Source: Bolinopsis microptera
Lineage: Eukaryota > Ctenophora > Tentaculata > Lobata > Bolinopsidae
Direction: 5' to 3'
NCBI RefSeq assembly: GCF_026151205.1
Contig: NC_087081.1
Coordinates: 5,947,246 to 6,011,245, forward strand
DNA length: 64,000 nt
The translations under genes were made by a program, and so were the position numbers. Each line of letters starts with the position of its first letter. Within the stretch, counting starts at the first letter, position 1. The notes beneath the pieces are model-generated. The model had not been told where the DNA came from. It saw only the letters and a program-made list of their open reading frames with translations, and searched no databases. Below are positions 1-64,000 of the stretch, one piece after another.

Positions 1-529
1 CATAAACTTTTTGATTGTAACGGTATATTAAGAAATTGTTATTAGCTATATTCTACAAGTCGATGCAGAAAAAATCAATTTTGATATTGCAATTGGTCAA
101 TAAAGCGTACAAATAGAAGGTCACGATCACTGTTATCGATACCTTGCAAAAATTAAAATATCAAAAGCCGTGATCTTTGAACAAAATGAACATTTAGTAT
201 TTTCTAAAAACATCAAATAATAACTGGAATCAATGCGTTTAAAGATAAGCAAAACCAATAAAGCAGTTAAAGATAACATTCAATTAAAATATCAATCAAC
301 CATCTTCTGTTAACGACAAATTTAACACAGAAAGAGTGAATAACGTCTTCTAGTTCTAACCTTAATATCACCTAATCCTCAAATTTTATTGAGTCTTCTT
401 TCAACAGTTTTGATGTTATTTGTTTTGTCCATTGTCCAACTGCTGTACTGATAGAGGAATCAATAAACGTAAATCACTACTCCTTACGCGGCTAGAAGAA
501 GAATAAACAACAGTTAAACTTAACCTTTG
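1..529. other. Intergenic AT-rich sequence, nothing recognised
   Basis: AT-rich sequence without a supported exon, repeat array or RNA gene. It ends at the 8-bp target duplication of the next element. Confidence 0.5.
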
Positions 530-590
530 GTTGCTATGGGGGGAATGCAACGTCAATTAATGTCAGTATTCCATAAAAACCCCAAACTGA

Positions 591-693
591 CATTGACATT
601 AATTGACATTAATTGACATTAATTGACATTAATTGACATTAATTGACATTAATTGACATTAATTGACATTAATTGACATTAATTGACATTAAT
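591..693. repeat. 10-bp tandem array (AATTGACATT), left
   Basis: About ten near-perfect copies of AATTGACATT inside the left end of the TIR element. The motif matches the subterminal part of the TIR, so these may be iterated transposase-binding sites or a slippage product. Confidence 0.95.
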
Positions 694-1129
694 TTGTCTT
701 CCAAATCTTCCATCTTCGGTCCCGACCGGCCACGCCCATATTTTATTGGTTTCTTATACAGGTAAAATATCTAGAATCGGCTTTTTTAGTATGAAGGAGT
801 AATGTTAGCTGTTTAAGATTCGTTATTCAAACATAAATGTCATCAAGGCATTTCGTTTAATGTGGGTTTTAAGTTCTGATAATGTTGAGAACCACGCCCT
901 TGGATGGCCACGCCCATTTAAGAAAATTAAATTTCGGAAAACCGTATTATTTTAGTTTTATTGTTTAATGATCTGAATTTTTTTCACATTTCACATTTCC
1001 ATATGTGATAGTAGTGAATAAATTGATGATATAAACGTTCTAAAGTGCTAAAAATATGGTAGAACTACATAATCTCTGGTCGAAAAATATCGTGTCAATT
1101 AATGTCAGTATTCCAAAATTTTGCAAAAC

Positions 1130-1200
1130 TGACATTGACATTAATTGACATTAATTGACATTAATTGACATTAATTGACATTAATTGACATTAATTGACG
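1130..1200. repeat. 10-bp tandem array (AATTGACATT), right
   Basis: About seven copies of the same 10-mer at the right end, running directly into the terminal inverted repeat. It is preceded by the same hairpin sequence found at the left end (GTCAGTATTCC, then AAACTGAC). Confidence 0.95.
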
Positions 1201-1221
1201 TTGCATTCCCCCCGTTGCTAT

Positions 1222-2799
1222 TACAAATTGCAATTGTACTGTTCTACGAAAAGTTATATACCAAGTTTAACACATGATTGATAATGAAAAGATTTAACGA
1301 AAAAGTCAGTGAATGACAACCCTGTATGGAATGTGCAAGACAAATAAAAGTAGCTATATCGCCTATGACGCCCATTTTTAATCCGCAAACTACAAGCAAT
1401 AACGTTTATCACCAATTTTTAAATAGTAACGTAGTCAATATTTTTATTTCTGCAATCCTGACTGCATAGATTTTGGAAAGCAGTTAATAATTTCATTTCT
1501 GCAATGCTGACAGATTTTGCATCACGCCGCAATTGCATACCATTTTCGAGCGAACAGTTTTTATTAAGTTGAAGGGTGCACATAAAATGCAATCATTAAT
1601 TTATAATTTAATATAATTCATTAAATTATTAGTTGATGATTCCTGCTCCTTACAAATGCAGAGGAAGTAGTAAAATATATTGCATTTTATTGTCGGAAGG
1701 AAATTAATTAAATTGATAAAGCGAATTTTAAGTTGAATGGTTTGTGGTGTATACGGTAATGGTCATTGAGTTGGACTTGGAATCTGCAACTCTTGGTGTG
1801 TATTGAGTGCGGGTGGAGTACAGAACTTATAAATGTGGATCAACTCCTCGTCTTGATTTTTGCAATCAAAATGTTGCATACATGCGCTTCGTCAGAAATA
1901 ATGAATATTACCGATAAAAAGTGATACCCCAAAGATTTATTCTTCAGAAGCAAATACTAAATAATAATTAAAACATCAGCATAGTCGAGAAAGAAAAACG
2001 GGATCAATGATAACATGTTCTATTTAGTAATTGTAGTTGGCAAGGGCATTTCCAGAAATGAAGTCACCACTAGTATAAGAAAAATATTTAGTACTGATTC
2101 ACGGCAACTGAGGGGACTAGCAGTGGGGGAAGGGTAAGTCAGATATAATGTTACCATGACAAAGTACAAGTTGTCATGGTAACACCAATATGTTGTCATG
2201 GTAACAGGGTAACATGTTCTCTCTGTGACAAGTTGTGGTTGTATATGCTGGTGAGGGTGAGGGGTTGGGAGGTTTTTGATCTCCAGATATTGACCTGGAC
2301 AAGCATTTAGATTTAGGATAGTAAATATTGTTTCTTGACAGCCATTGTAGTACCTGCACATGAATTATGACACATGTTCATTACTCTGACCAGTTGTGAA
2401 ACCCTCAGCCTGATATTGAAGTGAATAGCTTGTAAGTATAATTAAAGGAGATATAACCTCATTCCTGCACGGCCCCCTGTACCAGATAAATTCATAAATT
2501 ACCTATCTTTCAAACAAACATCATTGTGAAACTGTGCAACATGTAAAGCAAAATTAGAAAATAAAACCATAATTAACTAAAGTCTGTTAATGTACCAAAC
2601 TAGGAAGGTGGATAGTCAGTGCTCAGCAATATGCATTCTGTGTCCATTTAACACATTTGGGTGTGTTGCATCACCCTAACCATAAACCAAAAATCTGAAA
2701 GTTTCTAAAGTTCTAAGTAGTCGGTGAGACCACACCCCAGACAGGAAGGACGCACGGGCGCGCACTGCTCTTCTTTGTGCGGGAGAGCCTGTTTCCTGT
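1222..2799. other. Intergenic sequence downstream of the opsin
   Basis: No exon is supported. Around 2150-2220 a short motif, TTGTCATGGTAAC, is repeated. Minus-strand open frames at 2020-2361 have no splice context or family resemblance and look like chance. The opsin 3' UTR should lie at the right edge, but no convincing polyadenylation signal was seen close to the stop. Confidence 0.5.
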
Positions 2800-5700
2800 T
2801 TAAATCCGTCCACCGAAGTAGAGGATCCTGATTCTTCTTTTGAGGTGAGCGATAGTCCGCAGGTTCGCAGTCCTAACCTGAAGAAGTATAGATATTATGT
2901 TATTGTGTCATGGATATCTGATTCTAGAACAATCTACTGTGGAGAGCATACTATTGTATAAATTTCTGACATTAATAGGGTAAGGCACGTAATTTTGTCA
3001 GGGTACCTAATTTTGTCATTTTGCTCTGAAAAACTGCCTCGGCTCGGAATTTCAGCTTGAAAGAAAAGGTTTGTGTATAAAAAGAAAGCTTAGACTTTGC
3101 TGGAACTGCTCCTACAAAGTTTAAGTTTCTAGCTCTTTTGCATCTGTGTCAAAAATGAAGGCGAAACTGTTAACCCGAAAAATAAATAAGATCCTTAAAG
3201 TTTTCTTAAGGAATTTTCAAAATTTTGATTTATTGCTATTTCAAAAGTAATTGAGCTAGCTTCATGCCATTGCATATTTCAAATATCTTCTACAGCAGAA
3301 GTATACGTACAAATTTTCAAGTCTCTAGCGCAATTATTGTTAGAGTTACAGAGGGTGACAAAATTAGGTTCGATTTTGCCAAAAGTACCTAATTTTGTCA
3401 AAAAAATCGACCTTTCTCAAATTTCTTGTAAATCACAGATTGTGTTGAAAATGGCCTTATACAACTATTCTGAAGTTTTTTTGCCCATAGGATATGTATA
3501 AGGCACTTATAATAGCATTTAAACACTTATAATAGCATATTTTCGCCGAGAAATATACTGTAATTCTGGGTTTTAAAGAGCTATTGGTAAATATAGTTTC
3601 GTGAATCAGTAACCAATATTGATTCATGCTTCATAGAAAGTTTTCAAGATGCCAGTGGTTTCAGGGGCATTTGGGGGCTATTTTCTAAGATTAGATACCC
3701 AAAAAGTGTCATCTTTTCATCAAGCTACAAAACTATGAAAACATCATATCTTTGGGATTTTTGAGGTCAATGTTGGTAAAAAAGCGCTCGAATGATGCAT
3801 CCAGGTAGTCTAAAATACCGAGAAACGGTTACTTTTTGCACAATCTTCAAGTGACAAAATTAGGTTCGGGGTGACAAAATTAAGTAAAGTCACCTAATTT
3901 TGTCATTTTTTCAAAATAATTTTTTTGAACATCTTCAACCCCAGCAATTTCGATCATTTTTGTGTTAGAACTTGCCTAGACTGTCTACTATAACATGGTG
4001 GAGGTTTCATCTAAATCGGAATTTCAGACGAGGTTAAAACCCATGGTTTATATCAGGCAGTCGGAAAATTACCAAAAATGACAAAATTATGTGCTTTACC
4101 CTATGCTCTTTTGTCCAATATAAATAATAAGCGAGTTGAGTTTTTTGGATCACATGACAATCGTAATTTATAACTTTGTAAGGTCAAAACTGGGGCATTT
4201 TGAGTCATACGATTGCAATGTGACCCGTGAAATTTGACCGACTAGACAACTATTTTAAAAGTCATATAATAGTTCAAATCTGAACGAGTCTTATCAAACC
4301 TGAACAAGTGTGATCAAATCTGAACAAATCTGAATAAATCTGAATAAATCTGAATAAATCTGAATAAATCTGAATAAATCTGAACAAATGTAAACGAATC
4401 TGAGCTAATGTTAAACAACAGTCACCTCTCCGTTCATGAAACAATAGATTATCGGGGACCAGACCGTGGAAGTCTTGGCTAGCATAGCTGGAATAGTTGC
4501 AGTGATTCCCTTAGCGAAGAAGTCTGAAAAAGAGGGTGTGGTTTAATTTTTTAATAGACTTTATGCAGGTAAAAAAAGGAGCTTTACAGCAAAATTCGTA
4601 ATAGTCGAGTAAGTTACGATCGATAACAATAAATAAACATACAATTTTCTAGTTATTAGTAAATAAACCAGCTCTGTCGAAGGTGACGAGAAGGTTGACT
4701 ATGGTATAGGGGGTCCACGAGACAAAGAATGATACGATGATAATAGCCACAACGTTGCTGATCTTCTTCTCAGCTGCCTGTGAAGTTGATCAGGAGTTAG
4801 CTCATGAATTTTGATATTTAATTAGATCATAAATCTGGTCCTGAATCAATCACAGATTCATGCTTTAAAGGTTATAAAACATCTACTTTAACCAGTTAAA
4901 GAATCGTTTAAAAGTTGGGGTTATCGTTCAATGGTAGAATGTACGGATGAGAAACTGTTTAAAAGAGAAACCGTTTTCAAAAGATCGGACCAAGAGCAGG
5001 CAAAATTAGTCAACTCATGCTATACGATTAAAAAAACCCAATTCTATATCATTAATTTTGCTTTTAAATTTAAACCATCCTTATTCAAATTTCATTTGCA
5101 AAAACGTCTTTGAAATCCGAAGTTAATAGTTATGTTCATCGTGCGTTCAATCATTATCAATAACAACAACAACAACTTCATGATCTAATCATATCTATAT
5201 TATTACTGAATTAAATGTCTATACTAGACTTACTAGCTGAAGAATAAGACCAGCAAGTATTTTTTAATGATTAGATGCAGCAGCTAGTCACAGACTGCCA
5301 TCATGTGACCAATGCAATGTTTGTTTACACAGTTGCAGAGCTAAATATTAAATATAAGCGGCTTTAAACTTTCAAGCCTAAAGTTTAAAGGGGCTTGATA
5401 GATTCAGCGCTACTTGGCTATCATGACTTTAGACTTTAGAGTCATGATTTGTATGCCTTTAGTTCAACAGAGGTTGGTCAAATAGAATTGTTGGTTCTTT
5501 TCAGATTTCCTACCAAATAGATCTTTTTGTTTCGATCAGTGGAGGTCAGAGACAATTGATTTTGAATCATGTAGATTATAATATAGACTATAATTCGATT
5601 TTAGATGCCAAATACCCAGCAAGCATTAAATCGAGAAGAATGGTTTCAGTGAAATACAAGCGATTGCACTTGAAGACTTTATTAGGTCAGAATATATTAG

Positions 5701-8700
5701 TAATACTAATAACTAAATCCATTTTCATGTTTACAAGTTCACAACTTTTCAAGTTTTCAAGTCTACACGTTTACAAGTTTTCAAGTCTACAAGTTTACAA
5801 GTTTGCAATTTCGCAAGCGTGCACATTACATCACTACACATGCGAAGATGGTTACCCTGATGGTTGATTTTTTATCCTTCGTGCTTTCTTGGCTAAGGAT
5901 TTGGTAGCCATCGCCCTGCTCCAGGATTAGTGATTAAAATATTGCTGTGATTTTCTGCAATGCAACAATGATTGTTTCTGAACGAGACATTTTTTTGAAC
6001 CAAAATTCATGCAGAAGTTAGCGGCTTTCTCAAGTCTTCTACTTAAACTGAAATTATGGAATATCCACTGTTATGTACCTTAATCCGACTCCTGGGTTCA
6101 TCGTTAGGATCCGCACTGTTAGACGTCTTAGAGATCCCTCCTCCTCCTCCAACTGCACTGGTTCCACCCCCACCCTCGGTGGATTCTACATTGGAGGTCT
6201 GCGGTGCTTTGGAGTTATCTCTGCCGCGGGAGGCTTCTTCTGGAAATTTGCGAAAGTCAAAAACCAACAACAGAACGAAGTAGAAATTACTTTTCTACAA
6301 TAGCAGTAAATTCAACTGCTTATCACTCTGATTTTATCGTGGAATTATACTCAGATTCTCCTGTCTCAGACTAGCCTGTCTCTTATCTCATTCTTAACTG
6401 ACTCCTTCTTAGCTATTATCTAACAGGTAACCAGGTAACAGGTCACCAGGTAACCAGCTGTCACATACCATTAGCGTTTATGAGCGATGATTCATTTCCT
6501 GAAGCAGTTCCTATACCCGTTTGACTGGCGTTAGTCTTTGACATTTGGGTTTCCATAGTCATTCCCTCCGGCTGAAATCGAATGATTGTTATCTTTTAAT
6601 TTATATTCTTACTTTTTTACTGTTAACTCCAACAGCCTTACGGTCTCTAAGTAACCTGATATTCGACAGAATTAACTTTAATAGTTGTCCTATGGTCAAA
6701 ACATGAATAATAGTTTGGTACACAATACACATTACAATTTTTAAAAAGAGAAACCGAAGCATGAAAAATAGTAACTCACTGGTATGTTGATTCCAACCTT
6801 ATCGTGTTCTTCGTATACATCTACTGCCTGCTTCACAAAATGTAGAATTCTGTAAAGTAGGGGTGTTAATGTTTTAAAATAATGTCAGTTTCTGGAGAAA
6901 AACAATAACAAATAACAAAAACAAAAAACAGCAACAAAAAACAACAAAAAAACAACAAAAAACAACAACAAAAATAACAACAAAAACAACAACAAAAACA
7001 ACAACAAAAACAACAACAAAAAACCAATGTGTAACTATAAAAAGGTATCATCTTCAAAGGAAACTTTTAGGACGTATCATTTTCAAAAAGTGAAATAGAA
7101 AACAAACCTGTTATAACAGAAAGTAATAATAAGAAGAGGAAAACAAACCTGTTATAACAGAAAGTAATAATAAGAAGAGGAATGAAGTATCCCGTGGCCA
7201 TCATGATCATCACGTACACAACATCGCTTGTGTTATCCGTATTCCAGGATAATGAGTTAGATATTCCAATACCTGAGTTGTGAAACTGTGAAATTATGAA
7301 ACTGTGAAATTGTGAAATTGTTCGATTGTGAAATTGTTCGATTGTGAAATTGTAGGATTAGTTATTACAATGTTTATTTTGAACGAGACCCTCAAATCTC
7401 AACAGGTTACCACTTACAATGCGATTTTACGAACTTAGTGAACTTAGCAAGGGATAGACTAGAATGGAAGAGTATATTTACTATGAGACATGTTGAACGG
7501 AGAAGTCTACACTAGAAAGCATGAATAGGCCAGCACTTCGCTAATAGATATTATTATATATTAATAACCACTTACAATATTGTATATTGTGATCATACAT
7601 TTTGGGGCGAAACCTTATTTATTTGGGTGTCGCAAAGCTAACATTATCTCCTCAGCTCTCAATATATTGCTCTCTCAAAAAGAGTATAATTGTACAGCCC
7701 CCCCCCTCTCCCAGCAACCCTGCATTGTATCAAGGTCCTTTGTTTGGCATATTTTGCGATTGTTATCTTTTAAAGTTTTAATAATGCAACTAACTTACCC
7801 TCCCCTCTCCACGCTGCAATCCCATAAAAGGGCAATGAGGCGTACACTATGTTATAGGTCCACATGATAGTGCAGAACCGGACACTGGTTGCTTCCGTTA
7901 TTCTAAATCTTTGACCTGGCGTCACCCTGAAACGGAAATCGATAAAATTTTGGTATGAGAGATTTTAGAGTTAATCATTGAAATAGAGTGGTGCTAAAAT
8001 TTAAACTTGGGTTATCCTGAAAGTTTTTGTTGAAAAACTTTATCAAAATGTCGTTTCTGGTTTAAGCTGTAACCAGAAATATTTAATATATAGGTAGTTA
8101 ATAAGCGGAATTGTGATTTGTCTTCCTTTTGATGATTGCATAACGAGGCTTTTAAAATTTGACAACAATATTGGACGACGAGGCGTTTTGTAACCAGACA
8201 ATGACCGATTTGTTAACTATTTCCTTTGAATTATTACCAAATGTTCTGCCCTTTAAATGTTTGCTATTTTACCAGCACTTAGTCAACTTTAAGTGGCGTC
8301 ACTTAAAGTTAACTAGGTGCTACTCAAAACTGACAGTTCACCAATATATAGTTATCTCCATTTTAAATTCAAAATGCAGGCTCCTGATTAATTTATTCGA
8401 TATTTAAAGGAACGAATAACCAATAGTAGTATCCCTTTAAAGTGCTCCGGTTATCATTTAAAAATGACTGATCAAAAATTAAAACTTTTAAGAATTCGGA
8501 TGCACAATTTAAACTTGTAACCTGCTAACCGCATCAAATATACCATTTCATGTAAAATTTTAAAGCGTTTATGACATCTGCGAGGGCGTATGTCTCGACA
8601 TTTGCCCTGCAATTTCACTGACTAACCGTATTGCTAATTGAACGCTTTTATGACATCATCAAGGCATGTCTGTAAACTGCAAAGCACCGAGACTTGCTAA

Positions 8701-10137
8701 ATTGCTAGGAAAAGCGAAAATCTGCGAGACTCTAACATGCTCTTGGGTAATGTTCTCTTATTGTTGCTGTATTACAGTCGAGACAATCACCAACTCTTAT
8801 AACGGTACTATTTGTCTCGACCCTTCAGTTGAAATAAGAGGCTTTTAAAATCTGACTAGACAATTCACCCTCTAATCCTTCAACCATATCACATCGATTG
8901 AGCCTTAAGATGATGTCATAAAGGCTATTAGCCCGTGTTTCTCTGGAGAATATACTATTTTGTATTGCAATATTGTAGGAAAATTAATACTGACATTCAA
9001 TGTCAATCCTCGGATTAGTTTCTCGGATAAGATAGAAACCTTGATGAAAAACGTTTCCCCAAACGCAAAAGCCCATAAATTTGGCTATACATAAAATAAA
9101 ATAGCCCGTAATATTCAGAGAAAAAAGCAATAAGTTAACAAATAACAAAAATAATGAAACCTGAGGTATCTCTCGATGGAGACGAAGGCAAGTAAGCTCA
9201 TAGCCATGAGACCACTAGCTGTTACAGTGTAGGCTTCAATCTTACGTCCCATCTCCCCGAACACCCACTTCACTGCAGAGACAAATTATTCAATTATGAG
9301 ACAAATTATTCAATTATGTTTAAAAATCTTCCTCCATAGTGCTGTATTAATAATAATAACACACAAAATTATTCGATTCTGTCTGTAAATTGTCTTATTC
9401 TGTCTTGATAGGACGTCTTAATTATTTTTAAAAACTGGATTGGTAATTGTTTAATACTGTATCAAATGTCACAGTAATGTCACCATGCTGTTTGAATGCA
9501 GTTGTGTTAACAGTTTCTTCAGCCATTCTCAATAACCACTTCGAGATGGCCAGGCCTACTCTCATGCTGTCTATATGTGATGATAACGATATCACGTTGA
9601 ACGTGTAATGTAAATATAGTGTGGATACATGCGAATATATATTCTAAATAACTGAAAAATTCTCAATAACACTGTTAATTCTAACACTACTTACGATTGA
9701 ATCCCGAAATAACCACCATCGGTTCCCCAATACCCGCTATTACTAGATTAGTAACGGCCAGATGGCACAGAATGGTCCTTAACGGTGGTCCTAACGGCTT
9801 TTCTCGGATAAATGTGTAGAGTATTAGGGCATTACCTGCGGAGGTAAAACATTAGACACGAATAAGACATAGCTGAGTCAGAGATAACTGATAAGACAGA
9901 GATAGATATACGCAATTAATAATAGTAATAGTTAATTGGTGATTAATATGAAAATTAACACCACACTTATCGTTATCTAAACTCAAACCCACCGAAAACA
10001 CTGAGGAAGCAATTGAGGGCCAGGAGTCCAGCGAGCATGTAGACAGCTTTAGGGTCCGACTCAAACTCCCCCTCTAAGTCCGAATAATTGGCACCTGCCA
10101 TGGCTTCTACGGGTCCTACATGAGGGCGGAGATTCAT
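2800..10137 (-). CDS. Opsin (retinal-binding G-protein-coupled receptor), 12 exons
   Basis: Light-sensing seven-helix receptor of the plasma membrane. Exons in transcript order: 10137-9993, 9835-9695, 9272-9161, 7926-7799, 7272-7149, 6849-6780, 6571-6469, 6239-6079, 5915-5856, 4777-4669, 4523-4426, 2877-2800. All junctions are GT-AG and the phases (1,1,2,1,2,0,1,0,0,1,0) agree, giving about 442 residues. Visible features: sequon N17; GN of helix 1; LAVTNL in helix 2 (Asp83 position is Asn); E108 at the Glu113 counterion position; ERY 129-131; E175 at the Glu181 position; SWTPY at 368-372; Schiff-base lysine K401 in LAKTSTVWSPIIYCFMN. Odd points: R105 and N181 replace the disulfide cysteines, NPxxY reads SPIIY, and the third cytoplasmic loop is about 134 residues. 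The start follows the Met nearest to helix 1; an open frame continues upstream to 10296. The last exon is short and is the least certain. Confidence 0.93.
2978..4101. mobile_element. Mariner-like MITE (TA target duplication)
   Basis: Near-identical inverted ends of about 22-24 bp (GGGTAAGGCACGTAATTTTG at the left, GGGTAAAGCACATAATTTTG read inward from the right) are flanked by TA on both sides. This is the signature of Tc1/mariner integration. The 1.12-kb interior has no transposase frame and repeats the motif ACCTAATTTTGTCA in both orientations. It sits in the last opsin intron. Confidence 0.85.
4305..4400. repeat. 10-bp tandem repeat (AAATCTGAAT)
   Basis: About eight imperfect copies of AAATCTGAAT or AAATCTGAAC, in the last opsin intron just downstream of exon 11. 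Confidence 0.9.
6900..7023. repeat. CAA/CAAAAA microsatellite in an opsin intron
   Basis: Simple A-rich repeat of ACAACAAAAA type between opsin exons 6 and 5. The minus-strand frame through it is low complexity and is not a gene. Confidence 0.9.
7101..7182. repeat. 41-bp tandem duplication over an opsin splice donor
   Basis: Two copies of a 41-bp unit. The right copy holds the end of opsin exon 5 (FCYNR) and its donor GTTTGT at 7148-7143. The left copy repeats the same exon end and donor inside the intron. Because 41 is not a multiple of 3, use of the second donor would shift the frame after helix 5. Confidence 0.9.
7273..7345. repeat. Short tandem repeat (GTGAAATTGTTCGATT)
   Basis: Imperfect repeats of GTGAAATTGT and TCGATTGTGAAATTG immediately beside the acceptor of opsin exon 5. 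Confidence 0.8.
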
Positions 10138-10670
10138 GCTTTTGTAAAACCTGTTATAAAGTTTCAGCGAACCAGCGAGTATAGATTTTTTGAAAAAAGA
10201 AAAGATAGCATTTACAGTCTCAAAAATCGCTTTTGGCTGTTTAAAAAAGGCGTATATTTTAGAATTCGTATGTAGTGGAAAGGTAGTAAATAACAAAATG
10301 CTTTAAAACGCGTAAAGCAGTAATATAAAACGGTGCCGTCGCGACGGTAAAGTATGGTTGGCGATTGAGGAAGGAACATTTCAAGAAAACATAAATATGA
10401 AGTTAAATACTAAGGGTAAATATCAGCCACGCTAACTCGGGGACGATAACAGTTTTTATAAGTCTTCTGTTTCATAAATCATGCCATCACATACAATTAG
10501 GACCTGAAAACTTGTAAGGTATGGTTTTCTGGGTCTATAAATAAATCGCTAACCACCCAAGAAGGCACAGATAACTTCGATAGGAATTTAAGGAACGGTT
10601 TACCAAGAATGGATAAGTTGAGTTAGTTAAACAGAGCTGCACTGCTGTTGAATTGTGAGACCACATACAG
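10138..10670. other. Upstream region of the opsin gene
   Basis: Should contain the opsin 5' UTR and promoter. The reading frame stays open from the chosen Met to 10296, but the added residues are Lys/Phe-rich and not opsin-like. No TATA box or other site can be assigned with confidence. Confidence 0.4.
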
Positions 10671-11314
10671 TTGGTAGATCACCGACCAGCTATAAGCCGG
10701 CTACTAACCGGCTACAATTTTTATAGCCGGTTAGTAGCCGCTTACATTTGTTGTTGAGCGACGGCTATTAGCCGGTTATAAGCCTGCTATTAGCCGTTTT
10801 GGTATTAAAAGTGGTTATAAGCCGGCTATAAGCCGGTTATAAGATATTAACTCAACTACATCGTACTGAACGATAGTCAGGAGCCGGCTATAAGAAATTC
10901 AGTGAAAACGGCTATTAGCCGGTTATAAGCCGGCTATTAGCCGTTTAGGTATCGAAAGTGGTTATAAGCCGGCTATAAGCCGGTTATAAGATATTAACTC
11001 AGTTCAGTACGATGAAGTTAAGTTAATATCTTATAGCCGGCTTATAGCCGGCTTATAACCACTTTCGATACCTAAACGGCTAATAGCCGGCTTATAACCG
11101 GCTAATAGCCGTTTTCACTGAATTTCTTATAGCCGATACCTAAACGGCTAATAGCCGGCTTATAACCGGCTAAAAGCCGTCGCTCAACAACAAATGTAAG
11201 CGGCTACTAACCGGCTATAAGCCGGCTTATAGCCGGCTATAAAAATTGTAGCCGGCTATAAGCCGGTTTATAGCCGGCTTATAACCGGCTTATAGCCGGT
11301 CGGTGATCTACCAA
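10671..11314. mobile_element. GCCGGC-palindrome foldback element
   Basis: Inverted ends (TTGGTAGATCACCGACC at the left and its complement at 11298-11314) enclose 644 bp built almost wholly from AGCCGGCTATAAGCCGGCT-type palindromes in both orientations. Larger blocks, such as the one containing AGATATTAACTCA, also recur inverted, so the whole segment can fold on itself. No coding potential. No convincing target duplication was found. Confidence 0.8.
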
Positions 11315-12524
11315 TTTCCCCAATATTCATGGATATTAAATAATAAATACTTAATTATACGTGATTTCGGCAAATTTGAAGTAAAAACTAAAAATGTGTC
11401 AAACAAGTATTTACCAATATTTAAACGTTTATAGTAACTTTTTTGGACAACAGCGAAATAAATGGGTATTTATACCCTGCATTATAAATGTCGAAGCTTG
11501 AAAATAATAAAGAGATTCAAGCACACAGAGCTCTACAATTGTATACACTTGTACATACTAGTACATATTATCCACTTCGAAACTGGCTGTATGTGATATT
11601 CTATAAAAAGATCTATAAGTATAAACGCTCCCTCTCGTTATGGAAACAAAGAAGTTATGTTAACTTCTTTGTTATCGTTCAGGTTGAACGATATTTTATC
11701 TATAGCATAATCCTCTGTTGGATGATAAGTACGTCATGATCATCATATTATTATGTTAGACCTACTGGGCGGCGCTATTATCCTGAGCTTCACTTATGCC
11801 TACTTAAAATCAGCAATCATTATGTTAGACAGGCCTCATACAATAGAGATAATACATGGTCATGTGAAATATTTGATGCTCATTCAAGCAGCGGTACAAC
11901 GAGCACACGTCATCACGTCTAAAATATCATCTTACATAAGGATATTGAGCAACGGTTAAAGAGAAATCAAAGCAATATTCGGGAAGATTAATATTATCGT
12001 TAATTCGTGTAGATTCAAATTTAATGTATCAAAACATCAAGCGTGAAGTCGACAATTATTACATTAATTAACGATAGTGCGATGTCGTCAGAAGTGCGAG
12101 TTTACATGCCAATCATATTACCGGAAATCTTGAAATGAAAGTTCTATTTATAACCTGACTTTCTGAGAATCTAAATAAAATAAAAGTTGTGTAACTTTAC
12201 AGGCCAGCCAGATTCTTTGGCCCCTAAGTATTAATAAAAGTATTAAATGAATGTAATTTAATGCGAGCGGCCAGAAATCTTCTATAACTTTTATTTCTCA
12301 GAATCAAAACTATGCGAAAAATGTGTGTTACTTTACAAGCCAATCGGAAATCATTTAATGAAAGTGACGGATTTTCTTAGAATATCGAAATTAAAGTAAT
12401 ATGGCGGTTTTCCTCAGATTCAAATCATAACTCTACGATCCAATAAAACTGTTTAGCGACTAGCAATCTTGACAATATAAAATTGTAGCATCATCTTTCT
12501 GGATTTGATAACAATTATTTTCAG
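11315..12524. other. Non-coding sequence before the first visible Ig exon
   Basis: AT-rich. Open frames at 11488-11739 and 11753-11959 lack splice context and family resemblance. The polypyrimidine tract of the following exon (ATTATTTTCAG) closes the stretch. Confidence 0.45.
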
Positions 12525-12616
12525 AGATGCCGTACGCTAACATCCCGTCAAACCACATCTCTTGCGAACACGGAGACCAAGTCATGATTCCTTGTGAACA
12601 CAACGAAGACAGTCAG
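12525..12616 (+). CDS. Ig-domain exon A (N-terminal half of an I-set Ig domain)
   Basis: Internal exon of a partial immunoglobulin-superfamily gene, probably a secreted or cell-surface protein. The acceptor TTTTCAG precedes it and the donor GTAAGA follows CAG at 12616. It reads in phase 0 at its end and encodes HGDQVMIPCEHNEDSQ, the B strand of an Ig fold with the first core cysteine (GDxVxIxC pattern). The core Trp is on the next exon. The 5' part of the gene is not in view; upstream exons may lie left of the window, which would place the antisense opsin inside this gene. Confidence 0.8.
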
Positions 12617-12995
12617 GTAAGACTCAAATCAATCGTTAATCTCATGTTTGCAAGAAATCATTTTTTAAGTAAATATTACGACAGAAAATTGCTATCTTCA
12701 ACACTCTACGTTGAACAAAAAAATTCTCAAATAAAAACCTCACGGAAAAAAGTTGCTTCATTTATGGTACCCAACTTAAAATGAGCAATATTTATACGAA
12801 TACGACGCGTGAATGATCCCCCAGCGAGGATGACTATTCATTGGTTGTTACACTTAACCACCTATAAACGATTCTTCTGTACGAGGGTTGGGGGAGAGAA
12901 AGTTAATTAATCACTTATCAAATAACCTACCGGGAGAAATGGTAACTTTTGCAGACAAGAATCAATATCCTTAGGGTGCAATATCTTTAGGGTTC

Positions 12996-13170
12996 AATGG
13001 TTACCATGATTGGTAACCATGATTGGTAACCATGATTGGTAACCATGATTGGTAACCATGATTGGTAACCATGATTGGTAGCTATGATTGGTAACCATGA
13101 TTTGTAACCATGATTGGTTACCATGATTGGTTACCATGATTAGTTACCATGATTGGTTACCATGATTGGT
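12996..13170. repeat. 14-bp minisatellite GGTAACCATGATTG
   Basis: About twelve copies. The first half reads GGTAACC and the second half GGTTACC, so the heptamer switches to its reverse complement midway while the rest of the unit keeps its orientation. Confidence 0.95.
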
Positions 13171-16100
13171 TACCCTCATCTTCTCAACCCTCAATCTTAT
13201 GAAGCTTTGACTTGTGGTGAAGTGACTCCACCACCAGTTGTTCTTGTTGAGTTAGCAAATTTTACCGGTTATCGAATACAACAAATACTTATGTGGTTGA
13301 GACGAAGCTCAATTGTTTGTAATTGGTTGGTCTGCTAGTTTAAGGTGCTTTGCAGGGAAGCAGTTAAAAGTTTCAATTGCCATCGCGACTTTGCATCGTT
13401 ATGAAGTAAAATTGTTAACTTTTGCTGACAAAAATCAATACCTTTAGGCTGCATGATTGGTTACCCGCAATCTTACCAACTTCTTATCTTGTGGGGTAGC
13501 GACTATTTCTTTTATTTATAATCGGTTGGTTTGCTAGTAAAGTAGTAAGGTTAAGGTGCTTTGAAGGGAAGTAGTTACAATGCCAGATTTTTAAAAGATG
13601 ATAATTATCATAATATGAATGTTTAGTAGAGGGGACTGCAGTAACATACAGAGAAAATGAGAAAACTTTGAATACATTTTTGTTTTAAATTTATGATATG
13701 CGGCTTATCTCTGAATTATGCATTTTTATCTCATTATGGTTATTGTCGATCCCTAGAAGAGAGATTTATCAAATGTTTGTAAGCTGTGAACCTGGAAACA
13801 CTATCCGGGACAACTTCAATAAACCTAAGAAAATATGCCTGAAACTTTTCATAGTGAACCCAGACCACTGATATATTGCACGAGGAGTATTGGCGAAATA
13901 TAATTTCACGTCTGAACTTCTTAATAACAAAAAGAGATGACATTGAGACCATGTATCATACATGTTGAAATGGTAGATCATACCGCACATGAACATGTTG
14001 GGGCAATATATCAATGTGATTTAGTGATTGCTGAGGAGATGAGAGTAGGCCCCACGACACGACATAAGTTTTAATGATTAGCATAGAGCACGTGATAGCT
14101 TGCGCCCTGACAAATGAAATGAAATATTGAAAGTATTCATATCCCTCTTATCTTGACAATTTGGTACAAAAACTAAATGGTTTCTTACAACAGAGAATGC
14201 CACCCACCAATTTGTTAGTGTTATAACTGCTTTGGCTTTGTATTATCTGCATAAGTGTTCACTTATGAAGTCTAGTTGGTATGGCTAGAAATACCCCTTC
14301 AAAAATACACCAATGTAACGTAAATGGACGTTGCATTAAAATGAGATTTAAGCTTGTTCGGGCTGGATGAATATACAAATAAAACTAGTTGGTAGGGGCT
14401 GCCAACAAATCGTTATGTTAATGAAAAAGAAGGAACTAAGAAACTTTAGTAACAGTTAAGTGCACTAAGCCCTTAATTGTGCTGAATTAAGTCGTCGGAG
14501 AAAACAATTACTGGCAGTAACGAGAGTGTTCTGTTGAGAATTATATCTTGTAATAACAACCCGCCAAATAGTTTCTGATACATCATTCGCGCAGTTATCA
14601 TACATCAAAGGAAATTCACGGGTTTGTGTTCAAATTGTAATTTAACGATATTATAATGGAATACAATTAGGGTTAACATCATTAAAGATAAATTGGTTTA
14701 TAGAGAATTGAGAAATGTCACATAAAGGTTTGAGAGTGGGATCTCTAACTATGCTCATATAGTTTGAACTTTGATGATTTTATCTGCATACGGCTGTCTC
14801 ATTTTTTTCCTCAATATAAAAATTGTTGAAACATTTTTGGAAAAAAATATAACCCCATTCAAAAAGGCATTCCAGAAAATCTTATTTTTAAACGAAGATA
14901 AAAATAAGTTCTATAATTCGTAGTATGTTCTGAACAGTCCCTGACCATAAGCATATGTTCTTACCGTTAAAAAAGCAATTCATCTGGAACTTCAGATTGG
15001 TCGAAAATCGAAATCGATGCTTGGCACGCTTTGAATTCTAAAGGTATTTCTTTATTTGATATAAGTGATATTGTAGTGAAGATAGGTGATCGCGAGCTTC
15101 CATCATAAACGATTCATTAGAATGGTGATGAAAGGGCAAGTCCAACTCTATTCGGACTGAACAGATTGCTATCGAGATCTGAGAACAAGCGGAGCATGCT
15201 CTATGGTCCGAGGATGGACAAAAGAATTTATGGATTTGTTCTGAACAGCTCAAGTTGCTCGCAACCATCACCAACTTTGAATAACCAGTAAGCAGGTGGT
15301 AACTATAATACTTCACCAGATGTGAAAGTGGTATCACTAAACAATCGAAGTATAGACAATTTTAATTATAAATAAAATAGCAGAATATGAAGCAAACTTA
15401 AGACGTCTGTACCATGCGTTTATGAATCTGTGATTGCTAACTAGGTGCAGAAGCCATGACTACGCAGCATGACTACGCGTACTACTACTAGCACATCGTA
15501 CATATTATAATAAATGGAATATTTCTGGAAGACTTGTTCTCATCATAGACATAATGAGAAATATAATACCTCAATGTAGAGCAACTCAAGGAGTCTGTAC
15601 CAATTTTATTGCAGCTAAATAACCAGATGGCCGCCACATGGTTTATACTTTATACGCGTAACGCATCGTATAGACTATTAAAGTTATATATAATATAGTA
15701 GCATTTACAAATCAATACGTATGTGACGGTATGTTATTGAGTTCCACTCCTACTGAGATTGAACTACATAATTAATACTTAAATCAACACTTGTATAAGT
15801 ATTAAATATATAATTTAATACTTATATTAAAACTGGTCAAGAATATGAAGTATTTAGATTCAGCTGCATCAAACTATTCAATTATATAACTTTATTCAAT
15901 TTATTAACAAATTGTAGTTCGCGGTTTACGTGGTCCTTACGAGCACGGGGTTTTGGACTCCGCGTAGTTAAGTCAACTAAACCAATAAAATAAACCATAA
16001 AGTACATTTAAATACCAAATTTAATCGTAACTTGAGTTAGGAAACGTTGATACAAACGTAATTATTAATAGCAACACGACCGTATAACAAATGATTTAAG

Positions 16101-16290
16101 TTGGTAGCAAATATAAACTACAAATTTTGTGTGTTTCATTAACAAGCTCGTGTAGTATGACGTGTCTCCAAAGATGGATATTTGATCTTCAAATTGACGT
16201 TAATCATATTACCCTATTACTAATACGTGTAACGTGTATCAAAGATCTAATCAAAATTAATAATTGGAAGTGGTGTTGACTGTTAACCGG
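13171..16290. other. Intronic AT-rich sequence, nothing recognised
   Basis: Contains weak repeats (for example TTTGCTGACAAAAATCAATA near 12950 and again near 13420) and short chance open frames (13740-14014, 15038-15337). No splice-bounded exon was found. Confidence 0.4.
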
Positions 16291-16445
16291 TTACTAAGGG
16301 GGGGGGGGGGGGGGATCATGTTTTTTTGTCCGTTTTTGTCCGTTTGGCAGCTATATTTTCAAAACGGACAAAAAATAAAGCGGACAAAAACGGACAAAAA
16401 CGGACAAAAACGGACAAAAAATAACAAAAATTGAAATAACATTTA

Positions 16446-16448
<3 letters not shown>

Positions 16449-16477
<29 letters not shown>

Positions 16478-19400
16478 CTCCTCCTCCTCCTCCTCCTCCT
16501 CCTCCTCCTCCTCCTCCTCCTCTTCCACCTTCTCCTCCTCCTCCTCAGCCATCCTCCTCAGCCATCCTCCTCAGTCCTCCTCAGTCCTCCTCAGTCCTCC
16601 TCCTCTGCAGTCCTCATCATCCTCCTCAGTCCTCCTCCTCCTGGGTCCTCCTCCTCCTCTTCATCCTCCTCCTCTTCCTCCTCAGTCCTCAGTCCTTCTC
16701 CTCAGTCCTCCTCCTCATCCTTTTCGTCAGTACTCCTCCTCCTCAGTCCTCCCCCAGTCCCCCTCCTCCTCCTATTCAGTCCTCCTCCTCCTCCTCCTCA
16801 CTTCTCCTCCTTCTCATTCCTCCTTCTGAGTCCTCCTCATTCCTCCTTCTGAGTCCTCCTCCTGGGTCCTCTTTCTCCTCCTCCTTCTCAGTCCTCCTCC
16901 TCCTCCCTCTCAGTCATCCTCCTCAGTCATCCTCCTCAGCCATCCTCCTCAGCCATCCTCTTCAGCGATCCTCCTCAGTACTCCTCAGTCCTCCTCCTTC
17001 TCAGTCCTCCTCAGTCCTCCTCCTCAGTCCTCCTCAGTCCTCCTCCTCAGTCATCCTTCTCCTCCTCCTCCTCCAGGGGGGATCCTGTTTTTTATCCGTT
17101 TTTTCCGTTCGGAACCCTATATTATCAAAACGGACAAAAAATAGAGCGGACAAAAACAGACAAAAATGGACAAAAAATAACAAAAATGGAAATAATATTT
17201 AGATGCTTCCTCCTCCTCCTCAGTCTTCCTCAGTCATCCTCCTCCTCCTCCTGAGTCCTCCTCCTGGGTCCTCCTCCTGGGACCTCCTCCTCTTGGGTCC
17301 ACCTCCTCTTCATCCTCCTCCTCTTCCTCCTCAGTCCTCAGTTCTCTTCCTCAGCTCAGTCCTCCTTCTTAGTCCTCCTCCTCATCCTTTTCCTCAGTCC
17401 TCCTCCTCAGTCCTGCCCAGTCCCCCTCCTCCTCCTATTCACTCCTCCTCCTCCTCCTCCTCCTCCTCCTCCTCCTCAGTCCTCCTCCTCCTCAGTCCTC
17501 CTCCTTCTCAGTCCTCCTCCTCCTCCTCCTCAGTCCTCCTCCTCCTCCTCAGTCTTCCTCCTCAGTCCTTCTCCTCTTCCTCCTCCTCCTCAGTCTTCCT
17601 CATATTCCTCAGTCCTCCCCCAGTCACCCTCCTCCTCAGTCCTCCCCCCGTCACCCTCCTCCTCATCCCCATCCTCCTCATCAGTCCTCCTTCGCCTTCT
17701 CAGTCCTCCTCTTCAGTCCTCCCCCTCCTTTTCCTGGTTCCTCCTCCTCAGTCCGCATTCTCCTCCTCAGTCCTTCTCAGTCCTTTCCGCAGTCACCCTC
17801 CTCCTCATCCTCCTCATCAGTCCTCCTTCTTCTTAGTCCTCCTCCTCAGTCATCCTTCTCCTCCTCCTCCTCCAGGGGGGATCCTGTTTTTTATCCGTTT
17901 TTTCCGTTCGGAACCCTATATTATCAAAACGGACAAAAAATAGAGCGGACAAAAACAGACAAAAATGGACAAAAAATAACAAAAATGGAAATAATATTTA
18001 GATGCTTCCTCCTCCTCCTCAGTCTTCCTCAGTCATCCTCCTCCTCCTCCTGAGTCCTCCTCCTGGGTCCTCCTCCTGGGACCTCCTCCTCTTGGGTCCA
18101 CCTCCTCTTCATCCTCCTCCTCTTCCTCCTCAGTCCTCAGTTCTCTTCCTCAGCTCAGTCCTCCTTCTTAGTCCTCCTCCTCATCCTTTTCCTCAGTCCT
18201 CCTCCTCAGTCCTGCCCAGTCCCCCTCCTCCTCCTATTCACTCCTCCTCCTCCTCCTCCTCCTCCTCCTCCTCCTCCTCCTCCTCCTCCTCAGTCCTCCT
18301 CCTTCTCAGTCCTCCTCCTCCTCCTCCTCAGTCCTCCTCCTCCTCCTCAGTCTTCCTCCTCAGTCCTTCTCCTCTTCCTCCTCCTCCTCAGTCTTCCTCA
18401 TATTCCTCAGTCCTCCCCCAGTCACCCTCCTCCTCAGTCCTCCCCCAGTCACCCTCCTCCTCATCCCCATCCTCCTCATCAGTCCTCCTTCGCCTTCTCA
18501 GTCCTCCTCTTCAGTCCTCCCCCTCCTTTTCCTGGTTCCTCCTCCTCAGTCCGCATTCTCCTCCTCAGTCCTTCTCAGTCCTTTCCGCAGTCACCCTCCT
18601 CCTCATCCTCCTCATCAGTCCTCCTTCTTCTTAGTCCTCCTCCTCAGTCCTTCTCCTCCTCCTCCTGGGTTCTCCTCCTGGATCCCTCTTCTCCTCCTCA
18701 GTCCTTCTCCTCCTCCTCAGTTATCCTCCTCCTCCTCCTTCTCCTCCTGGGTCCTCCTCCTTCTGCTCACCAGTCCTCCTCCTCAGTCCTCCTCATCCTC
18801 TTCATCCACTTACTTCTCCTCCTCATCAGTCCTCATCAGTCCTCCTCCTCCCAAGTCATCCTCCTCCTCCTGGGGCCTTTTCCTGTGTCCTCCTCCTCCT
18901 GGGTCCTCCTCCTCAGTCCTCCTCCTCTTCCTTCTCCTCAGTCCTTCTCCTCCTCAGTCCTTCTCCTCTTCCTCCTCCTCAGTCTTCCTCCTCCTCAATC
19001 CTTTCCCCAGTCACCCTCCTCCTCATCCTCATCCTCCTCATCAGTCCTCCTTCTCCTTCTCAGTCCTCCTTCTCAGTCCTCCTCCTCCTCTTCTTCCTGG
19101 TTCCTCCTCCTGGGTCCTCCTTCTCCTCCTCAGTCCTCCTCCTCTTCTTCCTCCTCCTGGGTCCTCCTGATCCTCCTCAGTCTTCTTTCTCCTTCTACTC
19201 CTCAGTCCTCCTCCTCCTCAATCCTCCTCTTCCTCCTAAGTCCTCCCCTCCTCAGTCCTCCTAAGTCCTCCCATTCTCAGTCCTCCTCCTCATCAGTCCT
19301 CTTCACCAGTCCTCCTCCTCAGTCCTCCTTATCCTCATCCTTCATCTCCTTCCTTCATCTCCTTTCTCCTCCTCATACACCTCCTCCTCATCAGTCCTCC

Positions 19401-19760
19401 TCCTCACTGCTCACTCCTTCTCCTCCTCCTTCTCCTCCTCCTCCTCCTCGTCCTTAGTCCTCTTTATCAGTCCTCATCAGTCCTCATCAGTCCTCCTCCT
19501 CCCCAGTCCTCCTTTTGGGGCCTTTTCCTGGGTCCTCCTCCTGGGTCCTCCTCCTCTTGGGTCCTCCTCCTCTTGGGTCCTCCTCCTCATCCTTCTCCTT
19601 AGTCCTCCTCCTCCTCAGTCCTCCTCTTGAGTCCTTCTTCTCCTCCTCCTATTCATTCCTCCTCCCCAGTTCTCCTTCTCAGTCTCACTCCTCCTCAGCC
19701 CCCCTCCTCTCCCTCCTCAGTCCCCCTCCTCAGTCCCCCCTCCTCCTTTTCCTCTCTTTC
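16449..19760. repeat. CCT-type low-complexity expansion
   Basis: Degenerate TCC/CAGTCCTCC simple sequence. Pure TCC runs occur near 16448-16520, 17450-17475 and 18240-18290. Open frames of up to 251 codons on the plus strand are poly-Pro, poly-Ser and poly-Leu translations of the repeat. Confidence 0.95.
17076..18673. repeat. 799-bp tandem repeat of element end plus CCT cargo
   Basis: The G-run, GATCCTG, hairpin and CGGACAAAAA module recurs at 17076 and 17875, followed each time by nearly the same CCT text. The period is 799 bp. The left end of the surrounding element (16298) is a more diverged first member of the series. Confidence 0.9.
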
Positions 19761-20205
19761 ATCTCTCAATAATTTGTTCAATTTATAATTATTTTTGGTG
19801 TTATTGTTAACATAATTTATTGTTATATACTAAAATGTTTTTAAGCGCATTTGAGTCTAACTCAAAATGTGCTCAAGAATCTTTGTGTTTAACAAAGTTT
19901 TACTCTCCAGTAATAAAACTTTTCATCCCTTTTTATGTTATTAAAAAATGTGTAGACTATTCTTTGTGCCTAATTGAAGATTAAAAGTTTGAGAAAGGAC
20001 CATGGTCATTAACCGGGCTACCCATTTCTGCAGATAGCCTGTTACAAATTGTGGAGAAAATTTAAATCAAAAGTTACAATTTTTGTCCGTTTTTGTCCGT
20101 TTTTGTCCGTTTTTGTCCGTTTGGCAGCTATATTTTCAAAACGGACAAAAATTAACGGACAAAAACGGACAAAAACGGACAAAAAATAACATGATCCCCC
20201 CCCCC

Positions 20206-20552
20206 TTACTAACTGGTTGCTAACTGGTTGTTAACCGGTTACTAACTGGTTGTTAACCGGTTACTTATACTGGTTGCTAACAGTTAACTGACTGGTTACT
20301 AACTGATTACTAATAGGTAACTGACTGGTTATTAACTGGTTACTAACTGGTTACTAACTGGTTACTAACTGGTTACTAAATGGTCACTAACTGGTCACTA
20401 ACTGATTGCTAACTGGTTACTAGCAGGTTGCTAATTGGTTGCTAACTGATGGCTAACTGGTTATTAACTGGTTACTAACTGATTGCTAACTGGTTACTAA
20501 CTGATTGCTAACTGGTTGTTAACTGATTGCTAACTGGTTACTAGCACGTTTG
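20206..20552. repeat. 11-bp minisatellite (AACTGGTTACT)
   Basis: About 30 degenerate copies of AACTGGTTACT or AACTGGTTGCT. A short piece of the same motif (TTAACCGGTTACTAA) lies just left of the G-run element, so that element inserted at the edge of an existing array. Confidence 0.9.
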
Positions 20553-22020
20553 ATTGATCAAAACCAAGAATCGCTGACAAAGTGACAAAGTAAATATCCC
20601 AAGCAGTTGCAACAAAAGACGTAAACCTAACAACTATATTACGACTAGAGAATAGAGAGTAAGGGAGCTGAATGCTGTTAGCGTGTATTATAATAAGGAT
20701 GGTAACATTCGTTGAATAACTTTAACCCACTGTCTCCAGTCTCATGAGTAAATCTATATTCTACTCCGGATCCGATCAGCGAGTTGTAACTTCCAAGCCT
20801 TAAGGTTTCAAAGTTACAAACTTATAACCATGGCTTTGAAGCTTTATGGATGAAGACCTACTATTTTAGTTTTTACTGCTTAGTTTAGTCTAGCATTTTA
20901 AGTTGCGCACGATAAACACAGTAATTTAAGTTGAAACTGTGATTCAAGAAGCAACGAGTAAAATATGGGGTACTGACATATTCATGATGTTGAAACTGTG
21001 ATTCAAGAAGCAATGAGTAAAATATGGGGTACTGACATATTCATGATTTATGATGAGAGGCTTAATAGTTGACAAGTGATTTGATTTTGAATAACGTTGT
21101 GATCACGTGCTCTGATTGGTACCTTATTGCGATAGGTTTAAAAGTGAACAAATATCACGTGATTTAATAGCCAGCTAGTTATTGGAAAACTCTACACTCT
21201 ACAGCTAGCGGCCAACAATTCCTTCCTGTAATCATCAAGTACTTTGTTTGCGGTTAGTGGGATTCATTCAAAAATTACTAACTTGTTAGAGTAAATATGT
21301 TGAATAATTTAACAATTATGTGCATTAAGAATTTAGCTATGAACGGAATCAGTCATAAAGGCAAACACCGTGGTGGACGCGTTTTATGAATTTAATTCTA
21401 ATAAAAGATACTTAATAGATATGCTGATTTGTCTGAATAATTACTATCCAACTTTAATATATAAGATTTAAAGAAATGGGATTGTCAAATTAGCAACATG
21501 AAATGACCATTTTAAAATCCTACTAATATTCATGAAGAAGCACATGTTCTAATAAAAGATACGGCAACATAATATTATACTCAATTATATATTGTATGCT
21601 AAATTGCTCCATGAGAATTTCAGAATTCGTCACAAAGTCTGTGAACAACAAAAGACAAATACCAAATGGCATGACGAACAATTACTGTGGTATATAGCGA
21701 GTATAGCGACCATATCATAAATGAATGACATTTAAAAAAAAAACAACTTTGTGACTAACAAATAATGACAAAGTCATGACCCACAAAAGCTGCCTTGAAC
21801 AGCGGTTTAAGAGTTTAAATACAACCAAATACTCAACACTATACCCTAGACATGGCAGGTATTACAGAATGACATTTATCAAACCGGCAACAGTTCGACA
21901 CTAATGTTAAACATATTGCGGCAATGTAAACTTCTCTGGTCTCTTAATCAAAATAATCACGTTGGTCAAAGATACAAAGGTATGTTTTGAGAGCTAATTA
22001 TTTTTGGAATTTCAATAGTA
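20553..22020. other. Intronic sequence with one 59-bp tandem duplication
   Basis: Two copies of a 59-bp unit beginning GTTGAAACTGTGATTC start at 20930 and 20989. Otherwise AT-rich sequence with no supported exon. Confidence 0.5.
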
Positions 22021-22180
22021 TTTTATGAAGCTTGATTGTAGAATGGTCATTGTCAGAATATCAGACCTAAATCTCCGAAAACATTTTATGAAGCTTGATT
22101 GTAGAATGGTCATTGTCAGAATATCAGACCTAAATCTCCGAAAACATTTTATAAAGCTTGATTGTATAATGGCCATTGTT
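22021..22180. repeat. 63-bp tandem repeat (about 2.5 copies)
   Basis: Units start at 22021, 22084 and 22147 (TTTTATGAAGCTTGATTGTA). The plus-strand frame through it is a by-product, since 63 is a multiple of 3. Confidence 0.9.
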
Positions 22181-22181
22181 T

Positions 22182-22403
22182 GGTATAGCTGCGTTCAGTA
22201 TAGCTGCGTTTCATGAATTTTCATATTATATATATTCAGTCATGAGAGCAGTACAATGCACTCCCCTGCCTAACCGCGATTTAACAATTTGTTAAATCGC
22301 GGTTAGGCAGGGGAGTGCATTGTACTGCTCTCATGACTGAATATATATAATATGAATATATATAATATGAAAATTCATGAAACGCAGCTGTGCTTTAGTA
22401 TAG
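22182..22403. repeat. Near-perfect palindrome of about 220 bp
   Basis: The arms meet at a single-base spacer at 22288 (TTAACAA, T, TTGTTAA). About 70 bp on each side are almost identical and pairing continues with small gaps to TATAGCTGCGTTCAGTATAG on the left. It resembles a MITE with no loop or a snapback duplication. Confidence 0.9.
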
Positions 22404-22440
22404 CGGCAGCGGGCAGAGAGAGAAAAACTGCGTAACTTAC

Positions 22441-22534
22441 TAAAATATTGAAATATAAGACACTGATCCGCTGTACCGTCCGCGTCATTAACGGTGTTCC
22501 AGTATTTGATATTTTGTGCAAGTAACCGATTACC
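22441..22534 (-). CDS. Possible single exon, unknown product
   Basis: A 94-bp open segment is bounded by a good acceptor (CGTTTTCAG) and a strong donor (GTAAGTTA) on the minus strand and encodes a non-repetitive stretch containing YWNTVNDADGTADQ. The frame is also open upstream. No family is recognised and no partner exon was found, so this may be chance. Confidence 0.15.
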
Positions 22535-25500
22535 CTGAAAACGCACGAAATACTGGCCAGCTGGCAAAGTAGCCAGCTTTGAGTTGTAAAAGGTTTGGAG
22601 TCAGTTATGCGTGAGCAACAAGATTAATCTAAACTATCGTTTAAGTTTCAACGAATGGAGTTGTTTTTAGAATTCAGGCACATGTATTGGCACATTTTTA
22701 CCACTCTAATATCAAGATGTCTGCGACTGATTGCGGGGAAAAGTAAATCTCAGGCACAGCTTGGCGAACTTTGGATCCATGAACACAATTCTACAGGCTG
22801 AATTATCTGGGAATAAACGGGTTTGGTATATTGGAGCTATTTTGGCGTGCATTAGCTATAACGTAGTTAAGATAATGTACCTGACGGCTAATTATGTCTT
22901 AGTTACTAGTAATCAGTAACCACCTTTGACAATCTTTTCCTCTTGCTCTCCCGTCCAAGCATAAATAACAAATATTTTCTTCTTCAAAATCATGAATACC
23001 CTCTCCAGCATCTTTCTTTTCTTCTTACATATATTTATATTGATTTCTAGATAAGAAGTTCCCGATCATGATCACAAAAAGTCCAGTGAATCATGTTTCC
23101 TGCAGCCTGTTCTTGTCGGGGCTGAACTCTGTAATACCACCGATTAAACAAAGGAATATATAAAAACAGAAGATAAGAAAAATAATCACTACCCTATAAA
23201 GTATAAAGGTACAAATACTCGTCATAGTAAGATACTGTAACATGCTCCAAGAGAATTATTAGAGGTGTTAAAAAATAGTTTATCAAGATTGTGTCGAAAG
23301 AATCCAATGTATGAAGTACAAAGTGACATAATACTTCGATTGCATGTATAAAACATGGTCAGATAGTACTAACATGTTTTAATATCAACAATGAGGCGTT
23401 GTTCGAAAAGCGCTATAAATTATAATCTCTATCGCGTCTAAACTCTAAGAGAACCATTTTCTTTGATCAACTATGCTTACTTGTACATGACAGGTGATCA
23501 CTGACGAGTGATTGCTAGGGGGTCTTGGCACATTAAACCGGTACAGGTATTAAACCCCCGAAACCAGTGTGCCAATTCATCTGCTGATGATGTTCACATA
23601 ACATTATTTCCTCTCTCCTTTATTCCTTCCGTCTTTTCTTATACTTACAGTTCAGTTACTTTATTTCACCAGGTCTACCTAAGGATCAATTATTCTTTGG
23701 TGGGGTTTCACTTCTGGTATTGGCTTCATTCCCGTTCCTTTTCCTTATTCTTTATACTTATTTTTTTATATAGTTTAATGAGATTCCAATATTGTAAGCT
23801 AAATACAAACGCTTCGTCTAAGTTACATTATACATTGTAAAACAATAAAGTTAACTTCGGAAGCAATCCATTCAAGGCAAGGTCCGGCCAATTTAAGTTT
23901 ATTTTAAACTTTCTTTTTTTTAATGCTGTGAAAAGGGGAACCATATAATTATAACAGTATCCATCAAACCTGGCTACTTTGAGTAGATATAAGGGTAGAC
24001 CAATACTGTGCTAAAGTCAACTCTAACATCAACGGTTAATGATTAACATTAACCCTTACTTTTAACTTTAAAAGTTGTCTACCCTTAGTAGTGTTTGGTC
24101 TTCAAGCATACTTCCAACAGTCAACAGGATAAGTGATAAGTACTCTACATTAACATACAACTAGCCATCGCACGCCAAAATAATCATTGAAAAGTACCTC
24201 GTTATTCGATACACAATTTCCTAATGAGAATCGGAATTGAGTGCTCGTCGGAATTCCGAAAAAAAAACTCTACAACAGAATTCATTTAATTGTATAATTA
24301 AGCCATAATTAGTTGTACATAAGTGTCTTTAATTATGAGTAGCTCTTTCTGTACATCTGTTACAACATTTTTTTTTCAATTAATTTTTACAACAGAATCA
24401 ATAATACCGCCACGATAATCTGAAAATTTCAATAAAATTATACTAAAAGCTCGAAATTTAGAGACCATCTTTTCACAGCTATGTTATAGTTGTTATAATC
24501 TTAACTAATTCTGCATAATTGCCTTTAATTATAACATTATATGTATGTTTTTCTGGGTAGTTAGTGTTACGATAGGCTGTCGCATTGTTCTTCTTAAATA
24601 CGTGTTTATCACTTGGAAAGTATGAATTCTATCTAGCCAAGTGCATGTTTCTAGTTTCTACAGTATATATATTATACTACTGTGTTTTTGTAGAGGTACT
24701 TACGTTGTATGATAATTACTATTTTATTAGCATTTTGCGCCTGTACCTACTGGTTTATATTATAGGTATATTAACTTTACTGAAGTGGTTCTTTCAGATA
24801 TTTAAGATAGATAACATAAAAGCAAGTTATGCAGTAAGTGAACTGCTTTTAATTCGGCCTCGATCTAGGTTCCATGCACGACAATATAATATTTCCACAC
24901 ACAAATATACGCCAAACAATAATTACATATGCTAAAAAGTAAAAAATAATCGAGGTATTGATGGAAATAAATCTTCAGAATCGATTAAAATACGTCTAGA
25001 GTCTAGTAGACACCTGCTCTCCGAATATATTAGTAAAGTTATACTAACGTCATCTTTGCACCCTAGCAAATTCACGTTAAACGATGTAAGCTGCTGCATG
25101 GAAATATAAATGACAGCGAAAATAGCAAAGCCGCGAAAGTATGGCTCTAAAATGTGGAGCTTTTTCTGCAGTTCAATGTAATATCATGTATTTAATGACC
25201 AGGTTTTTGCTGCCGCACTATAGCGAGCAGAATTTTAGTGATACCATCAAAGGAAACAACTGATATTTCACTTTTTGATTTTGTCGAAACAATGTTTGCT
25301 TAAATCGTAAGAGGCCTCACAAGAGTCACGCATGGCCTTCATAAAAATTGCCTAAGTCATGACAGTAATTTAAATTCAATCAAGTCACAAAAAAATAATT
25401 ACCTTCGACAGGCAGCTGCTACAGACGACCACTGCGACATTAATGAAATACACCAAGGGGAAGGAAGGGGGAGGGAGGGGGTTAAATGAGTAATGTGGAC

Positions 25501-26464
25501 TGAAATATATAACAAATGACACAGGAACGTGATTATCATTATCATATTGTATTCCTAAAATAAGATAACCCAAAAATCGAATTTTACAAATGCGGATCCG
25601 ACGTCTGTGATCCCCTTCCGTCGTATGTGACCTCTAATATAAAAATGAGAGCTCGAATTATGCTCGCTAAAATGAAAGGATGATGTAATATATAGAGATA
25701 TAGGTCGTAAATGCTTCAGTTATCAAGTCTAGCTCGCGGTAAGCGCCTGTACTTTATAAAGAGCATAGGAAATTAACCATGTTACAGCAAACCAGGAGCC
25801 GTCAGAGTTAATGAAATTAAATAATGTCTGTCCATGACATGTCATATTGAAGTACTTTAATACATACAAAGCTATAAAGCATAGCTTATATAAGTAAAAT
25901 AAAGGTATATTGATTACTTACCTGTATATAGCTCAGTAAGAAACGTATCATTATTCATTAAACCGCAAACTAGAAAGCACAAAGATCAAACTTTGCTATT
26001 TACAGACACAAAAAGTGGTAAAAATCTCAAGTCTGATCTTTCCTAAAACAAATAACTCAATGTCAAAAGTATGACTAAATAACTTATTGTTAAAGTTTGA
26101 GATAACATTATCTTTTGTCTTGACAGCGTCATCATGAATGGGCTCCGGCATAGACAAAGGAATGAAGATAAAATAAGATTATCTTATCTGTGATTAAATT
26201 TATTTTGTTGATTATAATGTGGTGATTGCATAATTTATTGTAAATATATTATATTTCAGTATTATGTAACGCGATAGAAATATTTTAAGCGGGTAATATC
26301 CTGTCCAAACCCAGGATACATAACATGAAGACTTAATTGTTGTAACCTGTATGAAAACCTTTTTTTGGAAAACAAATAGAATAATATATAATGTAATATA
26401 ATTTACAACAATGTATATCGACCAGATTTGAATCAACAATTAATTGAGTCCATAGGACTCATAA
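22535..26464. other. Intronic AT-rich sequence, nothing firm
   Basis: Several short open frames (22731-22919, 23508-23840, 24585-24935) are rich in hydrophobic residues because of base composition and have no splice support. No repeat array longer than a few units was seen. Confidence 0.4.
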
Positions 26465-27550
26465 TTAGCTAAGCTTTGATACAAAGCATGCGAACTCAAA
26501 GTCGCTTTCACAACTTTTGTCAACTGAATTGACAGAAGATCTGGTTCCTCTTATACACAGGAGAACCAGCTTCCTGGTAATAAATGATAATTTACATCTT
26601 AAAAAATTGACAACATCTGAATAATTCTGTTGAGTTTTATAACTTATTTTCTCACACAGTAATCTAAAAAATGTTCTCGCTTCTGGCCCGCTGCCACCCG
26701 TGACAGAGTACACCAGTGGACAGAAACTCCCATGTTCGACATTCAATATTCTCTCGTTGTATAACCTCCGCTTCTGAGTCTCAGCTCTCTCGTATATTTT
26801 TTCTGTTGATGATGAGAGATAAGACTCAGAATTGGGATTGAGAAACTTTATGTCGAAATAGGAGTTCTGTCCTGGACGATAGAATCCCCTTGCACGGACG
26901 TCAGGGTGGGCATTGTCTCCTGTTAGTGTGGTACTTGTTGAGAAAGTCTCCCCGTCTAAAGTCTGTAGGTGGGGCTCACATTCTACGTCTTTGCAAACAG
27001 TTGATAGTTGTTTGGCTATGAAATCCCTAACTGAGTTGTGGCGGATGATGATGTAGCCTCCTCTTCGACAGTTTAGAGCATGGTTGATGTCCATTTTGGC
27101 CCCACAAACACAGGATTGAGGTAATCGTGGAAGGTCTTTGTTATATCGAAGAAGTAGACTATCCCTGAATTCCCCTTTGTTCAATGTGAACCCATAAGAC
27201 TTAAGAGGTAGGACAGTCAACCAACTTGAGCTTCCTTTTTCTCTTGCCTGATTAATTGCACGTGTAGATCTATCACTGCTTTCATTGCAGATTAACGTGT
27301 ATTCTAATTCATGCTTTTCTGCCCTCACTTTTAGAATTTCTTTCAGCGACTCGGAATCATGATCTATATCCGTTTCAATTCCGGCCATGGCCTTTACTAA
27401 GGACTTAGTCACTTCCATGGATGTTTTATACTCCTCTGATGCCAACTTTGTATGAAAAGCATTAATATAGAATAATATGTGCTCCTTTATAAATATTAAT
27501 ATCGAATAATATGTACCAGATCCATTTGTTGGCGACCTCTCATTTCTCAA
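26465..27550 (-). CDS. Retroelement-associated protein, C-terminal part (CxC...HxxxC and PD-(D/E)XK-like)
   Basis: A 361-codon open frame resembles the C-terminal part of proteins that I recall as abundant in aquatic invertebrate and fish genomes and usually linked to reverse-transcriptase elements. Visible: KGSSSWLTVLPLKSYGF, then NKGEFRDSLLLRY, then a metal-site-like CVCGAKMDINHALNC, RRGG, RHNSVRDF, and later HPDVRARGF with FDIKFLNP. The last pair looks like the PD and (D/E)xK halves of a restriction-endonuclease-like fold, comparable to the endonuclease end of R2-type LINEs. No reverse transcriptase is seen nearby. The family assignment is from memory, and the first 30 or so residues look non-homologous. 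Confidence 0.6.
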   Translation of the reverse strand: MRNERSPTNGSGTYYSILIFIKEHILFYINAFHTKLASEEYKTSMEVTKSLVKAMAGIETDIDHDSESLKEILKVRAEKHELEYTLICNESSDRSTRAINQAREKGSSSWLTVLPLKSYGFTLNKGEFRDSLLLRYNKDLPRLPQSCVCGAKMDINHALNCRRGGYIIIRHNSVRDFIAKQLSTVCKDVECEPHLQTLDGETFSTSTTLTGDNAHPDVRARGFYRPGQNSYFDIKFLNPNSESYLSSSTEKIYERAETQKRRLYNERILNVEHGSFCPLVYSVTGGSGPEARTFFRLLCEKISYKTQQNYSDVVNFLRCKLSFITRKLVLLCIRGTRSSVNSVDKSCESDFEFACFVSKLS

Positions 27551-29710
27551 GTTAAGCTTTTAGCTATAATAATATTATAGCTAATATGAGATATGATAAT
27601 AATAGGCAAGTTTCCATAAACGATATTTTATGATCGTCGCCGATAATCGCTTATTGAGCGCTTTTTCGGCGCTTTTTTAAAAAAAAACCGTTTACAATCG
27701 CTTTTTTTACGATTATAAACGGTTCAAAAAAAATCGCTTATAATCGACTATAATTGATGTCATAATTCAAAAAAGCGCTTTTTTGAATTTAAAAGCGCTT
27801 ATAAGCGCTTTTAAGCGCTTACTAGCGTCGCTGAGCGATTTGAAAGCGGTTTTCCAGTAGGATTGGCGCCAAAAACGGGTGGATAAGCGGTTGGCCGGAT
27901 AAGCGATTCGTAGGCGCTTTTTTGAACCATTTATAAGCGATTATAAGCGCTTATAATTGGGGTGCAATTTAGCTGTTTATAAAGCGCAAATAAAGCGCTT
28001 ATAAGCGCTTTTAAAATTGAGTCAGGAAAACGCTATATTACATCTTATAACCGCTTATAATCGATTATAAGCGTTTTTTTAGAAATCGCTTATTACGGCT
28101 AATTCATCGCTATTTCACCGCTTTTACCGCTTTTCCTATCATCCATGGCCAGGTGAGCAGGAATTAAAAAGCGCTTATAAGCGCTTTTTCGATGCTGCCC
28201 CTAGCCTGGTCGGAACGGGGTAGTGCCCGGAATTTAAAAGCGCTTATAAGCGATTTCTCAATTCCCCTTAACCTGGTTGGAACTTTCATGTGCTTTTCTG
28301 AGCAACCTGGGGTGCACCGGCAGAGTCAGGATTTAAAAGCGCTCATAGGCGCTTATGATTGCTTTTCTACCGCTTTTCCCATCACCCATGGCCTGGTTGG
28401 CAAGAATTATAAAGCGCTTATAAGCGTTTTTTCAATGCTGCCCCTAACCTGGTCGGAACGGGGGAGTGCCTGGAATTAATATGCGCTTATAAGCGATTTC
28501 TGAATTCCCCTTAACCTGGTCGGAACTGGAAATCAGAGTGCCCGCTTATAAGTTCTTTTCTGTGCAACCTGGGGTGAACCGGCAGAGTCAGGATTTAAAA
28601 GCGGTTATAGGCGCTTATGATCGCTTTTCTACCGCTTTTCCTATCGCCCATGGCCTGGTTGGCAGGAATTAGAAAGCGCTTATAAGCGCTTTTTCAATGC
28701 TGCCACTAACCTGGTCGCAACGGGGGAGTGCCCGGAATTAAAAGGCGCTTATAAGCACTTTTTCAATGCTGCTCCTAACCTGGTCGGAACGGGGGAGTGC
28801 CCGGAATTTAAAAGCGCTTATAGTTATAAGCGATTTCTCAATTCCCTTCAACCTGGTCGGAACTGGAGAGTGCCCACTCGTATGTGCTTTTCTGAGCAAA
28901 CTGGGGTGCACCGGCAGAGTCAGGATTTAAAAGCGCTTATAGGCGCTTATGATCGCTTATCTACCGCTTTTCCCATCACCCATGGACTGGTTGGCAGGAA
29001 TTAGAAAGCGCTTATAAGCGTTTTTTTAATGCTGCCCCTAAGGATTTGAAAAGCGGTTATAAGTTATAAGCGATTACAATCACTTTTTATTGCTGGTTTT
29101 TACCGATTTATCTATCATTTATCAACATGGATTTAAACATAGTTGTTTGACTGGCGATCTAGAAGCCAAGCAAGAAGGCTAAGTGCACGGCGCGGCAAAG
29201 TTCTCCGACAATAATTGTCAGAAATTGTAAAGCGCTTGCAAGCGTTTATTTATATGTTGTTAATGTTGGTGGTTGTCCTGGTGGCGGTCGATGCGCGCTG
29301 CGTCATCAGTCATACACACTTCACATTCAGAACTTGCAAAAGAAAAATATAGTATATGAAATTAAATTATTGCGCTGGGCCACGCTCAGTCTGTCAACGA
29401 GTATGACAGGCCTGTTTATGTCATTCCAAGGAATCTCTAGTCGGGCTGAGCGAATCACGACGTCTGAAAAAAGTGCGGTGCTCATTGAAAGTTAGTGTGT
29501 GCGTGACCAGCATTCACGTACTTGTTCATAATCAATCGTGGACATAAAAACAAGTGCACGCTGAGTACCAATAGGAAAAAAGTAATGTATATATACGCTA
29601 GTAAAGCCGTGCACGTGCAGGCGTGCTGAGATAGCTTGTAAAATTTGGTTATTAGATAGTAAAACTGCAACAAATAAACCGCGCCAGATTGCGCGTTTGA
29701 ATCGCTCCTA

Positions 29711-30061
29711 CGAAATCGCTCGCCCAAATTTTAAGAAAATTCTTGTGAAAAGGCCTTTGGGTATGACATTGATCTAAATCGGTGTATTTTTTGGACGCTG
29801 ATCCCGAATCACCCGCCATGACGTAGGGTAAAAATATTTCCCTGGAGAGTTACATGGGCAAAAACCGTTTTAGTCACGTGACAGGCTAGTAAAACATGAT
29901 TTCGATTGTTTAGGGCTCATGTTAGGGTTTGGGTTAAGGTACGCGGGTTATGGATAGCTTCGGGGTTATGGTTGGGATAAGGGTTTATGTAAAATTGTTT
30001 TGTACGGCTGCAAAACCATAAAAACCAAGGTCACGTGAAATTTTTGGGCGAACGAATTAGC
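29711..30061. mobile_element. MITE-like unit, copy 1
   Basis: About 350 bp bounded by TCGCTCGCCCAAATTTTAAG and the inverted AAATTTTTGGGCGAACGA. Contains CACGTG motifs and the block CTGATCCCGAATCA. It is the mirror partner of the unit at 31197-31557. Confidence 0.7.
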
Positions 30062-31196
30062 AAAAGCCGGTCGCGGTTTTTATACAAAAATAAGCGTACA
30101 CATGATATACAATGCAATAAAGCTAAGAGTTTCTGCATGTTCGATTATTTTGCACCTAACTTAACCATGTGCCTTTGTGCTGCCGTTGCTCTATCCAGAT
30201 AGGTAGTGCGCCATCAACAGTGAGCCGCGCGTGCCGACTGTATAGTAGGATAGTTTTTTAGCGCTAATTTCGGCCAGCACAATTTTCTTCAAACAAATAG
30301 ATATTGAGTATCTTTCCCGACCTCCGATTGCAACAAAAATTGGTGAGCTCACTCTGTACTCATAGACTTACGAGGAAAGTGTCCGAAATAATACGACAAA
30401 AATCAACGAATTTGGTCAAATTACGCGACTTTTACATCTACTTTTGCTCCAAAAGCCGCGCACGATCAAATATGGCACCCTTCACCTAACCATGTGTTTT
30501 CGCGCCACTTCGGGCGCGCTTGTTTCACAAGTACGTCAAGAAGTGAGTGGGTGCGCGCTACTGCAAGCGCAAGGGCTCTGGATAGAGCAAATGGCACCCA
30601 GCTAGTGAGGCGAAACTCACTGATCTTTCCAAAAAGGTATGACAAATTTGGTATTGTGAAAATTCTCAGAGTCTCTAGAAAACAGTGTTACAAAAAAATT
30701 TAAAATCTGAGCAAGTTTATTTTATCGTCCACCCCTAATCCAGAGCCGTTGAGCTTTGATCTAGTCGCCAACCCTCCATCGATTTTGGCAACCATATATT
30801 GGTTCCCAAAATTTCCCGCACCTTGCAGAAAGCGGCGCGCGCTACTTTAGACGAGTAACATCCGTCAATTAAGAGTATCACCTGTTAACCATGGGTACGG
30901 TATTGGGTCTATTTGTATCATTCAGGTCGCGTCGTGACATAGTCATAAGTAAATTAAACAATTGCGCGGTAATCGGTAAACAAGCTGATATGCCCATTTT
31001 ACAGCATGAACTAACATGAGACAAAATATTGACTCACAATGCGATGTCAATCTTTCAATTCACAGCTTGGTGAGGCCCAGTCTAGTGGTGAATTTTTACC
31101 AAACTAGCGAAGCGCAATGTTGAATGTGATTGCGAGAATTGACGGGTGACACTCGTAAAATATTTGTTCCATATATTGGAGTCCAACTCGGCTTTT
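30062..31196. other. Core of the foldback element
   Basis: Less repetitive sequence between the two inverted MITE-like units. It has higher GC in places (for example near 30500-30600). Two short plus-strand open frames (30304-30489 and 30494-30703) resemble nothing I know. No transposase motif was found. Confidence 0.4.
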
Positions 31197-31557
31197 ACTA
31201 ATTCGCTCGCCCAAAAATTTCACGTGACTTTGGTTTTTATGGTTTTGCAGCCGTACAAAACGGTTTTACATAAATCCTAATCCCAACCCTAACCCTAACC
31301 ATAACCCCGAAGTTAACCATAACACTTACCACAAGCCTAACCCTAACCCGGGCCCTAAACAATCGAATTAGTATTTTACTAGCCTGTCACGTGACCAAAA
31401 CGGTTTTTTGCCCATAACTCTCCAGGGAAGCATTTTAACCCTACGTCATGGGGGGTGATTCGGAATCAGCGTCCAAAAATACACCGATCTAGATCACTTT
31501 CATGCCCCAAAGGGCCTTTTCACAAGAATTTCCTTAAAATTTGGGCGAGCGATTTAG
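31197..31557. mobile_element. MITE-like unit, copy 2 (inverted)
   Basis: Inverted counterpart of the unit at 29711-30061, with several dozen differences. It includes a short telomere-like stretch, CCCTAACCCTAACC, near 31285. Similar blocks recur, degraded, near 43845-43990. Confidence 0.7.
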
Positions 31558-33904
31558 TAGAAGCGGTAGAAAAGCGATCATAAGCGCCTATAAGCGCTTT
31601 TAAATCCTGATTCTGCCGGTGACCCCAGGTTGCACAGAAAAGCACTTATAACTATAAGCGGGCACACTGATTTCCAGTTCTGACCAGGTTTTTGACGGCC
31701 CCAACGTTAATGTGGCTCTTGCTATGTGTTGGTTCAGCCGAATTAATTATTATATAATCAAGTTTATTTTTCTCGTTAGTTGTCATCCGGCCAAACATTA
31801 AGCAACTTATATTGCAGTACCATTTATCATTTAGTAATCAAAATATGTCATTGTAATTTTGCATGGCTGAAATGTAACGCTAATGAGCGCTTTTTAATTC
31901 CGGGCACTCCCCCGTTCCGACCAGGTTAGTGGCAGCATTGAAAAAGCGCTTATAAGCGCTTTATAATTCTTGCCAACCAGGCCATGGGTGATAGGAAAAG
32001 CGGTAGAAAAGCGATCATAAACGCTTTTAAATCCTGACTCTGCCGTGTACCCCAGGTTGCTCAGAAAAGCACTTATAAGCGGGCACTCTGATTTCCAGTT
32101 CCGACCAGGTTAGGGGCAGCATTTAAAAAGCGCTTATGAGCGCTTTTTAATTCCGGGCACTCCCCCGTTCCGACCAGGTTAGTGGCAGCATCGAAAAAGC
32201 GCTTATAAGCGCTTTCTAATTCCTGCCAACCAGGGGTGATACGAAAAGCGGTAGAAAAGCGATCATAAGCGCTTTTAAATCCTGACTCTACCGGTGCACC
32301 CCAGGTTGCTCAGAAAAGCACTTATAAGCGGGCACTCTGATTTCCAGTTCCGACCAGGTTAGGGGCAGCATTTAAAAAGCGCTTAAGAGCGCTTTTTAAT
32401 TCCGGGCACTCCCCCGTTCCGACCAGGTTAGTGGCAGCATTGAAAAAGCGCTTATAAGCGCTTTTTAATTCCGGGCATACCCCCGTTCCGAACAGGTTAG
32501 GGGCAGCATTGAAAAAACACTTATAAGCGCTTTATAATTCTTGCCAACCAGGCCATGGGTGATAGAAAAAGCGGTAGAAAAGCGATCATAAGCGCCTATA
32601 AGCGCTTTTAAATCCTGACTCTGCCGGTGCAACCCAGATTGCTCAGAAAAGCACATGCAAGTGGGCACTCTCCAGTTCCGCCCAGGTTAAGGGGAATTGA
32701 GAAATCGCTTATAAGCGCTTTTAAATTCCGGGCACCACCCCGTTCCGACCAGGTTAGGGGCGGCGTTAAAAAAGCGCTTATAAGCACTTTTAAATTCCGG
32801 GCACTCCCCCGTTCCGACCAGCTAAGGGGCAGCATTGAAAAACGCTTATAAGCGCTTTATAATTCTTGCCAACCCATGCCATGGGTGATAGGAAAAGTGG
32901 TAGAAAAGCGATCATAAGCGCCTATAAGCGCTTTTAAATCCTGACTCTGCCGGTGCACCCCAGGTTGCTCAGAAAAGCACATGCAAGTTCCGACCAAGTT
33001 AAGGGGAATTGAGAAATCGCTTATAGTTATAAGCGCTTTTAAATTCCGGGTACTACCCCGTTCCGACCAGGCTAGGGGCAGCATCGAAAAAGCGCTTATA
33101 AGCGCTTTTTAATTCCTGCTCACCTGGCCATGGATGATAGGAAAAGCGGTAAAAGCGGTGAAATAGCGATGAATTAGCCGTAATAAGCGATTTCTAAAAA
33201 AACGCTTATAATCGATTATAAGCGGTTATAAGATGTAATATAGCGTTTTCCTGACTCAATTTTAAAAGCGCTTATAAGCGCTTTATTTGCGCTTTATAAA
33301 CAGCTAAATTGCACCCCAATTATAAGCGCTTATAATCGCTTATAAATGGTTCAAAAAAGCGCCTACGAATCGCTTATCCGGCCAACCGCTTATCCACCCG
33401 TTTTTGGCGCCAATCCTACTGGAAAACCGCTTTCAAATCGCTCAGCGACGCTAGTAAGCGCTTAAAAGCGCTTATAAGCGCTTTTAAATTCAAAAAAGCG
33501 CTTTTTTGAATTATGACATCAATTATAGTCGATTATAAGCGATTTTTTTTGAACCGTTTATAATCGTAAAAAAAGCGATTGTAAACGGTTTTTTTTTAAA
33601 AAAGCGCCGAAAAAGCGCTCAATAAGCGATTATCGGCGACGATCATAAAATATCGTTTATGGAAACTTGCCTAATAATATCCTCAGTAACAATAGCGTGA
33701 TGAAAGCGGAAATAGCAAATCAAAGAAGCAATCTGAAAACAAATGCATAGAATAAAATAATATATCGCTGAAAAAAGTGATAAAACTATCCATTGCAAAT
33801 GATGTCAATTATCAGGCAATTATATATCAATTATCGAACAATCAATTTGAACATGAAGATATAAATATGTGAATACGAATGAACATGTGAATATGATTGA
33901 TTGA

Positions 33905-34130
33905 AGGCAGTTGTGGAAACATTTTAATAAAACGATTGGATGTTTATACCGATGTTTATACCGATTATATTTCCTGTAATTGCCCAAAATTGACTAATGA
34001 CATTGGTCATTCTGCTATGCAGTTTGTAATAAACCATATATATTCACTCTGCTATGTCAATTGGGCAATTACAGGAAATATAATCGGTACAAACATCCCA
34101 ATCGTTTCATTAAAATGTTTCCATAACTCC
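33905..34130. repeat. Hairpin, arms about 70 bp
   Basis: The left arm (about 33910-33986) and right arm (about 34063-34128) are inverted copies, e.g. CCTGTAATTGCCC against GGGCAATTACAGG. The left arm has an extra tandem copy of GATGTTTATACC. Loop of about 75 bp. Confidence 0.85.
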
Positions 34131-35079
34131 TTTAATATCATGAACTGCGGTTAGTTATTAATAATTAATTATATTGATTAAGGGTACTGTTAGTTATTAA
34201 TAATTAATTCACCCTTAATTATATTAATGAAAAGAAGATGCCCAGCTGGAGCTTATCACGGTTGACGGTAGGTGAAGGGATTTATTGTAAAACTGTCCAG
34301 ACTTTAGAGTGACTTGTATATAATAAAGATGGCAAGTAAGGTGACAGAAAATAAAAGAAAAAGAATTGGCTTGACCCTTAACTGTGTTCAAATTTCAAAA
34401 TCAATCAGTCACAATGAATAGGTTCTCAATGGAAAAGTAAGTTGCAACGTCAAGATGTGCATTTTGTGGGAAAGATTGGAATACTTGCATTTATCTACGC
34501 TCCTACTCCAGCTTCTAATCACAATTATGTTTCACGTGTTGAAACGCGTTCTGCAGAAAACTTGAAGAAAAACTGTCCAATCAGGATTCACGAATGACGT
34601 CTTCAGCAGTACAGTTTGAGTTATTGATCAGTTTAACATAACTGTAAAAGTTAAAGCTTAAGACCGACCCCAAATCGCCAAAAATACAAGAATTAGCTCT
34701 GAACAGACTGCCACCACCATCATCATTTATTGAGTTAAACAGTTGATTTGATTTGAAACTTTTACAAAATAGCAAATATACAAATGTACAGCAAGTCGAA
34801 CAAACATATAAAATGGGCCGAAATGTATAAATGCTATAAAGCGTGGGTCAGTGAAACAAGTACAGAGGACAACTTTAAAAACAGGAGTTTTATGGCCGCC
34901 CAAAGTCTCAATAACATCACCTCCACCTAGTAATAAAATTATGAAATATGAAAAGTGTGAAACAATCAAATAATAAAATATTCAAAATATATAGTTGTCT
35001 CTTAAATACAGATAACGTCTGAAAATTCTTAAAATAATCATCACTCCTTCATATACTGATCATTGTCCGAGAGTGTAAC
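34131..35079. other. Sequence 3' of the LINE ORF1, nothing recognised
   Basis: No reverse-transcriptase frame, A-tail or exon was found here on either strand. Confidence 0.45.
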
Positions 35080-35976
35080 TCATGATGACTTCTTATCACG
35101 GCTACATACCTTCCCGTACCGGATGTAGTGGTCGAGATGAGTCTGTTCCGCCCTCTTCTTCTTCAGGTCAGTGACCAGATGCTTCCTTGTTGCTCGTTCT
35201 TCGCTGGATCTGTCTGGACATATCCATACATCTTTGTGCGTCTCCCTCAGTCTCCCCGTTTTCATCAGAATCTGATGAACCGCTGTTGAGCTTGGGACGG
35301 TGATCTTGACTGGTCGGATAGCCGTACTACCTGGCCTCTTCCAACCGACTCTAGTCGCTTCGAAGTGAGGTTTCTCCCCGATCTCCTCCAAAACTGCGGT
35401 AACTAGCGCTGGAAGCTGTTCTTCCTCCTCTTCTTTCAGCCCAAACACGATCAGGTTCTTGCTCCTGTCCTCCTCTGCAGCCACACTCTTCATCACCTTC
35501 TTCAGGATTTTACTGTTGCAGACCGTACCACTTGCACTGTTCTGTTGAACAGCTGCACTATAGTTCTGAATCCCTGACTCCACCGTTGTTTGGACTGTCT
35601 CCTCAACAGACGTCTTAAGCAACTGTAGTTGTTCGTCCTTCTGCATCAGCAGCTGGCCCTGCAGTCTGATCACCTTTTCTTTGTCTGCTAGTGCTTCCGT
35701 CTTGAAGCACTCGATGATCTCCTTCAAGAGATACATCTGACTACTCTGCCGACGAACAAGGTCCACTGCATCCACAATCCAGCCAGACAGAGTCTGTTTA
35801 TCCTTAGTCTTGATCTTTTCACGACTATCGTAGTCGATTTCACGGTAGTCTATATGCAGGTCTTTTTCTAACTGATCGGACCAGCGTGCAACACAGCCTT
35901 CCACATCTTCCTGTTGATCATAGTTGAACTCCTTAATCAACTCCTGGGATCGGGTCAAAGTTGGGTCATCCCCCAT
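35080..35976 (-). CDS. LINE ORF1 protein (coiled coil plus RRM-like), no ORF2
   Basis: An intact frame of 298 codons from the Met in MGDDPTLTRS; a Met 11 codons further upstream (36009) is in frame but its added residues look like 5' UTR. It resembles ORF1 RNA-binding proteins of CR1/L1-type LINEs in aquatic invertebrates. A coiled-coil segment (KEKVIRLQGQLLMQKDEQLQ) is followed by an RRM-like block opening SKNLIVFGLKE, then RVGWKRPG, RPVKITVPSS, ICPDRSSEERATRKHLV and a basic tail ending YGKVCSRDKKSS. In a full LINE it coats the RNA and ORF2 follows. Here nothing like ORF2 is seen in the next kilobase, so it is an ORF1-only element, a rearranged copy or a host-retained gene. Confidence 0.75.
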   Translation of the reverse strand: MGDDPTLTRSQELIKEFNYDQQEDVEGCVARWSDQLEKDLHIDYREIDYDSREKIKTKDKQTLSGWIVDAVDLVRRQSSQMYLLKEIIECFKTEALADKEKVIRLQGQLLMQKDEQLQLLKTSVEETVQTTVESGIQNYSAAVQQNSASGTVCNSKILKKVMKSVAAEEDRSKNLIVFGLKEEEEEQLPALVTAVLEEIGEKPHFEATRVGWKRPGSTAIRPVKITVPSSTAVHQILMKTGRLRETHKDVWICPDRSSEERATRKHLVTDLKKKRAEQTHLDHYIRYGKVCSRDKKSS

Positions 35977-37080
35977 AGTGTACTTGTATAGTAATGTACA
36001 AGTACACACGCAAAGGTAAACTACGCGGTAACAGCAAACTGAACTTATTGCAAATTTACAAAAGATGTTAAAGTTAGATATATAACGATCGAACTCAAAT
36101 CACAAAAAATAGAAAAAAGCTTTGAACCGACGTGCTTTAGACGACAGACCGCTAAAGGGAGCTACTTTAGTGGATAAGGGAGGCAACTTAACACCAGTTA
36201 GATAGTTAGATACAATTTGTCGATGTCAAAGCGGTGTCTGATTTAATTAAACCATCTGCTTCTTAACGTAAACACGTAATGCTTGTTGATAGGTAAACAT
36301 TGTAGATGTGGATTCTGGTCATATATAGACCAATCAGCTTCCATTATAATTGCCTAATCATACCCCAGAATCACTGTCACGTGCGTGGAAAATATGCCTC
36401 ACCTCAAGAATCCACATATAAATCAGACAAGAAAGATAAACGCATATTGAAAAAGCGCATAAAAACCACAGAATGTCAGTTTCTTACAAAATTAGAAAAC
36501 ATTAGAACTCAATTACAACAATAAAATGCCATTTACTCTAGATGCTATTTACGAAGAGTACATACACTTGGTAGGTACTGTAAGTTACAGCGTCATATTA
36601 TTTTGACATAAATGCAAATATTATGCGGTGCGTATAATAGTTGGCCACATTAACAAAGGCTCAGCCGGAATTCTGCCCCTGAAGTTTTGTTCCTGAGATT
36701 ACAGAAATTGTCAGGAATCCAAAGCTTCTTAGGAATTCATAGCTTCTTAGGAATTCAAAGCTTCTCTACAGAACCCTTAAGTATCTTTAATAAGGTTCTT
36801 AGTATGATTAAACTCGTGATATAATACACACTAAACAGCTGCAAATAGTCACGTCCCTGCAAGACAAGGTCTGGTCGAGCACTCCTACTGTATCGAGTAT
36901 ATATATATACTGTATCGAGTATTAACGCCTTTAATATTCATGGAGAAATTAATATGGCTTGGTAGATAAGTGAGTGATGGTTAGATTCTTCCTCGCGAAA
37001 TGGCGAATAAGAAGTCAGTTCTGTCTTTACCAACTTTGATTTAAGTAAAGGTGCTAGATAAATTATGTGATAAATGAGAC
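35977..37080. other. Sequence around the LINE ORF1 start, no further gene
   Basis: May hold the element's 5' UTR (to about 36200). A plus-strand open frame at 36306-36524 is Lys-rich without family resemblance. Short repeats of CTTCTTAGGAATTCA occur near 36725-36765. Confidence 0.4.
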
Positions 37081-37190
37081 ATCTCCTATATATAGTTATT
37101 AAATTCGGTTAAATTTTGAATGGTAACACGCGCTGCATTTGCAGCGCGTGTTACCATTCAAAATTTAACCGAATTTAATAACTAGGAGAT
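37081..37190. repeat. Perfect palindrome with 2-nt loop
   Basis: Arms of 43 bp (37095-37137 and 37140-37182) are exact inverted copies centred on TT at 37138-37139, with CGCGCTGCA facing TGCAGCGCG. After a 6-bp gap on the left the pairing continues through ATCTCCTA and TAGGAGAT. Confidence 0.9.
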
Positions 37191-37929
37191 ACATTACTTG
37201 ACGAACAAGCGCGTGTCACCAAAACTATATAGACGTTAATTCTGGTGGGGATGTGACACGTGACAGCAATGAACCAATCAAACCCCAGAATTATTCTGTC
37301 ATATTTCTACATGACCTGCATTTAAAAAGCTACGTGAGAAAATGATGATGGACCGCCCGACACCCCACTTAAGTGTTCACATCGTAAATACCTGTCTACG
37401 ACGTTTGAACAGCATAATTGTTTAACAATACTCTTAAGAAATTTTTCGTCGTGGATATGCTGCACAATCTGACAAAGCTATTAGCACAATGTGGAAGTAA
37501 ATTCAATCGTTTTCGCATGGTTTGCCGTTGAACTAGTTGAGTTAGAAGGCATTACAACACATGAACCTAAACTGTTCACGAAACATACTTAGTTTGTAAT
37601 ATAGCTGCAAATGTGAGACGAAAACATAAAAATTGAGAAACTAACTCAGGACATTTTTTCCATAATTTTACACCTATAAATGCAACTATAATGAACTGAT
37701 GTTTGGCCATGGATAGTCAAACAATGGATTGAACCTGTTTAATTGCCAGCTCCTGTAAAATGGCTTTACTAAATAAGCAAATAAGTAAATAGTGAGAATG
37801 AGATGGCCCCCTCTCCTGTTCAGTTACAGGAGTGTCTCTTGATTTATTTGCTGCAGCGATCTGTTATCTTCTTGCCTACCTATAGATTTTTATTTGTCAG
37901 GATCACAATGTCGTGTTTAAAGTTCCAGT

Positions 37930-39380
37930 GGTCATAAGTCAAACAAGGAATTTAAGCAGTTGAATCCCATTTCAAGCACAGTTTTAGATTGAATCCACAG
38001 TCTGGTGGGGATCTCTTGATACTTTGATAGCGTTGAAGGATCTGCACAGACTTTACCTAATGTTTGTAATACCAAAAAACGCTCGGAGAAAACACTTTCA
38101 TCATGAGCATAACCCAGGGGGCTTACTAAAATTTGGCGTAAGATTGTTTCGGAGTCTGATATCCTGCGACTGCAGAAGGACATTGATTATCTCCATGACT
38201 GGTCACTTTCTAATAAAATGAGATTTCATCCCGACAAATGTAAGGTCCTCACCGTCGCAGGAAGGATATCCGAAACAGTTTCCCTCCTTAGTGTCCTACC
38301 ACTCTTTAACTTTGTATACTCCATGGGAAGAATCACACTTGACTATGTTGATCATGAAAAGGATCTGGGTGTAATTGTGACATCAAATCTCGATTGGAAA
38401 GATCAGTGCTCCAAAGTCCTTTCTAAGGCAAACCAAAAATTAGGCATGGCGAGAAGAAATTGTTATTTTGTCCAAGACGTAAATCGTCGTAGAGTACTGT
38501 ATCTCACTTTAGTGAGGAGCCTATTTGAGCATTGCTCGGTTATATGGAGACCAGTCACAAAATCCCAGATAAGCAAGCTGGAGGGCCTCCAAAAGCGTGC
38601 TATTAAGTGGATTCTTCACGAGGAGTATATGAGTTATCCACCATCCACATACATTCAAAAATGCAGACAGCTGAAGATTATGCCGATTGAAGACCGCTTT
38701 GACTTCTTGGATCTCATCTTCTTCTTTAAAATTGTGAAGCAACATATACCTGTCACTTTACCCTCATATTTGCAACCATTTCAAGGCCACTCAAGGCTCA
38801 GAAATAGTCACATGGACTCTCTATGTTTTGTAAGCTCTATCTCACCTCGAGCAAGCTCCAACGCTTTTGCCAAGAATTTCTTCTATAGGACCCACACTAA
38901 GTGGAATCACATTCCTCTAGATATCCGTGAGATAGAGAGTATCACTGATTTTAAAAGTAAACTTTCCACTTACATGTGGGGGAAAATTATCCCGGTGGAT
39001 TCGGACTCTGAACTTGACTATTCAATAGAAACAAATCCGTAAAATAGTTTATTCAAGATTATCTATTCTTGCTGTCTGCATTTACATATTTCTCAATTTC
39101 ATCTCACAGCACAATATTTTATGAATTGATTGAATGGGTGTGTGATTTTGTTTAAAGTAACTTATTACAATTTTATAAGGGCCCATGCTTGTGCAGGAGC
39201 TGCATTTGCACTCAATATCTGTGTTTTGGTGACCCTCAGGTCCTTTGGTTACATACATTTTGTCCGAGACAATTTCAACTTTGACAATCCATGCTTAGAG
39301 GACAATATTATATTTAACTAATTCATTGTGTAAACTTGTATGTAATTGACTGATTTGAAAGATTTCAATAAAAAAAAAAT
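37930..39380 (+). mobile_element. Truncated CR1-like LINE, 3' half of reverse transcriptase plus tail
   Basis: The largest open part, from about 38150 to the stop at 39042, matches the C-terminal side of a LINE reverse transcriptase: LHDWSLSNKMRFHPDKCKVL, then KDLGVIV, LGMARRNC, LVRSLFEHCSVIWRP and LEGLQKRAIKWIL, in the order typical of the CR1/L2 group. Upstream, to about 37930, are decayed traces (PNVCNT, and DTK as in the YADDTK context) with frameshifts and in-frame stops, so the catalytic core is missing or broken. The copy is 5'-truncated, as LINEs usually are. After the stop there are about 330 bp of 3' region ending in an A-run at 39370-39379. Confidence 0.85.
38150..39042 (+). pseudogene. 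LINE ORF2 fragment (RT thumb and C-terminal region)
   Basis: An open frame with 274 codons after its first Met at 38218, extended in frame to about 38150 by DILRLQKDIDYLHDW. It lacks the endonuclease and the RT palm catalytic motifs, so it cannot be active. Codon usage looks more balanced than the surrounding AT-rich DNA, suggesting moderate age. Confidence 0.8.
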
Positions 39381-40618
39381 TCGCCCTTATGTGCTAGAGT
39401 ATCTCAGCTTCTGAAGGTCCTCGAGATAATTAGCCTAGCAAAGCGGGTGTATCGACCAACAATAACTGCAAAAGAACTGACTAACTGCTGCAACAATACC
39501 GGCTACTATAACGGTTACCGGTTACAGGTTACTATAGCTACAAAGTGATGGGAGTGCTTGTTTGTAGTCTGAGCAGACTTGAGGAGTGTTTAAAATTGCG
39601 TTGAATAACTGTTTCAATTCATTATCCGTCGCCTGAGGTGTGATAAGTTTGTAGCAGACTTTGTAATATAATAATAATATGTTCAATTGTAAACAAATAC
39701 TGAATAAATGTAAAAGCAACATCAGGGTACGGTCAGTACACGGTAAATACACGGTAAACTGGTAGATACCAAACAAAATCTCCGCCTAATTATCTAATCA
39801 TATGATTAGCTCCGTCTTATTGTGGCAACACCTTGTGTAGTTAAATAGTCGACATTAAAAGTAATTCGCGTCAACTTACTCAGGACCAGTGGACAATTTC
39901 TGATGGTTGTAAGGTTTTAGATTGATGTAGAATAAATTAGGGGGGGGGGGGGGGGCGTCAAACCGAAAAACCCAAAAAATCCCATTTTACCTGAAATTTC
40001 CATTTTGGGAATGGGTTTTTTTGGGGTTGGACACAATTACTTGTTTAAACTTCTAGTGATCTGAGCTTTAGAAATAAAATACGAGTACATTTTTACTAAA
40101 ATACTAGGATAATGGATTTATAATTTGCTGAGATAACGATCTTTGTCAGCCAAAAATGTAACTTGTAACTAATATTAATAATTAGACTTAGAGCTGGTCT
40201 CGTGTCTTTTACACGAGTTGGATTTCTGCGAATTTGACTTATTCCGTAATTAATAAGTAATTATTCCGTAATTAATAAGTAATTAATAAGTATAAAGAAA
40301 ATACCATAGATGCAAAGTAATGTATATATTATAATGGCTTATCACCAATCTATAATACTCTTTACCTCATCAAGACACTGTTCCTAATTGATACGATAAG
40401 ATAATATTGATTGTAGTTATTCAAGGTGTGGAGTGTGGACTATAGAAATGTGTGAGGTACAAGGTTTTACCGTCTAGAGGAGCCAGTATAACTATAACGG
40501 TTTTATTAAATACTTTTACAGAGTACAGCAATACAATTGGTGACCTAATTATAGTGAATCTCGGACCATTAATGAATCTCGGACCAAATGGTTAATGGTT
40601 GTCCATTTGTTGAGCAAA
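39381..40618. other. Intronic sequence with a G-run hairpin
   Basis: At 39942-40032 a run of 16 G is followed by an imperfect hairpin (AATCCCATTTTACC facing TTTTGGGAATGGG and AACCCAAAAAA facing TTTTTTTGGGG). It looks like a one-ended relative of the G-run elements at 538 and 16298. Otherwise no feature is supported. Confidence 0.4.
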
Positions 40619-40622
40619 TTAA

Positions 40623-42012
40623 GGGGAGATACACCAAAACCGTTTTTGCTCCGAACATCGATTTTATTTTATATTATTTTTAAATAGACAAAAAGAATAA
40701 GATTGTACACCTTCAAAAATTTTTAAAAATATTCCCTCATCGAGAAAAAAAATATTTTTCTTTTTCGAAAATTTTTTAAATTTGGAGAAGTCTGTCACTG
40801 TAATACCGATAGTTCAGCCATTTAAAAAGTTTTTTGGCTGATGTTTTTACTGAACATTACTTACACTCCGTACTAGAAGCCATTGAAAGGATTATATAAT
40901 TGAACAATAAATGACCAAGTTACAGACCGAACAAGGTGAAAAAAGAAAAATTGGGATTTTTGCCTACCACCAAAGTTGTACATTTCACCACCCGCCCAGG
41001 TCATCAGATATCGCTTCAAAAATTCTTGTGAGTGTAGTTGATGATCATGGCAAGCTTTTTAGAACCGGATTTCTCTCAATTTTGAGTTTTAAGCTATGCA
41101 ATGTGGCCCCAAACGACTTAGTAAAATTCATCGCAAAAAAGGCAGATTTAAGGCTTAAAATGCCTATAACTCAAAAAGTATCAGTTTTTTTGAAATAATT
41201 TTTACTGGATCGTAATCAGCTTGGTAAGACGAATCTTTTAGTACGACATTTATAATATTCAAAGCCACAAAATTTGTAAAAAAATGTGTACAATTTGTAC
41301 AAAATTTATACAAGGGGGGACCCTTGTGTTCGAGCTAGAAAATTATTTAAGACAATTTGTCTTCTAAAAGCACCTATTTGGTACTAAAAGATTCGTCTTA
41401 CCAAGCTGATAACGATCCTGTAAAATTTATTTCAAAAAAACTGATACTTTTTGAGTTATAGGCATTTTAAGCCTTAAATCTGCCTTTTTTGCCCTTTTTT
41501 ACGATGAATTTTACTAAGTCGTTTGAGGCCACATTGCATAGCTTAAAACTCAAAATTGAGAGAAATCCGGTTCTAAAAAGCTTGCCATGATCATCAACTA
41601 CACTCACAAGAATTTTTGAAGCGATATCTGATGACCTGGGCGGGTGGTGAAATGTACAACTTTGGTGGTAGGCAAAAATCCCAATTTTTCTTTTTTCACC
41701 TTGTTCGGTCTGTAACTTGGTCATTTATTGTTCAATTATATAATCCTTTCAATGGCTTCTAGTACGGAGTGTAAGTAATGTTCAGTAAAAACATCAGCCA
41801 AAAAACTTTTTAAATGGCTGAACTATCGGTATTACAGTGACAGACTTCTCCAAATTTTAAAGATTTTCGAAAAAGAAAAATATTTTTTTTCTCGATGAGG
41901 GAATATTTTTAAAAATTTTTGAAGGTGTACAATCTTATTCTTTTTGTCTATTTAAAAGTAATATAAAATAAAATCGATGTTCGGAGCAAAAAGGGTTTTG
42001 GTGTATCTCCCC
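40623..42012. mobile_element. piggyBac-type MITE, long-arm hairpin with TTAA sites
   Basis: TTAA at 40619-40622 and 42013-42016 flanks inverted ends that begin GGGGAGATACACCAAAACC. The arms (about 40623-41244 and 41381-42012) are more than 95 percent identical by eye, leaving a loop of about 136 bp. Each arm contains the same small open frame (MTKLQTEQGEKRK...), one on each strand, which reflects the duplication and not evidence of a gene. TTAA specificity is characteristic of piggyBac-type (also Kolobok) transposases. No transposase is present. Confidence 0.85.
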
Positions 42013-42102
42013 TTAAGTGCCTAACTAATCTGCAGCTCTTAGGCTTATCTCCAGAATAAAAATAACATATATCATGATCATTAGAGTTAAGGAAGTTATG
42101 AC

Positions 42103-42184
42103 ACAGCTTTAACTCTTTAATATCGCAAGACGGAGGTTGCAAATTAAAATCTTCGTCTTGCGATATTAGATTTAGAGCTGTGTC
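42103..42184. repeat. Imperfect hairpin around TATCGCAAGACG
   Basis: GACACAGCTTTAA and TATCGCAAGACG on the left pair with CGTCTTGCGATA and TTTAGAGCTGTGTC on the right, loop about 20 bp. Confidence 0.8.
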
Positions 42185-43844
42185 CTTAGCTCAGAGACAA
42201 TTAATTATAACAGCAGCTTACGAGGAAATTAATATGAGAATTATCTTATATTATTGTATATTATTATCATATTATATTATGCAAGTAGTAAGTACCCAGC
42301 TGTGGAGTATCAGATAGCAAAACAGTGCATATTGTAGCAGCTAGATACAAAAATTATAATATCTTATAATAAAAACTATGCGGTCATATTCATTATTATC
42401 CGTGTAGTTATCAATTTAATTATTATTGTAAATGAAGACAGTAGTCTAAGAGGAAATGAGAATTCAGTAAAATATAATAATTACATTCAACTTTATGTAT
42501 CTTAGTGACAACAACTATTCGGTCATTCAACATTTCAAGTATTTAGATTTTAATTGAAGACAATTATTCTAAAGGAATAAATAAAAGTCGCAGTCTAAGT
42601 TGCAGTCTAAGTTGCAGTCTAAGTTGCAGTCTAAGAGGAAATGAAAATTCGGAAAAATGGAACAATTATATTGCACTTATTGCTTTATTGTATGTACGTA
42701 GTACTTGCTCGAGCCGTTCTCCAACTTAATGACCGTGAAGTGATGCCAACTAACAAATACAAGTCAAACAAACATGCAAGAGAAAAGCTTACCTTTCAAA
42801 AGTGGGTACAAATACTTTAGAAAGGTAGGGATTAAAGCACCTCCGACAATACGGATACCTATAGAAGGTGATTAATGAAGTAACATCGAGGTCATTAATC
42901 ATTCCCCCAGTCATAAAGATTGAGAGAGTAGTGTTTAGTAGTTAGTACCTATATAATATTATGAACATAACCTAAAATGGAGCCTTGGAGCTCTGAAAGT
43001 GGTATTCAATTCATCAAAATTGAAGTTGATTAACCGAACTTCAACTTCAAGAGCTCTACAATTGCAAGGTTACAATGACGCAAATTACAGTTCATCAGAT
43101 TACAGATATAATACAGATATAATATAATCTAATATAAACTAACAAAGTCTTCTCTGTGTGAGATCTCACACTCAGGGTTCCCGTAACTTCGTCGTGTGCC
43201 GTTGAATTCTATATTGAATAGGAGTTGGTCACAGCCAAACTCGTGCAGCGCGACACTGTGATGCACGCCGCCGCGCTTTGCCAAAATCAGCGGCGGCGCG
43301 ATTTATTTTAACGTGAATGGTTGAGAAAATGCCCAAGCATGCTAAAATGCACAATAACATGTAACATTGCATGTGCCACGTTTATAGCTGATGACGTCAG
43401 ACATATTGATACAGGATTGATCACTCGGATTGCCATGTAGCTCAAAAAAATTATCAAAATACAACTTTCACGGCGATTTATTCTTCGGCGTGGCGGCGTG
43501 AGCAAAAACTCGGCGGCGGCGGCGTGCACCACTGGTGCGACATGATACGACTTTTTTATGAAATAGTACGCTGATCAATCTTAAATCCAAATAATCTCAA
43601 ATTTAACTGTCGAACACAATAAAAGCTTTCAAATCATTGGGATAAAACCTTGATAGTTGAGGGAAAAACACAGAATGACCATTCATACATAGGACACTCG
43701 GACATTTGATTAATTGCTCAGTACTGCCTTGTGCATTACTGGTACTTTCAAGAGAGTTTAATATCGGAAATTAGTATCGCCTTTGTGCGTGCTTAATTAC
43801 TCAGCACAGCTTTGAAATTATTCTACTAGAATCTCTAGAAAGGC
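42185..43844. other. Intronic AT-rich sequence
   Basis: A small array of GTTGCAGTCTAA lies near 42585-42635. A GC-richer patch with GGCGGCGGCGGCGTG sits near 43500. No exon supported. Confidence 0.4.
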
Positions 43845-43990
43845 CCCGGCACGTGGCAGTTGATTCGATTTATGTTTGAACGCTGATTCCGAGTCAGCCA
43901 ATATGAACATTACCAAGGGTTAAAATGGTTCCCTGACGAGTTATTGACGAAAAAATGTTTCTATCACGTGACATGATATGTCAGGACTCA
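43845..43990. mobile_element. Degraded copy of the CACGTG MITE-like unit
   Basis: Contains AACGCTGATTCCGAGTCAG, AAGGGTTAAAATGGTTCCCT and TCACGTGAC in the order seen in the units at 29711 and 31197, with many substitutions. Confidence 0.55.
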
Positions 43991-44194
43991 GAGTACAGGA
44001 CTGAGGTTTTGAATTGTCCGGTCATAGCCATCTAGAGAACGTGTTCAACTTAGTCACGTGATAGTTTATTGTAGAGAGATTTATCATCATCCTTCTGCAA
44101 AAGTGGCTATCGTGTAATAATTTACAAGTTAATAAGTTAATAAGTCAATAAGTTCACAAGTTTATATAAACTTAATTAACAAACGTTATTTCAG

Positions 44195-44278
44195 GTGTCA
44201 TGGATGAAGAACGGATTCGAGCTGGACGATAATGACGGAGCCTACGTTGATGATACAGGAATGCTCGTTATGCAACAG
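44195..44278 (+). CDS. Ig-domain exon B (core tryptophan segment)
   Basis: An 84-bp phase 0-0 exon between TATTTCAG and the donor GTCAGT. It encodes VSWMKNGFELDD and GMLVMQQ. SWxKNG is the C strand with the core Trp of an I-set domain, and the LVMQQ segment is the E strand. It joins exon A (core Cys) and exon C (DxGxYxC) into one Ig domain, so the domain is split over at least three exons. Confidence 0.9.
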
Positions 44279-44281
44279 GTC

Positions 44282-44790
44282 AGTTTTAATGATTAACTAT
44301 CCTAGTGAGCTTATGAGCCACGTATTGATATTCAAATTACTCACTAATTACCTACTAATTACTCAATAATTAATTATCAACTACTCACTAATAACTTACT
44401 AATTACTTACTAATTACTCACTAATTACTTACTAATTACTCACTAATGAATTACTTACTAAGTGAGGCTCTTGCAATCTTCTTTTAGAAGGTTAACAAGT
44501 AAGTTACTCAATCAAACTTGACCTAAGATGAGAAGTATGTATGATTAACTATCCTAGTGAGCTTATGAGCCACATATTGATATTCAAATTACTCACTTAT
44601 TACCTACTAATTACTCACTAATTATTTATTAACTACTCACTAATTACCTACTAATTACTCACTTATTACTTACTAATTACTTACTAATTACCCACTAATT
44701 ACCTACTAATTACTCACTAATGAATTACTTACTAAGTGAGGCTCTTGCAATCTTCTTTGAGAAGGTTAACAAGTTACTCAATCAAACTTG
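44282..44790. repeat. Duplicated block of ACTAATTACTT repeats
   Basis: A block beginning ATGATTAACTATCCTAGTGA occurs at about 44289 and again at 44541, each followed by a run of CACTAATTACCTACTAATTA units and then the same tail (GAGGCTCTTGCAATCTTCTT). It starts about 10 bp after the donor of exon B. Confidence 0.85.
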
Positions 44791-46988
44791 ACACAATCAT
44801 CTGTCTGTAAATCATTTAACTAATTCGCTCGTGGGAAGATTCGTCACTTCATGTCACGATAATATGATTTAGGCATGAAATTAGGTACTTAAGCTGTATC
44901 CAAGTGACAGTTGTGGGACTTTTTGTAAATTCACAGATGGTTCATTAAGGATATATAACGAGCATAATTTTCAGTAAGTTTATTCTAGTTAAATAGTTTA
45001 ACATAATAACAAATTGAAGCCGTGCAAACAATACTCACAATAAACAGTATTCTAGCTTGTATTTTAATATTATGTGAGACGATGCGTTCTCAGCATGACA
45101 AATAACGGAAGCCAAAGAAACTTTATGGTTATCTAATTAACTGGGGAAAGGACTAAACATTGTGTCTCTGTTAATACCTCTAATATCAAAGAAAAGAAGT
45201 TTGCCAAAAGTTAAGTATGCACTATGCAGTATACTCACAGAACAAACTTACTGAAAATTTCAGGCTCGGGATACAACCTTTCTAACAAATATAATAGAAA
45301 TATTGAAATATATATATTATATAATATAATGTAGTAGTATTAAAAAAGTCACAATACAAGGCATGATTGCGGGGTGTGGTGCTGTATATATTGAATCGAA
45401 CAGATTATGTACCTTACAATCTTACTATATATAAAGCGAGACGATATATATGTGTTTATACATCCGTACAATTTTACTGGCATCTACTTTAACACGACTT
45501 TAAGACGACTTTCTGCAAAAACCGGAGAAGATATAGAACTTACACTTTTTTGACTGGTTCAAATGCTTTAATGGCCTTCAAATCAGCATGAAAAAATAAA
45601 AATTAGCCAAGGAATAAGAATTTAGTGACCAAAATTTGGACCCCCAAGTGGTGTCAAAAACGCGAATTTAATAGGTAATAATTATTTTAGTTAGGAATAC
45701 AAGGAATACAAATTTAAAGTCTTAAGTTACAACAGTAACTGTTAAGATAATAACAAAATCATAAGTTTTATAATATTAATATAATTTACTAAAACGAAAA
45801 AGAAAGATTTTGAAAATAAATATTTTGTTTACAGTCCCCTTGTTAATGCTTGAGCCAGCCCAATTTGCGCTCGTTGTTGCGCGAAAAGACCCGAAGAAAC
45901 TAATGTTTTATTGCTATAGTGTTTGTGAAAGCAAAAACAAAATGAATTGGTACGAGATAGCGCTGGTACAGTGATGTTCAATGTTCATGTACTGGCCAGA
46001 GAGTCGACGAATTTCTTGCGGTTGTTAATACACGTAGTAGCAAATCTACCTAAAGTACCTTGCAACACACGATGCAACACACATTCTCTTCACAGTTCTT
46101 ACTGACTTTAAGTTGATATCACAATTTCAATGGCATTTGATTAACATTTCAACGACTGAAAAGTTTAGATAACCCTCAGAACGAAGTGCACGGTATAGAA
46201 GAACCCGGTATAGAGAGATTCACAAACCCCAGTATCTGTATCCTCTTAAATATCCTGTGAAGCGTGTCATACACACCTTTAGGCCCTTATATACACGAAT
46301 TTTGTCGTATTGTGATGGAATAGGTACTCGGACCCTACCAAATGCTATACGATCCATGATAAAATCACAAACGAGCTGATTAAGGAGAGGTCCGGTATTT
46401 AGAGCCTTGAGTCTTGACGTTATATTATTATAAAAATAGTTACAAAACCGCACGATACTGCAGATATATTAAATCAAATGACAATGTCGCTCGCTGGACA
46501 CAATGGCATCACATAATATCACATATATAAGTCGAATCATCCGAGGGGGCGTTTTTTATTAGGCTAAGTAAGGACGAAGATTTTTATGATTTTAAAAATA
46601 GAATATACAAATGATAATCTTAGGTCAGTCAGTTTCGTGGACAATACAGAATGTGGACAAAGAAACCTCGATTTGCCGCGGATGTTGTATTCCCGTCACC
46701 CCTGCAGATTTCGTCGATTTCAGGTGCCGATGCAGGACCTTAAAAATTAAAAGCATACTTAAATTTTTTCCCCTAAAATCGAGCGCTTTCTGCGCAAAAA
46801 ATTGAACTCAACAGAAAAAATTAAACATGGCTTCAAATCCAAATTTGAACCAGAGATTTTTCACTTCCTCTCGATAAACTCAATTTTCAACCCAAAATAA
46901 AGTCTCAAAGGGGGAAATTACTCAGGTCAGGATTGTAGGCAATGATTATGCCAAACCATACATTTTTGTAAATTCATTAAACTTTAAA
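44791..46988. other. Intronic AT-rich sequence
   Basis: No exon or clear repeat was found. The 46550-46990 stretch has mobile-element-like composition and may belong to the GC-rich repeat that follows. Confidence 0.35.
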
Positions 46989-47183
46989 ATTAGCCTAAAA
47001 CACCCTATTTCGCAAAATTTTTCCGGGGGGCTGCGCCCCCCTAGCCCCCGCCAATGGGGTCCGCCCCTTACTTGGACCCGCTGGGGGCTGCGCCCCCAGA
47101 CCCCTGCCACAGCTTGCAGCTTCGCTCGCCGACAGCCCCCCCCCCCCTCCCCCCCAAAGATAAATCCTGGCTACGTGCCTGAG
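46989..47183 (-). mobile_element. GC-rich terminal fragment of a mobile repeat
   Basis: Read on the minus strand it begins CAGGCACGTAGCCAGGATTT and continues with G-rich blocks including GGGGGCGCAGCCCCC. Ends of the type CAGG..CGTAGCCAGGA are common in invertebrate repeats. The other end was not identified and no target duplication is evident. It contrasts sharply with the AT-rich surroundings. Confidence 0.5.
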
Positions 47184-47631
47184 CAAAATATAGGTTTAGG
47201 GCTTTTCAGATGATTTGGCTCCTCAACAGATACCGACGTACATAACGGTCAATATGTAGTTTAGGTTTACCTGGCCCGTAGGTTACGAATGTGCCCGAGG
47301 AGAAAAAAAAGCAAACTTAAGAAGATTTCTCGGGAACTTAAAAGTTCACCTCAAAATGAAATCTGCACCTATGATTCCCGTGGTAGATGTTACTGTAGTA
47401 GTAATCTTAAATTTAATTGTAAGAGTTACATGGGATGTTTATTAATATATACACAAGCTTCAGACGCAAAATTCATCTGGTAATGACAAGGAAAGCATTT
47501 ATATTGAGACTGATCACTAAATAAATTGATATAAATACCTAAATAATGATATCAAGATGCATGAAAGCCGTGCCACGCTACGTAAGCTGCTAATGTGTCA
47601 GACAAGTTACTAGTGATCACTGAGACTACTT
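47184..47631. other. Intronic sequence before the 40-bp satellite
   Basis: The open frame at 47289-47483 has no family resemblance. Nothing supported. Confidence 0.35.
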
Positions 47632-48893
47632 AAAGTTAGCAAGACATCACAAACTTTTATTATTACTACTTAAAGTTAGCAAGACATCACAAACTTTTAT
47701 TATTACTACTTAAAGTTAGCAAGACATTACAAACTTTTATTATTACTACTTAAAGTTAGCAAGACATCACAAACTTTTATTATTACTACTTAAAGTTAGC
47801 AAGACATCACAAACTTTTAGTATTACTACTTAAAGTTAGCAAGACATTACAAACTTTTATCATTACTACTTAAAGTTAGCAAGACATCACAAACTTTTAT
47901 TATTACTACTTAAAGTTAGCAAGACATTACAAACTTTTAGTATTACTACTTAAAGTTAGCAAGACATCACAAACTTTTAGTATTACTACTTAAAGTTAGC
48001 AAGACATCACAAACTTTTAGTATTACTACTTAAAGTTAGCAAGACATCACAAACTATTAGTATTACTACTTAAAGTTAGCAAGACATCACAAACTTTTAT
48101 TATTACTACTTAAAGTTAACAAGACATCACAAACTATTACTATTACTACTTAAAGTTAGCAAGACATCACAAACTTTTATTATTACTACTTAAAGTTAGC
48201 AAGACATCACAAACTTTTATTATTACTACTTAAAGTTAGCAAGACATCACAAACTTTTATTATTACTACTTAAAGTTAGCAAGACATCACAAACTTTTAT
48301 TATTACTACTTAAAGTTAGCAAGACATCACAAACTTTTATTATTACTACTTAAAGTTAGCAAGACATCACAAACTTTTAGTATTACTACTTAAAGTTAGC
48401 AAGACATTACAAACTTTTATTATTACTACTTAAAGTTAGCAAGACATCACAAACTTTTATTATTACTACTTAAAGTTAGCAAGACATTACAAACTTTTAG
48501 TATTACTACTTAAAGTTAGCAAGACATCACAAACTTTTAGTATTACTACTTAAAGTTAGCAAGACATCACAAACTTTTAGTATTACTACTTAAAGTTAGC
48601 AAGACATCACAAACTATTAGTATTACTACTTAAAGTTAGCAAGACATCACAAACTTTTATTATTACTACTTAAAGTTAACAAGACATCACAAACTATTAC
48701 TATTACTACTTAAAGTTAGCAAGACATCACAAACTTTTATTATTACTACTTAAAGTTAGCAAGACATCACAAACTTTTATTATTACTACTTAAAGTTAGC
48801 AAGACATCACAAACTTTTATTATTACTACTTAAAGTTAGCAAGACATCACAAACTTTTATTATTACTACTTAAAGTTAGCAAGACATCACACT
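47632..48893. repeat. 40-bp satellite, about 31 copies
   Basis: Unit ACTTAAAGTTAGCAAGACAT plus CACAAACTTTTATTATTACT, highly homogeneous. Variant units (for example the one with GTTAACAAG at 48113 and 48673) recur at a spacing of 560 bp, i.e. 14 units, showing a higher-order duplication. Confidence 0.95.
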
Positions 48894-49552
48894 ACTTTAG
48901 CTGGATTGAATACTATTTCTACACAGAATACGATAATATCGTTGCAGTGCATTCGAAATGGTATTTCAGCAGAATAACATATATTTGAATATAACTTAAA
49001 GCACTAGCTAATTATAAAACAAAACAAATATAATAATTAGCTAATTATAGGGTTTTTTACTAAAACGTACAGAACAAATAAGGGTATAACTATTATACTG
49101 GGGGGAATACGAAACCCCTTCAGTCAGTCCCATTAGCTCCTTTATAAACTTTTCTCCAGCTGTGATCGCAAATTGTGAGCTGGGGAATTCATGATTCGAA
49201 ATATAATTATGCAACGAATACATAGCTTGAAAATACTGCACTAAATGCTATGATGCGGGATGCCTTGTGTTAAGCGAATCAGCTTATGAAAAGACTCAAG
49301 AGTAATGCGAAATATGCGGTTAAGAATGGCCAGTAAAAGCGATTTGGACTTAAAGTACATTATTATCTATGTAATATACTTAATTATATATTACATATCA
49401 TGATAATGTAAGTAATAAGTTAAAACTTAAATGAAGCATTATAAAGAACATATGAATATTAGCTTAATAATCACTAGTTGTGCAGTTCGTTACCGAATCT
49501 TAATTTACTCATTGTAACTTTTATTTAGTTCTTCATGATCTGCTTAGGTTAA
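48894..49552. other. Intronic AT-rich sequence
   Basis: No supported feature. The minus-strand open frame at 49041-49241 has no recognised relatives. Confidence 0.4.
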
Positions 49553-49733
49553 TCCAATTTTTGAATTGACTTCATTCGATCTACTTCATTCGATCAACTT
49601 CATTCGATCAACTTCATTTGATCTACTTCATTTGATCTACTTCATTTGATCTACTTCATTTGAGCTACTTCATTCGATCTACTTCGTGTGATCTACTTCA
49701 TTCGATCTACTTCATGTGATCTACTTCAACTTA
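49553..49733. repeat. 14-bp minisatellite next to exon C
   Basis: About twelve copies of GATCTACTTCATTC with C/T and G/T variants. The array ends some 18 bp before the exon C acceptor, so the branch point of that intron probably lies in or beside it. Confidence 0.9.
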
Positions 49734-49751
49734 GACCACCCTCTTTTTCAG

Positions 49752-49836
49752 ACCGAGTACGATGCCTCAGGAACGTACCAGTGTGTAGCCAGCAACTTTT
49801 GTGGAGTTTCCAAGGCTGAGTGTTCCGTTAACGTCA
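49752..49836 (+). CDS. Ig-domain exon C (C-terminal half, DxGxYxC motif)
   Basis: Acceptor CTTTTTCAG and donor GTAAGT. Phase 0 at the start and phase 1 at the end. It encodes TEYDASGTYQCVASNFCG followed by VSKAECSVNV. YDASGTYQCVASN is the F-strand signature of I-set domains, supplying the second core cysteine. Two further cysteines (FCG and AEC) could form an extra bond. The domain ends at NV, so the next exon starts a new module. Confidence 0.92.
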
Positions 49837-50560
49837 GTAAGTGCTTTTCAATATACCAGTTCTTAGGATTCATTCATTATTTTAAAGACCGAAGTTTTAT
49901 TAACATGTTACCTACCTATCACCTATGTTGAGATTCGTTAAGCTTTAACAGGGCCATCAAATTGTTGGTGTACTAAATTGATAAATTTCAAAATTAATTT
50001 AAAATATGGTTACTTTACTCAAGTAAAAACAAAAACTAATTAACCCACGTAATAAGGTCGCCCTCAATGAAAACTCTGAAAGTAGCAATAGTGGTTACCT
50101 GGGGACCCCTGCACGCTTAATGATTTAGTGCTCATAAACACATTGAATATATGGCGGAATGCTTAGCTTCGCCCAATAACTATAGTGGTAGCGTACGTTA
50201 CAATGGAAAAACTACTTAATTTATAAGGACAAAGGAAAACACAATGTTTGACATAATATAGGCAAACAAACGTATAAGTGACAGTAACAGTGATAGCAGT
50301 AACTAGTTACTAGTTACTGCAGTTACTAGTTAATGTTTGTTTGTCGACTTACCAGAAAGAACAAAAGCGTTATTTATAGAATATAGAATGGAGAATGATG
50401 GGTCAAAGAGCCAGCCTAATCATTTGCGAACATTTTTTTATTAAATTGATCAAATGTTGGGGAAAAGCAACAATAAACTTCAGGGAAATCGGAAAACTTT
50501 AACTATACATAACAAAATGCAGTGTGTTCCGTGCTCATCTTAATATCCAAGAAATAGTCA
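49837..50560 (+). other. Start of the 10.2-kb intron C-D
   Basis: Intron from GTAAGT at 49837 to CAG at 60000. This part has no repeat array except short TAGTTACTAGTTACTGCAGT repeats near 50300. Confidence 0.6.
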
Positions 50561-50564
50561 ATAG

Positions 50565-50880
50565 TCAGGTCATTTATGCACATTGACCTGCATTTCATAC
50601 TGGAGGGCTATAAATGCTTTTTTGAACTTTTCAAAGAACGAAACAAAATTCAAACTGGGAAAATCGCCCTTTTGGCCACACCCATTTGTGTTATATTCCT
50701 CAGCAATTCAAAACTTATGAAGCAACATGCCAAAAATGCCTAACTCTGGAGTTATTGGCCAAAAACGCAATTTTTATTTCGTTCTATATACCTTGAAGAG
50801 TCCTTTAAAGCTCTAAAATGTTCAGCCCTCTACTATGAAATACAGGTAAACATCTCCCTTCGTGCATAACTGACCCAGAC
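50565..50880. mobile_element. Short MITE-like element with imperfect inverted ends
   Basis: The left end GGTCATTTATGCAC, CTGCATTTCATA, GAGGGC is matched in inverted form at the right by GCCCTC, TATGAAATACAG, GTGCATAACTGACC. The interior of about 220 bp has no gene. The target duplication is unclear (possibly CAG). Confidence 0.55.
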
Positions 50881-51057
50881 TGAAAATATTTTTGGAATCG
50901 AACTAAAGGCTCACTAGATTTTAGCTTATTATATTCTCATCACCCTATAAGTATAATATTAATATCTGAATAGTTTTAGGCAAACTATTCATGTCAAACT
51001 TTTATAGTTTTATCGAGTTATTTATACCCGATACCTTGATCTAATGAATTCTGCACT

Positions 51058-52996
51058 CGTTAGCAACGTTAGTGGGGCCAGGAAGAGCAACGTTAGTGGG
51101 GCCAGGAAGAGCAACGTTAGTGGGGCCAGGAAGAGCAACGTTAGGGCTTTAGGGGGGCCAGGAAGAGCAACGTTAGTGGGGCCAGGAAGAGCAACGTTAG
51201 GGGGGCCAGGAAGAGCAACGTTAGGGCTTTAGGGGGGCCAGGAAGAGCAACGTTAGTGGGGCCTGGAAGAGCAACGTTAGGGCTTTAGGGGGCCAGGAAG
51301 AGCAACGTTAGTGGGGCCAGGAAGAGCAACGTTAGTGGGGCCAGGAAGAGCAACGTTAGGGCTTTAGGGGGGCCAGGAAGAGCAACGTTAGTGGGGCCAG
51401 GAAGAGCAACGTTAGTGGGGCCAGGAAGAGCAACGTTAGGGGGCCAGGAAGAGCAACGTTAGGGCTTTAGGGGGCCAGGAAGAGCAACGTTAGTGGGGCC
51501 AGGAAGAGCAACGTTAGTGGGGCCAGGAAGAGCAACGTTAGGGCTTTAGGGGGGCCAGGAAGAGCAACGTTAGTGGGGCCAGGAAGAGCAACGTTAGGGG
51601 GGCCAGGAAGAGCAACGTTAGGGCTTTAGGGGGGCCAGGAAGAGCAACGTTAGTGGGGCCAGGAAGAGCAACGTTAGGGCTTTAGGGGGCCAGGAAGAGC
51701 AACGTTAGTGGGGCCAGGAAGAGCAACGTTAGTGGGGCCAGGAAGAGCAACGTTAGGGCTTTAGGGGGGCCAGGAAGAGCAACGTTAGTGGGGCCAGGAA
51801 GAGCAACGTTAGTGGGGCCAGGAAGAGCAACGTTAGGGGGCCAGGAAGAGCAACGTTAGGGCTTTAGGGGGCCAGGAAGAGCAACGTTAGTGGGGCCAGG
51901 AAGAGCAACGTTAGTGGGGCCAGGAAGAGCAACGTTAGGGCTTTAGGGGGGCCAGGAAGAGCAACGTTAGTGGGGCCAGGAAGAGCAACGTTAGGGGGGA
52001 CCAGGAAGAGCAACGTTAGGGGGGACCAGGAAGAGCAACGTTAGTGGGGCCAGGAAGAGCAACGTTAGTGGGGCCAGGAAGAGCAACGTTAGTGGGGCCA
52101 GGAAGAGCAACGTTAGGGGGGACCAGGAAGAGCAACGTTAGTGGGGCCAGGAAGAGCAACGTTAGGGCTTTAGGGGGGCCAGGAAGAGCAACGTTAGTGG
52201 GGCCAGGAAGAGCAACGTTAGGGGGGCCAGGAAGAGCAACGTTAGGGCTTTAGGGGGGCCAGGAAGAGCAACGTTAGGGGGGACCAAGAAGAGCAACGTT
52301 AGTGGGGCCAGGAAGAGCAACGTTAGGGCTTTAGGGGGGCCAGGAAGAGCAACGTTAGTGGGGCCAGGTTGAGCAACGTTAGGGGGGCCAGGAAGAGCAA
52401 CGTTAGGGCTTTAGGGGGGCCAGGAAGAGCAACGTTAGTGGGGCCAGGAAGAGCAACGTTAGGGGGCCAGGAAGAGCAACGTTAGGGCTTTAGGGGGGCC
52501 AGGAAGAGCAACGTTAGTGGGGCCAGGAAGAGCAACGTTAGGGCTTTAGGGGGCCAGGAAGAGCAACGTTAGTGGGGCCAGGAAGAGCAACGTTAGTTGG
52601 GCCAGGAAGAGCAACGTTAGTGGGGCCAGGAAGAGCAACGTTAGGGGGCCAGGAAGAGCAACGTTAGGGCTTTAGGGGGCCAGGAAGAGCAACGTTAGGG
52701 GGGACCAGGAAGAGCAACGTTAGTGGGGCCAGGAAGAGCAACGTTAGGGCTTTAGGGGGGCCAGGAAGAGCAACGTTAGTGGGGCCAGGAAGAGCAACGT
52801 TAGGGGGGACCAGGAAGAGCAACGTTAGTGGGGCCAGGAAGAGCAACGTTAGGGGGGACCAGGAAGAGCAACGTTAGTGGGGCCAGGAAGAGCAACGTTA
52901 GGGCTTTAGGGGGCCAGGAAGAGCAACGTTAGTGGGGCCAGGAAGAGCAACGTTAGTGGGGCCAGGAAGAGCAACGTTAGGGGGGCCAGGAAGAGT
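51058..52996. repeat. 24-bp minisatellite (CCAGGAAGAGCAACGTTAGT), about 1.94 kb
   Basis: Roughly 78 copies of a unit CCAGGAAGAGCAACGTTAGT plus GGGG. Some units carry an extra GGCTTTAGG, and these lengthened units recur in patterns such as long-short-short, giving a higher-order structure. Open frames on both strands (Gly/Pro/Ala-rich and Leu/Pro-rich) are repeat translations. Confidence 0.95.
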
Positions 52997-53150
52997 TGAT
53001 GGTAATGAAAGACAAATGTTTCATTATGAAAGAAAAACTGTGGTAATGAAACTTGAAAGACGATTGTGATATTATGAGAGAATAATTGTGGTAATGAAAC
53101 TATCAAAGACAAATGTGATATTATGAAGAAATAATTGTGGTAATGAAAGC
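52997..53150. repeat. Imperfect 50-60-bp repeat (GGTAATGAAA)
   Basis: About 2.5 copies of a unit ending in ATAATTGTGGTAATGAAACT, directly after the 24-bp minisatellite. Confidence 0.75.
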
Positions 53151-53320
53151 AAAATGGTGAATATTAAGGTTTCCCATTGCTAGTCAAATTTGATTATATT
53201 TTTACGAAGTCAAAAGTGGTTAGTTGTTAACGAATTTGACACAGAAGCCATTACAGAAGCGATATTGGAGATGGGTTAATTTCATCGAACTACGCTGTAG
53301 TTTCTTCATAGCCCCTTGTA

Positions 53321-53964
53321 AGATTAATTAGATGAGAGAATAGAATAATTTATACTTTTGTTAACATTATCAATCGAAAAGAAAAAGCAACTTCCTCTTG
53401 GAATCGTATTCGATATTCTAAGGATAGGGACGAAATAATGAAGTCGACTGGTAACAAACCAATTTGCGACGAATTTGCCAAATTATAGCTATCTACTATT
53501 TTCTACGAATAACCGGAATCCATTCGAATGTAAAAAGTTACGGACACATAATTAATTTATCTTATTTATAGCAGCTTTTAAACTTTTAGTATCAAATGGT
53601 ACATAAGTATTTTCATATATAAAGCATAAAACATTGCTCAAAAGATTAATTAGATGAGAGAATAGAATAATTTATACTTTTGTTAACATTATCAATCGAA
53701 AAGAAAAAGCAACTTCCTCTTGGAATCGTATTCGATATTCTAAGGATAGGGACGAAATAATGAAGTCGACTGGTAACAAACCAATTTGCGACGAATTTGC
53801 CAAATTATAGCTATCTACTATTTTCTACGAATAACCGGAATCCATTCGAATGTAAAAAGTTACGGACACATAATTAATTTATCTTATTTATAGCAGCTTT
53901 TAAACTTTTAGTATCAAATGGTACATAAGTATTTTCATATATAAAGCATAAAACATTGCTCAAA
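53321..53964. repeat. 322-bp perfect tandem duplication
   Basis: Two copies beginning AGATTAATTAGATGAGAGAA at 53321 and 53643, essentially identical, so recent. No gene inside. Confidence 0.95.
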
Positions 53965-54292
53965 ATACCTTGCCCGAGACAGCTGTTATTTCTAACCTTA
54001 CTACTTACTAGTCATCGATTCCAACGATTGATAATATTATAACAACATATGTAAATATTCCCGTTGCTAGCTATTTGAAATATTTGCCTACAATTAGCAT
54101 TTAGTATGACCTCGAGTTTTACGACCCGGTAAAAATCGTTCGGCACGTCGCCAATAAGATATCTTATTCTAACCAATAAAAGAAAGGAGGATAATTCAAA
54201 ATATTCGTTTTTTAAATGTTTATATATTTCGACAGCCGACAGTGTAATTGCGCCTAAGTATTTAAGGTATTTATAGCTACTAAAATAAATGT

Positions 54293-54786
54293 CCATGACT
54301 TGGTGAGTACATTTAGCTGCAGTCCATGACTTGGTTGGTACATGTAGCTGCAGTCCATGACTTGGTGGGTACATGTAGCTGCAGTCCATGACTTGGTTGG
54401 TACACGTAGCTGCAGTCCATGACTTGATTGGAACATGTAGCTGCAGTCCATGACTTGGTGGGTACATGTAGCTGCAGTCCATGACTTGATTGGAACATGT
54501 AGCTGCAGTCCATGACTTGGTGGGTACATGTAGCTGCAGTCCATGACTTGGTTGGTACATGTAGCTGCAGTCCATGACTTGGTGGGTACATGTAGCTGCA
54601 GTCCATGACTTGGTGGGTACATGTAGCTGCAGTCCATGACTTGGTGGGTACATGTAGCTGCAGTCCATGACTTGGCGGGTACATTTAGCTGCAGTCCATG
54701 ACTTGGTGGGTACATGTAGCTGCAGTCCATGACTTGGTGGGTACATGTAGCTGCAGTCCATGACTTGGCGGGTACATGTAGCTGCA
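54293..54786. repeat. 31-bp tandem repeat, about 16 copies
   Basis: Unit TCCATGACTTGGTGGGTACA plus TGTAGCTGCAG. As 31 is not divisible by 3, all three minus-strand frames are open and encode the same 31-residue cycle (SHGLQLHVPTKSWTAAT...) in shifted register. This explains open frames of 123-267 codons here without any gene. Confidence 0.95.
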
Positions 54787-54917
54787 GGGATAATTGAACC
54801 ACCTGTTTTAAACATTAAAAACGTTTCGGAACATTAATATAACACCTACTTTAATTTTCGGTTTTCGATCTCTTGAGTGGGTTGATCAGAATACTGGGGT
54901 CTTAATGAGAGTCTCCG

Positions 54918-57384
54918 ATTATCTTAAAATTTATTCCGCTTTTAGTTTTATTCCCACTCTCGATTCCTTGCTAGCAGTCCGGTTAATTTAGTACCTTTAG
55001 TGGGTCTCATTTAATCATTAGCTCTAATTAAAGAACCTCTCACCCTCTCAGATTTTCACCGCTCCGTTCATTTGTATAGCTTTATTATTTTTATCTTTTT
55101 ACTACACTTACTAACACGTGCACATTACAAAGGAGCAATAGTTTGCGGAGGCATTCTAGAACGGTATATATTTTAGATTTCAGTTTTTGTTTCATTATCT
55201 TAAAATTTATTCCGCTTTTAGTTTTATTCCCACTCTCGATTCCTTGCTAGCAGTCCGGTTAATTTAGTACCTTTAGTGGGTCTCATTTAATCATTAGCTC
55301 TAATTAAAGAACCTCTCACCCTCTCAGATTTTCACCGCTCCGTTCATTTGTATAGCTTTATTATTTTTATCTTTTTACTACACTTACTAACACGTGCACA
55401 TTACAAAGGAGCAATAGTTTGCGGAGGCATTCTAGAACGGTATATATTTTAGCTTTCAGTTTCTGTTTCATTATCTTAAAATTTATTCCGCTTTTAGTTT
55501 TATTCCCACTCTCGATTCCTTGCTAGCAGTCCGGTTAATTTAGTACCTTTAGTGGGTCTCATTTAATCATTAGCTCTAATTAAAGAACCTCTCACCCTCT
55601 CAGATTTTCACCGCTCCGTTCATTTGTATAGCTTTATTATTTTTATCTTTTTACTACACTTACTAACACGTGCACATTACAAAGGAGCAATAGTTTGCGG
55701 AGGCATTCTAGAACGGTATATATTTTAGCTTTCAGTTTCTGTTTCATTATCTTAAAATTTATTCCGCTTTTAGTTTTATTCCCACTCTCGATTCCTTGCT
55801 AGCAGTCCGGTTAATTTCGTACCTTTAGTGGGTCTCATTTAATCATTAGCTCTAATTAAAGAACCTCTCACCCTCTCAGATTTTCACCGCTCCGTTCATT
55901 TGTATAGCTTTATTATTTTTATCTTTTTACTACACTTACTAACACGTGCACATTACAAAGGAGCAATAGTTTGCGGAGGCATTCTAGAACGGTATATATT
56001 TTAGCTTTCAGTTTCTGTTTCATTATCTTAAAATTTATTCCGCTTTTAGTTTTATTCCCACTCTCGATTCCTTGCTAGCAGTCCGGTTAATTTAGACTAA
56101 ATTAAGGTACTAAATTTTAGTACCTTTAGTGGGTCTCATTTACTCATTAGCTCTAATTAAAGAACCTCTCACCCTCTCAGATTTTCACCGCTCCGTTCAT
56201 TTGTATAGCTTTATTATTTTTATCTTTTTACTACACTTACTAACACGTGCACATTACAAAGGAGCAATAGTTTGCGGAGGCATTCTAGAACGGTATATAT
56301 TTTAGCTTTCAGTTTCTGTTTCATTATCTTAAAATTTATTCCGCTTTTAGTTTTATTCCCACTCTCGATTCCTTGCTAGCAGTCCGGTTAATTTAGACTA
56401 AATTAAGGTACTAAATTTTAGTACCTTTAGTGGGTCTCATTTACTCATTAGCTCTAATTAAAGAACCTCTCACCCTCTCAGATTTTCACCGCTCCGTTCA
56501 TTTGTATAGCTTTATTATTTTTATCTTTTTACTACACTTACTAACACGTGCACATTACAAAGGAGCAATAGTTTGCGGAGGCATTCTAGAACGGTATATA
56601 TTTTAGCTTTCAGTTTCTGTTTCATTATCTTAAAATTTATTCCGCTTTTAGTTTTATTCCCACTCTCGATTCCTTGCTAGCAGTCCGGTTAATTTAGACT
56701 AAATTAAGGTACTAAATTTTAGTACCTTTAGTGGGTCTCATTTACTCATTAGCTCTAATTAAAGAACCTCTCACCCTCTCAGATTTTCACCGCTCCGTTC
56801 ATTTGTATAGCTTTATTATTTTTATCTTTTTACTACACTTACTAACACGTGCACATTACAAAGGAGCAATAGTTTGCGGAGGCATTCTAGAACGGTATAT
56901 ATTTTAGCTTTCAGTTTCTGTTTCATTATCTTAAAATTTATTCCGCTTTTAGTTTTATTCCCACTCTCGATTCCTTGCTAGCAGTCCGGTTAATTTAGAC
57001 TAAATTAAGGTACTAAATTTTAGTACCTTTAGTGGGTCTCATTTACTCATTAGCTCTAATTAAAGAACCTCTCACCCTCTCAGATTTTCACCGCTCCGTT
57101 CATTTGTATAGCTTTATTATTTTTATCTTTTTACTACACTTACTAACACGTGCACATTACAAAGGAGCAATAGTTTGCGGAGGCATTCTAGAACGGTATA
57201 TATTTTAGCTTTCAGTTTCTGTTTCATTATCTTAAAATTTATTCCGCTTTTAGTTTTATTCCCACTCTCGATTCCTTGCTAGCAGTCCGGTTAATTTAGA
57301 CTAAATTAAGGTACTAAATTTTAGTACCTTTAGTGGGTCTCATTTACTCATTAGCTCTAATTAAAGAACCTCTCACCCTCTCAG
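54918..57384. repeat. 276/301-bp satellite, nine units
   Basis: Units start (ATTATCTTAAAATTTATTCC) at 54918, 55194, 55470, 55746, 56022, 56323, 56624, 56925 and 57226. The first four steps are 276 bp; the last four are 301 bp, because units from 56022 on carry a 25-bp insertion that creates the palindrome GGTACTAAATTTTAGTACC. The last unit is cut short. Units are otherwise nearly identical. Confidence 0.95.
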
Positions 57385-60000
57385 AAAACTCCGTTTGGAG
57401 ATATTCCTTTTTACGCTCTAAGTTATTAATTTTCCTTGTGTTTGAATCCTTTCACTTTTTAACTGTTTTTAGTCTTTGTTATTTTCGGCCGATTTCTGCA
57501 CTTTTACACTGGGTCATCATTCATAATTTCTGGGATTGAGACGACTTATATGAGCATTTAAGGAAGAGTTTGCTTGTCTGACTTACTTCATTAGACACTT
57601 CTGGTCAAGAACTGAACAAGAACCACATTCGAAGACTGGAACATCTGAATGACTCTGCAACCCAGGAATCAACTACTCAGTTATTATCGCTCAATAATCG
57701 GTTTGGTATCGACGTTACATACTTTATTATTATTTTTTTTTTAAAAGCTGATTTTAGAAACCAGGGAATTAAAGTTACTGTCCTAAGGCTAACATTAAAT
57801 CGCTGATTTTATTTATATATATCACTTTTTTTGTTCTTTCTTTTCCTTCAAAACATTCCAGTACATTGTGCAGAAAGTTGGAGATGAAGCCGTAGTACGT
57901 ACATGTAGCATTGCACTGGATTGAACTTGCAGAGTGTGGTTTTTTCCAGTCTGCGCCGTGTGCTTATACAAATATACGCGGCGCAGATAGACTGGAGGAG
58001 ATTGCACTGTGTAGGCTCTGGTGTAATGTGATATGTATGTACTACGGCTTTACAAATTTTGGAAGCATGTAGGGATATATTTCTGATACCAATCGTATAT
58101 ACTAAAAATACTCTAGCACAATTGTAACTGCAGTTTTACAGAACTCTAAATGCTTAATGAACACTCTTGCAGGTACCACCCGTATTCACACTCAGACCTG
58201 AGTTTAGTCATTTTCCAATACGAGATTGGGGACGGGTTCTATAAACAAACAAAACAAACAAACAATGAGAGTCTCCACTCGCTGTAAAACAAAATGCATC
58301 AAGTAAATCATTATTATATGGCAAAACCGATTTGATTTAATCAATATAGATCTAAATTCGTTTTTAATTGAGATCTAATTTCGGAGTTAAAAGAATTCTA
58401 AACGTCCATTTTCGCTCCTTTGAGCAAGTCCGCCATTTAATTTTTGTAGGGTAGACAAATAAAGATAAATGAAAAACTTCATTCTTTCAGAAATGAACAA
58501 CTCAAGGGTGGGGGGGGGGGGATGAAAAACCGATCGTAATATTTCTGCGGAGCCGCATCTCCACAAAATTTCCAATGCGGTTATTCTTCGCTTCCCGAAA
58601 TTTATGGGTATAAATACCTCCAAATACCCGACTAGACAGCAAAAAGGGGGATAACAGACTAATTAAAGTAGAGTTTTATTAAAAGTCGGAAGGTATGAAA
58701 TATTTCTGGTAGTTCATGTCCCGTGTCACTTGTCAGTTACAACATTGTCTTGATGGGAAGCGTATAAATTAGGAACATGCCAGGTGCAGACTGATACATA
58801 AACATATGGTTATGATACTTTCCCGGCAAGTCTTGTCAGACTAACCTGACAGACGAAGCTAATTTTTGATTAAATATTTAAGTTCCTGTATCAAGACCGC
58901 AACGCGGAATAAAATTTAGCATCAACGCTTCCTGTCGGGACATATTAGCTTCAGGCTTTAAACTTTAAATTCCCTGTCGCATAAAATCAAGATTTTGATT
59001 TCCGTGGATAGGTGCCGGCTGATAATTTGATTGATATTCCTGCGAAGTGGATATTAACAGGTTATTTTAGTTTACAGGAGCTATATAGGAAGACGACAGC
59101 GGGGAACCGTGAAGGAAGGTAAACAGCCACGGTAAATCGGGAGGGGGATAAATTATCGGGGTTTACGATAAATCGGAGTTTGCGATAAATCCGTGCGTGT
59201 TAGATCTACTTTGGGTGCGAATTGTATATCCCAATACGATGTTATAACATATTAGGACGCAATGAAACTACCGGACCACGATGTATGGGGACTTGCCACC
59301 CCATGTATTTTGTGACGTCAATCCTATAGTATTTTTCCTGAAAATATCGAGCGATGCCACAATAATGCCATGTTTAGATAAAAGTTGTGATATTGTTAAC
59401 GGTAAATAGGAGCAAAAGGTAAATACTTTGAAGCGAAAACAAATTTCTACAAAAATGTAACATTTACTTTTCACGAGCGAAGATACAATATTTATATAGC
59501 TGCAAGAGAAGCTCAATGCAGCTATTTTGACTGCTGCTTAATAGAAATAACACCGACAGTAAAACATTATAAACTACAAGGTAACCTGGCCTCCGGTATA
59601 ACAAAGTTAACACCTGTAGCAACAATATTATGTTAGCAAAAAGGTAAAACTCGCATAATTACTAAGACACCTGGGGTCGGGTACTTAGGAACCTGGAACA
59701 GTGTTATTCACATTACGGTGCATTTTTAACTGCTATGTTTAATAATGCATACTACTTATTGCTTTATTGGATATTTCTATTTTTCGCGTTAGAGCCTTTT
59801 TTATGTTGGCCTCTTTTTAAATGTGTATTCTATCAAAAACCCGAAAAAATTATTATTTTATCCTCTAAAAATATCCGACTTACCAGTCTTTGAAAATTTT
59901 CTACTGGTGCCAGAAATTATAGATGCATTACAGTTACCATAACAACAGTCAACACTACAGTTACCATAACAACACTATTGTTACAAAAAATCTTTTTCAG
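57385..60000 (+). other. Rest of intron C-D
   Basis: Contains a hairpin at 57948-57996 (CCAGTCTGCGCCG facing CGGCGCAGATAGACTGG), a G-run at 58510, and a short repeat ACAGTTACCATAACAACA just before exon D. No exon supported. Confidence 0.5.
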
Positions 60001-60095
60001 CTGCACGTGACCCTAACAAGTGTGACGAAGGTGTGGAATTAGTGGAATGTCTACTGGATCCCTGCCAGGATATGATCTGTGAGGGACGCCCAGAG
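60001..60095 (+). CDS. Exon D: start of a cysteine-rich module after the Ig domain
   Basis: Acceptor CTTTTTCAG, donor GTTCGT, phase 1 in and 0 out, continuing exactly from exon C. It encodes ARDPNKCDEG, VELVECLLDPCQ and DMICEGRPE. The spacing VxCxxDPCxxxxC followed by xxPE resembles the opening of an extracellular cysteine-rich repeat known from secreted invertebrate proteins, which usually continues with an NYCGGC-like core. That continuation must be on a later exon; none was found before the window end. The protein is therefore probably secreted or extracellular. Confidence 0.8.
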
Positions 60096-62546
60096 GTTCG
60101 TTTACAAAACATTGTCAAATTTGTTGCGCTATACTATAACCATATAATGAATATTATGGGATCGACCATTGTTGATTGTTTTAGTTGATGGCCCTTCAAA
60201 ATATCAAATGGTCGATCAATAAATTGAAAACAAGTGAAATAAAGCTTCCTAACGATCTTATCAGGTTTTATAAACTGTTGTTCGTGATGTTCATGATAGT
60301 TCGATGAAAACATCTCTTGAGAGTCAACAGCTAAACCTCTAACGTAACCACCATCCACCCACAAAGGCCAATCACCAACCCCATAACCCACAAATCCAGA
60401 GTATTTAGCGGTTCTCGCACAATGGTTCTCACTTAGATATTACAGGAATCTATGATTGATCCGTGAGACCCGGTACAGCATGAGCAGTAATATTCTCCGA
60501 ATTTAATCACGTGATATTATACAGATCCAATCACGAGCCAGCAACCACATCTTTACTAGCCTTCATCTAATCTCACAGAATGAAAAAGCTCCAGTGCACG
60601 TGTCGAATATTATACTCCGAAATATTATACCCAGCAATATTATACCCAGAAATAGAAATTAGTAAATACTGAATGGTGTGGTTCCTGGTGTCCCTTTAAT
60701 TTTCTGAGAACTATGGAGATAAAATCATTAGTTTGTGATCACACCTACGAGTTGCAGGAATTTCTCCGGGGATACCCAGTTACCAGTACAATCAATGGAA
60801 ATCTATTGCACCAATCTCATAAATTTAACACTTTAAAATAAATAGATTTCATCCAAGTACAAGCATTGGGATTGGTTCAATGAACAAGCTCCAAATCTCT
60901 GCGTATCATGATACCGAATGATTTTGATCTTTGAAGTTTGAAGACAGACATATCTCACATATCCATCTCTTGTAATAGCACTGTATTTGTAACTAACTCT
61001 ACTATGCAAAGTACTGAAGTAAGAATGAGTCTATGACTTCATACCAAGTACGCGTGCCACACTTAAAGTTTATTAAAACTTCATAACTTGATAACGAGCT
61101 AACACACTTGATTACTTTAATTAACTATGTGCTTAACTGTATCTGTGTATTACATAATATGCTGTATAACTTGATATTTCAGCAATCGCTTAAAGATGAC
61201 TGTAAATTCAAATAGCCTTTTTCTCGTTTAGTTTCGTGGGAAAAACAACCAACTGGCTCAAGCCCGCCATCGTTTTAGAATTGATTCGAAATAAAACCGA
61301 TGTTAAATCATTTTCCATTTTAATATTAAAATGGAAAATGATTTGGGGTTTGAGCCATGAAATTCCGATTCAATATTAAAATGGAAAACGATTTGACATC
61401 GTGTTTTTTTTTTTCAAATCAATTTTAAAACGTTGGCGGGCCTGAGCCACCATACAACTGTCCATTCGTTTAGAGTTTTCCCGGCAAACAGTCCTCATCA
61501 TGGTATGAATACTTCGTTGGGATCATTTTATCAGGTTGGTATTCAATTTAAAGTCCCAAAGTTTGAAGACATAAATATGATGAAAAAAAGCTGATCACTA
61601 GAAGCCTTAAAGTTTATGAATGAACTATATAATGACATTTAAATTTTAAAGCTCGTTATTTAATATTCACAGGCCAGCTTTCCCGGCTATTATAGGCTAC
61701 AAGTACAAAGAGCTGCATGCTTGAAAGGAGAGCTCTCTCTCACTTTCCTAAGACTTGAAAGTTGCAAGCTGCCATATGTTTGCCCTTTAGTGTACCCCAA
61801 GCTGCAAAAAAATAGCCGCTTAAGCTTGCAACTATAATACAAAGAGTCTTAATATAAAGCTTTGAATAAGAGGCCAGCCTTGTTTCGGTCTCATAACAGT
61901 CAAAGATGGGCTTCTCAAAACTAATTCTCGTAATTCATCTTTTAAATTAATAAAACGTATCATGTCCAGCCTCCAGGAAGTTTGTCACAAAGATTATGGC
62001 TATAGTAAACTATAGTAAATTGAGAGTAGCGGTCAACATGAGATCCATCTAACAAATAACAAATAAGAATACTACTATAATATGTACTATAAGGGTCATT
62101 AGACCCTTATAGTACATATAAGATCTAAGTAGTATGATATCTGGAGGGGGATATTTAAAACATATAAGTGATACGAAAGATAGTATGATATTGTTTATAA
62201 TAACCTCTGTCCTCCAATACTTTATAACAGATAATACCTTCGTACTCTATTTGGGGCTTGAGCCGCGCAAATAACCTCACTGTATTTCCGGTCATTATCA
62301 TGCGTGGCTCTCAGACTTCAGAGTACGAAGGTATTATCATATTATCACATTATAATATCATTTATTATCTCTATTATAATATCATGTATAAGTAGTATAT
62401 AAGTATAAGCTGACAACGATTAACACATGTTTATTGAAAGCTTCTACATGTTAAACTATCGTATCACTTATATGTTTTTAACCCAACTCCATTCAGCTGT
62501 ATAAGTAATAAATTATGAATTATCATTTATAAGTATAATCATTACC
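60096..62546. other. Sequence after exon D, with hairpins
   Basis: Hairpin cluster at about 61250-61455 (ATTTTAATATTAAAAT core, CAAGCCCGCCA facing GGCGGGCCTGAG), a perfect small hairpin at 62078-62118 (TGTACTATAAGGGTC facing GACCCTTATAGTACA), and a 13-bp stem at 62231-62338 (ATAATACCTTCGT facing ACGAAGGTATTAT). No further exon of the Ig gene was recognised. Confidence 0.5.
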
Positions 62547-62747
62547 TTAGTAGAACTCTAGAGGGCCGAAGGCTCCAGAAAGTTTTACCAGGGTAATAAA
62601 ATACGTATTCTTCCCCTTTACAAAAGAGCCACTAATTTGACTCCTGTCGACGTTCACTAATTTAGGAGACAACGTCGCGTGTCCTGAATCTGTATCATCA
62701 TTGGACTGTTGTTCGCCCCTTACTTGCAAGAGGTATAACACGTAACC
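62547..62747 (-). CDS. Possible terminal exon of an unknown gene
   Basis: A 201-bp phase-0 segment follows the acceptor CGATGCAG and ends in TAA. It encodes a non-repetitive 66-residue stretch, beginning GYVLYLLQVRGEQQ and ending SGSFVKGKNTYFITLVKLS then GAFGPLEFY. The alternating hydrophobic pattern could be the end of a beta-sandwich domain, but no family is recognised. Its upstream exons would lie to the right, in or beyond the satellite. It may be chance. Confidence 0.3.
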   Translation of the reverse strand, partial: GYVLYLLQVRGEQQSNDDTDSGHATLSPKLVNVDRSQISGSFVKGKNTYFITLVKLSGAFGPLEFY

Positions 62748-63000
62748 CTGCATCGAAAATAGTTAATTGCATATTATGTAGTAATAATGAATAATAAAGC
62801 AACATAAAGTAATTATTATGTTAATGTTATACTTGAGCAGGGAAAATATATGGATCTAAACACTGAAAGCTTTCTTAAAATAGCCTCATTATTTTAATTA
62901 TTATTATTACTAATTACTACTACTTATTATGTCAAGTTTTGAAGGAGCATTTTGTTCAGATAGTTATCAAACACCCTATCAACAGTGCTGGAGGGCGCTC
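62748..63000. other. AT-rich spacer before the hairpin satellite
   Basis: TTATTATTACTAATTACT-type simple sequence. Nothing else seen. Confidence 0.4.
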
Positions 63001-63003
63001 TCT

Positions 63004-64000
63004 GCGGAACTGCCTCTACCTATTACTATTAGTAGAGGCAGTGCTGGAGGATGATATCAGAACTGCCTCTACTTATTACTATTAGTAGAGGCAGTGCTGG
63101 AGGATGATATCAGAACTGCCTCTACTTATTACTATTAGTAGAGGCAGTGCTGGAGGGTGATATCAGAACTGCCTCTACTTATTACTATTAGTAGAGGCAG
63201 TGCTGGAGGGTGATATCAGAACTGCCTCTACTTATTACTATTAGTAAAGGCAGTGCTGGAGGATGATATCAGAACTGCCTCTACTTATACTATTAGTAGA
63301 GGCAGTGCTGGAGGATGATATCAGAAACTGCCTCGACTTCTTACTAATAGTAGAGGCAGTGCTGGAGGATGATATCAGAACTGCCTCTACTTATTACTAT
63401 TAGTAGAGGCAGTGCTGGAGGATGATATCAGAACCTGCCTCTACTTATTACTATTAGTAGAGGCAGTGCTGGAGGATGATATCAGAACTGCCTCTACTTA
63501 TTACTATTAGTAGAGGCAGTGCTGGAGGATGATATCAAGAAACTGCCTCTACTTAATACTATTAGTAGAGGCAGTGCCTGGAGGATGATATCAGACTTGC
63601 CTCTACTTATTACTATTTGTAGAGGCAGTGCTGGAGGGTGCTCTCTGCAGAACAGCTTTCTACTTATTACTATTAGTAGAGGCAGTGCTGGAGGCTGATA
63701 TCAGAACTGCCTCTACATATTACTATTAGTAGAGGCAGTGCTGGAGGATGATATCAGAACTGCCTCTACTTATTACTATTAGTAGAGGCCAGTGCTGGAG
63801 GATGATATCAGAACTGCCTCTACTTATTACTATTAGTAGAGGCAGTGCTGGAGGATGATATCAGAATGCCTCTACTTATTAACTATTAGTTGAGGCAGTG
63901 CTGGAGGATGATATCAGAACTGCCTCTACTTGTACTATTAGTAGAGCAGTGCTGGAGGAGTGCTCTTTGCAGAACTGCTTCTACTTATTACTATTAGTAG
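63004..64000. repeat. 53-bp hairpin satellite, about 18 copies, runs off the window
   Basis: Unit CAGTGCTGGAGGATGATATC plus AGAACTGCCTCTACTTATTACTATTAGTAGAGG. Each unit contains ACTGCCTCTACT and its complement AGTAGAGGCAGT separated by 10 nt, so every copy can form a 12-bp stem. Units vary by single-base indels. Confidence 0.95.

What the first reader, a model, noticed from the sequence alone, without database searches (positions are those of the whole stretch)
7149..9272. Opsin that has lost both halves of the conserved extracellular disulfide
Aligning without gaps, GEMGRKIEAY (helix 3) puts R105 where bovine rhodopsin has Cys110, and GEGIGISNSLSW (second extracellular loop) puts N181 where it has Cys187. 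The disulfide joining these is one of the most conserved features of opsins and class A receptors. Loss of both partners in one protein, while the Schiff-base lysine K401, E108 (113 position), E175 (181 position) and ERY remain, suggests coordinated loss under continued selection instead of decay: all 12 exons are open and correctly spliced.
Basis: partly seen in the sequence, partly recalled or inferred. Interest (0 to 1): 0.82.

Follow-up and report, generated by a model that had tools for sequence, protein, structure and literature searches.

The report
Comb-jelly opsin lacking the usual disulfide
This is a comb jelly's light-sensor gene whose protein lacks a chemical clamp found in most related receptors; the gap is real, but it was reported in 2012 for a close relative, where the matching protein still works as a light pigment.

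Summary
Observation confirmed. Arg105 stands at bovine Cys110 and Asn181 at Cys187. This hardly depends on the alignment: the modelled protein has five Cys, all in stretches that align with helices. Lys381 (Schiff-base site), Glu108, Glu175 and ERY are kept.

The genome fits Bolinopsis microptera, a comb jelly. The phenomenon is published: Schnitzler et al. 2012 (PMC3570280) state that the Cys110-Cys187 disulfide is absent from Mnemiopsis opsins 1-3. MleiOpsin2, also 11 exons with Glu113, Glu181 and ERY, binds 11-cis-retinal and absorbs at 501 nm. This gene is most likely its ortholog, so 'retained function' is plausible, and a novel loss is not.

Added here: the loss is not a habit of this genome. 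In a convenience sample, 40 of 42 receptor ORFs keep the helix-3 Cys and 24 of 25 keep a loop-2 Cys. The opsin also has Asn at 2.50 and Ser at 7.49, where controls are almost invariant. Orthology, selection and expression were not tested directly. Verdict: already known; low interest.

The parts
9993..10137 (-). exon 1: N-terminus and start of helix 1
   Evidence: open frame from first in-frame ATG, GT donor, phase fits exon 2; aligned to rhodopsin from residue 27
9695..9835 (-). exon 2: helices 1-2 (LAVTNLV: Asn at 2.50)
   Evidence: AG/GT borders; rhodopsin alignment; found by rhodopsin alone, E 0.0022
9161..9272 (-). exon 3: ECL1 and helix 3; Arg105 at Cys110 position, Glu108 at 113, ERY at 129-131
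   Evidence: ungapped to bovine rhodopsin; AG/GT borders; found by rhodopsin alone, E 0.0022
7799..7926 (-). exon 4: helix 4 to start of ECL2; Glu175 (181 position) is its last full codon
   Evidence: AG/GT borders; rhodopsin alignment of the model; not significant by rhodopsin alone, E 1.5
7149..7272 (-). exon 5: ECL2 and helix 5; Asn181 at Cys187 position, Ile179 at Cys185
   Evidence: AG/GT borders; rhodopsin alignment; found by rhodopsin alone, E 4e-5
6780..6849 (-). exon 6: cytoplasmic loop 3
   Evidence: AG/GT borders, phase fits; rhodopsin alignment only to residue 230
6469..6571 (-). exon 7: cytoplasmic loop 3
   Evidence: AG/GT borders, phase fits; two other acceptors also fit; no homology support
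6079..6239 (-). exon 8: cytoplasmic loop 3, Gly-rich
   Evidence: AG/GT borders, phase fits; acceptor uncertain by 3 bases; no homology support
4669..4777 (-). exon 9: helix 6
   Evidence: AG/GT borders; rhodopsin alignment; found by rhodopsin alone, E 1e-5
4426..4523 (-). exon 10: helix 7; Lys381 (Schiff-base position 296), SPIIY in place of NPxxY
   Evidence: AG/GT borders; rhodopsin alignment; found by rhodopsin alone, E 7.9e-6
2800..2877 (-). exon 11: helix 8 and short tail, stop codon included (tentative)
   Evidence: pyrimidine-rich acceptor, phase 0, reads NGEVRTANLRTIAHLKRR; chosen by eye among several in-phase candidates; no homology support

Best explanation
This is the Bolinopsis ortholog of ctenophore opsin2 (MleiOpsin2): a working retinal-binding class A receptor. 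Retinal is held on Lys381, the protonated Schiff base is balanced by Glu108 and/or Glu175, and light switches the ERY site. Cys110 and Cys187 were replaced in the ctenophore opsin lineage, so loop 2 is held over the pocket without a disulfide, presumably by non-covalent contacts that may include Arg105. Shown here: the gene structure in outline, the residues, the absence of a Cys outside the helices, and that most other sampled receptors of the genome keep the Cys. Shown in print for Mnemiopsis: the absence of the disulfide and a 501 nm pigment. Inferred: orthology, function in this species, and what replaces the disulfide.
For: Pfam 7tm_1 E 7.4e-36 (398-residue model). Of 372 distinct PDB sequences matched (60 shown), the 29 highest-ranked are all opsins or opsin chimeras. 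Residues as listed. The genome is 264.65 Mb, 13 contigs hold 97.5%, the largest of these is 26.2 Mb and N50 is 20.8 Mb, matching the table for B. microptera (265 Mb, 13, 26.2 Mb, 20.8 Mb). MleiOpsin2 has 11 exons, Glu113, Glu181, ERY and no Cys110/Cys187, while MleiOpsin1 has EQY and 8 exons and MleiOpsin3 has RRA and 7 exons. MleiOpsin2 forms a 501 nm pigment. Opsin1 and opsin2 are reported as conserved across ctenophores. Control receptors: 40 of 42 keep Cys3.25, or 34 of 36 groups after joining ORFs 90% identical.
Against: I could align no ctenophore opsin sequence, so orthology rests on matching characters and exon count, and my count of 11 includes a tentative last exon. Length differs (422 against 400 aa). 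I did not recognise the second expected opsin (opsin1) in this genome. No expression data. Asn at 2.50, Ser at 7.49 and an exact 41-bp duplication at the exon 5 donor leave some room for relaxed constraint. Some donors are far from consensus (GTTTCA after exon 3, GTTTAT after exon 9).
Confidence: 0.9

Rival explanations
1. A decaying opsin: loss of the disulfide and of other core residues marks a gene on its way to becoming a pseudogene in this species.
For: Asn at 2.50 and Ser at 7.49 where 33 of 33 and 32 of 33 control receptors keep Asp and Asn; a 41-bp tandem duplication across the exon 5 donor.
Against: Eleven exons can be joined with no stop or frameshift and consistent phases (borders were chosen to fit); Lys, both Glu and ERY kept; the Mnemiopsis protein lacking the same cysteines forms a pigment.
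Confidence: 0.05
2. The gene model is wrong and an unseen exon or splice form supplies one or both cysteines.
Against: Helix 3 and loop 2 are read through cleanly joined exons aligned to rhodopsin; no other helix-3 or loop-2 fragment better than E 0.64 among 349 six-frame fragments.
Confidence: 0.02
3. A non-opsin receptor that gained a helix 7 lysine by convergence, as suggested for Mnemiopsis opsin3.
For: A precedent in the same phylum.
Against: Best solved matches are rhodopsins, with 32% identity to the bovine one over the 7TM core, both Glu counterion sites and TIPA..AKTS in helix 7.
Confidence: 0.03

Closest known systems
MleiOpsin2 of Mnemiopsis leidyi (Schnitzler et al. 2012, PMC3570280)
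   Same: No Cys110/Cys187, Glu113 and Glu181, ERY, Lys296, 11 exons, ctenophore.
   Different: 400 aa against 422 aa in this model. The words Asp83, Asn302 and NPxxY do not occur in the main text, so residues at 2.50 and 7.49 could not be compared.
MleiOpsin1 and MleiOpsin3
   Same: Also lack the Cys110-Cys187 disulfide and keep Lys296.
   Different: EQY and RRA in place of ERY; 8 and 7 exons; opsin3 lacks Glu113 and is not counted as a true opsin by the Beroe genome paper.
Bovine rhodopsin (PDB 1f88)
   Same: 32% identity over the 7TM core, Lys296, Glu113, Glu181, ERY.
   Different: Has the disulfide, Asp83 and NPxxY; this protein has Arg and Asn at the two cysteines, Asn at 83 and SPxxY.

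Membership tests
Animal (type 2) opsin | Class A 7TM fold | tested here: met
   Pfam 7tm_1 E 7.4e-36, residues 49-391
Animal (type 2) opsin | Retinal-binding Lys in helix 7 | tested here: met
   Lys381 aligned to Lys296; 0 of 28 control receptor ORFs with a residue there have Lys
Animal (type 2) opsin | Closest to opsins among solved receptors | tested here: met
   The 29 highest-ranked distinct PDB sequences of the 60 shown are opsins or opsin chimeras
Animal (type 2) opsin | Binds retinal and responds to light | not testable with these tools
   Shown in print for MleiOpsin2 only
Ctenophore opsin2 (MleiOpsin2 group) | Glu113, Glu181, ERY, Lys296, no Cys110/Cys187 | tested here: met
   Window model against the published description
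Ctenophore opsin2 (MleiOpsin2 group) | 11 exons as in MleiOpsin2 | tested here: inconclusive
Ctenophore opsin2 (MleiOpsin2 group) | Groups with opsin2 sequences in a tree | not testable with these tools
   I reached no ctenophore opsin sequence
Usual class A traits (typical, not defining for opsins) | Cys3.25-ECL2 disulfide | tested here: not met
   No Cys at either site, and none outside helix-aligned stretches
Usual class A traits (typical, not defining for opsins) | Asp2.50 and Asn7.49 (NPxxY) | tested here: not met
   Asn and Ser

The most novel reading that the evidence does not exclude
The ctenophore opsin2 lineage rebuilt its extracellular cap and its inner polar network together: Arg3.25, one helical turn from the Glu113 counterion, replaces the disulfide with an ionic tie to loop 2, while Asn2.50 and Ser7.49 replace the Asp-Asn pair. 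That would give an opsin with a disulfide-free, redox-insensitive fold suited to photocytes.
Probability: 0.1. Interest if true: 0.5.

Novelty: already known. Interest (0 to 1): 0.2.

Why it matters
Little is new about the absence itself: it is in print for a close relative, with a working pigment. It is still a useful natural example that a visual pigment can form without the class A disulfide. The paired change at 2.50 and 7.49, and the helix-3 Cys kept by most sampled receptors of this genome, make ctenophore opsins a good system for asking what the disulfide is needed for.

Tried and rejected
Decay: rejected as main reading because the exons can be joined in frame and key residues remain. 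A hidden Cys-bearing exon: nothing better than E 0.64 among 349 six-frame fragments beyond the modelled exons and the duplicated end of exon 5. That profile contains this opsin itself, so its scores for the modelled exons are not independent support; with bovine rhodopsin alone, exons 2, 3, 5, 9 and 10 are found at E 0.0022 or better and exon 4 only at E 1.5. A genome-wide habit of losing the Cys: rejected, 40 of 42 ORFs keep it.

How that control was made: 103 ORFs of at least 150 aa from loci L001-L083, 89 after removing contained copies. They were aligned at E 1e-3 to a two-sequence profile (window opsin and bovine rhodopsin), giving 53 control ORFs, of which 11 had no residue at 3.25 and were not counted. 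The 42 counted fall into 36 groups at 90% identity, 34 with Cys. The loci came from searches with 7tm_1, this opsin and rhodopsin, so it is a convenience sample. The ECL2 count asks for any Cys in the stretch between helix-4 and helix-5 landmarks in the 25 control ORFs that have both landmarks; 24 have one and L047_0 does not. The script's printed totals of 25 and 2 include bovine rhodopsin and this opsin.

Opsin1 paralog: five protein searches of the genome gave no hit that I recognised as a second multi-exon opsin; I did not read every hit, and one search scored 140 of 233 candidates. Four stretches fetched as candidates, read by eye: two receptors with Cys3.25 and no helix 7 Lys (L086, L087), one receptor fragment with Cys3.25 (L084) and one apparent chance match (L085). 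This does not show absence.

Papers: of PMC3570280, sections 13, 17, 19, 21, the outline and passages; of PMC11184263, PMC4159004, PMC11797021, PMC10232365, PMC5756024, PMC5648526 and PMC9257189, passages only. The rhodopsin Cys110/Cys187 mutant papers (Karnik 1988, Davidson 1994, Hwa 1999) were seen only as reference titles; Davidson 1994 is not held. Whether the changes at 2.50 and 7.49 are in print was checked only in PMC3570280's main text.

Full report
What is there. On the minus strand of the window, 10137 down to 2800, lies an opsin gene. I joined exons by requiring GT and AG borders and matching phases, which gives 11 exons and 422 residues without a stop. Canonical borders are therefore built in; some donors are weak (GTTTCA after exon 3, GTTTAT after exon 9). 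Homology support comes from the rhodopsin alignment of the 398-residue version, residues 27-230 and 327-396, so exons 1-5, part of 6, 9 and 10. Bovine rhodopsin alone finds exons 2, 3, 5, 9 and 10 at E 0.0022 or better, and exon 4 only at E 1.5. Exons 7 and 8 (loop 3) rest on borders and phase; exon 11 (helix 8 and tail) is tentative. The finding's coordinates are exactly exons 3-5.

The claim. phmmer against solved structures gives bovine rhodopsin E 6.2e-29, and the 29 best of the 60 sequences shown (372 matched) are opsins or opsin chimeras. From VFG through ERY there is no gap: Arg105 stands at Cys110 and Glu108 at Glu113. In loop 2, Glu175 stands at Glu181, Ile179 at Cys185 and Asn181 at Cys187. 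The strongest form hardly needs an alignment: the five cysteines (43, 72, 151, 214, 392) lie in stretches aligned with helices 1, 2, 4, 5 and 7, so the modelled chain offers no extracellular pair. I could not find the extra exon in the one intron scanned; the difference lies between residue 181 and the Lys, away from the claim.

Which organism. The assembly has 264.65 Mb. Thirteen contigs hold 97.5%, the largest is 26,206,493 bases and N50 is 20,825,282. A published table gives Bolinopsis microptera 265 Mb, 13 chromosomes, largest 26.2 Mb, N50 20.8 Mb, and Mnemiopsis 248 Mb and 20.0 Mb (PMC11797021, passages). So this is very probably B. microptera, a lobate comb jelly.

Already in print. Schnitzler et al. 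2012 (PMC3570280, section 13) write that the disulfide normally at Cys110 and Cys187 is not present in MleiOpsins 1 to 3, and raise both possibilities: proteins that fold without it, or disrupted function. The same section gives MleiOpsin2 11 exons, Glu at 113 and 181, and ERY, the set found here. MleiOpsin1 has EQY and 8 exons; MleiOpsin3 has RRA and 7. Section 19 reports that purified MleiOpsin2 with 11-cis-retinal absorbs at 501 nm and that light shifts it to about 380 nm. Section 21 reports expression in photocytes and the apical organ. The Beroe genome paper reports opsin1 and opsin2 as conserved across ctenophores and does not count opsin3 as a true opsin (passages).

What I can add. First, most sampled receptors of this genome keep the cysteines. 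Of 53 control ORFs aligned, 42 have a residue at 3.25 and 40 are Cys (34 of 36 groups at 90% identity). Of 25 with loop 2 readable between landmarks, 24 have a Cys there. The two exceptions at 3.25 both come from one locus (L047), and the one of them whose loop 2 could be read lacks that Cys too, in line with the two residues being kept or lost as a pair. So the absence in the opsin looks derived and specific. The sample is one of convenience. Second, this opsin also has Asn at 2.50 and Ser at 7.49; controls have Asp in 33 of 33 and Asn in 32 of 33. The words 'Asp83', 'NPxxY' and 'Asn302' do not occur in the main text of the 2012 paper; I searched no further for this. Third, an exact 41-bp tandem duplication covers the end of exon 5 and its donor. 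The second donor would shift the frame into a stop, so of the two only the donor at 7148 serves.

Mechanism. Most likely a light receptor as in MleiOpsin2: retinal on Lys381, counterion Glu108 and/or Glu175, G-protein switch at ERY. How loop 2 is held without the disulfide is unknown; an ionic contact of Arg105 is my guess and was not tested. That bovine rhodopsin mutated at these cysteines is impaired is recalled; I saw only the titles of those papers.

Limits. I had no ctenophore opsin sequence, no transcript data and no second genome, so orthology, selection and expression in this species are untested. I did not recognise opsin1 here in five protein searches, which is weak evidence because short exons are hard to find that way and not every hit was read.

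Verdict. True observation, apparently sound gene, known phenomenon. Interest 0.2.

Noticed in passing
7098-7179: Exact 41-bp tandem duplication across the end of opsin exon 5 and its splice donor; use of the second donor would shift the frame into a stop.
   Followed up: partly
exons 2 and 10 (9695-9835, 4426-4523): The opsin has Asn at 2.50 and Ser at 7.49, positions that are Asp in 33 of 33 and Asn in 32 of 33 control receptor ORFs of the genome.
   Followed up: partly
L047 (G000:C3:11013886-11017248): Two neighbouring receptor ORFs, both without the helix-3 Cys (Met and Ala); the longer one also has no Cys in loop 2.
   Followed up: no
10909-11299: Short palindromic repeats of the type CGGCTATAAGCCGG just upstream of the opsin gene; units with GCGCTTATAAGCGC recur in arrays between 27789 and 33487.
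   Followed up: no
47625-48891, 51062-52995, 55298-57385, 63007-64000: Large tandem arrays with periods of 40, 24, 301 and 53 bases.
   Followed up: no
16452-19747: Three pyrimidine-rich TCC-type repeat arrays on one strand (16452-17074, 17208-17873, 18007-19747), open in several frames.
   Followed up: no
26465-27559 (-), 35080-36099 (-), 38113-39042 (+): Long ORFs that look like retroelement pieces by eye; none matched a Pfam family at E 0.01.
   Followed up: partly
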